A stretch of 64,000 nt of DNA from Pocillopora verrucosa (Eukaryota > Cnidaria > Anthozoa > Scleractinia > Pocilloporidae). This document shows positions 1 through 64,000 of this stretch, piece by piece. Numbering within the stretch: the stretch's first letter is position 1; the number at the start of each line of letters is the position of its first letter. The position numbers and the translations under genes are program-made. The notes below the pieces were generated by a model. The model worked only from the letters and a program-made list of their open reading frames with translations. It was not told the origin of the DNA and did not search any database. The DNA lies in contig NC_089315.1 of assembly GCF_036669915.1 (NCBI RefSeq), positions 4,684,887-4,748,886 of the forward strand. The letters run 5' to 3'.

Positions 1-130
1 ATTTGGGGTTTTATATATAAGTTTCAATTGGTATTATCTCGGCTTGTTTTTGGGACATCTGCTGTGGTCGGCTATCGCTCTTGTATCTGTTCAAACCTTT
101 TCTTTATTTATTTATTTTTTCGTTTATTAG

Positions 131-1616
131 GTCCACCGTCGTCGCCGAGCGGTCAACCTCGAAATCTTCCGTATTTAACTGCACACTTTGTTGGAAGAGA
201 CGCGGACGTAGATGAAATCGAAAAGAAACTGCAGTTCTTCTTTCTATCGCAGGTATGGGAAAGACTGAAGTGGGAATCCGTGTAAGTCACTTGTTAAAGC
301 AAAGGGGAGACCAGTCTGTAACACATATTCGAGTCGAAAGTCATCATCGGAAGCTAGTAGACATCTGCAGTGAGATTGTTGATCGATTGAGTAGTCGCAC
401 CTGGTCGGAAACCGCTGACTTTATATCCCTTGCAAAGCGTAAACTATCGAAGCTAGATATCCCAAATGTCCTTGTACTAGACAACACAGAGAATATACAG
501 GGTGAGGAATTTGATGAATTCACTGAATGGCTCATTAAATCTGCCCCGAATGTAAAGTTGATAATCACTACTCGAAAAGATGTTGGATTCGTGTCGGCAG
601 ACGTGTGTAGGTTTCCTCTCAAACCTTTAGATACCGAATCGTCTGCTAAACTGCTCCGGAGTCTTGTTGACGTCTGTAGTGAGGAACACTCCAAGGAACT
701 TGCTAAATTATGTGGTGGGATACCACTCCTTCTTGTGACCTGTTCTGACTCGCTGAACAAAGGTTTTAGTCCCGAGCTGTTAATCCAACAGCTCGGGAAT
801 AATCCCATACAACTTTTCAGGATCAGTGCGAGCGATGTTTACGATACGCTGAAAGTATTTTTTGACAACTTTTCCAATGAGGTAAAACGGAATCTTGTCC
901 TTTTTTCTGTTTTCCCATCAGAGTTCTCAGCGCAAGACATTCAGTTTCTTTTTGAAGATCCTTTACACTGTGAAACAGTGAAGACCAGGATGGTCAAGTA
1001 TGCTCTTCTTCACAGGGATGCCGATGGAAAGATGAGGATGCATCCGCTGGTCCAAGCCTACTTTCGGTCAGAGAAAGAATCTATAGGCATGGGTGACCTG
1101 TGGCGCGCCACTAAGTGTAAATTTAACCATCATTATCTTGGTCTGCTAAGAGTCTTGAGTAAAGAGTTTATCAGCAAAGATTCAGCTTTAATTGCGATCC
1201 ATAAGTTTCGACAGCAGAAGGCAAACATCATGGAAGTACTGAAGAATTGTCTCGAAAACTCTAGCGATTTATATGACAAACATCTCGTTTTAGACGTCGT
1301 TAACAGTACAGAAGTGCTGGATTTTGTGGCTAAAGTTTTAACACCTCCTAAAGAGAGCAGAGCACTGTACCAGAAATGCTGTGATATTGCTAAAGCGTCC
1401 GGCGATATGAAGAGATATGCAGAGAGCTTGAATTCACTCGGATTCCGCCGTCTCTGTGACGGGTGTTACAGCAAAGACAGCCCTGAAGAAAACCAAGTCA
1501 CACTTGCAAAGTTTCAGGAAGCATATGACATGCGCAGGACATTACCAGAGGAAGAACAAAAGTCCCTAACGCATGCGCACATCGCTAGTAAGCTCGGAGT
1601 ATGTTTTATATTGCAG
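131..1616 (+). CDS. NB-ARC plus winged-helix exon of the first NLR-like gene
   Basis: Large exon that in this family carries NB-ARC, the winged helix and the first TPR helices. Entry is phase 1 after the acceptor at 129-130. The donor is CAG/gtgaga at 1616/1617, phase 0, which is unlike the sister genes, where no intron falls at this point. An indel between about 226 and 236 splits the frame. An ATG at 255 lies inside the P-loop and is not a credible start. The C-x-C...C-P cysteine motif of the other paralogues is absent here. Confidence 0.7.
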
Positions 1617-1875
1617 GTGAGATCATAGCAAATATAAAAAAATACCTCCTCCTTTTTAAAGAGAATTTTTCTCAATGGTTTACTTTTTAAGTACCATCCT
1701 TGCATTTTTCTTTTGTGGGGCTCATAAGAATCTAACGCAGGCGAAGTGTACGAAAATCTAATGAAACTTTATCAATAATGGCGGAAATCGGAGAGTTTGC
1801 GTCACTCTTAATGGGGTATCACTCTCACTAAGGTAGACTTAACCCGGATATTTACAAGAGTTATTTTTTTCACAG

Positions 1876-1978
1876 GGAGAAGAAAAAAAGGGACGAGAGC
1901 TCATACAGGAAGGAATTTCAATAAGAGATTCTTTAGGCAACCGTTTGTATGTTGCTGCTGGATACTGTGACCTTGGAG
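1876..1978 (+). CDS. TPR exon of the first NLR-like gene
   Basis: Short 103-base exon between the acceptor tttcacag and the donor gtaggt. It reads GEEKKGRELIQEGISIRDS...YCDLGG, which aligns with the KKSIEIGEKKNN...YKDLGG helix pair of the gene at 16-21 kb. Its phase-1 end matches the next exon. Confidence 0.7.
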
Positions 1979-2734
1979 GTAGGTTAATGTTTTGTTTGCA
2001 GTCCGTATAACACCCGCGTATCCTTGTTGGAGACTGAATGGAGGCTAAAAGGATGACAAAGCGCGCTGGGCGGTTTCTTTTACTGAACCGAGAGGACAAC
2101 AAGTAAATCTCAAATCAAATGAGAACTGAAAAGGGAACATACTAAACTTATGTATTGGAATCTCGCCGAGTCTTATTTTCATGGAGAAAGAGGGAATAGT
2201 CTTGTTTGTCGGCTTCGACATGAAAGCGAAACGAGCAACTCTGAATGCTTGATCCCTTACAGCCTAACTTCCCCATGCATATTGTCCATACTGTTCTAAA
2301 ACATTTCCAGTGGTATTGACAAGGAGAATTTAGTCAACAACCAAGATCTCGCTTCTTTAATTTGCGTACATTTGATTTATTTTTCATGCGCTTAATGTTT
2401 GATTCAAAAGGTGCTATTAGAAGGAAAAATTCGTGGTTAAAAAGGTTGATGTTCCTTGGTTAGTCTGAAAATGAGATAATTTGTGATATGGGGAGGGATT
2501 TGTTAATTTGAGAAGGAAACCAATGTTTCTAACCCATTTGAGAAATATCCCTTCAAAGTTTATGGCTTACAAGCTTTAAATTATTTGACAAAATCACCCT
2601 CGACGCGTACCAGCTCTGAATCATAAGTCATCTCTCTCGTCATACCGGTTGTTTCTTTTTGAAATGCGGTGGGGATTAATTGACGGATTCATTAAACTTT
2701 GTGAAAGTTATATATTGTCTTCACATTTTGCCAG

Positions 2735-3114
2735 ACTCTTATCGATTGTTTGGTGATCATCAAAAAGCAATCGACATTTGGAATGAGAACACTCTGCCAG
2801 TTTACAAAGAGCAGCTTGGTGACCACCCCTGGACAGCTTCAATTTTGTTTTACATCGCTGACTCGTACAAGGCCCTTGCAGCTGGAAGCTCTGAACGAGG
2901 ATACATCAACCAGGCCGAGATGTACTCCAGGGAAGCTCATGGGCTACGAAAGAGGCTGTTGGGTCATCATCAGGATACAGCTCGTTCGTGCGTTCAGCTA
3001 AGCGATGTCTTAGTCCTTCAAGGGCAGTTCGATGAGGCTTGGGAGGAGCTCGATAAAGCCTTTGTAATTCAAAACGATATTTTAGGCCCTGACCACAAGA
3101 TCACGAAGAACACA
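2735..3114 (+). CDS. TPR exon of the first NLR-like gene
   Basis: Begins after ttttgccag with DSYRLFGDHQKA and encodes three TPR-like units of the family (LGDHPWTA, LLGHHQDTA, LDKAFVIQNDILG). It fuses what are two exons in the paralogues. The donor ACA/gtgagt at 3114/3115 suggests a further short terminal exon. I could not find one; read-through would stop at 3165. Confidence 0.7.
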
Positions 3115-3285
3115 GTGAGTAAAAAGAGTGATGTGATGGACAAACGAGGATCAAATCCTCGTTAATTGCATATTCTCAAAACCGAAACTCGAGGTAAAAC
3201 TCTTGGGTTTTGGGGAACAGACTGAAGCATGTGAATAAAAGGGTAATGTAGTATTATCAACTCAGTTGATAGTACTAACTGCTGA

Positions 3286-3308
3286 AATTGGCCACCGTAA
3301 AGAGTTTT

Positions 3309-3343
<35 letters not shown>

Positions 3344-3404
3344 GCGAATTACGCAAGGCTAACGCTCGAAACTTCAGCTTTAAAATTTTCTACGGTGACC
3401 AATT
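3286..3404. repeat. Inverted repeat of a retroelement tail with hammerhead-like boxes
   Basis: Two 48-base arms (3286-3333 and 3357-3404) are inverted copies of one another. Each arm contains the GGCTAACGCTC...AAAC stretch that also occurs at 26.88 kb, and both loci continue into a shared tail, acagtttctttagaaac (about 3468-3486 here). The boxes resemble the CUGANGA / GAAAC / GUC core of hammerhead ribozymes carried by Penelope-like elements. The left arm (minus strand) has AAAAC instead of GAAAC, so it is probably inactive. Confidence 0.5.
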
Positions 3405-4602
3405 AACGTTATCAACTCAGATGATTATACTGAATTATCATGTTGTACTCTTCCACCGTCGCCGCGCCACAGTTTCTTTAGAAACGTACCCATGTAAATA
3501 AAACTCAGGCCAACTGGTATCTCATCAATGTGGCAAAAAAATGTTTTAAATTCATTGGAATAATGTGAAAAATCAAGTGTTTGCCTTCTTTTATCATCGT
3601 TACGAACGATTTTTATAGTTGGGTTTATCCTTGTCGTGTTTATTGTGTTTCGGTATTGGCATCGACTTATCCCACAAAATGAAAGCGTATTGTGATAATT
3701 CAGAAGAAAATTCCTACACTCATTGCCAAGAAGCTTTCAAATACTTATACTAACCCCGTAAGGATTTCTATGTATTTGTTTCAAATTGCGAAGTTTATGG
3801 AGCTCAATTTAGTGAGCAATCGTGCAAACAATCAAGCTTAGTCAAACCTGATTTGTACTAATTCCCAGTTGCAAGAAACTCGGCCATGAAATATTTAATG
3901 TCAGAGCAGGCATCAAACTCAAGTCAATTTCATCCATTTTTCTTGTCTTCAAACTGAACCTGTGCAACCTACTCCTTATAGGTTTTCCATAATTTTTCAT
4001 TGGTTAGAATATGTGTGAGATGTGAATTTCATTAACTAGCTACCAACTATTCAGATGGAGGTGGCTAGTGGTGGATTTTACCACCATCGTTAGACATCGA
4101 CACTAAGGTGAAAAGTAGTTTTTAGTATATACTAAAACAGTGAGATAATAAGGCACGAAAAGGTGATTTTTAAACTCTTTTATTCCTGCAACGATTACAT
4201 TATTTTTTGGCGCAAATCCTGCGGTTATTGCTCGGAGGTGAATAGCAAAGGATATTTGGAGTTCGAGCAGCCAATCAGAGCGCACCTTCAACGATAACCA
4301 CTGTTTTAGTTTATACCAATAAAATTTAGGGGCTTTAACGGTCCGTTTCGACTGGTCCAGTGAAAAGGTACTGCTAGTCAGACAGGTAAAAGTATATAGT
4401 TCGGTGACTCCCCAGTTAGAAAAAGTGAGAAATAAAGGCTGTTAAGGACCAATTAGATTCGGGCACTTTGCTATTGACACAACTTTCTAAAAGGATGTAG
4501 ATAAAGCTTCTCCCATCGGAGAAATACTTTTCTGCAGGAGTCCATCACGTAATGGGCTCCTGTTTTCTGTCAACAGTGCATGTTTGTAAATGGACTACGA
4601 GT

Positions 4603-4764
4603 AGTCCCTCCTTTTCGGCGAAGTCCCTCACGCGGCTCAAAAAAGTCAATGGAAAAGAAATTGATGTTAGCGCTTCGCGCGGAACTCTGGAAGTAAGGCA
4701 CACGGAAACTGCAGTCTGTAATATTTTTAAATTCACGCGACGGAGTGCACCGAAAGGAGGGACT
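4603..4764. mobile_element. MITE-like unit with AGTCCCTCC terminal inverted repeats
   Basis: The 162-base unit starts AGTCCCTCCTTTTCGG and ends CCGAAAGGAGGGACT, which are inverted repeats with one base of difference. There is no coding capacity and no clear target duplication. A non-autonomous DNA transposon is the simplest reading. Confidence 0.5.
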
Positions 4765-5194
4765 GCTTAGGTCAAGTTTCAAGTTTCTAAAGAACTTATC
4801 CATAAACAATAATTTGCGCTAAATTAAAAATTCTTTTTCGTGTTTATCTGTTGTTTCTTTTGATCACAGTTGCTGTCATTCGACAATATGCATTCATCAA
4901 GTAACATAGGTGTTTATAAATTAATCAGCAAATTGATCCGTTTGTAATAAAAGACCCAGAGAATAGTTACATGTTACCTGTTGCACGTGTTATTTTACTT
5001 CGACTCTGTGTTTCTAGCTGTTTACTTCTAAAACAAAAGAATAAAAGGTTTCGACAAAAGTATTTCTAGTTCAAATGTTATCATAGGGGAATATATCTTG
5101 TAAAGTGCGAATACAAATTTCCAACTAGGTCGATGTAAGGTTCGCCTTCACTCTAAGTTTGGAACCTTGCCACCCTTGATGATGTCATTATCCC

Positions 5195-5339
5195 CAGCAG
5201 CGCCATGGACTATGATTTCTAGGAATTGGAAATACGTTAACGGTTGCAACCGTTAACATATTTCCAACAGCAACCAATCCTAGAAATCATCGGAAATCAA
5301 CAGCAGCGCCATGAACTATGATTTCTAAGAATTGAAAAT
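5195..5339. repeat. Hairpin flanked by direct repeats
   Basis: A near-palindrome (arms about 5212-5246 and 5247-5290, centre CGGTTGCAACCG) is followed by a second copy (5301-5339) of the sequence at 5195-5232 that begins cagcagcgccatg. This looks like a small foldback element with a duplicated end. Confidence 0.5.
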
Positions 5340-6478
5340 TTCACAACGCCCGCCAGTGGAAATTTAGTTCGCGCGTGTCAGATTGACATTTTCAATTTGA
5401 AACCACTAAAAATGTACGTTTAACGGCTCAACAAGAAAGAGCCCACTGATAACTAGGTCGCAAAAAGTATATGTGCAAAGCCCAAGAAAATAGTTAACTT
5501 ATGCGCAGACATTGTATTTTGCTTCCCTGGTTAATGTTCTCCTAGGGAAGATTGCATGTACGTAATAGTTAACTATGCGACGGCTTAATGGCATCTTGTT
5601 TTGACGCGAGATGAGTTATCGCCTTTCTGAGGTCTTCTTATTTTCAGGCAAGATTCTGATCGACTCGAATTTTTCTTTCAATAAAGGAATGACTCAGGCC
5701 TTACGTCTCTCCTTTGCCATTAGTTTCTGTACCATGACGTTTTAATCCGAATTGTTTTGGGCGGTGTAATCTGCGATTACACATCACTACCGAAATAGTA
5801 AATATGGCGTCCATCTCCCCTTTGACCTCGAACTTATGCCCTTGAATTACGCGAATTTATCCTCTTGATGATCTCATGCTTACCCATGGGCTAAACAAAT
5901 AATACAGGATGTATGACAAACTGATAAAATGTCCACGGCCTTCTGTTACGTGCAAGAAAGTCGAACTACGTGCGTGTGATTTCCTTCCCGAAAAGTGTAC
6001 GTCATCGATCTGTCACGGGGAGCTACGTGAAATACTGAAAGCACGGACAAAAGGTTTCTTTCGGTCAACATTTCAATCATGATCACGGATAATAAATCTT
6101 ACAATTATATGCTACCATTTGTGCTTTGATCTGATAGTTAAATCGTTTTTCTTGGCCGTAATTAACATGGTTTTTGGCGAATATTCCCTCCCCCTTCAAA
6201 TGGAACGAACTACACGCAATAACACAAGAATTCAAATATTCCCGCACCCCTGAAGAACCGGTCGAGAGAGATAAATAGACACCCCTTCCTGAAACATGGT
6301 ACAAACCCTAGGGGGGTACCCTTCTGAAGCAATAAAAGGCCGGAGAAAGGAACTTCGGAACATATCTTGAGTCAACTTAGAACTGCGTTGCTTAATCCAA
6401 GTTTAGTTTAGAACTCGGTTCGATTAGTACATTCAGATGGCTAACTTTGGTCTCTCTGAATATTAACAAATATTGGAA

Positions 6479-6991
6479 AAAATTTGCCGAATTTGTGGAG
6501 AGCGATTGAAGAAGGCAAAAGATAAGTATGAGAACAGTTTTCTTTGCGCTGATAAGACGGAGATTATTTTCACAGCCTTCGGTGTCAAAGTTTGTAAAAG
6601 ATGACCTTGACATGTGCCCTCCTAAGTTCTGCCACAAGTGTTACAAGGTTGCTTTAAGAGGAGGCACACGCCTTGCAATCAATGTGTGGCCTCCACACAA
6701 ACGCACTGGAAACTGTAGTTTCTTTAAAGATCAACAGAAACCTGGTAGGAAGAAGAAGACTAAACCTGGAATAAAACCCAGAGAGGACTCAGTTGAAACC
6801 AGGGAACAAGTGGAAATGTTGGAAGGAATGTCTGGCACTTTCAGCTTCCAACCTGACCCAGCCTCAATCTCATTCTCAGCCCAAAGGAAGCTTATACATC
6901 CCTAAAGGAGGAAGTTGGATTGTTCATCATTCGACAGTTCCTTTCACAGTCTCAGGATGGGGCAACCATTCTCCTCAAAAAAGGTGGCCAG
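6479..6991 (+). pseudogene. RAG1 N-terminal-like zinc-binding exon (frameshifted)
   Basis: Frame 2 reads KICRICGERL...FGVKVCK. After the A-run at 6597-6600 the sense passes to frame 3 as DDLDMCPPKFCHKCYKV...WPPHKRTGNCSFF. The C-x2-C, FCHxC and W-x-PH-x4-C spacing is that of the region preceding the RING in RAG1. A later part of the exon, in yet another frame, reads FIIRQFLSQSQDGATILLKKGG and ends at the donor CAG/gtaata. Confidence 0.55.
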
Positions 6992-7064
6992 GTAATAAAA
7001 TATTTTTTTAAGTTAAAAATTAAGACATTCATTTTCAAAACTAAAGATAAGAATTCATTTTCAG

Positions 7065-7354
7065 CCCTTAGAATTAGTGAAAAGGACCAGGGCAAGGAAA
7101 ACAACTGATGAGGTAACAAGGAAAACTGCTAGACATAGATCAAAGGTAGTAGCAGAGACCAGGACAGCTGTCAGTGGTGGTGCAGCTGGTACCCAGTTGA
7201 AAGATGAACTGCGTGCAATGGGCAGACTGGAGAGGGAGGCACTACTGAAGGAGGCCTTAGGAAAGGAATTTAAAATCACCATTCCAAGAGGTGACATCCT
7301 GGCAATGAAAGCAGACCTTGGTGAAACATGGTACAAAGTTAGAAAGCTTAGGAG
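7065..7354 (+). pseudogene. RAG1-like family, central basic exon
   Basis: Open exon between ttttcag and gtaaga. It is lysine/arginine-rich at the start (KRTRARKTTDEV) and ends in IPRGDILAMKADLGETWYK, followed by VRKLRR. The same order of blocks recurs in many predicted cnidarian proteins. No frame damage within this exon. Confidence 0.5.
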
Positions 7355-7813
7355 GTAAGAAAAACATGAACAAAAAATCATTAAAAACCCCAAAGATTTT
7401 CCAAAGACATTAGATATCAGTAACAGTAACTGTTTTGAGTTTGTATCCAAATTTGCCAACTGCCTGAATACCCTCAATCTGCTTACAAAATTATGATGGT
7501 TTGATCTATGGGGACTATCCTCAGAGTGTGAAATAAGCCAACGAAAGCAAGTTCAGTCCATTACTGACCCTGCCAACTTGGTTTGTGAAATGGTCGCATT
7601 TGAATTAAAAAAACCAGGTTGCCATCCAGATGTCAGGGAAGCAGAGTTTGGTTATGTTACAGACCTGAACCAATTTATACATCTTCATCTGAGTGAAAAT
7701 GAAAAGTATGATAATAAAGAAATAGTTAAAAAAAAGTAAATGCAAATTAAACAAAGTTAGCTGTTGCCTATTGCTGTGAATTATAGTCTAATTAGAGTTG
7801 GTTATCATTTTAG

Positions 7814-8572
7814 GAATGGAAGGCTGACATGGAACAATGCAATCCCAGAAAATGAAGTGCACATAAAACTTGGAGGAGATGCTGGTGGTGATTCATTTAA
7901 AATGGCCTTCCAGATTGCTAACCTGAAGCATCCAAATTCTAAAGCCAACACAGTGGTCTTTGCCATGTTCCATGCAAAAGATAGTTGGGCTAATTTAAAG
8001 CAGCCTTAATGAAATATAAAGAACAGGTAAACACTTTGAAAGAAGCAACCTGGGCATAAGTAAAAAAAATGTACCACACTTTTAGTTAGTCTGGAGAATA
8101 GAGACTTGAAATAGAATTATATTAATTAAATTCTTATTTTTGTTTTGCCCATTTCTAGAGGTAAAAAGAAAGTGGTTTTCCTGTTTGGTGACTATGAGTT
8201 CCTATGCAAGTTATTTGGAATAGCTGGTGCCTCAGGTATGATCGAGACAATAATTCACATTTACAAATAATTATGATTTAGCAATTCAATTAAAGAATAT
8301 AAATGTAGCCTCTACTCTACATTACTATTTCTGTGAAACAGGTTTCCACCATGAGAATTGTATTTGCAGGCAAATATCCATGTCTTTGGTGCAAGATAAA
8401 TCATGAAGTAATGCAAGTCTCTTGCCATAAACGTGGGCATGCTGAAAAACGAAGTCTTGACAACATTTAAGAGGATTATGATAAGTTTGTAGCAGATGGC
8501 TCTGTTACAAGTTGACAGAAGTTTTATCACGATGTGATTCGCGAGAAACTGCTGGACATTAAATTGGACAAA
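7814..8572 (+). pseudogene. RAG1-like catalytic-core exons with stops
   Basis: Three exons (7814-8026, 8159-8235, 8370-8572) with consensus donors. They contain GGDAGGDSFKMAFQIAN, then FLFGDYEFLCKLFGIAGASG, then GKYPCLWCKI. Both putative catalytic aspartates are still encoded. The ANLK/ALMKYKEQ junction lacks a base, and two stops interrupt the last exon. Confidence 0.5.
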
Positions 8573-8649
8573 GTAAAGATACAAGAGTTTGTTTTATTGC
8601 TTTGAAGAAGGACTTACAGGACACCTAAATAAATGGTTTTCTATTTCAG

Positions 8650-8947
8650 GTTTGTTGCAGAGGAAGACATCACAAGTTTTCTTCAGTTCCTTAGGGAAAA
8701 ATTCCCAGACATGACAATCACAACAAAGCTGGATATGCTAGAAGAACATGTTTGCCCTTTTCTTCGACGATGGCACATGGGCCTTGGATTCTACGGTGAA
8801 CAAGGGATTGAAGGAATACACTCTGAATGCAATACCCGGTCCCATCATTTTAACCATGTGAAGAAAAAGGACACGAGATTGCGTCAAATCTTTGACAACC
8901 ACCATATACACGACTTTCGCAAGGGCCGCGGCGCGCGAGACTGGTAA
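8650..8947 (+). pseudogene. RAG1-like family, C-terminal exon with putative third acidic residue
   Basis: Begins after the acceptor ctatttcag and reads FVAEEDITSFLQFL...LEEHVCPFLRRWHMGLG, then FYGEQGIEGIHSECNTR. The spacing of His, Gly-Glu and the following Glu resembles the E962 segment of RAG1. The frame stops at 8947 after a GC-rich GRGARD tail that may already be foreign sequence. Confidence 0.5.
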
Positions 8948-9046
8948 TTACTTGAACATGAAGTCGAGGTCAAAAAGGTCACGATTGAGGACAACACTGT
9001 AAACAGAAGGTCAACTAAGGTTGAATTGGTAATAGTCAGCATGGTC

Positions 9047-12000
9047 AGCATTATATTCCATCCACCAAAACCACCTCGGTCGAGAGGGACTGGGATGGAA
9101 TATTTAATGACTTGCAAAACATAATCGAAGATTCTCGGAAATCCGCCGGTGATGTAGCCGAACATCCGAAGCTGTAAATCCCATGATTCTTGAGGAACAA
9201 ACAGAAACAGCATGGGGGGAATTTTAAAGCGCGAACCTTTGCTTTATGGTAGACATGCAGATAATTTAGGATACGTTAATTCTGTTGATGAGGCGCATAA
9301 ACTTATTGCGGAATTTGAAACAGGATTGACGACGAAGTTTTCTTGCTTTAAAGCTGACAAAGGTTTCAGGAACACTGGTATATATTTATATTGATATAGC
9401 TCTTTGGCATTATAAAGCTTTGCTTTCATGTCCAAATTGAGCACTCTACCAAGGAGGAGTCATGTCTCGCTATTGTGCATTCTCACTAGTTTATCTAGTT
9501 CAAGTTCTTTGGCATGGCTTGGATAATACCACAATTGTGGAATCATTTGGGTTAGCTTAATGCTTTCACCTCCTTCCTCGGACAGAAGTCACAAAATACT
9601 CTGGGAAGATGTATGAGATATCTATGGAGCAAAAATTCGTTTTTTACTGGTGTGCATTTCCTAATTTTGGGAAGGAAAGTGTTCAATTGCCAGCACGGCA
9701 TAGATAGAACAGCTGGAGAGAAAAGGAAACGAGAAGATGCAGAAGAAGTACTGTACATAATATTTTCTTTTTATCTGCAACCTTTGTGTTACTGTCACCT
9801 ATGGCTTGCTAATTCGAAAGGTCAAATACACACATGAATGGGTCATATGACATTGATCTCAGAATACTTTTATGACAAACGTGATAACAGTTCAATCTCA
9901 GCTAAATTGAAGATGGTTTAAAAGTTAAAAATTATAAGAACTTTTCACTAACATATGCTGCTGACATTGGAGAAAATATATGCAATTCTGCATTTTTTGC
10001 TTTCTCTCAAGCAATCATATGTTGGCTCCTTATCATGCTATGACACTTCCATTTTGTCACATGCCAAAAAATACTTTGAGAAATACACTATCACTCATCT
10101 TACACTGTTATGTTTACCTATTACAGAAGGCCCCAAACAAAGATTTTGTTTTCAAGAAATTAAGATTTCTTGTTCAAGACACAAGGAAGTTTGACTGCAA
10201 AGCACAGATAAAAATGCAAGAAATTTTATTTTTTCCAGAGAACAGGGTAGTTCTCCCTATGTATAAACAGAACGAATCTAGTTTAATAAATCAGATATGC
10301 GGCATGATTCCTTTTCTTCCATCCCCACTCAAAACAAGCAAACACACCTATGGAGGTTTCAGTATTGTCTGCAAATGAAAATGAGGAAGGTGATCACTGC
10401 AAAATTAAGCATTAGGGTTCTTATTTTTAACATATTGATTATTGTATACTGATATCAAGAAATTAAGGTTGCAAGTAGCAGCCAGATGAGTTATAGTTTG
10501 AGTTTTATCAAGTCCATTACTTTGTTAAATTTAGAGTAACCTTGTCTTGAGAGAGGGAAATTGAGGAGCTGTAATATACTTATCATCAATTAGGGACCAC
10601 AAGGAAAAATTTTTCTGTAGAGACTTTTGGAGGAGAGGGCTAAGACTTATGACAAGCTGGCAGACACATAGATAAACTTTACTGCTAAACGGGTTACAAA
10701 GTGTTCAGTATTTGGATCAGCTATGGCTCAACTTAAATCGTTTGTGGTTTCCTTTCTCTGTGTTTATTTTTCAAGTTATGTTACACAAAAGAACACAAAA
10801 ATGACAAGGAATGCTTTTGAATATTAAGAGGCTGGAATAAGCAAGAAACCAAAACTGAATTTTAAACAGTACAAAGTTAATTTGATCTTCCAATGTTATT
10901 TAATTTTAAATAATCATTAACAGAATTTGCTATTTAAATTTATCCCCTCCATTTTTTTGGATATTGTGAGCAAAAACAAACAATTATCACAAAATACATG
11001 GTATACAATGGTTTGATTCACCAATGTGGCAAAGGCCTTTCACCGTCTATCCATAAAAAGGGAAATAATTTGTAAAATGTAAGACATTCTGCATCTTGAG
11101 TGTATACTTATTCATCCATGTCAAATTAAAGGTTACTTGAAATAAATGTGAAAGATTTATAAGATTTTCAGACCCCTGATAACAATTACTGATGTCCTGA
11201 TTTGTTGTACTCAAAGGTTAGGATTTTAGCGGAAATTCGAGAAATTTCTGGATCTGGAATTTGTTGCAAATATCTGTTTAAGTCAGTTTAAGTCACTTAA
11301 AAACTCTCCTGTTTCAAGATTACATGATTGCCACACCAGAACCTTTTATATTCTATATTGTGCACCATATTATGATTATGGTTTCAATAATAAAAGGTGC
11401 TGACTTAGGAACTTTGCAAAATATCTCTACATACAAAGAAATAGATTGCAGTTATGTACTCCAAATAGCAGGTCACATCAGTCTTCTGTAAAGGAAGTAG
11501 CAGAAATTGCTATGGTGATTTTGGTGGATGGAGAGAAACATCCACCAAAACCACTTTATTTTATGTGTTGTGAGTTATGATAATGATTATGAACGTTTGG
11601 TCGGTCAGCAATTGTGCACCATAAAAAATAATTAGCCAGAGCACTAACTACCAATTAGTGGTATAAATCTTTTGTCTCCCTGAAGATCTAACAGTAGCTA
11701 TAGATAAAATAAAAAAAAATATTGTTGATGGTTTTGGTCAGTGTTTTGGTGGATGTTCCCTACTGACATCCACCAAAACTACGTAACACCTGGGCACCTT
11801 TTAAATACGTGAAATATCTGCATAAAATTGCGTCAAATGTTTTACAATACTACAATCGAACAATAAATTAATACTTACCATTTCTTGAGTAAAAAGTTTT
11901 GACGCAATTTCCCAAACAAATAATACACTTAGATCATCGGGATAAGTCGGCATGTTGTCGTAGCTTCGTAATTTTCATTTAGTATAACAAGTCATGAGTT

Positions 12001-12062
12001 GTCCATCATTCCATCTCAGTCCCTCTCGACCGAGGTGGTTTTGGTGGATGGAATCTAATGCT
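9047..12062. mobile_element. ~3 kb element bounded by inverted repeats
   Basis: A 47-base unit at 9055-9101 (attccatccaccaaaacc...) recurs in reverse complement at 12008-12054 with a single mismatch. Similarity continues outward (AGCATTA) and, imperfectly, inward (ATGACTTG on both sides). Two shorter palindromic versions of the CATCCACCAAAAC core lie inside, at 11518-11554 and 11743-11780. The interior has short exon-like coding remnants on the plus strand. I read it as a degenerate DNA transposon; class unknown. Confidence 0.5.
9192..10250 (+). pseudogene. Exon-like remnants of a transposon-associated zinc-finger-like protein
   Basis: Three plus-strand blocks lie inside the inverted-repeat element. 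About 9210-9378 includes GYVNSVDEAHKLIAEFE and TTKFSCFKADKGF, with a possible donor gtatat. About 9640-9755 includes FLILGRKVFNCQHGIDR. About 10126-10250, after ttacag, includes KAPNKDFVFKKLRFLVQD. The C-QHG-x-D-R pattern after a KFS...KGF block is reminiscent of CARF/ALS2CR8-like proteins that are common in cnidarian gene sets. The assignment is tentative and no continuous frame joins the blocks. Confidence 0.3.
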
Positions 12063-15000
12063 TGCCACGAGTCCGGAACTAGCAGGGAAAGATCCCAAAC
12101 CTAAAGAAAGAAATTTAAAACGAAAAACGAACGAGTAAAACTCTTTCCTTTTCACTAGCAATGTATCGGTTCGTTGACTAAGAACTAGTACTATGTGTGT
12201 AAATCTAGTGTAATTTATTTGCTCAACTTCTAATTTAGACGAATAAAAGAGTCACCACAATCTTTGGAACCAAAACTAAACCTTTCTAGTCGTTTACAGA
12301 CTGTTTCGCTTGAAATTCAGTATCTCCGAGATTCAAATGGAGTCGCTGATAACGGCCGATCTTAACATATTAAAAGCGCCTCGAATGGAGTCTCAAACAA
12401 TTCGGATTAAAACACTTACCTCTGTCAGTTGTTCAGTAAAGTTTCAAGTCTTCTCTTTTGACTCTTGCTTTGCTGGAAAAAATTCGAGCCTTTTCCGAAT
12501 TGAAATCAAAGTTTTCAGTTGATTTACTAGGGCGTGCTTGTTAGACTCCACCATAGAAACGTGTTTTCGTCGAACACAGGCAAAATTTGACCGATTTTAC
12601 TCAAATTTTCGACGGCAAGTGCCTATTCCATGTGTAAGCATCCGCCATGCTAAATTTCACTCGCATGCATTAGATACGCAGCAAGATTTCATTGGCTAAA
12701 CTATATCTTAGCCCAAGGGGTTTCCATGGACGCTAGATTTATGCAAATGCATAATTTTGTATTAACCAGAGAAGTAATAACTAGACCCTGTGAGCAGGGT
12801 AACTGGGATACCTGGATGGTACTGGATCCTTGGAATCAAGTGTAGTGATACTACGGGTGTCGGACTAGTATACTGAAATAGTGAGCTCAAGTCTGGCCAA
12901 GGGCATACACCTGTTTAAAAACATAGGGATGCTATGCATGCAAGAGTTATTTTTTGTGGGGTGGGTGGATTACTTGAAACATTGTAAGCGGTCTACATTC
13001 TTACGAAAGGAAAGAAGATTATTAATGCGGAAAAGAATGAAATGTCGAATTACCTCACACAGATATTCTGTTGTAGATTACGTGTTGTGCGAATAAATGT
13101 AACCAAAAATGAACTGTATTGGTGCCACGGATACCTGTTAGTACAAAATGCAGATAGCAGACTGCAGACCGGACTCAAAATATAGACTGCAGACTGCAGA
13201 GTGGGTACAAAATGCAGACTGAGAATCTGAAGAGCTTTTACGTCTGGTAGATAATAACATGTCATCTTACAGCTTACAGAGCGTCACGCAATCGCTTTCC
13301 CGCGATCAGCCTTCACGATTATTTGCACTATTGTGGAAAATTCCTGACCCATTTCTCGATGAAAGCCGATTGTAATATAATTTTAAGCCTTCAATATAGT
13401 CTTCTTACTTTGCGCGCGGGTTGGTTGGTGTGATGTCTGTACAGATTTTACCAACGTATTAAAAGTAGATGACGTGAATAACAGTGATGGTAAAGCAAGC
13501 TTAAAACGGCAGAAATCGCCAGAAATCGCCAGAAACTACAACGGATACACGGGGTATGAGTTAGTTTTATCGTTTTTACGAGAAAAATCTTCATATTTCG
13601 AAATATTTATCGTTGTAAGTCGACCATATTTCGTTCCCTATATTATCCCTTATAATATTTTAAATTTTCAACGATTCCTCTCGTAACTTAACACCTAGTC
13701 ACACAACGCGTGACGCGTTCATGAATTAATCGTTAGCTTTTTCTCGAGACGTGAGCTTGGGCCGCCTGAGACAAGACAACAGCGTAAACAATACTTAACA
13801 TAATAAAATTATACACAAAAAACACGGGATTTTGGATCATGTATTTATTAAAAAAGAATATCCATACAACTACAATGAACACAAACATAAGATTCACCTT
13901 TCTGATCGTGAAATTAATACGATTCGCACTGTTATCGTAGCTACGTTCCCTAGAATCAAGTGAATCCAACATGGCGTCTTTCTTCACAAGCAGTTTGCAT
14001 CCATTAGAGTTTTGTTCTTCAGTCTCACAGTAGTAGTGTTGTTCAATAGATTGCATAGAGTATATGCAGTTTGGTTTCAGATTTCAGATTTTGCTTTTTA
14101 CAACAACAACTAAGACATTGGCATACTTGGCATACAAGGTATACAAGGCATACAGGGCATTCAATGCATTCATGGCTTTCAAGCGTTCGCGACTCAGTCC
14201 GTTCCAAAATTACCGCTTAATAACATCTTTTCGTGTGGATTGGCCGCGAACAATACGACTTGTATATGCGTCTATAAGTATTTTGAGCGTTTGCGCCATA
14301 ATGCTCCAGATGATCGTAATCCAAACACGTTGAAATACAAAACGACTGACAAAAGAGTTTTATAGGAAAAAATCTCGTGGTTCGTCATGTGACCCGGCCC
14401 TGTCCGTGCATGACAACGTCAATCATCATCAAGATAACACGCGTGATCAGCATGTGAACACCTCATTGGATCACAGTTAGTTGTCATGGTGTTGAGGGCT
14501 CAATGACCACTGGGTACTATTGCGCAATTTTTCCATTTTGTGGCGGAGGAAAAAAAAAGACAAAAAAACAAAGGCATTTTATGACTGGGCTACCACAGGT
14601 ATCCCAGTAATTAACTCGATGTTTCCTGCAGACCGCATACGCGAACTAAATTTCCACCGCGAAACAGCCGTGGGTTGTAGTGTTTCTAATTACGGAAACG
14701 TGATAGCGCTAGCAACGACGCACTTGCCTGATAAGTGTTCAAAGTCCCATCTATAAAACCGTAAACCATCTCGGTAAGTTTAATTTACTTTCCATGTATT
14801 TTACTACGAATTCAACGAATGATACTATTATGCAGTAGCTAGATTAATATCAACGCCGGAAGAGACAACCATTTGCGCTGTAGAAGTGCGATATTTATAA
14901 GCCGCTACGGCCGCCACCTAGGAAGTGCAAACTGCTCCGAGCGCGTTTTTGTGGCGCTTTTGAACACAAAATTTTGTTTACATGTCGTATCTCAGCCAAG

Positions 15001-16306
15001 AAGATCCTTGAATCGTTAGAGAAAACAGTCCAGTGTTCAGACTTCTTGAATCACGCAGGGCTCAATACACATCATACTTATTTCACTACGGGACTATTTG
15101 TTCAACTAACAAGGATAAATCTCGAAAGTTCCAATAGTCCTTTCACTAATTTGGCGATAAAGGTTGGGCAGTTCCCTGCATTTTAAAATTTCTTGCTCTG
15201 AACATAGCTGGAAAAGACAGAAATTGCACGACAACTGTTAATGCTTCGATTGATTTTCCTTGTTTATTGTTGTCTCGCTAAACCCGCATAAGCATAACCA
15301 CTTGGGTTCTCGAGAGGTTCTTTTTAGTAAAAAGACAACTTACACCTGACCTATAATGATTCGTTTAGCTACGATCTTATTACCCTAAGGAAGCTAATGC
15401 AAAACGATAGGGTTGATGATGCTGTACTGATTACATAATTATTACAGGAAAAGAGCGTCAAGGTAAAAATTAGTTGATATAAGTTCATGCCAGCTTACGG
15501 CAGCATATGATTTCATAGTTCAGACGAAGGACAAATTAAACTTATACAGATTTTTGTTTAAAAATGGACTTAAAGGTGCCATTCCTCCCGACCGGGTCGA
15601 GACAACCTTACTCGTTCTTATATCTATAAAACTTAAGATGTCGGTGCATCGAAAAACTTCAAAGACAGCTTTGCTGGGAACCGGATACACTCGAGTGAGT
15701 CGCAAAAATCAGTTTGAATAGCTCTAATGTAACGCAAGTCAAGCAGAAACATGAAACTTTGAAAAGCTTATATTTTGACACTATTGTAAATGTTCTAGAA
15801 ATATCCTATTATTTTAATGTCATATTATTTCAATCATAACCAGCCTGAGGTGTTGTTGCAAATGCTAGACTTTTTTTTCTCTGATCTCGACAAAAACTAC
15901 GATTTAGAACTGAGAAAAATAACTTTAAAAGCACAATTCATCTCATGCAACGTTTTATAATTTTTGCTGTTGACCTTAGGCAAATTTTTACGAGCAAAAT
16001 AGACATCTATGCGCCTATCGTGATCCTTTCCATTTCCAGTCCGCAAAAGCTAAAGTCCTGTGACAAAAAAAGAAAAGAAAAAAGAAAAGAAGAGAGAAAG
16101 AAAGGCACTATAGTGGTCTTAAGAAAAATATCCGGACTGTTAAATTACTATTATCAAATTATTATACACAAATACTGGCGATTGAAACGAAAGGAGGCAT
16201 ACGGATGGCTAGATGAACTATTGCTACATGAAATATTGCTACATGAAATATTGTTTATTTAATATTTGTCAGGTTAAAGCCTCAGCTGTTATAAACTATC
16301 TTTATT
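12063..16306. other. Intergenic, no gene recognised
   Basis: AT-rich sequence with short degenerate tandem patterns: GCAGACT motifs at 13147-13222, AAATCGCCAG twice near 13502-13523, and degenerate GGCATAC steps near 14115-14165. Frames up to about 107 codons have low-complexity or transmembrane-like composition without splice or family support. Confidence 0.55.
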
Positions 16307-17003
16307 ATGGCTTCTCATCCACCGCCAACATCATTTACCAGGGAAGCAGCTAATTATGCACGACTTTGTCGGCTCCTGATTGAAGTGGGCTCCCAGGTAT
16401 TACGAGAGAAATTCAATGATATCCATGACCCTGCAAATCTCCCTGTCATACTTCACAGTTGTATGCGTAAACTGAAGTCTCTAAGATCCAGAAGGATCCT
16501 TAGCCAAGCGCAATGGGACTCCATGAACCCAGCCGTACACGCGACGGTTTCATCTGAGAATTTTGACATCTCTACCTTATGCGTGCTCTTGATAAACATC
16601 TGTAACCTACCACCTCCAGCAACAGGTTGGAGACGCCCTCCAGCTCCAACGGATTACTCTGTTGGTGCAGACATTTTAAGAGTGAGAAATTTCAGAAATT
16701 CCTTGTATGCGCATATCACGAAGGCCTCCATTGATGAAACCAGCTTCAACAGCTATTGGAATGACATTCGAGAAGTATTGGTGAGATTAGGAGGGGCGAA
16801 GTATGACGAACTGATAAGAAAAGTGAAAACTGAATGCATGGATCCTGATACTGAAGAAGATTACAAAAGCCTTCTAAAAGAATGGCAAAAACAAGATGAT
16901 GACATTAGAGACCGACTCGAATCGATTGACGAAAAAACGGAAAAAACCCATGAGTTACTGCTCGATTTAAAAGACCATGTAGTGTCTCTAGGAGGTATCC
17001 CAG
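16307..17003 (+). CDS. Exon 1: DZIP3-like HEPN domain
   Basis: Encodes residues 1-232. NYARLCRLLIEVGSQVLREKF is typical of the first helix pair of animal DZIP3-type HEPN domains. The R-N-x4-H core (RNSLYAH) is the signature found in HEPN ribonucleases. A possible upstream acceptor (cctcag, about 16280-16285) suggests a 5' UTR intron. Confidence 0.8.
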
Positions 17004-20000
17004 GTAGGTCAATCAAACTGTGCAACTAGCAGTAACTGAAATATCGCTTTTATGGCTGTTATTTTATTTTCACTGGTGACTCCTTTCTAATGAAGAGAGC
17101 TCAGCTCCAAATCATCCTTTTTTTTATTTCCATGCGATAATTGGGTTCATAGGTCTTTTAAGGTACTAAGTCCCCTTTAAAACTTTAGAACAAAAAACGC
17201 TAATAAAGATGTTTTCCTATTTTCTTAAGTAGCTATCAAGGCGATCTGTTTTCGCTTGGTTAGAAAGTCAAAATTAAATTGTAATTACAGTGAATCAAAA
17301 CAGAGATTTCTGCTTCGTGTTTGCTTCAAACATGTATATATCAAATTACCCAATCAGGATATAAAAACTGAGGCCGAAAATCAGGGAAAGTAACCTTTTC
17401 AAATGAACGATCACTTTATAGAATTATTTACCTTGACACAGAAAATTAAGTGCTGGGGAACATTTTAGCTTAACAGTTATAGAGTTTCCTTAATGATATA
17501 TTCTAATCCCATTAGATACAGGTGAAAGCCAGTTGCAGCTTTCTATTGAGGAGGAATTAACTGATGACGATTTTGAGAAGCTAAATATGTTGTGCGGACT
17601 ACCAATTTTAGTCAGTCGTCTCGAAACAGCGAAACGCCCACGGCGCGAGCGGTTTTGCGATGTCCCTCATTACTCTGAGCCGAGTGATGAAAATAAGCAT
17701 ATGCTGTCTTCTTTGCTCTATCACATTGGAAGGATGGACCTCAGAAATCGTCTACTTGGTGTACAAGGTAAGTATTTAACGTGGAAACTCGTAGATTTGT
17801 GAATTAAATGACTTTTACATTGCACAGTGTTTATTGCAGAGTAAATTAAATCAGAGGTCTTTCCAAAACTTAGAAGGTAGTGTGCAACTTACCAGAAAGT
17901 TCTCCAGCTTACAAGCTTACTTACTTCGCCTACACTACACAAGTTGAATAAAGGTTGATACAACCTTGATTGATGTGATATTTATTATATAATTTACGTT
18001 ATTCTAATTTGAAGGAATGGCTGGTATAACTCCTTAACAAGTGATTTCCCCTCGTGACCAAAGCAATCAGTAGGTTTTCGAAGTAACTCTAAGTAATACG
18101 ATTCGAGAGGGTCGTAGTCGTCTCTGGAGGTTTACAAACTCTTATAATTACTATGGTTAACAGAAAAACTTAAAGCAAGGAAAAGTTATTGTTTTTATGC
18201 TTATTTTCTCCATTCAATTGCTAATTTGTCTTGAATTTATTAGAAGCTGCTCTTAAAAAATCATTCAAGAATGTGGGTGGTATTCCTTGTGAGGTTCCAA
18301 ATTTTGTGGGGCGGAAAGGGCAACGCTCCCTCATAATGGAGAAACTGTCTCCGAGCGATCCCTGTCGAATAGTTTCCATCACAGGACCTCCAGGTTTTGG
18401 CAAATCTGCAGTAGCCATACAAGTAGGACGTGAACTGGTTTCAAAGGGAAAGATGGATGTGTTCTATATTACCCTCAAGAGTATGAGGTCATTAAATGGC
18501 ATGGTAAACTCCCTCCTGGGAGCTCTTCAAATTTTAGCCGGCGCAGACCCAATCCAGCAAGCAAAGCACTGTCTTCGCACACTATCAAATCACACCATCA
18601 TCATTTTGGACAACGTGGACGACCTGTTACTTCCTGAAAAGAAAGATGCATTTTGCAATTTCGTGAAGTCTGTGGCCCAAACTGCTTCTCGTGTTAAGTT
18701 CACGATCACATCCCGCCAAGTAATAGACTTTTTATCTGTCAATAAGTTACCAGTCTGCTTGGACTCTCTTTGTCCAGACCACGCCAAAGAGTTGCTTTTG
18801 ACGCTGGAGTCAAGAGTATCAGAGGAAGATGCTGAACAGTTGGCCTACTACTGCGGTGGAGTGCCTTTAGTTCTACGCACCACAGCTGCTGTTTTAGCGA
18901 AAGGAATTGATGCTAAAGCTCTACTAAGCGAGTTCCAAACAAGCTTGGTGCCAACCCTGAAATCATTCAAGTCGAGTCTTCCAACATTGTCCCATGATCA
19001 TCAGCTTTTTCACTGCCTCGAAATCTGTTTCAGTCGTTTACAACCTGACCAACAAACTGCTCTTGTATCTTTGGCAGTCTTCCCAAGAACATTCAGCGCA
19101 GCTGAAGCCCAGTTTCTGTTTAGCCAACTCTCTCAGTACAGACTTGGAATGTTGCTTCAAGGGCTGGTGGATCAGTCCATGCTCCAGTTTAATTTCATGT
19201 CAAAAGAGTACCACGTTCACAATATCATTCAGTCATTTTGTGTTGATCGTGCAGTTCAAGAAGATATGAGACTACAGTACCATTCAGCCAGAAAATTATT
19301 CAACGTTCGGTATTTGAAAATGTTACAGGATCTATACGCTGTTTTCTTGTCCCACAATTGCTGCGATGCCGTCCAAAAGTTTGTCAACAATCGATTCAAC
19401 ATCAAGAAGGCCTTGAAAGATTCTCTATCTTTCCCCGATTTGGAGAAAAAGTGCATCGATACGGCAGTCGAAGTTACTCCTTTCTTGGCCAAGGTGTTCA
19501 CAAAAGCTAAATTCCTTAAAGTATACAGTAAATTTACAAATGCCTGCATTGCAAATGGAGATAAGAAGAGACGAGGTGACTGCTTGACAGCAGAGGCCTA
19601 CGGCATCCTTTCCCATTGTGCATGTCACCTTCCGTGTCCATCGGCTGTGTCCAAATTCAAAGAAGCTGACAAGATCCAAAAGGAACTTGGCGATGACTCA
19701 TCTATCATTCGTGCCTTTTGCCTGAGTAAACTTGGTCGCTGTTTCGGCCAGCACAAAGACTTGGATCAAGCCATTCTACTGATAAAGAAGTCCATTGAGA
19801 TCGGTGAGAAGAAGAACAACAGGATTTTTACTGCAGCAGCTTATAAAGACCTGGGAGGTAAAATCTTGCATTATGTCTCTTTGAAAGGGTGCACTGAGTA
19901 ATCGGACCACATAAACAATATTTTAATTTCAGCCCTTATACACAAGGCGCTCCTCTTTCCAGAAAAATCTCCCCGGACTTAAGTCACTCAAAAGCGCCGT

Positions 20001-20830
20001 TGTTTCTCCGGCTCGAATCACAGCCAAAAGTGGATCAGTTGTCTCCTGGCATGATTTTTCTTTTCACACATAGAGTGCAGAACCGTTCAACTGACGAAAA
20101 ACTCGATGGTAAGCTTGGCGCCATATTGAATTATTCTTGCACAGTCACGTGCAAAGTCGCGTGACCAAGCAAGAATCAGTCTTCTGAAATTCATTAGCTT
20201 TCCCTAGCAGTCCCCTCTAATAATTCTGCTTTGAGGTACCTACATACAGGTTTTTTTTTGGTGAGCGGCATAAATGGAGCGCGGACAACTACATGATATC
20301 CTCAAGACTGTTTACAAGTATTGAAACGATATTTTTAGCTCTTCAATGCCGGAACATGGGCAAATCTTATTCATACAAGCAGGGTTTCCCTTTATCAAAG
20401 TCAGTTTAATATTTATATTTACAACTGAGGAAAACATCCAAAACTAAAGTAAAGCATCCTCAAAAGCAAATTTAGTTTAAATATAAAATATTTCCCATAA
20501 CTGATATGATTAATGCTTTTGTTTACTCATGAGACAACTGATTAATCTAAGCCTTCTACGGCTCTCTTATTTGTAGCTGCATATGCGTTTTGTGGAGATC
20601 ATCAAGAGGCCAATAAAATCAGGGAGGAGTACTCACTTCCGGTGTATCTAGAGTTCCTGGGAGACCATCCTTTCACAGCTACTTTGATGGACGACTTGGG
20701 GACATCGTACCAAGCTCTTGAAAACTATGGCAGTGCGATAAAGTTTCTGCGTAAGGCACTGCACATAAGAAAGCACTCTCTGGGTAATCATCAAGTAACA
20801 GCAAGGTCTTTCTATGACTTTGGAAAGGTA

Positions 20831-20885
<55 letters not shown>

Positions 20886-21326
20886 ATGTGTTCTTCAAAA
20901 TTTTATCCTATTCTCAGAATTCTTTTCATTGATTGAACCTCTACAGAAACTTCAAGGGTGCAAATATTGGATTTCTAGGCTTCAAAGTCATGATTCTTTA
21001 TCACTCCACTGACTATACCCGTTTCAGCTTTTTTAAGGCCCCTTAAACACTATTGTGAGTTAGCAATTCAGCAGGATTTTAATAAATAATTATTCAATCA
21101 CCAGGCTTTAGCCATGAAAGAAGAATTGGATGAAGCTCTCGAAGCTCTTAGAAGTGCCCTCGCTATCCAAGACGAAGTATTAGGAAACCACCAGGAGACA
21201 GAACGTTCACACAGGGAGATAGCTCACGTCCTAAAAAAGCTTGGGCGACACGAAGAAGCCAAAAGAGAGGATCTACTGGCCCAACAGGTGTGCTCGTCTG
21301 TTTTTGAGCCCCAGCCCGAGTCCTGA
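16307..21326 (+). CDS. HEPN-DED-NB-ARC-TPR NOD-like receptor, intact, 1009 aa
   Basis: Five exons: 16307-17003, 17522-17767, 18244-19857, 20577-20827 and 21105-21326 (stop). Intron phases are 1,1,1,0, all GT-AG, and the joined frame is open (3030 bases). Domain order: a DZIP3-like HEPN (residues ~10-175) with RN-S-L-Y-A-H (R130-x5-H136); a charged helical linker (~185-225); a death-effector domain (~237-313) with RMDL at 303-306; NB-ARC with GPPGFGKS (362-369), IIILDNVDD (433-441), TSR (470-472) and CGGVPL (518-523); a winged helix ending in HVHNI; and kinesin-light-chain-like TPRs (LGDHPFTAT, LGNHQVTA). The start is the first ATG in frame. Expected role: a cytosolic sensor that switches on nucleotide exchange and signals through DED contacts, the HEPN adding an RNA-directed or assembly function. 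It may be the parent of the pseudogene at 22.8 kb. Confidence 0.85.
17522..17767 (+). CDS. Exon 2: death-effector domain
   Basis: Phase 1-1 exon of 246 bases. LSIEEELTDDDFEKLNMLC matches helices 1-2 of death-effector domains, and LLYHIGRMDLRNRLLG carries the RxDL motif near the end. The middle (PRRERFCDVPHYSEPSDE) departs from typical DED helix 3-4 sequence, so the fold call is strong at the ends and weaker in the centre. Confidence 0.7.
18244..19857 (+). CDS. Exon 3: NB-ARC, winged helix and first TPR helices
   Basis: Covers residues ~315-852. After the P-loop, Walker B and GLPL box it continues through FSRLQPDQQTALVSLAVFPRTF (winged-helix start) and then a helical region. This includes the cysteine motif C-A-C-x3-C-P at 19618-19638 and CLSKLGRCFG. 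Confidence 0.85.
20577..20827 (+). CDS. Exon 4: TPR
   Basis: Starts after tttgtag with AYAFCGDHQEAN. Contains FLGDHPFTATLMDDLG and SLGNHQVTARS, the family's TPR pair. The donor AAG/gtaaac is followed six bases later by a long (TA)n run. Confidence 0.8.
20834..20881. repeat. (TA)n microsatellite in intron 4 of the HEPN-DED NLR
   Basis: About 48 bases of uninterrupted TA, starting only six bases past the splice donor at 20828. In-frame read-through would give an artefactual Tyr-Ile repeat. Confidence 0.9.
21105..21326 (+). CDS. Exon 5: last TPR and C-terminus
   Basis: Phase-0 exon after caatcaccag. ALAMKEELDEALEALRSAL pairs with VLGNHQETERS and ends in VFEPQPES before TGA. No canonical AATAAA is seen within about 100 bases downstream. 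Confidence 0.75.
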   Translation, partial: ALAMKEELDEALEALRSALAIQDEVLGNHQETERSHREIAHVLKKLGRHEEAKREDLLAQQVCSSVFEPQPES

Positions 21327-22798
21327 TTATACTTTTAGTATCTTTTGAAACTGTTGATATACAAGTACCGATCAGAACAACTCAGTGCGGAAAATAATCA
21401 GTTAAACTTAGTGCTATTCTTAACCATTAGCTTCAATATAGATCTTAAGTTATACTTTCGCATCGGTTGACCTCTTTAGCATAAAGGTGGCTTCCAGAGG
21501 AGCCTATGTACTTTTTCGCTCAGTGAGTAGAGTAATGAGCGCGACGTTGATAAGGGCGGAAAAGTTTTTAGTATTCGGAGTACATTTTTAAAAGCTGGCG
21601 TTTGCGACTTCATCTCCTCGTCCCATGGTCTTAGATAAGGCTTCAAGGGAAGAGAAAAGACATAGGATTTTGTTCGCTGTAAGACACAGTCGAATAATAC
21701 CTTACTGAGGCAATCTTCCCAATAAAATTGGAAACAGGGACGCTTTTTAAAGTGGGCGAGAAGCAACACTTTTGTATGGCAATTCTTCGGACTATTGTTG
21801 AAGTTATAAAGTTACAAAAGTTAGGTTTTATTCACTGAAATGTTGCTGTGTTTGAGAGAGATCGAGTGAAAGAGAGAGAGGTTGGGGGAGGGAGAGGAAG
21901 GGAGAGAGAGAGGAAGAAAGAGAAATAATACTATACCATAGAAATTTGGTCGGGACCTCCACGAAAAGTTTTTATTACTGTGTAGAAAGTAATCGCTGAA
22001 ATAAGGCACTGTATCTAATTTCCTTCGCTCTCTGATTGGTCTGAAATCTCGCGCCAACTACAAATCCCAGACCTAAAACTTAAACTAGTCACGTTTTCCA
22101 TCGCATCAGTAGTTTGCTTGTCATCACTTAAAACTCTTACTGTCTCCATGTGAGCCTTCATGCTGATTGATTTGGTTCCAGTTTTACGACAGCCGATCGA
22201 TCGGAAAGAGCGTTGTATCACCTAAGGCATAAATGTATCCCGTGATATAGTGTTTTTTCAGAACTTAAGTACAGAACACACACAAGTCATTTAGGGTCTT
22301 CCTGTGAAGAGCCACTTTTCAGTTCTTTCCACATAATCGCTTCGTCTGTGATTTAACTTTGAACAAACCTATGGAAATACGGAGTTCATTTGTGACAGGA
22401 TAATGATTACATTTAGTTGTTGGTTAAGTTTTGAATAAATAAAGAAACTGATTAACATATTGGTTATCATTGAAATTGGTTTTGTTCATCGAAGAAAAGC
22501 AGAAGCAAAGATTTTTCTTAAAAATTGCGTTGATTCAGTAATGATAAGGATTACAAGGATTCAGTAATGATAAGGATTGTCAAACCACAATATCACGATG
22601 TCTCTGGCTTTCCTCAAGAATGCTAATACGTACAAAGCTTTAACCCTCTTATCATCACGGCTATTCTAGGAGTTCAATTATGTTCTCTCCTCTGTCCAAA
22701 ATCCATAATTTAGATTGGTTCATGTGCTTTTTGACGCGCATTTCAATTGGCTTCCAGAAAATACAAATGCTTAGAGTGCGTTTTAAGAACTATATTTC
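21327..22798. other. Intergenic, no gene recognised
   Basis: Contains the GA-rich tract and a short direct repeat (gattcagtaatgataaggatt at about 22532 and 22558). No coding signal with family support. Confidence 0.55.
21858..21930. repeat. GA-rich low-complexity tract
   Basis: Purine-only run of GAGAG and GGGAG steps in the intergenic region after the HEPN-DED gene. Confidence 0.7.
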
Positions 22799-23645
22799 AA
22801 TAAAAAAAGTGGTTTCTCAGGGGAAGGTAGATGTGTTCGACGTTTCGCTCGACAACAAATGGCACGGCTCACTCCATCCTTGGGGCTTTCCAAATTTGTG
22901 CTGGCGATAGACCAATCGAGCAAGTCAGGCACTGTCTTAGTAAAGTAATTAATTAGAGTATCATTCTAGATAATGCTCAAGACAATATTTCGGCTGATGA
23001 ATATACATTTTTTTATGTTCTTGGAATCTGTGGCACGTATAGTGCTCCTCGTGTTAAACTTATGATTACATCCCGCCAAGTGATGGACTTATTACTACTG
23101 GACTCTCTTTCCTCAGTTGATGTTAAGGAGTTGCTCGTGGCCCTGTAGATTCAGGTCAATTGGCGGGAGAAACAAAACAGTTGGCCCCGCATCACTGCGG
23201 AGGATTGTCGGTAGTTCTGCGTACTACAGGTGCTGTGTTGGTAAAGGAAGTTCTGCTAAGACACTCTTAAGTGCATTCCAAACAAGTCCAGTTGCAACGC
23301 TGAAGTCATTCAAACTTCCAACCTTCCACCAGCCTCCTTATCGTCTCGAGACCTGTTTCACTCGTCTTAAACCTAACCAGCAAGCTGACCTTGCGTGGTT
23401 GGCAGTATTCCCTAGAAAATTCATTGGGGGAGATGCAAAACTTTCATTCAGTCACCGGTTCGACTACGACCTGAAGATGTTTCTGCGAGGTCTTGTAGAT
23501 ACCTCTTGTTCATACCCTTTGTCTGAGTAAACTTGGCCGCTGTTCTGGCCAACGCAAACAGTTGAACCGAGCTGAACAACCCATAGGGAAGTCCGTTGAT
23601 ATCAGTGAGATGAAACCTCACAATAAAATGACAAATGCGACCAGG
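22799..23645 (+). pseudogene. NB-ARC/TPR pseudogene related to the HEPN-DED NLR
   Basis: Fragments appear in the same order as exon 3 of the gene at 16-21 kb. They are VSQGKVDVFDVSL (22815-22853), PRVKLMITSRQVMDLL (23049-23096), QLAPHHCGGLSVVLRTTGAVL (23180-23240), SAKTLLSAFQTSPVATLKSF, a winged-helix stretch LKPNQQADLAWLAVFPRKF, then LCLSKLGRCSGQRK (23518-23559). The stops and frameshifts are many. The P-loop region is missing upstream, and about 240 residues between the winged helix and the first TPR are deleted. No introns are needed, because all the pieces derive from one exon of the parent. Confidence 0.8.
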
Positions 23646-23664
23646 TCAGGCTAGGTCACCTACA

Positions 23665-25764
23665 GTGGCTTATAACCCTTTCACTTTTATGAGTGACAAA
23701 GACAGAGTTTCTCCTTACAATACCAAGCAAACAAGTAATGGGAATAAAGAAAACCATATATAAAGAGATTGTTAGTTGATCCAATACCAAATTCTCCATA
23801 CTAAAATTACAAAATTTAAATAAGAAAGATTGTAATTTTGAGCTCGGTTTTTTTCTTTTTGAGTTTTTCTCTTTTGTACCTATAGTCCCAAGCATGGTAC
23901 AAAGAAAAAACCCCGAGTCCTTGTGAGGAAACAATGTATTCTCTGTCCCACATTCCCAACAAGAAGAAAAGACATATTTCACTATTATAAAAACTGTATG
24001 GCAGACATCAATTGGGAGCCAAAGGATAAAAAGAGGAAAAAAAGGGTAAGCTCATCCAAAGAACAAACATTAATCATACAGTACTTTCCCCACTGGTATT
24101 GAACTTTATTCACAGCTTTAATTGATATCATTCATAAGTATAACTGTTCCCTGAGGTATGGCAATGCTTTAAAGCCATAAATTAAAGTTTTTTATTTTAA
24201 TATGGGAAAACATACACAAGAATAAATAATAACTACATACTCCACTTAAGAGATAAAAACAATCTTAGTTATAACCAAACAACTGTGAAAAATTCCTGTA
24301 ACTACACATTTGCCATAACTGTTAGTTCTTGGAAAAGAACTCAGATATATAACCAAATGACAAGTATTTAATATAATTCAGGCAACTACAGAGCATGAGC
24401 ACTGACAGTATCTATTCATCATTAAATGTTTTATAAAACCTCTCTCTGCTAATTACTGATTGATCTCTTTTATGACATCTGCAAAAAAGTGACAGGCAAT
24501 GAACACACCCCATTATTAACTTTTCTCTTATCTTTGTGGTACACCAGACAAACAAGATGAAATTTGTAAATCCTTTGCTGTTGATCCTAATGCCATCGAA
24601 GAAAAACATACAAAGTAAAAGTTTGAGTTTGGTTTATACATTAACCCTTTCTACTCTAACATCACTGTGCATATTCTATGTACTATTTTCAATACATTTC
24701 CTAACGTACTGACAGGAAGAATTTGTTCAACAATCAAGAGTTTGTTTAGTTGGTGATCATTTCCAACTATTCTTGTGTCCTAAATGTGTGATTCAGGGGG
24801 GATATTGTGAAGAGAAATTAGATGCAAGTACCTCATTGGGGACTAAGGGTTAAGAAGCAGCCCCCCTCTCCTTTCCCCACCAAACTGAAAAAAAACTATA
24901 GTGGCCACACACCACAAACTTGGGTAAATACAAAAGCACATAGTTGAGATATGTGGAATTGGCTTTTATAGACAACCACTGGGTTTTTAAATCAACAAGC
25001 AGGTTTCTCACATAGCAGATAAGTGATGGCAAAATGCACTGCACTGTCCAACAGACAGAGATTTACCCAGTGGATAGTGTCATCCAATCTTCAAACAATC
25101 AGGGTCTGCAAACTCTTCAGAGCATAAAGAATACTATATGTTTATAATTAAGCAATTAAATCTTACTGATGCATCGAATAATACAAGAATATTACCGGTC
25201 CATCAATCAGTGTTTCAGTGATAGTATAGGGCAGTGTTATTTACATGAAGAATTTCAAGCCACTGTAAAGTAAAATTTTCCTTTCCATGATTGTGAAAAT
25301 GTGTTACAAGGAGGAAAAATCATATAGTTCCCCAAATACACTCCAGGATAAATATCATGGGAATAAATGTTAATTTACAGTCCATCATTCTTGCAACATG
25401 AGCAGATTTCCATGTTAAAAATGTGCTTCCTGGAGAAAATCTTGACTTCAGCTAAAAAAAGAGAAAAGAAATTGTTCATTACAATGTAGCTCTGCCAGCT
25501 AGACTGATCATGAGGTGAGCAAAGAGAAAAAGGGAACTACAGGTGCTAAGTGAAAGAGTGTAGGCAGAGTCTGAGAAAGAGAACCAAGTTACTAGTTACC
25601 AGTATTAAGTTAACCCTTTAACTCCCAGAGGTGATTAACAAGTAATTTCTCCCTACAATATCCATGCACTATTCAACAAACAGGTGATGTAAATACTCAA
25701 ATGTATCAGGTAGTTGTTATCTTGATCTAAAACCAAATTCTCCCAACTTATTAATGAGGAAATG
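23665..25764. repeat. Upstream block A, left copy of a segmental duplication
   Basis: The sequence from cagtggcttataacccttt onward matches 43388-45565 plus 49921-50482 in the same orientation, with scattered substitutions and small indels. No gene was recognised inside. Phrases such as ccctttaactcccag and atttctccctacaatatcc look like dispersed repeats I associate with stony-coral genomes. This is the left flank of the duplicated NLR unit. Confidence 0.75.
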
Positions 25765-26982
25765 TGTAGCAGCTAGAGGGTAGAATTAACAATCAGATCT
25801 TAGGAGTTAAAGGGTTAAAGGTGTAAATTTACCCACTACATTGACTGAAGTGTATACCAATGAAGTGATAGGAATCTTATCTCATTCATATCCTCAGTGG
25901 AATGAAATTTAGCCCAGCTAATGGGTAATGCTCTGAAGACTTGACAAAGTAGTCCCAATTGGAGTGCTGACTGGGTTATTATGTTATATTTTTTTGGCAT
26001 TAAACTTATCTTACTGCTTTACACTCTAACATCAGTATGCATATACTCCATACTGTTCTCTAAACATTTTTTTTGAGGTAATGGCTGAGAGAATTTGTTT
26101 TTTTAATTTGATTTGATTTTGATATAAGGGTTATAATGTAAGAAGAAATTAGATACTATGCATATTGAACTCTCCCCATGCTTGTCTCCTCTTGGGGACA
26201 TAAAGAAATGATTATTGGCAAACTATTGTAAAAGCCTGACAAAAGCTTATTAGGATAACCCTGAGATGGATTGGCACCCTTCTGGCTTCATGCAACAGAA
26301 ACCAGGATTGGCTCCACTTGGATGGGCCACCCAGCTTAAGTGCAAAATTAACCTATTCCTCTGAGCACCATTTCAATCAAATTTTTTTGACCTTATTGAA
26401 GTTTTTTTTAATAGCTCTCTTCTTATGTGCTGCTTGACCAGTAGGTAGAACACAGTCATGGTGATGCATGTCATGATGGCCCAGCCCTCTCCTGTAATAG
26501 TTGTCCAGATGCACATTGTCTGCCAAGTTTTTTCATTCCGGATCTAGCACTTGTACCCAGTTTCAAGGTCTGCCAATAGTTAACTTAACTATTGAAGAAA
26601 TAAGCAACCACAGTGATCACAAAAGGTACTCCCCGAGCCGTTACGTGAAAAACATTAAAAACAATCTTTCTGATTTCATGGAAATTCTTCTACAAATTGT
26701 TAAGTAAAAAAAGAAGGACAAATGAACTGTCCAAATAAGCGATGAAACAAGCGCCATAATTCGTGGTAGTGTCACCTCAAGTGTTGGAACGAAATAACCT
26801 GTTGATCCCGATGTGTCTTCCAAATAATCTATGATGGTTGTGCCAGCAAATAGGAAATCGGCGACTGACGAAGGCCTCTGACGAAGGGCTAACGCTCGAA
26901 ACGTCAGCTTTTTTACTCTTTACGGTGGCTAATTTACGTTTCAATCCAGTTGTTAACACTAAATTACCTGCTACACTCTCCT

Positions 26983-27020
<38 letters not shown>

Positions 27021-27262
27021 TTTATTCATTTGTTATAAACATGATCATTCTGCGAGCTGTAGTTCGCAAGTCAGGCGACATCCAGAACGTGAGAAAGATT
27101 GTGAAGGATCCCATGAGCGGGAGGGAAGCTGTAACAGTAGACAAGGTCTTAGGAAGAGTTCCGTCCGTGAAATTTGTGTCATTGGGAAACGTAGATGTTA
27201 AACTGCCTGGAAACTCCATCAAACCGCGATTCTTGTTGCAGAATCGTGCATTACCCAAAACT
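25765..27262. other. Sequence present only in the left copy of the duplicated unit
   Basis: In the right copy block A joins directly (near 50482) to the sequence that follows 27262 here. This 1.5 kb was therefore inserted here or lost there. It includes the retroelement tail with hammerhead-like boxes at 26873-26912 and the shared tail acagtttctttagaaac at 26998-27014. No intact gene. Confidence 0.55.
26873..26912 (+). ncRNA. Hammerhead-like motif in a retroelement tail
   Basis: CTGACGA (26878-26884), a GGGC-UAAC-GCUC hairpin, GAAAC (26898-26902) and GTC (26903-26905) occur in hammerhead order. One extra base separates CTGACGA from the hairpin and helix I is short, so activity is doubtful. 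This is probably a remnant of a Penelope-like element end. Confidence 0.35.
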
Positions 27263-28626
27263 AAAATTTTAACTGTCTAACAATTGCTCTTTACAGAAAT
27301 CGCAACCTTTGTTTCGCATGATCCGCACATGTAGTTTTGATATCTTCCTTTCAATCTTACGATGACCCACGGGAAATTCCCGTCAAACATAAACTTAAAG
27401 ATGCACTGATACCTTATGCATTCGCTTATTAAAGCGCAGATATTGATCCGTTTCAAATCGTTCACCCTTACAGAGAACTTTGAGTGAGAAAACTGGCGAG
27501 TAGAATACTTGCAATCCTCGTTTTAACTGAGAGGTTTCCGAACTTAATGAAATGGTAGAGAACACGTGTCCATCACGATGACTACCATGTACAGTGCTCC
27601 ATCATTTTGCCAGCACCGTGCTATGTTGATATTAATTAAGTCACATTGCAATTATGTCACGGTATCCCTCTAATAATTGGAAGCAGATCAACCCACCTTG
27701 AAGTCAGTAAATAGCCCATGTCTAACCTGTATTCCAGGCGTCTCATTAGGGCAGGTCAACGTTACAAGCTCACGATCGTTCGACCGACCATGTTTGATTT
27801 AGAGTGCTGGGAGGGACAGGGAAAGAGTAGATTTTACCCCACCCCTCCCTTTGCTTCTTTTTTACTTTCTCTCATACCCTTGGTAAAAATTTCTTTCCCC
27901 ACCCCCCTGGCTTTAGTCTCATTCGCAGCCGTTCTCAGACTCGTCACGCAACGCTCTTCCTCGACGTTCGTTGAGGAGGAGCATTGCGTGACGAGTCTGA
28001 GGAGACATGTCTATGCATGTACTGTAAACATTTCGTGCGGTTATGCCCGACATCTTTGCAGCGTTGAGTTACTATGAGCTCCCACATGTCCTTGGCAAAC
28101 ATGAGTGAAAATGCTGGACACAAGACCTGGGTAGAGTGAGGCTGAGTAAGGGAGGGGAAGGGGAGGCGGTTTAGATATTTCGGTCGCGTTTAGTTTGTCT
28201 AATGGAAATTTCATCTGTTCGTGTTCATTTCAAAATTTTCATCGCAACTAGCGTAACCAAGAGTTGCATGGTTAAAATCACGATGAGACCTGATCTTATC
28301 TCAGGCTGTACTCTATTTGGTGACGTTTCGCCTTGCCGGGTTACCCTTCGGTATTCTGGAACATTGGTAGATGACCTTTGATCAGGCTTCCTTTAGTTGA
28401 TGCTGTTACCTCGTCGACGTTTATTGTAATTTGAACCCAACAGTGTGAGGTATTTATGAAGTTAATTGTCCGTTAGTAAGCCAAGAGAGATGCCAAAAGG
28501 ACTGTCCTAGCCCTGATTCATCAACAGCTAGTGGATCTACATGACAAACATCGTCTGTGTAGTAATTCGCCTTCATAACCGCTGGAGTGAAGATAACTGA
28601 GAAAATTCAGTGGCCAAAACTTCAAG
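27263..28626 (+). promoter_or_regulatory. Conserved region upstream of the first triple-death-domain NLR
   Basis: Two blocks match the region upstream of the paralogue: 27263-27480 with 50486-50700, and 28136-28626 with about 51016-51540. Shared phrases include ggtcgcgttt, cttatctcaggctgtactct and aagccaagagagatg. The conservation runs into the first coding exon, so this is a good candidate for promoter plus 5' UTR. No TATA box was chosen with confidence. The hairpin at 27934-28001 lies between the two blocks. Confidence 0.5.
27934..28001. repeat. 29-base-arm perfect-looking hairpin
   Basis: Arms 27934-27962 and 27973-28001 are reverse complements with two mismatches around a 10-base loop. 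The arms contain CGTCACGCAACGCTC. No coding content. Probably a foldback repeat. Confidence 0.7.
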
Positions 28627-28654
28627 ATGTCTTCTGTTGGTGATCTTTCTGTTG
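28627..28654 (+). CDS. Exon 1 of copy 1: nine-residue leader
   Basis: ATG then SSVGDLSV, with donor G/gtgagt. The same exon, ATG to donor, occurs at 51541-51568 within a longer conserved block, which is why this start is preferred over the alternative at 31620. Confidence 0.65.
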
Positions 28655-31600
28655 GTGAGTGATTTAATGAGTTGCTTTAACTATTGACTTTTATGATCAA
28701 GCTAGGAATACTTGAGGAGGAATATAACTGAATCGACAACTTCGCAACGGAACTCTCTTGACGCCTAGTAACATTATCATCGAGTCACTGCGCAGGGGCT
28801 TCTAATTTTTGGTTAATTTTGTGGTGGTAATTTCATTAGAAAAAGTTTAATCAAAACCTGGTAACGTTGTTTATATGAAGAAAAATGCTCAGAAAAGGCT
28901 ACGGGTTTTAGTTTTAGTGTGAATAAGTGAATAATTTCGCAATATATTTTGAAATATATAGGCGGAAGTAGACTCTATATAGACTTTCTATAAAACGAGG
29001 AAAACGTAACTGAGAAAAGTCAATACAAGGAACTGAGGCTGTAACGTCTTAGGTACAATAAAATACGGTCTGGAATTGCGTGATCAAATTGCTTCAGCGA
29101 AGGAGTCGCGAGACGCAACAAACCGATGAAAAGTCAATTACATTCTTCTTCTAACCATATATGACACAATTTTAGTAATACCGTAAAACCAGCTTCGGAA
29201 GTTCGTAACGTGGAATACTTCACATTAACTTTAACTTAATATTGGTGTCGTTTTAACGCTTGAATCAGCGACGAAAAGTGCATGGTCAGTGCTAAGTTAG
29301 GACGTACATTATGAGTTGCCCCTGTCGTACATGTATGCAAATTAAGATTTGCCCAATCACGTCTCGTGCAAATTTTAAAAAATTTAGCCGATAACATGCA
29401 TCATAAAAAGCTTATTTACTTTTTCAATCGTTTGTTTCTTAAAGTTTGATGTTTTTGTATCTCAACCAAAAATAGTGTTTTATGGGTTCGTCCGGCCTAA
29501 GGACTTGAACATCGATGGTGACTCAGTGCCATGTCAGCTTGTGTCAGTTCATGCTTGAGTGAGTACTCAGCTGAAAAAAGAGGAGAGGATACTTGAATGG
29601 AAAATATCTTATCCTAAGGCACAACTCTTTTCTTTTTGTTTTGCAAAATATGTTTGAACACTGCTTAGAGTGTTTTTCCTTAGACTTTTTTAAGGCGAAA
29701 AGACTCTACACAACTTGGTTGTTGTCTCTTGTCAACAACTAGGAGGTCACAAGGAAACGTTTTTATGAATTAATCATGCGTCACGCAACCATGGACAGTT
29801 CGTTTAAGAAAAACTTACTCCACGTTTCAAACTTAACATTTCACTCATGAAGTGGATTTGCAGTATTTTTTTTCTGATTGATATAACGAGGAAGTATTAT
29901 TTAAAAAGGGAAAATTTTCTCTTTTCACCTAACGAGAAATGCAGCTATCCAAGTTTAAGCGGCTTATTGTTCGGTATCTCTGATTTGAAAATATCTGAGG
30001 TCAAGAGAATATTTTCTTGCATGCTGAGGTACGATAGCTATGAAAAGACCAACAGGTAACCTCTTTAGAAGCCTTGTGAAAAGGACGTGATGGTGGAGGG
30101 CCAATGAAGAGGAGTCAGTCGTTTTTCTCTTTCCTCTAGCAATTCATCTTCCAACCAGGCTCATTCCACTGTATGTTCCCCCCTTTTCACCTTTTTTTCG
30201 GTACCACTTTTTTTGTATTCCTCAATCTTGTCTCGGATCTTCCTCTGAACCTGTCTGTGTCAGTGACTCTATCAAATCTTAGGATATGCCACCTTGCAGA
30301 AATACCCAAATAAGTTTGATAAGCAGATCGTGGAAAACTTGAAGAAAGATTTTATTCACTCGAAGAGAGAATATTTTATCATTTTAATTAGCGACTTATG
30401 CCTAAAAGAGCCGCTAAATTTGCTAAGAAAGCGAGGTCCACACATTGACCCTATCGACGGAATGATGGATGTTGAAATGGCAGAATGGCAGAATATCCTG
30501 CAACGCGAAATGCCTTGTGTGAAGCAAAAGTCTCACCTGAAAAATGGAATTGCAATGAAATAAGAAAACAATTTATAATTAATAGGCAAAATTAAAAGAG
30601 GCATAGTTTAATCACTATTAAAGCCTATTAAATAGACAGATAGAGGAACAGTAAGGTTTTTGCGCCAGCCCCTATAAATAATCATTGCTATTACTAATGT
30701 TATCATTAATATTATTATTAATATGATCAGTAGTTACCATTTTATTCATTGCTTGAATGTCAATTAGTCACTTTATTATTCAATCATCTTTCTCTTGTGG
30801 AACAGAGTTCTCGTAAATATGTGGGATGCGGTAGGTTTTCAATTCTGTTTTGAAACAAATCTTCATTTGCATCGCCACTACCTTTTAACATCATTCTTCA
30901 AACTCTAGTTATTTTCAGTGCTACAAAAATTGCGCTGAATCAGTAGCCATATGCAGTCTTAACTGCCTATTTTTTTTTCTTTTAAGTGAAGCACAAGCCG
31001 CACAAAGCACTAGGCACGAGTCGGCGCGTAGCTATCTAAACATTCCAAGCCATGGCAACAGGCTTTAATCACAATATTTAAGTGTTTGGAAAAGAGGGCC
31101 TGGGTCGAGACTACTCAGGGAGGGGAAAAGTTGGTTCGTATCTTCTTATTCAGTTTTGCTTGAGCTTTTTGCCTGTCTCGGAGCATAGAGTTTAATAAAG
31201 ATACAATTGGTGCAAGCTTTGTTCTTAATTTCAAGTCAAGCAAATCTTACCTATGTAACGACGAGCGAAGGACCTGCCCCACGCAAGGATAATTCGTAGC
31301 AAAACAGCAACACAAATATTCATCAGTAGCCGCATAATTTGTTTACGGTTCAGCGTTGGGTTTATCTTAATCTAATTTATCCACTGAGAAGTACACCTTC
31401 CTTCGCTCACTTGACTGGTTTCCAGCCGCACAGCATACATCTGAAGTACTTTTCAATCTCGAGTTCTTCGCCGTAGTCCTTTTGCCAAGGAGAGATTTTG
31501 GTAAATGCACTACGGGTCCGACATTGATCAAGTACATGCAATTGTCAAAATTATGTCCGTGACGTTGAATTTACAGTAGAACGACGTTACCCGAAAAAAA

Positions 31601-34600
31601 TCAGCAGTAATAGTTTACAATGGCTCATTTGCGTAAAAGAGGTCTATCGACTGGTAAGTAATTCTCGTCTGTTTCTTTCAAATAAAGTGATTTAACCTCT
31701 TTTGCTCTAAATCATGACTGAATGCATTCGTAAGTTTTAGACATCTAGGCCGTAGTCACGATTATTCAAAGTTGCGAATAAAATGTTTGTAATTTCGAAA
31801 TAAGTCCAGAATCACTGCTTTCAATGAAAGCAGGTAACACCGCCAACGTTAACAATGATTGCAAGAGGGCCAACAACTTTCCAGCTTTTAAAATGTCTAG
31901 AATTTGTGTAATTGCGGAACTTAGGCGGAAGCTATTTAAAAGAACTGGCCACACAGTTTCGAAAACGGCTTTGTACTCATTAGTTGAGCTCGCGATCAGA
32001 AGAATATTGTTTGTGTTTAATAGTTTAAGAGATGTATGAGTTAACACAGACAAGAATCTTTCCATTCGAAGTGTTTTCGATTTGTGTAACAGTTTACACC
32101 AGCTATTGTGACATTTGAAACGCCGGGTTGTGCATGTAATGACACGCTCTGGCTGTCAGATAAAAGCGTGGGTTACTGATAGTCTGAAAGAGTAAGACTG
32201 AGTTGTTTCTAAGCATTGTTTGTCTTTAGGTGAATGTTAATGGTTAACATCGTGTCCATGCCTCATTGAGCTTTAGAAATTTTGCATGGTCATGGCTGAT
32301 AGGATGCTAATCGACATCATTCGCCTTTTTGAACAATTTTGATACAGAAGCTACTGCATTTCCTGTTTACATTTTGGTATCGTTGATATCAGTTTTATCC
32401 TTAAACCACACAAAAGGCATTAAAGGGGAAGTACAGTCTAGAAAAATTTTACTTTTATTGAAGAACTTTTCCTCGGGAGTTGGAAAATAATTGCCGTTTT
32501 CCTTCAACTTTCTCTGGTTCACGTCCACACTTACTCAAAAACTTACCTACATTAAGAAAACAAAGCATACAAACTAAAGAGGTATATTTACAATTAATAT
32601 TGTGGTGAAGTTCACCCTTATAAGAAAAGATTTCAACACCACATGCAATAAAAGGGCTGACAACGAACTGCATTTGTTTCTTACGAAACGCATCAGACTA
32701 ACTTGCTAACAACTTTAGCATTTTGTTTGCATGAATTTTATGAAAAATGTTTATTCTGTCGGTGCTTACTCATTTGACGGATAATCTTCAAGACTTCATT
32801 TCTCACTTAGTGCATGCTAACGAGGGCTGCTTTCATAGACGTCGGCTATAGTGAACACATGGGTTCAAATGATTCGTGCTCAGTAACACACTGAAGCTTG
32901 TTCCCTGCAATATCAATGATAGTTCATATCACTCAGTTAGCAGTGTGGAATAAATCCTTCATTTTGTTTTACTTTTCTGTCATGTTTAGGGTTGAAATTA
33001 TCTGCCATTTTACGACATAATTCAGAGTTTATAGAAGAGCTGTGTTTGTGCTTGGACCGTGATACGAGAGTGATGCGTAATTGGAGACATTTGGCATCAA
33101 TACTGGATGTCGACTCGGACGTGACTACACGACTAGGACAGTATGGTGACTTCAGTCCTACCATCCGATTATTTGATTATCTTGCGGCCTCGAATCCAGA
33201 TTTGACAATTAAAGAGCTAAAAGACATCCTATTAGAGATCGGGAGAAACGACCTAATCAGTTTGCTGATCACAAGAGGTATAACACAAAATTGACTGAAG
33301 TCAATTGCTATTCTGTCTCTGTCATCTTTTAAGAGGACTTTCAGTATGGGACGTTTGGAGGTTGCCGTATCTCCTCAGACACAGATTTTGATGCTGTTAG
33401 TTAGTAAACCTTGTTGGTGTGGTTTTTACTTCTTTGGGACGGTATTGGCTCACTGAAAAATGACCCTTTGATCAACTGTCTAAATTCAATAGATTTTAGG
33501 GAGCTTTTGAAAACTTGAAGGATTGTTATGTCGGATTAATAACTAAGTAATTTCTTGGCTACATTTCACAGCTGTTCAATTTTATACAGGGGAGAATTGT
33601 GAGTATTGTGAAACAGTGCTGTGTGTGGCAGTTTATCAAAAAGGTTCTCAGGAATTCATACTGAGTATGTTTCTCTTAATTTGTTTGACTATCAGCTGGT
33701 TGCACTGACACTGAAAGAGTTCTGGATGTGATCACTTCGCCAAGTGATGAAGCTCCTTCACCCACAGTTGGTCTTTTGGACGAAATTGCGTTAGCTTTAG
33801 ACAGGACGTCACTGGTTTTGTCAAACTGGTATACCTTGGCGTTAAAACTGGGTGTGTCTAGAAAAACCTGCTGGACGTTTGAGAGACGATCGACTGAAAA
33901 TCCGACCGGCAGATTGTTCCAGCATTTGGCTACAACTTGCCCACAAAAGACACTTTTAAGTCTTAAGGAAGCTCTGGATTCTATTAAGAGAAAGGATCTG
34001 GTGAATTTTCTTCATGAGGAGAAACTGAGAGGTAAGTGTCGAACACTGCATCACAAATAACTTAAGTTTAACGACGCCTAGCACCTTTGCAGCCTGGATT
34101 TTGTTTCTAAGTTATCGATAGAAAAGTCAGACTCTCCTATTTTTCAGGTGGTCCCTAACTATGAATAGCTCAATATGCAATTGGCTGCATGAGTATTTCA
34201 AGAATCGATTGGACAAAAGTTCTCTCTGCGCTGAGGCACCATTTCTGGAAAGTTAACTACTAATGATCTGTGGATACCTTTATTTTTCTGTAGACGACAT
34301 GTTACTTAAGGATATCATAACCCCTGGATCGGAACTCTTAGAAAGATTGGCGCTAGAACTTAATCGAGAGGAGAATCCCGGAGTCAAAAACTGGACACAT
34401 CTGGCCTGGAAAATGGAAGTACCAGCTGACGTGCGTCGGGAGTTTGCTGATGTCAAACAAGTCAGGAAAAGTCCTACAAAAGAGGTTCTAGAATGGGTGG
34501 CCGCGCACTTCCCTGAAATAGCATTAAGTGACGTTGCAAAAGCTTTAGATGAGATTCAGCGAAATGACGCAATACAGATAATATCCAAGTATTTTCCTAA

Positions 34601-37600
34601 CACAGTTGGTAGGTTCTCGCTGATATAAGTACATTGGGGTTTATTGGACAGTTTCAGTGTTTGCCTTTCCTAATCTCTTTGACTCCTCGGTGCGGCACTT
34701 TCAGTTTATGTCCAAGCCTGCTTGTTTTCGTTATACAAGCCATGATCTCTAATGTGCATTACCTCGTACCCCTTGTACAAGAGATGGCTAGAAGAAAAGT
34801 ATTCGGGTACAGGCACATGCTACGTTTTTTTCGGATGTCACAACGACGCTTACAAAAAAAAAAAAACAGGAACAATAAAAAATTAATTATACACAAAAAA
34901 GTCCTATGTATACATCTTAAACTCTGACACTCTAGCTCTGATTTTTTTTTTTTTTTTTACAACTCAAGGTCCGTAAAACTACTCTCGCACATGCGAAGTA
35001 AGATCGACTTAACTAAGCTATCCTCTCATAACATTGAATACCTTTTCTCTTCCTTCAGATTCAGCCTTGCAAGGACTTGGCCGTTCATTCAAGGACAGCT
35101 TAACCATGCCAGATCCGACTGGTCAGATGTTTTCAACTAGCTTCGAGAGAGAAGAGCGGGATTCCTTTCCTAACAAAGGTAAGAAGGAAAGCGTTAATTC
35201 ACCCGTGATGTTCATAGAATTAGCTAATTAAGAAGCCTTGGTCGAAATTGTGCTATGATTATGTAACTAGGAACAGTCATTTTCAATGGGTTTGTCATCA
35301 TTTCCTTGTCCTTACTTAGCTCAATTATTCGAGGAGCTAAGTGGGTAGAAACCTCATCAAAAAGTAATCTTCGCAAAACTGTATGTTGATGTTTACGTCG
35401 GTGTAGCTTGTATACGACGGTAGATTACTAACAGCTTCACGCTAAATGCCTTCTCCCCACTTCAAGTGGTGTTTTCAATCTTGATCAGTATATCACCATG
35501 GTCGCATTCAAAATGCGAAAGCTTATTAAAGGCTGTTTGCGCCTGAATTTAAGCCAAAGGCAATTTCATGCCAAAATCATGTTTTGAAAATTGTAAAATC
35601 AACAACTACGTTTACAAACGGCGATTTTCCCCAACTTAGGATCCGATTACCCAAAGAGTTCAGCTGCTCGATTTCTGAGGAATGCTTAAAGCGTTTAGCC
35701 CTTCTAAACCTTCCGTCTACAAAAGGTTTATCTGTGGCATTTTCTGTTTGTGGAACGTATATAAGTGAAAGCAAGATCCAAAGTTTTGTTGTTTTTCCTA
35801 CCAACTTCCACGCAACTATTAAACTCACACTCTTATGGTCACCAGAGTTGCTCTTCCTTTTTATTGGGCTGCTGTGCTTTATTCCAATGAACAGTGGAAA
35901 GGGATAAATGATCTTAAATGGTATTTCTGTCTTTTCACTTGCAGAAGTGAAGGAACAATCTGGTCATTATGGTAACTTGCCAGATCGGACGGATTTGGTG
36001 GGCCGCAATGAAACATGCGAACGTATCATAACTGCCCTGTCTTCAAACATGGCTGTTGAAGTTGTAGCACCGCCTGGATATGGAAAAACGTCGGTGGTAA
36101 TAGAGGTCGCTCATAGGATGATCGAAAGGAAAACGTGTGTCGCGTACGTTAAACCTCGAGGTGTCACTTGTGTAGAAGATTTAGCAAGCAAAATAATCGA
36201 GACTCTAGGGTACGTTCCTGGTGAAAACACAATAACTGAAGCATTAAGTTGCATATCTTCTCTAAAGAGAAAAAGTGTTGTGTTGATCATTGAAAACATT
36301 GACAACTTACTGCATCTTGGGGATCAATTCAGCAACGATAAATACCATCAGGAATTAAAATCTGAAAATTGCTGTACTCAAATGTGGGGTAAAGTCACGC
36401 AGGGCGACTTTTTGACATTTCTAAAATACCTCGGACAAAGTCCAAACATCCAGCTTGTCCTCACATCACGAGAAACCTATGATTTCAATGGGTCTCTTCC
36501 TTTCGAACTGATTAACCTAGAACCTCTGAATGACAGTGATTCAGCCTCTATGTTCTCAAAGTGTGAGGATGGCCTGGACGACGATCTGATTAAGGAGCTG
36601 GTCAGCGTTTGTGGTGGTATTCCCTTGATGATCTGCACAGTGATCTCGATTCTAAAGGGAGAAAATCCCCAGAAGGCGGCCCAACTTTCCACAACTTCAC
36701 CTAGTTGTCTTGCTAGAGAACTTGTAGCCAACGAGGATCGCATCGCCAAATCTCTTGAAATCTGTTTTGATCGCTTAAGTCAAGAAAATCAGAAGATTAT
36801 TTTGATGCTCTCAACATTTCCACACAGATTCACGCAAGAGCAATTTCAAGCAGTCTTTGGGTCATCTGTCACGGCTGATTTGCAAACTTGCCTAAATTCC
36901 TTGGGGCATAGCAACCTCCTTCGCTTCGACGGGAAAAATTGTCAGTATTCCCTTCATCCTTTCATACGAGATTTCTTTTCACTGAAGTCCGATCACATAG
37001 ACGTCAAATCAACTTTCATTCGTCATTACAGTGACTTGGCTGTTACACTTTGCGAAACATTCTTGAGTAAAGATTGCAAGTTGGCAATTGATCAGTACAG
37101 ATCTGAAAAGGACAACATTCGGGAAGCCATGGCTTGGTGTGGAGACGATCACCCTGAGCTTGACCAAACTTTCAGGGAGCAATGCATCGACGCCTTTAAC
37201 GAGGCAGCTGGATTTCTTGCCAAGGTGATGCGCAAACAAGAATTTCAGTCGCTCTTTTGCAAGCTTGCGTATCAATGTCGCTCCCACTTGCACCTCTACA
37301 GTGCTTGCTTGACGAACATCGGAATGAAGATAGTATTAAGCTGCACATGTACCCCACACATTTGTCCAAGAGCCTTGTATCAGGCCAGAGAAATGCTGAC
37401 TCAAGCAATTGACATTCAATCAACACTTATGGACGTGAAGGACACCACTCGTGCCCAGTGCATGAGCAAGTTTGGATTTTGTTATGTTCGCGAGGGGCGC
37501 GTTGATGAGGGCTATGAATATCTCGAGATCGCCTTGAAATTGCGACGGGACAGAGTAGAGAAACTAAACAGGATCAAAGATCATGTCATGTTAGCTGCCT

Positions 37601-39574
37601 GTTTCAACGATGTAGCAGGTTAGTGGCAATTAAATTTCTTAATGCTTTCATGATAAGAGCTATTCGTAAAGGGGAATCATCTGCGGAAAGTTATCCCCGT
37701 TGAATCTTTTCCATGAAAGCTAGCAATAAGATCCACGAGCACCTCGCACAAGCTTCATTACGAACGAAATTGTTTAAGTACCATTTAGATAAATTGATGA
37801 AACAATTAGGAGGTGATGTTGGTGGCATATGCTGGTGTGTAGAAAGAACTCAAGGCCATTTTCCTTCACCACTCTAGTAATCAATTGGTATGGCTAATGC
37901 GGGTCTTGTAAGTTAAATAAAAAGCGCAGTTTTAAAAATAGACAGGCGATCGACCTTGCATCATTCTGGTTTCTTTTTTTTTCTTTTGACCAACGACCTC
38001 TCAACCTCTCTACATCATCGCCCAGAATGCAAAGACATATCCGGGACCTTGACTGCGCCGCCGCCGGTGAATTTGAAAATTGATTAATGAAGTGGGCTAA
38101 AATAAAAGAGAAATTGATTTGAAAATATCGAAGAGAGCTTGCATTTTTTAAGTTCTCGTCCAAACTACGCAATATTCTTAGTTTTAGCATGTGGCTTTTA
38201 TAGGAGAGAAATAAAAAATATATATTTTTCCATTCTCGCCTTATTGTATCTTCCTTAATCCCTGGCTATTTTTATTTAAAATTTGGCCATTTTAGTCGCC
38301 AGTGTCATTGCACTCTTCTGGTTGATCGCTTCTTTTTTGACTCGCAGCTTCTCAAATGGTGCAGCGAAAACACATGCTGGCCATCCAAACAAGGCTGTCA
38401 CATGTCCTTCCTGTTTATGAAGAGAACCTCGGTGACCACCCTTTTACGGCAACCACTCTTAGTTGGATTGGTAACAGTTACCACGCCTTGGGTGACTACG
38501 ACAACGCCATTAAATACAGCAGCAGATCAATTTCAATCCGAAGGCAACTGTTGGGGCAACATCAGGAAACTGCGAAGTCTCTGTATGATGTGGGTGTGGC
38601 TTACAGCGCGAAACAGGACTACGAAACGTGAGTAAACATAGTTTGCTATTTATTGTAAGGCATTTTGTAGATCCGATACCCTCTTAGCAAAGGTTAACAA
38701 CAAAATCGAGTGTAAGCAATATCGACCCTTGCAAAAACTTTTATTCTTCGTGCCTTTGTTCCTTTAAACTTTTCATCGTAATCAATGCAACTCCGTCAAA
38801 ATGTCAAGTTTACATGAATTTCCCATTGTTAAAATATTAGAGGAACACATGGTAGTCAAGAACGAGGGGAAGAAAACTACTCTCGAGGCGTGCTCATTTA
38901 GTCCAAAAATATTTCATTGTATTCGCACTGCGTCGACAAGTTTTCAGGCAGTGTAGCGACAATTGCGATGCGTGTGTTGTTTGCTTGTTAGATCACGTCC
39001 TTATCTTCTAATTTTGCTGCTGTCGAGTCAATTTTCCTGTACAACCTCAAACTTTTTGTATTTTGGTTTAGCAAATTGCAGTGAATGACTCAAAGGTGAT
39101 ATCTAAAAGACTGTATCACGACGCAAATTTTTTTCATCGCAGAATTCTTTCTTGAACGGTAAGATGAGGAATGATGTAACATTTCCTAAGAGAATATATC
39201 ATATGGATGTGAATCTCGCTTGGTAAAAACACTAGCAGATATGTGACACCTCTTTTGGAGGAAAAACGTCTAGGAAATTCATTATTTGACGTTGCATCTT
39301 TCTTAGAGCCCTCCACTACCTGAAAAAGGCAGTTGATTACCAAGAAAAAGTGTTAGACACACAGGACGAGCTGATTCACACCCACCAAGCCATGTCAATT
39401 GTTCTTTGTGCTCTTGGAAGAAACAAAGAGGCAGAAGAAGAAATAAATCGCGCGGGGGAGTGCGCAAGCAAGCTAGATTCTTGGGAGGCTCCTTTAGATA
39501 AACTGAGGACCCAAGAACGAGACAGCGAATGGATAGATATTTTCCCCTCAAAGCCACGGAATTCAGCATTGTAG
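28627..39574 (+). CDS. Triple-death-domain NB-ARC-TPR receptor, copy 1, intact, 1102 aa
   Basis: Eight exons: 28627-28654, 32990-33277, 33696-34031, 34294-34608, 35059-35178, 35945-37618, 38348-38627 and 39307-39574. All introns are GT-AG; phases are 1 for the first six and 2 for the last; the joined frame (3309 bases) is open. Residues 1-9 are a short leader (MSSVGDLSV). Residues 10-105, 106-217 and 218-322 are three death domains, each on its own exon. Residues 323-362 are a linker. NB-ARC follows, with APPGYGKT (404-411), LIIENIDN (476-483, Glu in the Walker B position), LTSRE and CGGIPL, then a winged helix ending in LHPFI, then TPRs (LGDHPFTATT, LLGQHQETA). Expected role: cytosolic immune or cell-death sensor acting through death-domain partners. 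The paralogue at 51.5-58.5 kb has identical sizes for exons 1-5 and 7, so the two form a recent tandem duplication. Confidence 0.85.
29690..30375. repeat. Intronic segment shared with the truncated third copy
   Basis: Lies in intron 1 of copy 1 and matches 59738-60375 (gcgaaaagactctac..., tttttatgaattaatcatgcg, caccttgcagaaatacc). It is the left edge of the third copy's homology and is missing from the second copy. Confidence 0.7.
31620..31654 (+). CDS. Possible alternative first exon of copy 1
   Basis: ATG at 31620 reads MAHLRKRGLST, then G/gtaagt in phase 1. It would splice in frame to the first death-domain exon at 32990. No counterpart is seen in the paralogue, so this may be chance or an alternative promoter. 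Confidence 0.3.
32990..33277 (+). CDS. Exon 2 of copy 1: death domain 1
   Basis: Phase 1-1 exon after catgtttag. FIEELCLCLDRDTRVMRNWRH and IRLFDYLAASNPDLTIKELK show the death-domain helix 2 Trp and the helix 5-6 pattern; ends GRNDLISLL. Confidence 0.8.
33696..34031 (+). CDS. Exon 3 of copy 1: death domain 2
   Basis: LLDEIALALDRTSLVLSNWYT, then CWTFERRSTENPT and LKEALDSIKRKDLVNFL. A 112-codon phase 1-1 exon; the N-terminal 25 residues (CTDTERVLDVI...) are a linker. Confidence 0.8.
34294..34608 (+). CDS. Exon 4 of copy 1: death domain 3
   Basis: The most canonical of the three. ELLERLALELN and GVKNWTHLAWKM, then SPTKEVLEWVAAHFP, ending ALDEIQRNDAIQIISKYFP. It is also the exon retained, in damaged form, at 61140-61422. 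Confidence 0.85.
35059..35178 (+). CDS. Exon 5 of copy 1: linker
   Basis: Forty codons starting DSALQGLGRS, with a PDPTGQ motif shared with the paralogue (PDPTGH). No domain recognised; low-complexity charged end. The exon beginning at 61866 starts with the same DSALQGLG. Confidence 0.75.
35945..37618 (+). CDS. Exon 6 of copy 1: NB-ARC, winged helix, first TPR helices
   Basis: Starts after cacttgcag and ends GTA GCA G/gttagt. Beyond NB-ARC it has FDRLSQENQKIILMLSTFPHRF (winged helix), RSEKDNIREAM, and the cysteine motif C-T-C-x4-C-P at about 37342-37366. Confidence 0.85.
38348..38627 (+). CDS. Exon 7 of copy 1: TPR
   Basis: ASQMVQRKHMLAIQTRL, then LGDHPFTATTLSWIG and LLGQHQETAKS. Leaves in phase 2 at GAA AC/gtgagt. 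Confidence 0.8.
39307..39574 (+). CDS. Exon 8 of copy 1: last TPR and C-terminus
   Basis: ALHYLKKAVDYQEKVLDTQ, then IHTHQAM and an acidic-basic tail to TAG. It is 51 bases longer than the paralogue's last exon. An ATTAAA lies at 39588-39593, unusually close to the stop, so the true poly(A) site is uncertain. Confidence 0.75.
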
Positions 39575-42500
39575 AAAAACCTTTTGCATTAAACCGTTTT
39601 AGGATGTAGATTTGACAATAGATCAATCGATTGAACAAAGAGAATCAATGCTTTGATATTTACTAAGTTTCCGTTCATTGATTTGGTTCGTTACTCACTG
39701 CGGTCAGTAAAGTGCCAGTGTTAAGGACACTAGCCAGAAGGCTCATTATTGAATTGATTATTGATTAGTTTAATAATTTCAGAATGATCCTAGATACGAA
39801 CATAGTCACAGTGTTTATCTGTTTGTCTATATTTCTATTGGTTTTGTAATCGGACCTCTCAACGTCACCACGCGCATATAAAAGGCGAGTTTAGCGTCCC
39901 TGTAATCAGTTCTTCGTAAGTTTTTGAGTAGTCTTGGTAAACTTTCTTCCTTTCATTTTCTTAAAACTTTGGCACAAGAGGGAACGATATGTGAAAATCT
40001 TTACAACTTTGTTTTCTGAAGTTTAGTTTCTCAGTATTGGGCAAAAGTATACAAACAGACATTTTGTTGTAGTGCCTTATTTTCAATTGATTTAAGATTA
40101 AAAAGCCAAAATTGTATCAGATGAAAGTGAAAGCCCACCATTTGGATAAGAACAATGGATTGTTAACCAACCACCAAAATTCTTGTAATTTTTGTACCGA
40201 AACTTTTGTACTTTAACGTAGTTTGTACTGGTTTTTTGTATTGTTCATTGTCATTCTAATCTCGTTATCGGCGTTCAGGCTCAGTTTTTTACGCGCGATT
40301 TTTTTATTAAGTATTTCGCAGCATTTCACTAGATTGATAGAATTTACTTGTTTTATTGTTTCAGTTTACAACTGATTGTGAGATTGATCGTGATTTTGAT
40401 CGTTGATTGTGGTTTGTGGTCGATTGCTTTCAAGAATAAAGATTCGTATAAACTATCAACTTTGGTTTGTTATTCCTCGATCTCGATCGTAAAATAGCCC
40501 CCAAACACCTCATTAACCGCGTCTTGGAGCGACACCCCTTGGAGTCTTAGGAATTAGATTTGTTTTGGTCGCCGCAAGCGCTAAAGCTAGGCTTAAAAAC
40601 ATGTCAGTCTTTCTTTCTCTCTCTTTGTGTCTCTGCATTGACACTTCAATCTTCTCAGAAGTCAGTATTCGAGACACAAAGGAAAACCTACAAGTATTTT
40701 ATGAATGTCGGTGGTTTCGCCAACGAGTCGATTCGCCAACGTCTCTAGTCAATTCACAAACTTGTAGAAATCAGTTCGCATACGTTATAAACAAGCGACG
40801 TCAACTACTATCAAATTAACCGATTCATTTAAATTACTTTATTACATGCGGGGACGCGTGGGCGACTAGAGAGACACCTGCCCTTATAAAGAAAATTTCA
40901 AGTCATTATATTAACTACTATTAACTAAATTAACCAATAATTTACGAAAAAGTTTTCCTCTCCTGATCGCACTGCATGCCTGTAGTCTTCCCTCGTGAAG
41001 CCTGTCTGGCATCGCCGGTGTTGCCACCTGTCGGAGCCATCACATAAAGGACTGGGTTTAAATAAAGCAACTTCAAAATGGCGGTCTGTTTGTATTCAAT
41101 GGACTTGTGGTCAGTGTGGTGAGTCATTCACTGTCCATTTGATTGTAAAATATAATTAAGCGAGAAATTAGCTGTGAGATTTCGCATTCAATAATTTACG
41201 CATGCAACGTGTCAGTATCGTAGTATTCTGAATCGTATATAAACCCAGGTTGATATGTAAATGTTTGTAACATTAAATTTCACACCCAATAATTTACACA
41301 TAATATAGTATTCTGAACCACATAATTAAAAAGCAGGTTGACATATAAATGTCTATAACGTTTGCGAACTGACCAGGAGACGTTTGCGAAAGTACAGTTG
41401 GCGAAACGACTCGTTGGCGAAACGTCCGGTTACCATTTTTATACAAAATGAGATAGAAAAAGAATATAGAAAAAATTAACATGTGTGAACTAGTGAGAGA
41501 AACGTGAATTGCAGGGATTAATTTGATAATTAATTAAATTAATATTTTGGGCGATTATTTTTACTTTAATTCATTTAATTCCTATTGTAAATAACTAATT
41601 CAATAGGAGCCTCAAGAAAATATTTACTACTTGCATCGGAATGGCTTGAGATCTAAGAATACCAAGCACTAGCAAAACGGGAAATTAGTCTTTCAGCTTA
41701 CTTGTTATTGATATCAGTGAACTTCTTAAAATCTCGGTAATATTGTTAACGAGTTCTTACGGAGTTTAAGGTCTTTCAGGATTGAAAAGTTCAAATGAAC
41801 TGTCCATGTCATGTAGAATCTCCAGCCTCAATTGTCCTTGACGTCCTTAAACGAATCTTCCGACACTGTATTCCTAAACAAAAACGGTCAATGTATTGCT
41901 TCGTCCAACAATTTTTATACGTAAAATTTAACTTTTTAGTTGGTCAACATTAATTTACCATGAATGCAGCAGAGCTTTGTAGAATATTAACAGCTATTCG
42001 CCGAAGTGGATGTGATTAGAGGTAGCCATTTTCTCGAGGGGTTAAGCCGTGAGGTAGATATTAACCATTTTCATCGTCACTGAGGTAAAAAATAGCTTTA
42101 ATAAATATCGCACAGAAACCAAAATATTGGTTTCTTTCTGTCATTATAACGAAAATTATGTAAACGAACTAATCTTTAAAAGTTCAAATGCCCGGGGAAG
42201 CCCGAGGCGGATGTTGAAGCTTCGAATTGATCGACGCATAAATCACTGTCACGTGAGGTTGGCCAGAACATCCTCTTCCTCTAAGCCCGCGTTCTTAAAC
42301 TGAAGAGGAGAATCGTTAATCATGAGGGTCATTAATTAGAATTTAATTTACCCCATCCTTCACCTTTAAGATTTATTGTTGTACTCGGAAATGAGTCCAA
42401 TTAGATTGTATTCTTTTTTTGTTTATTTATCCATTAATTCTTTTCCTTGAAACTGAAGTAAACAGGAACACAAGATTATTTCATCACGACCAAGTAAGAG

Positions 42501-43387
42501 ATATGACTGATAATTAAAAATAAGGATAATGTTGCACGGGGTCTGGGATCGAGTGATCAGCAGACACTTCTAGAGGTTCTAATGACCTTTCCTAAATCAT
42601 TATCATTATTATAGCCATCATTATCGTTGACGTTGTTAATAGTGTTACCATCATCAGCGCTATTATTGATATTACAAATATTATCATCATTGTCATGATG
42701 GGTTCCTGGGGCGTTGACTTCCTGCCCTTCATCTTCTTTAACACTCCTCCAGATGCAAGGAATCATCCGTCCTGAAAAATACTAAACCACTTAAGACACA
42801 GCCCAAAACCATAGGTAAGTGAACATTTTTCTTATCTGACCTCCAAGAAAGCAGATTTAAGATTTACACAATACGATACAATAAGAAATTCCGTGTGGTA
42901 ATCAAGGCTTGCTCATGTTCTACAGCGATTCGTAGGCACAAATTTCCTACCAAACTTGGGATTACTTGAAATTTACGCGCTTAGCTCCCCCGCTGAAAAT
43001 GACTTATCAGATACATCACTGTTCGCACGCAGAACTACTACATTCTTGGTGGTAGCGACATTTTAACTCGCTTGATTAATAATCAACATATGAAACCAAA
43101 AAGAACGGAATTTTGAGCATAGAAACACTTCACGACAGTGAAAATTATTTACAACAAAATGTCGAGGCCGAAGTTCGCACACGGCTATTGGGTGGTTGAC
43201 TTTTTGGCCGAACTTTTGCGGTTTGTTTACATCAAAAGTTTCGTGGCACTACAGGTGAGATCTGAAGCCTAAAAGGTGAATTGAAACGTCACTAGACAAG
43301 TTGCTTTAAAATTTTTCAAAATAACGATGGCGTGTTGTTAATGCTTATTGATGACTTTTTTGACCGGTATGTGATTTCAGTTCAATT
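39575..43387. other. Intergenic between the two triple-death-domain units
   Basis: Holds the MITE-like element at 40706-41433, a low-complexity (ATC/ATT)n stretch at about 42597-42695, and an LTR-like segment with TATA (39876-39883) and AATAAA (40435-40440) signals. No gene recognised. Confidence 0.55.
40706..41433. mobile_element. MITE-like element with TTTCGCCAACGAGTCG ends
   Basis: The left end (TTTCGCCAACGAGTCG at 40715-40730, then ATTCGCCAACG) and the right end, read in reverse (TTTCGCCAACGAGTCG then TTTCGCC), are inverted. Both then continue to CAGTTCGCA.ACGTTATA. About 730 bases, non-coding. Confidence 0.6.
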
Positions 43388-43847
43388 ACAGTGGCTTATA
43401 ACCCTTTCACTTTTATGAGTGACCGAGACAGAATTTCTCCTTACAAAATCAAGCCAAAAAGTAATGGGAATAAAGAAAAGCATCGATAAGGAGATTGTTA
43501 GTTGATCCAATACCAAATTCTCCAAACCGATATTATAAAAGTTGAATAGAAAAGTATCATTGTAATTATGGAACTTTTTTGTGTCTTGTCTTGAGCATGG
43601 CCGTGGCAAAAAGAAAAATCTCGAGTCCTTGTGAGGAAACAATGTCTCTTTGGTCCCATGCTAACGACTGGGCGAAAAAACATTTCGCTATCATAAAAAT
43701 TGTATAGGAAACAATAATTAGGAGCCAAAGGATTAAAGGAGAGAAAAAAAAGGTAAGCTCATCCAGGGCATATCCATAGAACAGACATTGATCATACAGT
43801 ACTTTCCCCACTGATATTGAACTTTATTCACAGCTTTAATTGGTATC

Positions 43848-44520
43848 CGGTTAGCTCGCACCACGGTTAGATCGCTCGCAGATAGATCGCTCCGACCAAA
43901 AGTTAGATCGCTCCATTAAATAAGTTACTTCGCTACCAACATAAGTTTATCGCTCCATGTTGTAATGAGAGGTACTACTACTTACCGATGATCTTCAAAG
44001 TTTATAGCTGATGATCTGCCTTATATGTCGTATTCACCGAGCTACCGATGTACGATGTATAGCGATGATGGAATAAATGTCGTGGAATAAATTATAACGT
44101 TATAGTCTGAAGTGTATTGAAAAAGAACATTCAAATACCGATACTGTCTAGTGTGGCCTTTTTTGCTGTTTGATGTAAGGAAACTGATATCCGCCATCTT
44201 TAATTAATAAAGTTGATTACACTTTGTGAGTCCCTTACATGAGCCTTTATCTGCTCTTACTGCGAAGCTCGGATTTATTTCAAGCGCGAGCGAGCGAGCG
44301 ATATTAATCGATTGTTAGGTAAGATATGCTCATCATTTAATGAACTGTCAATTTAGATACCATAGATTTACTACCTTTATCTTAGTTTTCTACTTTGAGC
44401 GAAGTAACTTATTTTGATAGCGAATTCACTTCATCGATGGAGCGATCTAGCCTTCAAGTGGAGCATATCTAACTTTTGGCTAAAGCGATCTAATCATGAT
44501 GCGATCCAACCGTAATTCCA
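43848..44520. mobile_element. 673-base non-autonomous element built from GATCGCTC-type repeats
   Basis: Inverted ends of about 100 bases contain repeated TTAGATCGCTC and AAGTTACTTCGCT motifs in one orientation on the left and the opposite on the right. The empty site in the left copy reads tttaattgatatcattc. Here ttaattggtatc precedes and ttaattgagaatatc follows the element, which suggests a target duplication of about 12 bases. No coding content. Confidence 0.65.
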
Positions 44521-46612
44521 TTAATTGAGAATATCATTTATAAGTATAGTTGTTCCCTGAGGTGTAGCAATGCTTAAAAGCAATGAATTAAAGTTTTTAT
44601 TTTAATATAGGAAAAACATACATTAGAGTAAAAAATAACTACATACTCCAGTTAAGTTTTAAAAAAAACTCAGTTGTAACCAAACAGTTGTAAAAATGTC
44701 AGTAGCTACACGTTTGTCATAACTGTTAGTTCTTGGCAAATAATTCAGATATGTAACTAAATGACAAGTATATAATGTAATTCAGGCAACTCTGATAGTA
44801 TCAATTCATTACTAAATGTTTTATAAAACCTCTCTCTGCTTATTACTGGTTGATCTCTTTCATGACATCTGCAAAAAAATGAACACACCCCATTATTAAC
44901 TTTTCTCTTATCTTTGTGGTACACCAGACAAACAGGATGAAATTTGTAAATCCTTGGCTGTTAATCCCAATGCCCTGGAAGAAAAACATAGAACTTGGTT
45001 TATACATTAACCCTTTCTACTAAAATCACTGTGCATATTCTCTGTACTATTTTCTATACATTTCCTAAGGTACTGACAAGGAGAATTTGTTCAACAATCA
45101 AGAGTTTGTTCAGTTGGTGATCATTTCCGACTATTCTTGTGTCCTAAATGTGTGATTCAGTGGGGATATTGTAAGGAGAAATTAGATGAAAGTACCTCAT
45201 TAGGGACAAAGGGTTAAGAGTTAAGTTAATGCAGCCCCCTTCTCCCTCCCCCACCAAACCAAAAAAAACTATTGTGGCCACAAGCCATAAATTTGGGTAA
45301 ATACAAAAGCACATAGTTGAGATATGTGGAATTGGCTTTTATAGACAACCACAGGGGTTTAAAATCAACAAGCAGGTTTCTCACATAGCAGATAAGTGAT
45401 TGCAAAATGCACTGCACTGTCCACCAAACAGAGATTTACCCAGTGGATAGTGTTATCCAAGCTTCAAACAATCAGGGCCTACAAACTCTCCAGAGCATGA
45501 AGAAGACCATGTGTTTATAATTTAGCGATTAAATCTTACTGATGCATTGAATAACACAAGAATATTACACCCTTGCGAAATGGCTTTTGGAATTCCTGGG
45601 AATAAAGGTGTGAATTTTCACGTTAAATTCGGACTGGGAATTCCTAGGAATTCCTAGGAATTCCCAACCATAACAACTCTGGTTCTAAAAACCTAGAAAT
45701 TCCTAGAAATTCCAAGTTTATAGCCAACAGGACTTGGAATTCCTAGGAATTCCAACCCAGAGAACCAATGACTTTCCCTGAAAAGCTGTAAATCTAAAAA
45801 TTTCCTAGGAATTTCTGGGAATTTTTGGGAATTTTTAGGCATGTTTGAGAATTACCGGGAATTTTAAGCAAAAATTTGAGGCTAACGATATAAAATAAAT
45901 ACTTTAAATTAAAAAAACCCAGCTAAAATTCAAGTATTCAATGAAATTTATTTAGAAGCTTAATTAAGGCTTACATGTAAAATATTTTTGATTCATTAAT
46001 AACATCAACACGTGGTAATATTAGGATGGAATTTGATTTTTCTTTTCTTGAAAACTTCATACAGATTAATCCTCAATTACAGCTATTCATATAAAATAGT
46101 CCTAATCAATCATTAAATTTGGTTTGACACAAATTGTGAATAAAATCTGTTGATTCTTTTCCATAAAATACAATATCTTAAATTATATTTGAAAACCAAG
46201 CACTCTTGGGAGTGAAGGGGTTAATTACAGACAAATAAAATTGATTTTTTGATTAAAATCTTGTTGTAACTGTAACAATAAATTAGAATGAAGTTATCCT
46301 AAACTGCAAACTTAGCTGCTGTTTGTATTTTTTTCCTGGGCTCACAATGAGTTGGCCTTGAATGAGGTTGTCTACAAGAAGCTTGACCATTTTGTATCTG
46401 GGTTCCATGACATCTGAATTTGAAAAAAAATAATATATTTAAATATATATATTTAAAGTTCAGACCAGGCCTTTAAGATGGCTATGAGGAAAAGGGCATT
46501 CATTGGATTCTCAAATTGAGAAATCTCTGTTATATTGAGTGACTTTTACATTGGAGTTAGTACATCTCTCTCATATATTTTACTAAAAAAGGGCTCAATA
46601 CATTATTTTGTT

Positions 46613-47420
46613 TTTACATACATACATACATACTTTACATACTTTATTTATTCCAGAAGCAGATGATAACTATTATATACAAATAAAACTAAAAAGAAAA
46701 TACTTCTAGAAAAGGAAGTTAAGAGGTTATCCCTGTGTAAAAACTCCCTTAAAAGAAAAGACAAAATATAAATCAAAATCATTACAATCAAATATTTAAG
46801 TACGATTTAAGTTTAGATTTAAAATGCTGAAAGCTGTCAGCTTCCACTATATCACCCGGTAACTCGTTCCATGATTTGACAATCCTAATAAAAAAAGAAT
46901 TTTTGTAACAATTAAGTCTAGCTGGTTTAATATAGAGTTTGTATTGATGATTTGCTCTCGTAGACCGAATCGTGGCAATATCAAAGAAGTCTTCAAAATT
47001 TAAATGATAAAAACCAAAAACTATCTTATAACATTCGACTAAAGATAAGTAAGTTCTACGGTCAGAGAGAGTGGGCCATTTTAACAGTTTGCATCGGTCT
47101 TCATAGGACATTTCTCCTTTGCGTTGATTTAAAGCGAGTCTTGAGGCTCTTCGCTGTACATTTTCAAGGGCATGGATGTCCTTAACAAGGTAAGGACACC
47201 AAACAGGTACCGCATATTCCAAGATTGGCCGTACCAGAGACATGTACAGCATAGAAAAAACATTTGCTAGGAGGGCTTCTTTATGTAATAAGGTTTGTTT
47301 AATAACAGTTCCTATTATGAATCTTGAATGTTCCCAAACGTGACTAGAGGAATCTTGAAACCTTGCTGATAGGTTTATTTCATTGTAAAGCATAAGCTTA
47401 AGAAACTGCGGCATGCAAGT
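46613..47420 (-). mobile_element. 5'-truncated LINE nested in the 4.3 kb element
   Basis: A 208-codon minus-strand frame (47414 to 46788) carries the post-catalytic end of a non-LTR reverse transcriptase. LYMSLVRPILEYAVPVWCP is followed by ENVQRRASRLAL and then a KSWNELPGDIVEADS tail. The catalytic YxDD palm is not present. The 3' end runs into a (TATG)n tail (plus-strand tacatacatacat at about 46617-46640), typical of CR1/L2-type insertions. Frames 5' of the LYMSL block look shifted. Confidence 0.8.
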
Positions 47421-47541
47421 GACCGATTCGATCCTCAGAATTATTCTAGTTTCAGTTGCGCCGAGCGTTATGTAAGCTTAATTCAACCCGCTACATTTAT
47501 TCTTTTTTAAGATTTTGATCCCGTAACGAATATCGCAATTT

Positions 47542-47742
47542 TTACTCACCACAAACTTTCAAAATCGTAGCTTTACAGATGGCCACTCGACCCTTGTTTG
47601 TACCAGTCATTATGTCAACTGTTGTCCCTTCTTTTAACTCCACGGCGCCAACGACTTTCTTTTCTTTTACAACACTCACGCTGTTCTCGTTTTCCCATTG
47701 AACCACAATAAAAGCTATCTTTAGAAATGTTATATTAAGCAA
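47542..47742 (-). pseudogene. Exon-like coding segment inside the 4.3 kb element, minus strand
   Basis: Reads FIVVQWENENSVSVVKEKKVV and VDIMTGTNKGR, ending KVCG with a good donor (gtgagt on the minus strand, about 47552-47547). This W-x-x-E-N-S-V-S-V pattern looks like the N-terminal exon of a small chromatin- or transposon-related protein. I cannot name the family. Confidence 0.3.
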
Positions 47743-47922
47743 AACAGTTGAGAAAAACGATCAACCGATGAAAAGTACATTCAAAGATGAGCGCCAAATG
47801 GATTTTTCTTTGTTTCCGATCACGGGCATGATCACGTGGATCTTTTAGGACTTGTAATTGGCTAGCAAAGTGAATCCGCTGGCTTACCGATTGTAGTCTT
47901 AAGAGAAGCGCACAACTTCATT

Positions 47923-48104
47923 TTGACTTTTCCGACCGGTTCTCTGCTTCTAAACGATGGATACCTTGGTGATATAAACAATGATGTGAGCTCACTCTAC
48001 GTAGAAATAATCGACAAGAATCGATCGTATTACAAATGCACCATTTGTAGCCGAAAATTGTCGAGGAAACAAAGACTCAAAACTCAGTTGTGTTCATGGC
48101 AAAG
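47923..48104 (+). pseudogene. Exon-like segment with a broken C2H2 finger, plus strand
   Basis: Starts 180 bases from the minus-strand exon, in divergent orientation. It reads LNDGYLGDINNDVSSLYVEII, then YYKCTICSRKLSRKQRLKTQL with C-x2-C but a lost second His, and ends at a donor gtgaga. Downstream (48200-48450) there is a further decayed frame with stops. Confidence 0.3.
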
Positions 48105-49530
48105 GTGAGAAATAACACAAGCCAATCACAGTTCTGAATGCAACTACAAATCGTCTTTTACCCTCATATTTATAAAAGATGGATACCACATTAGGAAGTA
48201 TAAGAGATACATAGATGATCCCAGTGTACCAGTACCTAAATCTACAAAGCTTGACCGTAGCAAGCGTTCAGCAACATGTTCCAACACCGCCATCTCGATT
48301 CCTCAGTCAGTCGTTTCCATTGAACTTAAAGCAGTAGTGACAACAGAGTAGAGTGCGTCTTACAAAGGAGAAACATTTGTACAAGAGACAGAAGTAACTA
48401 TATGCGATTACAGAGGTGCGTTGGAACTCTGGTCCACAAATAGTTATGCACTGTCCGAAGTATAAAACAATTTTGTTGATAGCTGACAGACAGAGAAGAA
48501 CAACAAGTAAACTTTAGAGCTGTTATTATTGAAGTTTAACTTGCAATTTTCATTTTTATATAAAGAAGGACTTGTATTTTGCACCAAATATTTTTTGGGA
48601 GATCCAGTGATTAGGACATTTAAGAAATTAAGTTATGAAAGGAAACTTGGTCGGTACTTCTCACTACTAACAAGTCTTGTTGACAAATATTTTCAGATCA
48701 GAGTTTCAAATAAAGTAAATTGAAGATGTCATTTAAAAGGTTTTTTTTCTCAAAGGGAACATTGACTACCTCTGTCTTGTCTGCATGCCAAATGTTTGCA
48801 AAGTGTGTGGATGATCCACAAGTATTGGAACTCTTACAAAAATGTTTTGTAAGAATAAAAACAGCAAAACAAATTACAGCAATTAGTCACGAAAACAGAG
48901 CAAACAACTGAAAAAAAACAGCAACAACAATCATGAAAAAAGAAAGATTAATTAGGTGTTGAATTTGTTTGTCTAAGGCATGAAATTTCTACTAAAAATA
49001 TTGTCAACAAAAAGTCTCTGACAGTGTTTGAGGCAACTGAGCTTGACTGTTCCAAGGTTTTCTAACAAAGGCAACCAGTAATGTAGGTTAGGGAAGTAAC
49101 TTATGTTTATAACTAACAAAGTTCTTTAAGTGTAGATAACAATGTAATTATTGTGGAAGTTGTGTACCAAGGAACAGCCTATGAATGTTTGATGATTTTG
49201 GCACATCAGTGAGCATGAGACATTAATTTGCATCACAATAAAAATATTTTTTGATCATGGAATCCAAGAGTCCTTTGAGGTAAGAAAGCAAATCTGTGAT
49301 ATAAGTACATTGGATTAATTGGCAATTTCCATTTAACATAACTGACAGCTGGTTCATGAGAAAATCCATATTAATGAATGTAAAGATTTACTAAAACTTA
49401 GTTTGAATAATAAATTTCATGATCTTTAAGTTATAAACATATACATGTATGTATGTCTCTTGGTAAGTTTTGTATAGCATACCTTTTATTGAGCCAAAGT
49501 TTTAAGCCTCTGAAATTACTCCTTTTCTTA

Positions 49531-49680
49531 AATGTTCACATTCACAGGTATTGAGAATTTCTTAGAATTTATGTGGACCTCAGGGTATTAAAATTGCCTC
49601 ACAAATGTTAATGTTCACATTCAAGGTATTGAGAATTTCTTAGAATTTATGTGGACCTCAGGGTATTAAAATTGCCTCAA
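49531..49680. repeat. 79-base tandem duplication
   Basis: The segment beginning aatgttcacattca at 49531 is repeated from 49610 with a 2-base difference near the start. It lies in the right subterminal zone of the 4.3 kb element. Confidence 0.85.
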
Positions 49681-50485
49681 ATTCAATTCCCAGAAATTCC
49701 CAAGAGTTCCACACTTCTTAAATTATAGGTAGTTTGTAAAGCTGAGAATTCCTAGGAATTCCAAGGGATTCCAAGTCCTCACAAAACTGGAGTCTTCCTT
49801 TCCCAGAAATTCCCAGTAATTCCAAGCTTTTTAAGTCAGAGTTAATTTGCATAATTGGGAATTTTTTAGAATTCCTAGGAATTCCCAGAAAACTGGGAAT
49901 TCAGTTCGCAAGGGCGGCTGAGGTCCATCAATCAGTATTTCAGTAATAGTATGGGGCTGTGTTACTTACATGAAGAATTTCAAGCCACTGGAGAGTAAAA
50001 TTTCCTTACTATGATCATGAAAATGTGTTACAAGGAGGAAAAAATCATATGGGTCCCCAAATACACAGCAGGATAAATATGATGGGAATAAATGTTAATT
50101 TGCAGTCTATCATTCTTGCAACATGAGCAGATTTCCATGTAAAAAATGTGCCTCCTGGATAAAATCTTGACTTGGGCTAAAACAAAGAGAAAAGAAATTG
50201 TTCATTACAATGTAGCTCTGCCAGCTAGACTGATCATGAGGTGAGCACAGAGAAAAAGGGAACTACAGGTGCTAAGTGAAGGAGGCAGAGTCTGAGAAAG
50301 AGAACCAAGTTACTAGTTACCAGACTGAGTATTAAGTTAACCCTTTAACTCCCAAAAGTGATTAACAAATAATTTCTCCCTACAATATCCATGCACTATC
50401 CAACAAACAGGTGATGTGATGTGAAAATGTATCAGGTAGAAGTTGTTATCTTGATCTCACACCAAATTCTCACAACTTATTTTTC

Positions 50486-51540
50486 TAAAATTTTAACTGT
50501 CTAATAATTGCTCTTTACAGAAACCACAACCTTTGTTTCGCATGATCCGCAGATTTGATATCTTCCTTTTAACCTCACGATGACCTATGGGAAATTCCCG
50601 TCAAAAATAAACCTAAAGATGCACTGATACCTTGTGCATTCGCATAGTAAAGCGTAGATATCGATCCGTTTCAAATCGTTCACCCTTACAGAGTACTTTG
50701 GGCTCCGAACGGAGCATCAAAACGCGCGTCCATTTGACATTATTACTGAACGGAGCAGTTATCAGTACACCAGTCGCTTTTTATCGCCTCCTTGCATCAC
50801 TCAGTGATCACTGCAGCGTTTTCCGATTGCTTTCATTCAAATGAAAAACGCGTGAGTCGGGGTAGCCAAGAAATTTAGGGCCTCATGACTTCTGTTCGCA
50901 TAACTCCCGCTTCGCTTACGTCTTTCCAGCTTTACTTTACTGGAAAAAAAGAGTACTCCTGCTTTGGCTTGTAATCGCTGCACCGAGTCAGTTTCTCAAC
51001 TTTCGAAGAGGAGATCTGGACAGAGTGAGAATGGGTAAGGGAGGGGTGGGGAAGGCAGTTTACTTGTTTCGGTCGCGTTTCGTTTGTCTAATGAAAATTT
51101 CATCTAAACATGTTCATTTAAAAATTGTCATCGCAGCTACGGAGACTAGGAGTTTCAAACCACGTTGATACCCTATCTTATCTCAGGCTGTACTCTATTT
51201 GGTGACTTAGACGCGTTTCGCCTAACTGGGTTACCCCTCGGTATTCTGGAACATTAGTGAATGACCTTTAATCGGGCTTCTCGTAGTTGATGCTGTTACC
51301 TTGACTCAGCTCTACGTTACCCTGTCGACGTTTTGATTTAATTTGAAACGAACAGTGTGAGGCATTTGCGAAGCTGATTGTCCGTTAGCAAGCCAAGAGA
51401 GATGTCAAAAGGACTGTCCCAGCCCTGATTCGTCAACAGCTAGAGGAATTACTTGACAAACTGATCCACTGTGTAGCAATTCGTTTGCATAAATGCTGGA
51501 GCGAAGATAACTAAGAAAATTCAACGGACAAAACTTCAAG
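50486..51540 (+). promoter_or_regulatory. Conserved region upstream of the second triple-death-domain NLR
   Basis: Matches 27263-27480 and 28136-28626 upstream of copy 1 and leads straight into the same first exon. Probably promoter and 5' UTR. It lacks the hairpin found in the left copy. Confidence 0.5.
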
Positions 51541-51568
51541 ATGTCTTCTGTTGGTGATCTTTCAACGG
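51541..51568 (+). CDS. Exon 1 of copy 2: leader
   Basis: ATG, SSVGDLST, donor G/gtgagt. One of nine residues differs from copy 1. Confidence 0.65.
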
Positions 51569-54500
51569 GTGAGTGATTCAGTTAGTTGCTTTAACTTCTG
51601 ACTCTTATGATCTTGCAAGAAATACGTTAGGAAGAGTATAACTGAATCGACAACATCGAAGCGGAACTCTGCTTGGCGCCTAAAAATATCAACATCGAGT
51701 CACTATGCAAGGGTTTCTAATTTTTGGTAAATAGCGTGGTGGTAGTTTTATTAGAACAGGTAATCAAAACCTGGTAACGTTGTTTATATGATGAAAAATA
51801 CTCAGAAAAGGTTACGGGTTTACGTTTTGTGGTGAATAATTTCGCAACATATTTGAAATATAAGGCGGAAGCATACTTATTTTCCGGCAAATCATGGAAA
51901 AACGTAACTGAGAAAAGTCGACACAAGGGACTGAGGCTGTAACGTCTTAGGTACAATAAAAATACGGTCTGGAATTGCGAAATCAAATTGCTTCAGCGAA
52001 GGAATCGCGAGGCGCAACAAACCGATGAAAAGTCAATTACAATCTTATTCTAAGCATCATCTTCTAAGATAGTTTAGTGATACCGTAAAACCAGCTCGAA
52101 ATGTGGAATACTTCACACTATCTTTAACTGAATATTGGTGTTATTGTAACGTTTGAATCAGCGATGATAAGAGCAAAGTCAGCGCCAAGTTGAGATTTAC
52201 ATCGTGAATTAACCTTGTCGTATTCTGTATACATACGGTATGCAAATTAAGTTTCCCGTTTTAATGGGCTAAGCCTATAACATCATGAAAGCTTATTTAC
52301 TTTTTCAATTGTTTTGAAATCTTGCTCGTGCATATTTAAAGTTTGATGCTTTTGTATCTCAATCAAAAATAGTATTTAGTGGGTTCGTCCGGCCGAAGTA
52401 GGTGACTCAGCGCCATGTCACTAAGCTTGCGTCAGTTAATGCCTGAGTGAGTCCTCAGGTAAACAAAGGAGAGAGGATACTTGAATGGAAAATATCTTAT
52501 CTCCTATAAAACCGAGGCACTGCCTTTGCCTTTTTTGCAAAATATATTTGAACACTGCCTCGAATAAATCTGCTTGTGTTCTATCAGAGCTGCAATCTAA
52601 TTGGCTACTTTAGTCACTATACCCATTGCGTGTAGCTAATAGGGTAAGAGGCCTAAAAGCAAGCGCTTGTAAACAAACTAAAAGAACGAGCTTGTCTTAT
52701 TGATAAGGTTTGAACGACTAGCAGATTAAAACTAAAAAATTGATAGTCAAGATTCGCCCTCATCAACTATCACACGATAAAAATCTCGTGCTCTTAGTTT
52801 AATAGTTAGAAAGTGTAATTTAAAAAATTTCATAATCTTTCTGTTCTCCATGCATAGAGTGTAAATTATCTGTCATCCTCGAAAAGAGACCAAGGCTCAT
52901 AGAGCAATTGGCCCTATGCTTGGACAGAGAAATGAGATTTATACCCAACTGGAGACAGTTGGCAACGGATCTTGATGTTGACATGAATGTCATTAAAAGA
53001 CTTGGGCAGTACAGTGACTACAGTCCTACCATCCGATTGTTTGAATTCCTCGAGGTCACACAACCGGATTTAACGATTAAACAACTAAAAGACGCGCTAC
53101 TGGAAATCAGGAGGAACGACTTGTTTAGTTTGCTGTCCACGAAAGGTATGTAGACTGTATGTTAAATAGAGCATCTTCAACGCGTGCAATAGTAGAAGGA
53201 TCTATTCCGATTTAAAATTGTTTATCACATTCACTAATTGCAGCATTTGAATAAACTCCTTTGATTATCAGATGATAGCACTAAACTATATGGCCACAAA
53301 AGCTTTTAAGTGACTCGCTAGCTCTTCTGAAAACAGTTGGTAAGAAAATAATACTTTTGTCTCCCTCACGCGAATGTATCTCCAAAATTTTCTTTTCTAG
53401 TTTGCACCTTGGTTGCTTCCAAAATTATCGAAACACCTGTAACTTATTCGAGTAACATCCCTTTGAGGGATTATTAAACTGTGAGATTGAGGTTTTCTCC
53501 CAAGTTTCAACCATTTAGTTTGAAAAGGTTCTTGAATTTTCCTCGGATGGGACCGGGTTTGATCACCGGCATTACAGTTCTGCCGTCACGATCAAAGTGA
53601 TGACAAATAATGTGAAATAGGCGTAATGCTAAAAAACGAAATAGTGCCAAAACATGTGACGTATGTTCCTCTCTCTTAGCCGGGTGCATTGACTCTGAAA
53701 AAGTAAAAGACATAATAACGTCACGAAATATTCAAGCTCCTTCACCGACAGCTGGCCTTTTGGATGAAATTGCATTGGCCCTAGACGTCACCTCTCTGGT
53801 ATTGTCAAGCTGGTCCAACTTGGCAATAAAACTGGGAGTGCCAAGAAAAACTTGTTGGGAGTTTGAACGACGTTCAACAGATGATCCAACCCACAATCTG
53901 TTGCGGTATTTAGTTACTACTTGTCCAGAAATTAAACTAAAAAGTCTAAAGGATGCCCTGGATTCCATGAAAAGGAAGGATGTACTAAAAATTCTACAAG
54001 AACAGAATCAAGGAGGTAATTACCGTAAACATTAATTTACCCCAGACAGAGTAAGTTATGATCTTTTGGGCTTTAGGAAAAAATCAGCAAAACCATGGTA
54101 ACGGTGAAGACTGTCTAGCGTAGCCTTAGGCTTAACCCTGGACTTTTCTTTGGGTTTCTCTCTGAAATATGAATTGCTACATAAATGCAGATGTCAGTCT
54201 TTTCGATGAGAGATCAAGCAATATTTCCATGGTTTTTCTATCAACAACTAGAAACATTATCAGACACAACTTGCCTCTTGATTTTAATCAAGATTTTATT
54301 TTGAAGCGTAAATGCCAAGATCTTAAAAGTTCTTGGCATTTGCGAATCGATGAATTGAAAGATAACAGAAATAACAGTATAAAGTTTTCGATTTACCGAT
54401 GTTTTTTCCTTTGTAGATGAAGTATTTCTGAAGGACGTAATGGCACAAAAACCGGAACTTGTAGAAACAATGGCAGAAAACCTTAACCGCGAAGAAGTAC

Positions 54501-57500
54501 CAGGTGTCAAAAATTGGATCCATCTCGCCAGCAAACTGAACGTGCCCGATGATGTGCGTCAGGAATTGGGTGCGACAGAAAAAAAGCGGAAAAGTCCCAC
54601 CAAGGAAGTTATTCAATGGGTGGCCGTTAACTTACCAGAGAAAACATTAAGTGACGTCGCAAATGCGTTGGACATGATCCAGCGTAACGATGCTATTCAG
54701 ATTATATCAATGCAATTTCCAGACACAGTTGGTAAGTAATCACTTTGAAAGTGGTTCGTTTTACTACTAATAATAATAATAATAATAGTAATTTAGCAGT
54801 TGATATTCCACTCGATGGCTCTTCATGTCGACTACTTCGTGGTCGAATTGTAATTTGGAATGTTAGTTTTTGTGGAGGGACCCAGAGAAAAACCCTCGAA
54901 GCAGGACGACAACCGACAAAAATTTAAACCCGAAGATATGACGCCAGATCCGGGATTCCGGGAATCCGGGCCAAATCCAGGCCACAGCGGTGGGAGCCAA
55001 GTGCTATCACCACTGCGCGATTCCGGTCCACTGTTTTAAATTACACAAATAAACTATTAATTCAATGGATCCAAAAACTATTTGCAATTGCTACTTATGC
55101 CAGTCTACACCACGATCTTTTGCTTCTTGAAGCGTGAAGAGCTGCCGAGTGTGATAAGTATCCTTTTAATCGTACTTACCATTAACGTTCACCCCAATCG
55201 TAGTTTCTGTTTATCGTTTTTTTCAGAATCAACTTTGGAGCGACTTCGTTGTTCACCACAAGACAGTTTCAGAGTGCCTGATCCCACAGGTCATAATTTA
55301 TCCACCAGCGACAATTGGAAGGAGAAGATTTCTCTTCCAAAGGAAGGTAAGTAGAAAACATTGATTTTACTGAGTAGGGTGTACGATCCAATGAAGTAAC
55401 ACTGAAATCTCTCATCGAGATTTATAAATAAAGCATAATATTTAGGATGAATATCGCAGTGTTAGCCATTGCTTGTAGAGAGATTTTTCTAATAGTTGTT
55501 AAAAAAGAAAAAAAGAATTACCTGAGCTCCACCGTGCACTAGGCCACAGCTGACTTTGGGCGAGAAATGCTGTGAATAAGAGGATTGATTTGCTGTACAT
55601 CTGGAGCCGTATAGATCAGGTTAGATAGAAAAAATATTATTTTACCTAAGTATTCCAGTCTTTTAAAACCGTTCTACGTTTAATTAGTTGCAGACGTTAG
55701 GGAACATTCAGGTCACTGTGGAACATTACCCGATCAAATAGATTTAGTGGGCCGCAATGAAACCTGCGAAAGGATCATAACTGCCTTGTCTTCGAACAAG
55801 GCGGTTGAAATTGTAGCGCCACCTGGATATGGGAAAACCTCTGTGGTAATAGAAGTCGCCCATCGGTTGATCAACAGGGGAAAGTTCATTGCCTATGTTA
55901 ATCCAAGAGGTGTCACTTGTGTAGAAGACTTGGCAAGCGATATCATCGAAGCTTTAGGTTTCGTTCCCAGCGAAGATACTATCGCTGAGGCAATTCGTCG
56001 CATACGTGCCTTAAAAACAAAGTCAACGGTGCTTCTTATCGAAAACATTGACAACTTACTTCACCTCGAGGCTCAAGTTCGCAAGGATGAATGCCTGCGA
56101 GAGCTGAACTCCAAAAATTACTGCACCAAAATGCGCGGGAAATTTACAAAGGATGAATTCTTGTCATTTCTAAAAGACATAGGAAAATGCCCAACCATTC
56201 ATCTTGTTTTAACATCTAGAGAATTCTATAATTTCAGGTTGTCCTTCCCTACTGAGTTGATTGATTTAGAGCCTTTGAAGGACAGTGATTCGGCTACTTT
56301 GTTTAAAAAGTGTGACGACAGTCTAGAGGAAGGCTCGATCAATGATCTGGTCAGAGTTTGTGGCGGCATTCCTCTTATTATCTGTACTGTTCCCTCAATT
56401 CTTAGAAGAGAAAATCCAGAGAGGTTCACCCAAAGACTTACTTCATGTTCACCTCAAACTCTTCTTAAATTACTGAGCCCTGACTTTCAAGCGAGTGAGG
56501 ATCGCATCGATAGGTGTCTGCAGATCTGTTTTGATCGCTTTAGTAAAGAGAATCAGAAGATATTTGTAATGTTCTCAACATTTCCGAAAGGATTTACGGA
56601 AGAACAATTTGACGCGTGCTTCAAGTCTTTAATTGGAGGTGATCTGCAGACGTTTCCAATTTGCTTGAAACAAAGCAGCCTCCTAAACTTTGACAAAAAT
56701 AACTGTCTTTACTCTCTACATCCTTTTATAAGAGACTTTTTTTCATCAATGCCCGAACACAAAGAAGCGAAATCAGTCTTCTTACGTCACTACAGTAATT
56801 TGATTGTTTCCCTTTGCAAAAAATTTTTGAGTGCGGATAAGAAGTCTGCAATTAATCGCTACAGATCTGAAAAGGACAACATTCGAGAGGCCATGGTTTT
56901 GTGTGGAGATCATCCTGAGCTTGAACAAACCGTGAGAGAGCACTGTGTTGCTGCTTTCAACGATGCCGCCGTATTTCTCGCAAAGATGATGCGAAAACAA
57001 GAGTTTGTTTCCCTCTTTTGCAAGTTTGCGTATCGATGTCAACGTGACAGGCATCTACTAAGCGCTTGCTTGACAAACATCGGAGTCAAAATAGTTTTAA
57101 GCTGCACATGCAGACCGTACATTTGCCCTAGAGCGTTGTATCAAGCGAAGAGATTTTTGGCACGTGCTAAGCAAATCCATTCGGAGCTTACAAACGTGAA
57201 TGAAGCTATTCGTGCCCACTGCTTGAGTAAGCTTGGATTCTGTTGTGTTCGAGAGGGACACTTTGGCGAAGGATATGACTATCTTAACGAGGCCATAGCA
57301 TTAAGAACAAAGAGAGAAAAAAAATCAGATGAGACCAAGGACAAAGTCATGTTAGGAGCGTGTTTTAATGATATCGCAGGTTTGGAAAAAATGATACATT
57401 TCTTACTCTCTTCAAATTTTATTGTCATGGAAGGACACTCCCCAGTGAGGATGCACCACAATCAGTCATGTTGGCCTCATCACATATCTATTCTACGCAA

Positions 57501-58503
57501 GTTAGGTCGGGATCCCAAAAAAACCCTTGCATAAGCTTATCGGCGCTTCATATAGGAAATTTACTAGTAGGTCGATCTCAGAGATCTTGGTAAAAAAAAC
57601 ACACATATATATAAAAAGCGAGGTCAATCCGACAATGTTGAACCCCTGTTGAATTTTTCTTCTCATTTACTTGTGTTTCGTTTCAGCTTCTCAAATGGTG
57701 CAAAGGAAACACATGTGCGCTATCCAAACAAGACTCTGCTATGTGCTTCCTCTCTACGAACAGAATCTCGGGGAGCATCCTTTCACGGCAACAACACTCG
57801 ACTGGATTGGCAACAGTTACCACGCCATAGGTGACTACGAAAATGCTGTTAAATATATCGGTAAATCAGTTGAAATGCGAAAGCAACTGCTGGGGCACCA
57901 TCAGGAAACTGCTAGGTCTCTTCGTGATTTGGGAGTGGCTTTGAGCGCGAAAGAAGATTACCCAAGGTGATATAAGTAGTAACTATGCTATTTATGCCCA
58001 GATATCCTATTAGTCATTCCCATAATCATTATTCTCAGGCCTGCTGCCATCCTAGGGAAATGGCTTTGTACAATGCGTACCATTGAATGACTGAGATGCC
58101 AATCAAAACATATCGCTATCTATAATACCCACTTTTCAGACGAAGGATGCCATTCTCCTCCATTAGGATTTGCGTTTTAGATGGACTGCAGCTCTGCGGA
58201 ATACTTATATCAATCTGTTCCCTTACGTCTTTATCAATAGCTTTTCCATGAAGCAGACAAATATTTAATGATGCTCTCTCTTGTAGTGCCCTAAGATATC
58301 TTAAAGAGGCCATTGATTTGCAAGAAGAAGTATCAGACACACATCAACAACTAATTCACACTCACCAAGACATGGCAATTGCCCTGCGTGGTCTCGGAAG
58401 AAACAGCGAGGCAGAGGAAGAAATGACACGTGCTGCGGAGTGCGCGAAAAAGTTGGAAAAGGAAGAAAAAGAAGAAGAAAACGACTGGATGGATTTCTCA
58501 TGA
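51541..58503 (+). CDS. Triple-death-domain NB-ARC-TPR receptor, copy 2, intact, 1089 aa
   Basis: Eight exons: 51541-51568, 52858-53145, 53680-54015, 54417-54731, 55227-55346, 55694-57379, 57687-57966 and 58287-58503. Lengths are 28, 288, 336, 315, 120, 1686, 280 and 217; six of the eight equal copy 1 exactly, and the joined frame (3270 bases) is open. Same domains: leader MSSVGDLST, three death domains, linker, NB-ARC with APPGYGKT (404-411) and LLIENIDN (Glu in Walker B), TSRE, CGGIPL, winged helix ending LHPFI, and TPRs LGEHPFTATT and LLGHHQETA. Divergence is moderate throughout, yet no frame is broken, which suggests both copies are kept by selection. Its introns are shorter than in copy 1, chiefly because intron 1 lacks about 3 kb. 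Expected role as for copy 1, possibly with different ligand range. Confidence 0.85.
52858..53145 (+). CDS. Exon 2 of copy 2: death domain 1
   Basis: After tgcatag: CKLSVILEKRPRLIEQLALCL, then NWRQLATDLDVD and LKDALLEIRRNDLFSLL. Phase 1-1. Confidence 0.8.
53680..54015 (+). CDS. Exon 3 of copy 2: death domain 2
   Basis: After ctctcttag: linker CIDSEKVKDII, then LLDEIALALDVTSLVLSSW and LKDALDSMKRKDVLKIL. Phase 1-1. Confidence 0.8.
54417..54731 (+). CDS. Exon 4 of copy 2: death domain 3
   Basis: After ctttgtag: LVETMAENLNREEVPGVKNW, SPTKEVIQWVAVNLP, ALDMIQRNDAIQIIS. Phase 1-1. Confidence 0.85.
55227..55346 (+). CDS. Exon 5 of copy 2: linker
   Basis: Forty codons from ESTLERLRCS with PDPTGH. 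Much more diverged from copy 1 than the flanking domain exons, as expected of a flexible linker. Confidence 0.75.
55694..57379 (+). CDS. Exon 6 of copy 2: NB-ARC, winged helix, first TPR helices
   Basis: The donor is GCA G/gtttgg, weaker than copy 1's gttagt. Without splicing the frame continues to a stop at 57534 and would truncate the protein before the last TPRs. The cysteine motif C-T-C-x4-C-P is at about 57102-57127. Confidence 0.85.
57687..57966 (+). CDS. Exon 7 of copy 2: TPR
   Basis: ASQMVQRKHMCAIQTRL, LGEHPFTATTLDWIG, LLGHHQETARS. Leaves in phase 2. Confidence 0.8.
58287..58503 (+). CDS. Exon 8 of copy 2: last TPR and acidic C-terminus
   Basis: ALRYLKEAIDLQEEVSDTH, IHTHQDM, then a Lys/Glu-rich end KLEKEEKEEENDWMDFS. 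The final WxD-F/I motif (DWMDF) parallels EWIDIF in copy 1. Confidence 0.8.
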
Positions 58504-59737
58504 ACAGAAATAAGATTTTGAAAAGAGGATCTTCCACACTGTAAGGAAGCAAAACAATCTATCGATTGATCGATGGGCTCTCATGAACACTTAAGCAATG
58601 CAGTGACTCAGTCGCTAAGTCCGTCCTTTCTTGGACCTCCATACGTGTGTATCAATTAGTCGAAACTTAGGAAGAACCCCTGTTAGATTTTTGTTAGGAT
58701 GAGTGGCTGTAATCAGCCAATTTCAAGTTTTTTTTTCAAAAAGGAAGATCTTTAATGTTACATCCTATTCTACATCCTGTTATCGAGCAGAGGTTAATCT
58801 TCAATAGTATTGGCAAGTTGACATTGCCCAATTCATACCGGTTCTTAACATGAAAAACCAAAAACACAAGGGAAACTAACCAAAATTAAGTGATTATTAT
58901 GAGAAATGCCATGATGACGAAAGATTATCTTTCTTTTATCTTCGTTAGTTAAATTGAGCGATCAGCTAAAAATGGTAAAAAGCGTTGAGGAAACATTTTT
59001 ATCGCATTTTGCTAGAAGAAATTGTCAAATAAACGATAAAAATGTGGCCACGAAGAAGCGCTTGGCAGAGGCGAAGTTACGGGTAAATTGTCCAACAAGT
59101 TGTTGTTTTTTTTTTTTGCAATTAAAGTTTGCACATTGAGAAAGGATCCCTTGCCTAAAGTAGCCATTATCCTCATCAATATTATCATCATCATTATCAT
59201 CATCATAGATATAAGTTGATAACAAATTTCAACGTTAGAATGTTATTTAAATATACAAAACTCTGAGCTAAAAATATGTTCGTCAAATTTAGTGGGCGTT
59301 GTTTCATGTCATTATCAAGTGTAAAGGGAAAACGACAATCGTGAATATTGTTAACGCAAATCGAGCCAATCTGGGTTTTCAAAAAAGGTTTGATGAACAT
59401 CTATACATGTTTATTCTGCCAGATGCAACTACCTTGCCTTTTCTGTGGCCATGCCATAACCGTAAATATGCAACTTTTTATCTCGACTCCGCTCAAAAGT
59501 CCAACTTGTACCCATGATATCTTAAAACTAAAATAAGGTAGAGGAGATTCTCTCCTGCAAAGGTTTGCTAGCTTCGCCAATGTAGACCTTCAAACACTCA
59601 CAAGGAATCCGGTAGACTACGCCAGTTTGTTTATCGCGATGACAAACCACAGATTGATTATGATACAAGCCTCAAGTTGTCATGAAATCATCGGAAATAA
59701 ATGTTTCATACAGAAAAGAACCGGTGGATTTTTTTCT
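58504..59737. other. Intergenic with microsatellite and retroelement remnant
   Basis: Contains a T-run (59106-59118), a degenerate (ATC)n stretch (59165-59210) and a short Penelope-type GIY-YIG remnant (59540-59670). No gene recognised. Confidence 0.55.
59540..59670 (-). mobile_element. Remnant of a Penelope-like element (GIY-YIG start)
   Basis: The minus strand reads DKQTGVVYRIPCECLKVYIGEA, which carries the G-V-V-Y and Y-I-G-E signature of the GIY-YIG nuclease in Penelope-like elements. Only about 40 codons are recognisable. Confidence 0.55.
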
Positions 59738-61139
59738 TTAAAGACGAAAAGACTCTACAGAACTTGGTTGTTTTCTCTTATCTACAACCAGGCGGTCATA
59801 AAGAAAAGTTTTTATGAATTAATCATGCGTCACACGATCATGCTCAGTTTGGTGAAGAAAAGCTGACTTGATATCTCACTCATGAAGTAAATTTTGTTTG
59901 GAATATATTTTTCTGATTGATATAACGAGGAAGTATAATTATAAAATGAAAATTTTTCATTTTCACCTCACGAGAAATGCAGCTACCGAAGCTTAAGCGA
60001 CCTATTTCTCGGTATCTCTGATTTGAAAAATCTGAGGTCAAAAGAATAATATCTTGCTTGCTGAAGTACGATAGCTTTGAAACTACCCACAGGGATCCTC
60101 TTTAGAGACCTTGTGAAAACAACGTGATAGTGGATAGCTAATCAAGAGGAGTCAGTCCTTATCCTCCCTTCTTCAGCAATTCATCTTTCCAACCAGGCTC
60201 AATCCACTGTATCTTTCCCTTTTTCAGCCTTTTCTTTCGATAACATCTTTTTTTGCATTCCTCCGTCGTTTCTCGGATCTCCCTCTGAACCTGTCTATTT
60301 CCGTGGCTCAAACAAATCTTAGGAAACGCCACCTTGCAGAAATACCAAAGTAGGTTTGATCTGCAAAATTTGAAGAAAAATTTTTGTTTTTGCCGTGGTA
60401 CTTGGTTCATTTATTAGTTCCTTTATTATGTTAGATTCATTTATGCTGTTAAGTCGCCACGTGTTTAATGAAATGCAATCGATTATATAAGTCCCTTTTT
60501 TAATTCGCTTACAGTTTACGAGATTGATTAAAGCTATGTCTCTGTAACATATCCCCTGGTTTGGTTGGCATTTTCTCCGGTCGCGATTTTCTTGGCACTT
60601 CATCGAGCCTCGATGTTCGTTTGCCGCAACAAAAGGTATAGCACAAAATTAGCTGAAGTCAAGTGTTACTCTGTCTGAGTCATCTTTTAAGAGGACTTTA
60701 CATGGTACGTTTGGAGGTTGCCGTTTCTCCTCAGGCATTTTGATGCTGTTAGTTAGTGCACCTCGTTAGTGTTGTTTTTGCTTCTTAGGGACGCTCTTGG
60801 CCCACTGGAAAATGACACATCATTCAACGTCTATATTAAATAGATGTTGAAGAGCTTTAAAAAACTATTTGAAGGATTGTTATGTTGGCTAAATAACTAA
60901 GTCATTAATTAGCTAAATGTTACAGCTGTTCAAATTTATATGAGGGAGAATTGTGAGTCTTGTAAAACACTGCATGGAAGTTCTACTTATATGACTGTAA
61001 CATGTCTTTATTTTAACATATATAGAAATGATCCTCGCAGTTATGAACACTACTGAACTGGTAGTTGAAATAAGGCCTGCGTTATGGCCCCATTTATGGG
61101 AAGTTAACTAAGAATGATCTGTGGCTACCTTTACTTTAG

Positions 61140-61422
61140 ACGATATCATAACCCCCGGATCGAAACTCTTAGAAAGGTTGGCGCTAGAATCCCGAGGTCA
61201 AAAATTGGACACATCTGGCCTGGAAAATGAAAGTACCAGCTGACGTGCGTGGAGCGTTTGCTGATGTCAAACAAATCAGGAAAAGTCCTACAAAAGAGGT
61301 TCTAGAATGGTTGGCCGCGCATTCCCCTGAAAAAGCATTAAGGGACGTTGCAAAAGCACTAGATGAGATTCAGAGAAACGACGCTCTACATAAAATATCT
61401 AAGCATTTTCCAGATACATTTG
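61140..61422 (+). pseudogene. Damaged death-domain-3 exon
   Basis: Matches 34294-34608 but lacks 15 bases near the start (in frame) and 17 bases after GCGCTAGAA (out of frame). It regains the reading frame as VPADVRGAFADVKQIRKSPT, then EVLEWLAAHSPEKAL. Acceptor ctttag and donor gtaagt survive. Confidence 0.7.
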
Positions 61423-61865
61423 GTAAGTATTCGCTGATATAAATACATTGGGTTTTTTCAACAGTTTTAGTATTTGCCTTTCCTGAAATGATATATTTTC
61501 CTCCTCGCTGCAACACTTTCAGTTTCTTGTTCCCAAGCCTGCTATTTTTCGTTAAACAAGCCATGATCTCTACTGTGCATTACCTCGTACCCCTTGTACA
61601 AAAGATGGCTAGAAGAGAAGTGATCGGGTAAAGGCACATGTTATTTTTTTTTTGGATGTTACAACGACGCTTCACATGGAAAACAGGAACAATAACAATT
61701 TAATCCTACACAAAGAAAGTCCTATGTGTACATCTACGACTCTGATACTCTAGCTCTTTTTTTTTCCATCACAGGGTCCGTAAAAGTACTCTCGCACACG
61801 CGCAGTACGATCGATTTGATAAAGCTACTCTCTCCTGAAATTGAATACCTTTCCTCTTTCTTCAG

Positions 61866-62505
61866 ATTCAGCCTTACAAGGACTTGGTTGGACTCTCAAC
61901 CTAAACGAAGAATGCTCCTCCGCTGCAGAGATTTCCCCTGAAGAGGACATTGCTCCTTATTACGTTTTGGCTCGAGGTGAAAAAGCTATAGCAGCCTACC
62001 AGGGAGCTTTGGAGGACGGCGAAATAATTGACAGCCCTGTCAAAGTCATGCTGATCGGCGAAGACCTTGCCGGAAAAACTAATGTTAGAAATGCCTTAAA
62101 AGACGAGAAATTTGACCCAAAAGAATCGATCTTGGAGCTGACATTTGTTGGCTCACCTCCTGGTGAATATAAAAAAGTTGAGCAGTGGTTTCTTGACAAC
62201 ACGTACATCAACTGCAACCAACTAACCATCCGTAGTTATTGCAGTGATCCAGAGGAACTCAAGATGATGTTCTATAGACTTGGTCGCTCTCCCTTCCCGT
62301 ACAGAGGGCTATGGGCTGGTTGCCCTCGAAGCCATTTCTGTTGGGGTTCCTATTCTTCTTTCTGGTGCATCTGGCATAGCAGAGGCTTTGTGAGAAGTAG
62401 AAGGTGGAAACACTGTCATTGTTGAATCAGTTGAAGATGCAAATGAATGGGCAGAAGGTGCGAGATTCAAAAGATTGATCGAAAATGTAATGAAAACTGC
62501 TAACG
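61866..62505 (+). pseudogene. Roc-like P-loop exon fused to glycosyltransferase-like C-terminus
   Basis: Frame 2 gives DSALQGLG, then SPVKVMLIGEDLAGKTNVRNAL (GxxxxGKT P-loop; Roc/Ras-like context), then FVGSPPGEYKKVEQWFLDN and LTIRSYCSDPEELKMMFYR. The sense then moves to frame 3 at about 62285-62300: TEGYGLVALEAISVGVPILLSG, the donor-binding EGxGLVALEA motif of GT4-type glycosyltransferases. A TGA follows at 62391-62393, and the exon ends at donor gtgagc. Most of the Roc G-motifs after the P-loop are missing, so an internal deletion joined the two parts. Confidence 0.6.
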
Positions 62506-63240
62506 GTGAGCTTAATACATTTATATTTGTTTCTACTCAGGTTTGCTTGTATTACATGTTATATTGTTAAAACCTAGGTATATTTAGGCCTCATAAGAAA
62601 GAGGGTCCAACATAGGTTTGGTGGCATATAGTATGAGGCTTAAAATTGAGGCAGGATGTGGGATATAAGAAATTTGAAAGGCGAGATGCTGGATGCTGTT
62701 TCGAAGGCAAGATGGCTATAGGCCGGATCATAATTTGGCTTAAGTTACACATCACCCAAATTCTAATAGACATTAGAAAGTCTTTGTTTGCTTTAAAAAC
62801 AGGCTTAATTAATGCTTCTGTGCAAGTTGGGGTTGACTGTCCTAAATAACTTCGTAGTGTCCCGTTTTCTCTGTATTAGTTACAAGTGTTTACAGGACTC
62901 CATAGTATGTCCGGTTTTCTCACCTTCCTTACAATTTTGCTCTCACGAGTATGTTTGGATGAACGCCCCTTCCTGTATGATATTACTGGTTGTTCTTTGA
63001 AGATTTCCCTTAGCAATGGTTGTTGCTGTACTAAATGCACTTGCTCATAAGGATTTCTGTTAGGTTTGGGACTGTTGGATAGTCTTGTGGTATTACAAAG
63101 GGCAAGATTCGATTTGTTTTTCCCTGTTGCAGTATGGCGCGTTTACATCCTTTAAATTTCACTTCTGAGAGTGGGTTGTCAATAATGTTTTTCAGTTATT
63201 CGTGTAGTGTGATCGTCCGGGTGAGTGTAGTTCTGAAAAG
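62506..63240. other. No gene recognised
   Basis: Follows the donor of the Roc/glycosyltransferase-like exon; no downstream exon of that gene could be identified. Confidence 0.5.
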
Positions 63241-63252
63241 AACTGTTGTTGG

Positions 63253-63297
63253 TGACTGACGTTTCGACTATCTGTGCGATAGTCATCTTCAGAGTCA
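63253..63297 (-). ncRNA. Hammerhead-like ribozyme motif of a Penelope-like element
   Basis: On the minus strand: CTGAAGA (63292-63286), a 7-bp stem GACTATC/GATAGTC with a 5-base loop, GAAAC (63265-63261), GTC (63260-63258). A helix-I pairing TGACT/AGTCA closes it. One extra base sits between CTGAAGA and the stem. The position 3' of a GIY-YIG frame on the same strand fits ribozymes reported in Penelope-like elements. Confidence 0.45.
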
Positions 63298-63410
63298 AGT
63301 GAGGAGTAGTTGTCAGTCGATGATGTTATAAAGTCTGGTCTGTTGAACGTGAGTGGTCTGTTTAGCCATGATGTGATTGGCTGGAAGACTCGTGTAGAGT
63401 TTGTTAACAG

Positions 63411-64000
63411 TCATTGGTCGGTTTCGATCCGTCTGTTGTTTGTCGGTCTGTTTGTCGGTTTGTTCACGTCGTTAATGAGTCGTTTGTAAGGTGCTGGTAA
63501 TTGTTGACATCTGTTGAGAGGCGTCTGTTCTAAGTTAGTGAACCAGCTTTCCAGAGTCAGTCGTTGAAAATAGTTTGTACTGTAGGTTAAGCATTTAGCA
63601 GAGTCCCAGTCGATTCTGTGATTAGTTTGTCGGTGATGTTCAGAAATGTGATTGTTTACATCGCCATTTCTAGTTGCTCGTTTGTGTTCAGTTAGTCGCG
63701 TGTTAAGGTTTCTACCAGTCTCACCAATGTAGGAGGCCTGGCAGTCGGAGCATTCGATCTTATAAATCGCTCCCTGTCTGTTGTTGGGTTCGTCTTTGTC
63801 TTTAACGTTGGTCAGCAAATGTCGTAAAGTAGTAATAGGCCTGTGAGCTACGCGAATGTTGTAAGGTTGTAGGATCCGCGCGATAGCCTCAGAAGTGCCT
63901 TTGATGTAGGGTATAGCAGCTGTAGTCGTGACAGATGTGGAGTCCCTTTTAGTTTCTGTAGTGTCGGTCACCCTGTGAGTGTTTCGTCTAATGAAGTCAG
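63411..64000 (-). mobile_element. Penelope-like element, C-terminal GIY-YIG domain (partial)
   Basis: A frame open from the window edge to a stop at 63411 encodes the end of a Penelope-like reverse transcriptase/endonuclease. RNTHRVTDTTETKRDS is followed by a linker to LRHLLTNVKDKD, then GAIYKIECSDCQASYIGETGR. GAIY and YIGETGRNL are the GIY-YIG nuclease core; the downstream H-x3-T-N-H is typical too. The reverse transcriptase lies outside the window. Confidence 0.85.

Follow-up and report, generated by a model that had tools for sequence, protein, structure and literature searches.

Position 6437 of the window (the whole 64-kb stretch of DNA analysed) marks the start of a forward-strand gene that is very probably a dead copy of a gene of Chapaev, a group of DNA transposons in the CMC superfamily (PMC4411706, citing Kapitonov and Jurka 2007). 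The original prediction had described it as a RAG1 relative carrying both the N-terminal zinc region and the catalytic core. Both parts proved to be of RAG1 type, but the profile evidence assigns the family to Chapaev.

All of the predicted motifs were found on the forward strand in the expected order, with CRICG (6485-6499) followed in another reading frame by PPKFCHKC (6618-6641) and WPPHKRTGNC, which bears out the frame change proposed between them, and then by the core motifs GGDAGGD (7872-7892), FGDYEFLCK (8184-8210), CLWC (8381-8392, 19 residues past the second catalytic Asp) and GEQGIEGIHSE (8795-8827). The range claimed for the gene, 6479..8947, had to be adjusted; tblastn with relatives placed its start upstream and its body between 6437 and 8908, with the last 28 residues lying beyond the range (Table 1). 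A Pfam scan of the window gave DUF1280 at E 1.1e-12, above its cut-off, and two collinear pieces of RAG1_imp_bd, one at 6467-6601 (E 0.011, profile positions 97-132) and one with E 2.8e-4 (profile positions 154-217), both scoring below the 23.3-bit Pfam cut-off. Given the DUF1280 match and the two collinear pieces, the motifs are not due to chance.

Table 1. Features of the Chapaev-type gene, with positions in the window
Feature	Position	Strand	Evidence or remark
Gene start and N-terminal half of the Chapa zinc region, with RAG1-like CRICG	6437..6592	+	One in-frame stop
C-terminal half of the Chapa zinc region, past the frame change (PPKFCHKC, WPPH-x4-C)	6510..6890	+	tblastn, Pfam E 2.8e-4
End of exon 1	6869..6994	+	tblastn P0064 336-377, 81%
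Exon preceding the catalytic domain	7065..7355	+	P0088 and P0089 alignments
Open frame, possible pre-RNase H exon, weakly supported	7497..7739	+	ORF within P0088 match
Exon with first catalytic Asp (GGDAGGD)	7803..8006	+	DUF1280 E 1.1e-12, P0062 match, motif
Exon with second catalytic Asp (FGDYEFLCK)	8162..8237	+	P0062/P0063 matches, motif
Exon with C-x2-C (CLWC), two stops	8366..8581	+	P0063 77-146, 87%; P0062 217-288, 85%
Exon with H-x4-H site and catalytic Glu motif (GEQGIEGIHSE)	8660..8908	+	P0063 340-422, 87%, E 2e-43
Insertion severing the C-terminus, boundaries approximate	8909..12051		tblastn gap, 60-nt inverted repeats
Last 28 transposase residues	12052..12135	+	P0063 419-446, 79%, E 1.5e-7

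For the relatives P0062, P0063 and P0064, identity was 79-88% in tblastn matches with no intron or frame change inside and 54-60% in matches spanning one. The first half of the zinc region aligns to residues 1-52 of P0064 (88% identity, E 3e-25); the second half aligns to residues 25-153 of the same protein (57%, E 3e-43), convincingly only from about 6600, and 6612-6890 matches P0062 residues 1-96 at 86% identity. Further downstream, P0088 residues 345-615 align to 7065-8240 (26%, E 3e-23) and P0089 residues 3-67 to 7155-7355 (40%). By its place in the order, the exon preceding the catalytic domain corresponds to the DNA-binding/dimerisation region of RAG1. The open frame that follows it gave no match in the Pfam scan; it may hold a pre-RNase H exon. 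We also noted a Gly-rich stretch (GGQP/GRGPP) with basic residues after it at about 6980-7094, which recurs in the relatives P0076, P0079 and P0088. This stretch may be the counterpart of the nonamer-binding region, which RAG1 has at the corresponding position.

The decayed state of the gene was confirmed by tblastn, with stops, a frame change and missing segments compared to the relatives. Relative to P0064, the zinc region carries one stop and one frame change, and one Cys of its last C-x2-C has been lost. No tblastn match to P0064 residues 154-335 (RING, zinc finger and Pro-rich linker) was found in place before the end of exon 1, indicating an internal deletion near 6869-6890, and P0063 residues 147-339, part of the core, had no tblastn match between 8575 and 8660. 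Two stops interrupt 8366-8581 relative to P0063, the first His position of the H-x4-H site is occupied by Asp (DMLEEH, 8732-8749), and ~3.1 kb stands between the last exon piece and the C-terminal piece. The window copy is unable to make a working enzyme. The sequence CHKRGH was considered as the H-x(3-4)-H motif and rejected, as the alignments place the motif at PK-x-H-x4-H ahead of the Glu.

The nearest named relatives are P0062 from Pocillopora verrucosa, P0063 from P. meandrina and P0068 from Stylophora pistillata, the last a gene model with retroelement domains fused on; a stony coral of this kind is accordingly the probable host. Searching with the joined window pieces returned 26 relatives, with PF12560 in 9 and PF06918 likewise in 9 of the 26. 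Two alignments were built, one of 12 core relatives and one of 12 N-terminal exon proteins, leaving out P0068 and P0087. At E up to 10, every core relative matched DUF1280 (12/12) and none matched the RAG1 core model (0/12); at E up to 0.01, 9/12 N-terminal relatives carried RAG1_imp_bd (lowest E 6.1e-11) and 11/12 a RING model. DUF1280 has been described as comprising putative Chapaev transposases, in one clade with RAG1 (PMC3985635). The profile test on which the original prediction was to be judged thereby puts the family in another transposase group than RAG1 and Transib, yet a related one; Chapaev is a lineage distantly like RAG1/RAGL and Transib, and no closer than that.

The domain content agrees with this assignment to Chapaev. 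Kapitonov and Koonin (2015) describe Chapaev transposons from lancelet and sea anemone that carry the Chapa domain, with a RING after it in two Chapaev subgroups (PMC4411706). The window family resembles Chapaev in its DUF1280 core, in its Chapa zinc region, in the RING of some subgroups, and in C-x2-C and H-x(3-4)-H motifs between the second D and the catalytic E; these motifs are present in the relatives, and the window copy keeps the C-x2-C. No difference between the family and Chapaev was seen; the window copy, for its part, has lost the RING and some of the core. A later search yielded three proteins, P0088, P0089 (lancelet Branchiostoma lanceolatum) and P0068. In one frame of 1012 residues, P0088 contains both RAG1_imp_bd (E 2.7e-7) and DUF1280 (E 8.3e-17), together with a RING match that is weak and under the cut-off (E 0.011). 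In the P0062 gene model a portion of the zinc region is linked to the core; among the relatives found, no single coral protein combined the zinc region with a RING and a complete core.

An RNase H fold, the feature on which the predicted kinship depended, is present in the predicted core of P0079, a protein ~30% identical to the coral proteins, in a model with mean pLDDT 65.8, pTM 0.61 and long low-confidence stretches. Among the matches listed, RAG1 chains align with this core along 450-506 residues, at 13-16% identity on the fold alignments, and the acidic residues of the model are predicted to lie in or adjoining the RNase H strands and helix. The predicted N-terminal model of P0064 failed (pLDDT 35.6). 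D to D spacing is 70 residues in most relatives versus 108 in RAG1 (RAG1 residue numbers from PMC4914335). The quality of the models, the distance of P0079 from the coral proteins and this spacing count against the explanation preferred here.

Building on the sequence, domains and decay established for the window gene and on the predicted fold of its relative, we propose that the relatives represent one transposase of roughly 1000 residues, probably the size of the intact coral protein, with an N-terminal Chapa zinc region, a RING and zinc finger, and a core. The core would be a DDE RNase H with a zinc site formed by C-x2-C and H-x4-H. Its most likely action would be to pair the transposon ends and to cut them with a two-metal D-D-E site so that the element inserts elsewhere, as with RAG1 and Transib, giving working copies a presumed cut-and-paste activity. 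The zinc and RING parts may aid dimerisation, DNA binding or host-factor recruitment.

We considered whether the gene might instead be a true cnidarian RAG1-like (RAGL) transposon gene whose RAG2L partner was lost here. Two corals and a jellyfish are reported to carry RAGL pairs (PMC7204232), the predicted core finds its best structural match in RAG1, and the N-terminal order is the same as in RAG1; the likeness to RAG1 and RAG1L thus extends over the order Chapa zinc region, RING, zinc finger and core, the predicted core fold, and a D-D-E with its zinc-site spacing. The RAGL reading is nevertheless very unlikely, as DUF1280 and not the RAG1 model recognises the core relatives, a 12-sequence core profile run against solved structures recovered no RAG1 chain by sequence, and identity to RAG1 on the fold alignments is low. 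The shorter D to D spacing is a further difference, as is the C-terminal Cys-His tail, Cx2Cx3GHx4C, that invertebrate RAG1L is reported to carry (PMC7204232): this was seen in 0/89 fetched proteins, many of them fragments, and was absent from all 11 tails inspected. Nor was a RAG2 partner seen, in that Pfam gave no kelch or PHD match in 27 window ORFs (7 of them gene pieces), though introns or shorter frames could hide one. Martin et al. (2020) report the RING domain to be missing from that jellyfish's RAG1L (PMC7204232). The RING and zinc finger alone were rejected as a sign of RAG1; TRAF6 scores as well or better and resembles the coral type equally (39-40% identity, versus 38-40% for RAG1), and the RING is therefore not RAG1-specific. 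With the Chapa part alone, phmmer found RAG1 weakly, giving chain 21wb at E 0.0052 without any significant single stretch and full-length RAG1 chains at E 0.59.

A Transib transposon is extremely improbable. The predicted core fold and D-D-E are shared with the Transib transposase (HzTransib), but the DUF1280 profile of the window exon and core relatives speaks against it, and canonical Transib transposases are described as having no identifiable domain beyond the core (PMC4411706). The heptamer CACWRTG, moreover, is at chance level in the 64-kb window (27 sites versus 28.5 expected), and the sole site between 3118 and 17822, at 7949, lies inside the gene, leaving the copy without a flanking pair, although its ends may have decayed. 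Equally hard to credit is the domestication of a Chapaev transposase as a host gene, with decay of that gene afterwards. Transposon ends have not been established around the window copy, as that account would have it, but the copy is heavily broken, and the last exon alone, used as a query, found 61 relatives of varied identity, which gives the appearance of a multi-copy family even though these counts may repeat one locus across many samples.

The N-terminal part of the window gene also invites comparison with N-RAG-TP of Aplysia, reportedly described by Panchin and Moroz in 2008. Both are transposon-borne, RAG1-like N-terminal regions from invertebrates; N-RAG-TP is described as N-terminal-like sequence only, whereas core exons follow in the window gene (PMC8355894). 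N-RAG-TP may itself be part of a Chapaev element.

According to Kapitonov and Koonin (2015), Chapa and RING were already fused to the core in the common ancestor of Chapaev, Transib and RAG1 (PMC4411706); an opposing idea invokes fusion with N-RAG-TP (PMC8355894). The expectation that the gene would bear on when the zinc region and core were joined was right in outline but had been anticipated in print, and because the arrangement of zinc region plus core was already published for Chapaev, the gene offers no new link to immunity (PMC4411706). In the literature searched, which took in few subscription journals and did not include Repbase Reports, we found no publication on coral Chapaev families. 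Coral families with zinc region, RING and core are useful sequences for the history of N-terminal region versus core, since trees of the two can be compared; the window copy itself is only one more fossil.

Identities of the two parts disagree, which gives a hint of module exchange. Over the zinc region, identity between RAG1 and four Chapaev proteins (P0088 plus three of coral type) is 32-35%; the three coral-type proteins are 68-79% identical among themselves and 34-35% identical to P0088, about the same distance as RAG1 to Chapaev. For the core, P0088 shares about 28-36% sequence identity with other Chapaevs, unlike the fold-based 13-16% between RAG1 and the P0079 model among the matches listed. 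One explanation, a rather doubtful one, is that Chapaev and RAG1-like transposons exchanged the RAG1-type N-terminal zinc region as a module when their cores had already split; were it true, the zinc region would not share the core's descent from a single ancestor. The discordance could stem from the few constrained zinc ligands or from the mixed alignment methods.

The insertion that severs the C-terminus is associated with 60-nt inverted repeats at 9042-9101 and 12008-12067 (93% complementary, 2.9 kb apart), the right one extending 16 bases beyond 12051, and the Pfam scan gave weak ALS2CR8-like frames between them. Repeats and frames are perhaps a nested transposon. Two perfect inverted pairs flank the gene, one of 19 nt (5739-5757/12395-12413, E 0.003) and one of 18 nt (5356-5373/14640-14657, E 0.008), and are possible ends of the Chapaev-type or another element. 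Target-site duplications of Chapaev are 4 bp long; the four bases directly outside each pair are mismatched in both cases. Neither pair had a further copy in the window at up to 3 mismatches, in a test that is biased because the patterns were picked for recurring. As the search around the window copy yielded no terminal inverted repeats flanked by matching target-site duplications, it is identified as a transposon by homology only.

Neither a tRNA nor an Rfam match at gathering score was present in the 64-kb window. Forward-strand frames with NB-ARC/AAA/STAND, TPR or Death domains were detected at 216-1625, 2680-3162, 18225-19898, 20546-20929, 33689-34057, 35908-37620, 53616-54032, 54383-54736 and 55684-57531, and the transposon seems to sit within a cluster of NLR-like genes of innate immunity. 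A HEPN_DZIP3 domain at 16295-17026 (forward strand, E 9.5e-50) lies upstream of an NB-ARC frame, and the two perhaps belong to one NLR-like gene. On the reverse strand, a GIY-YIG nuclease domain at 63414-63998 (E 5.9e-5) perhaps derives from a retroelement.
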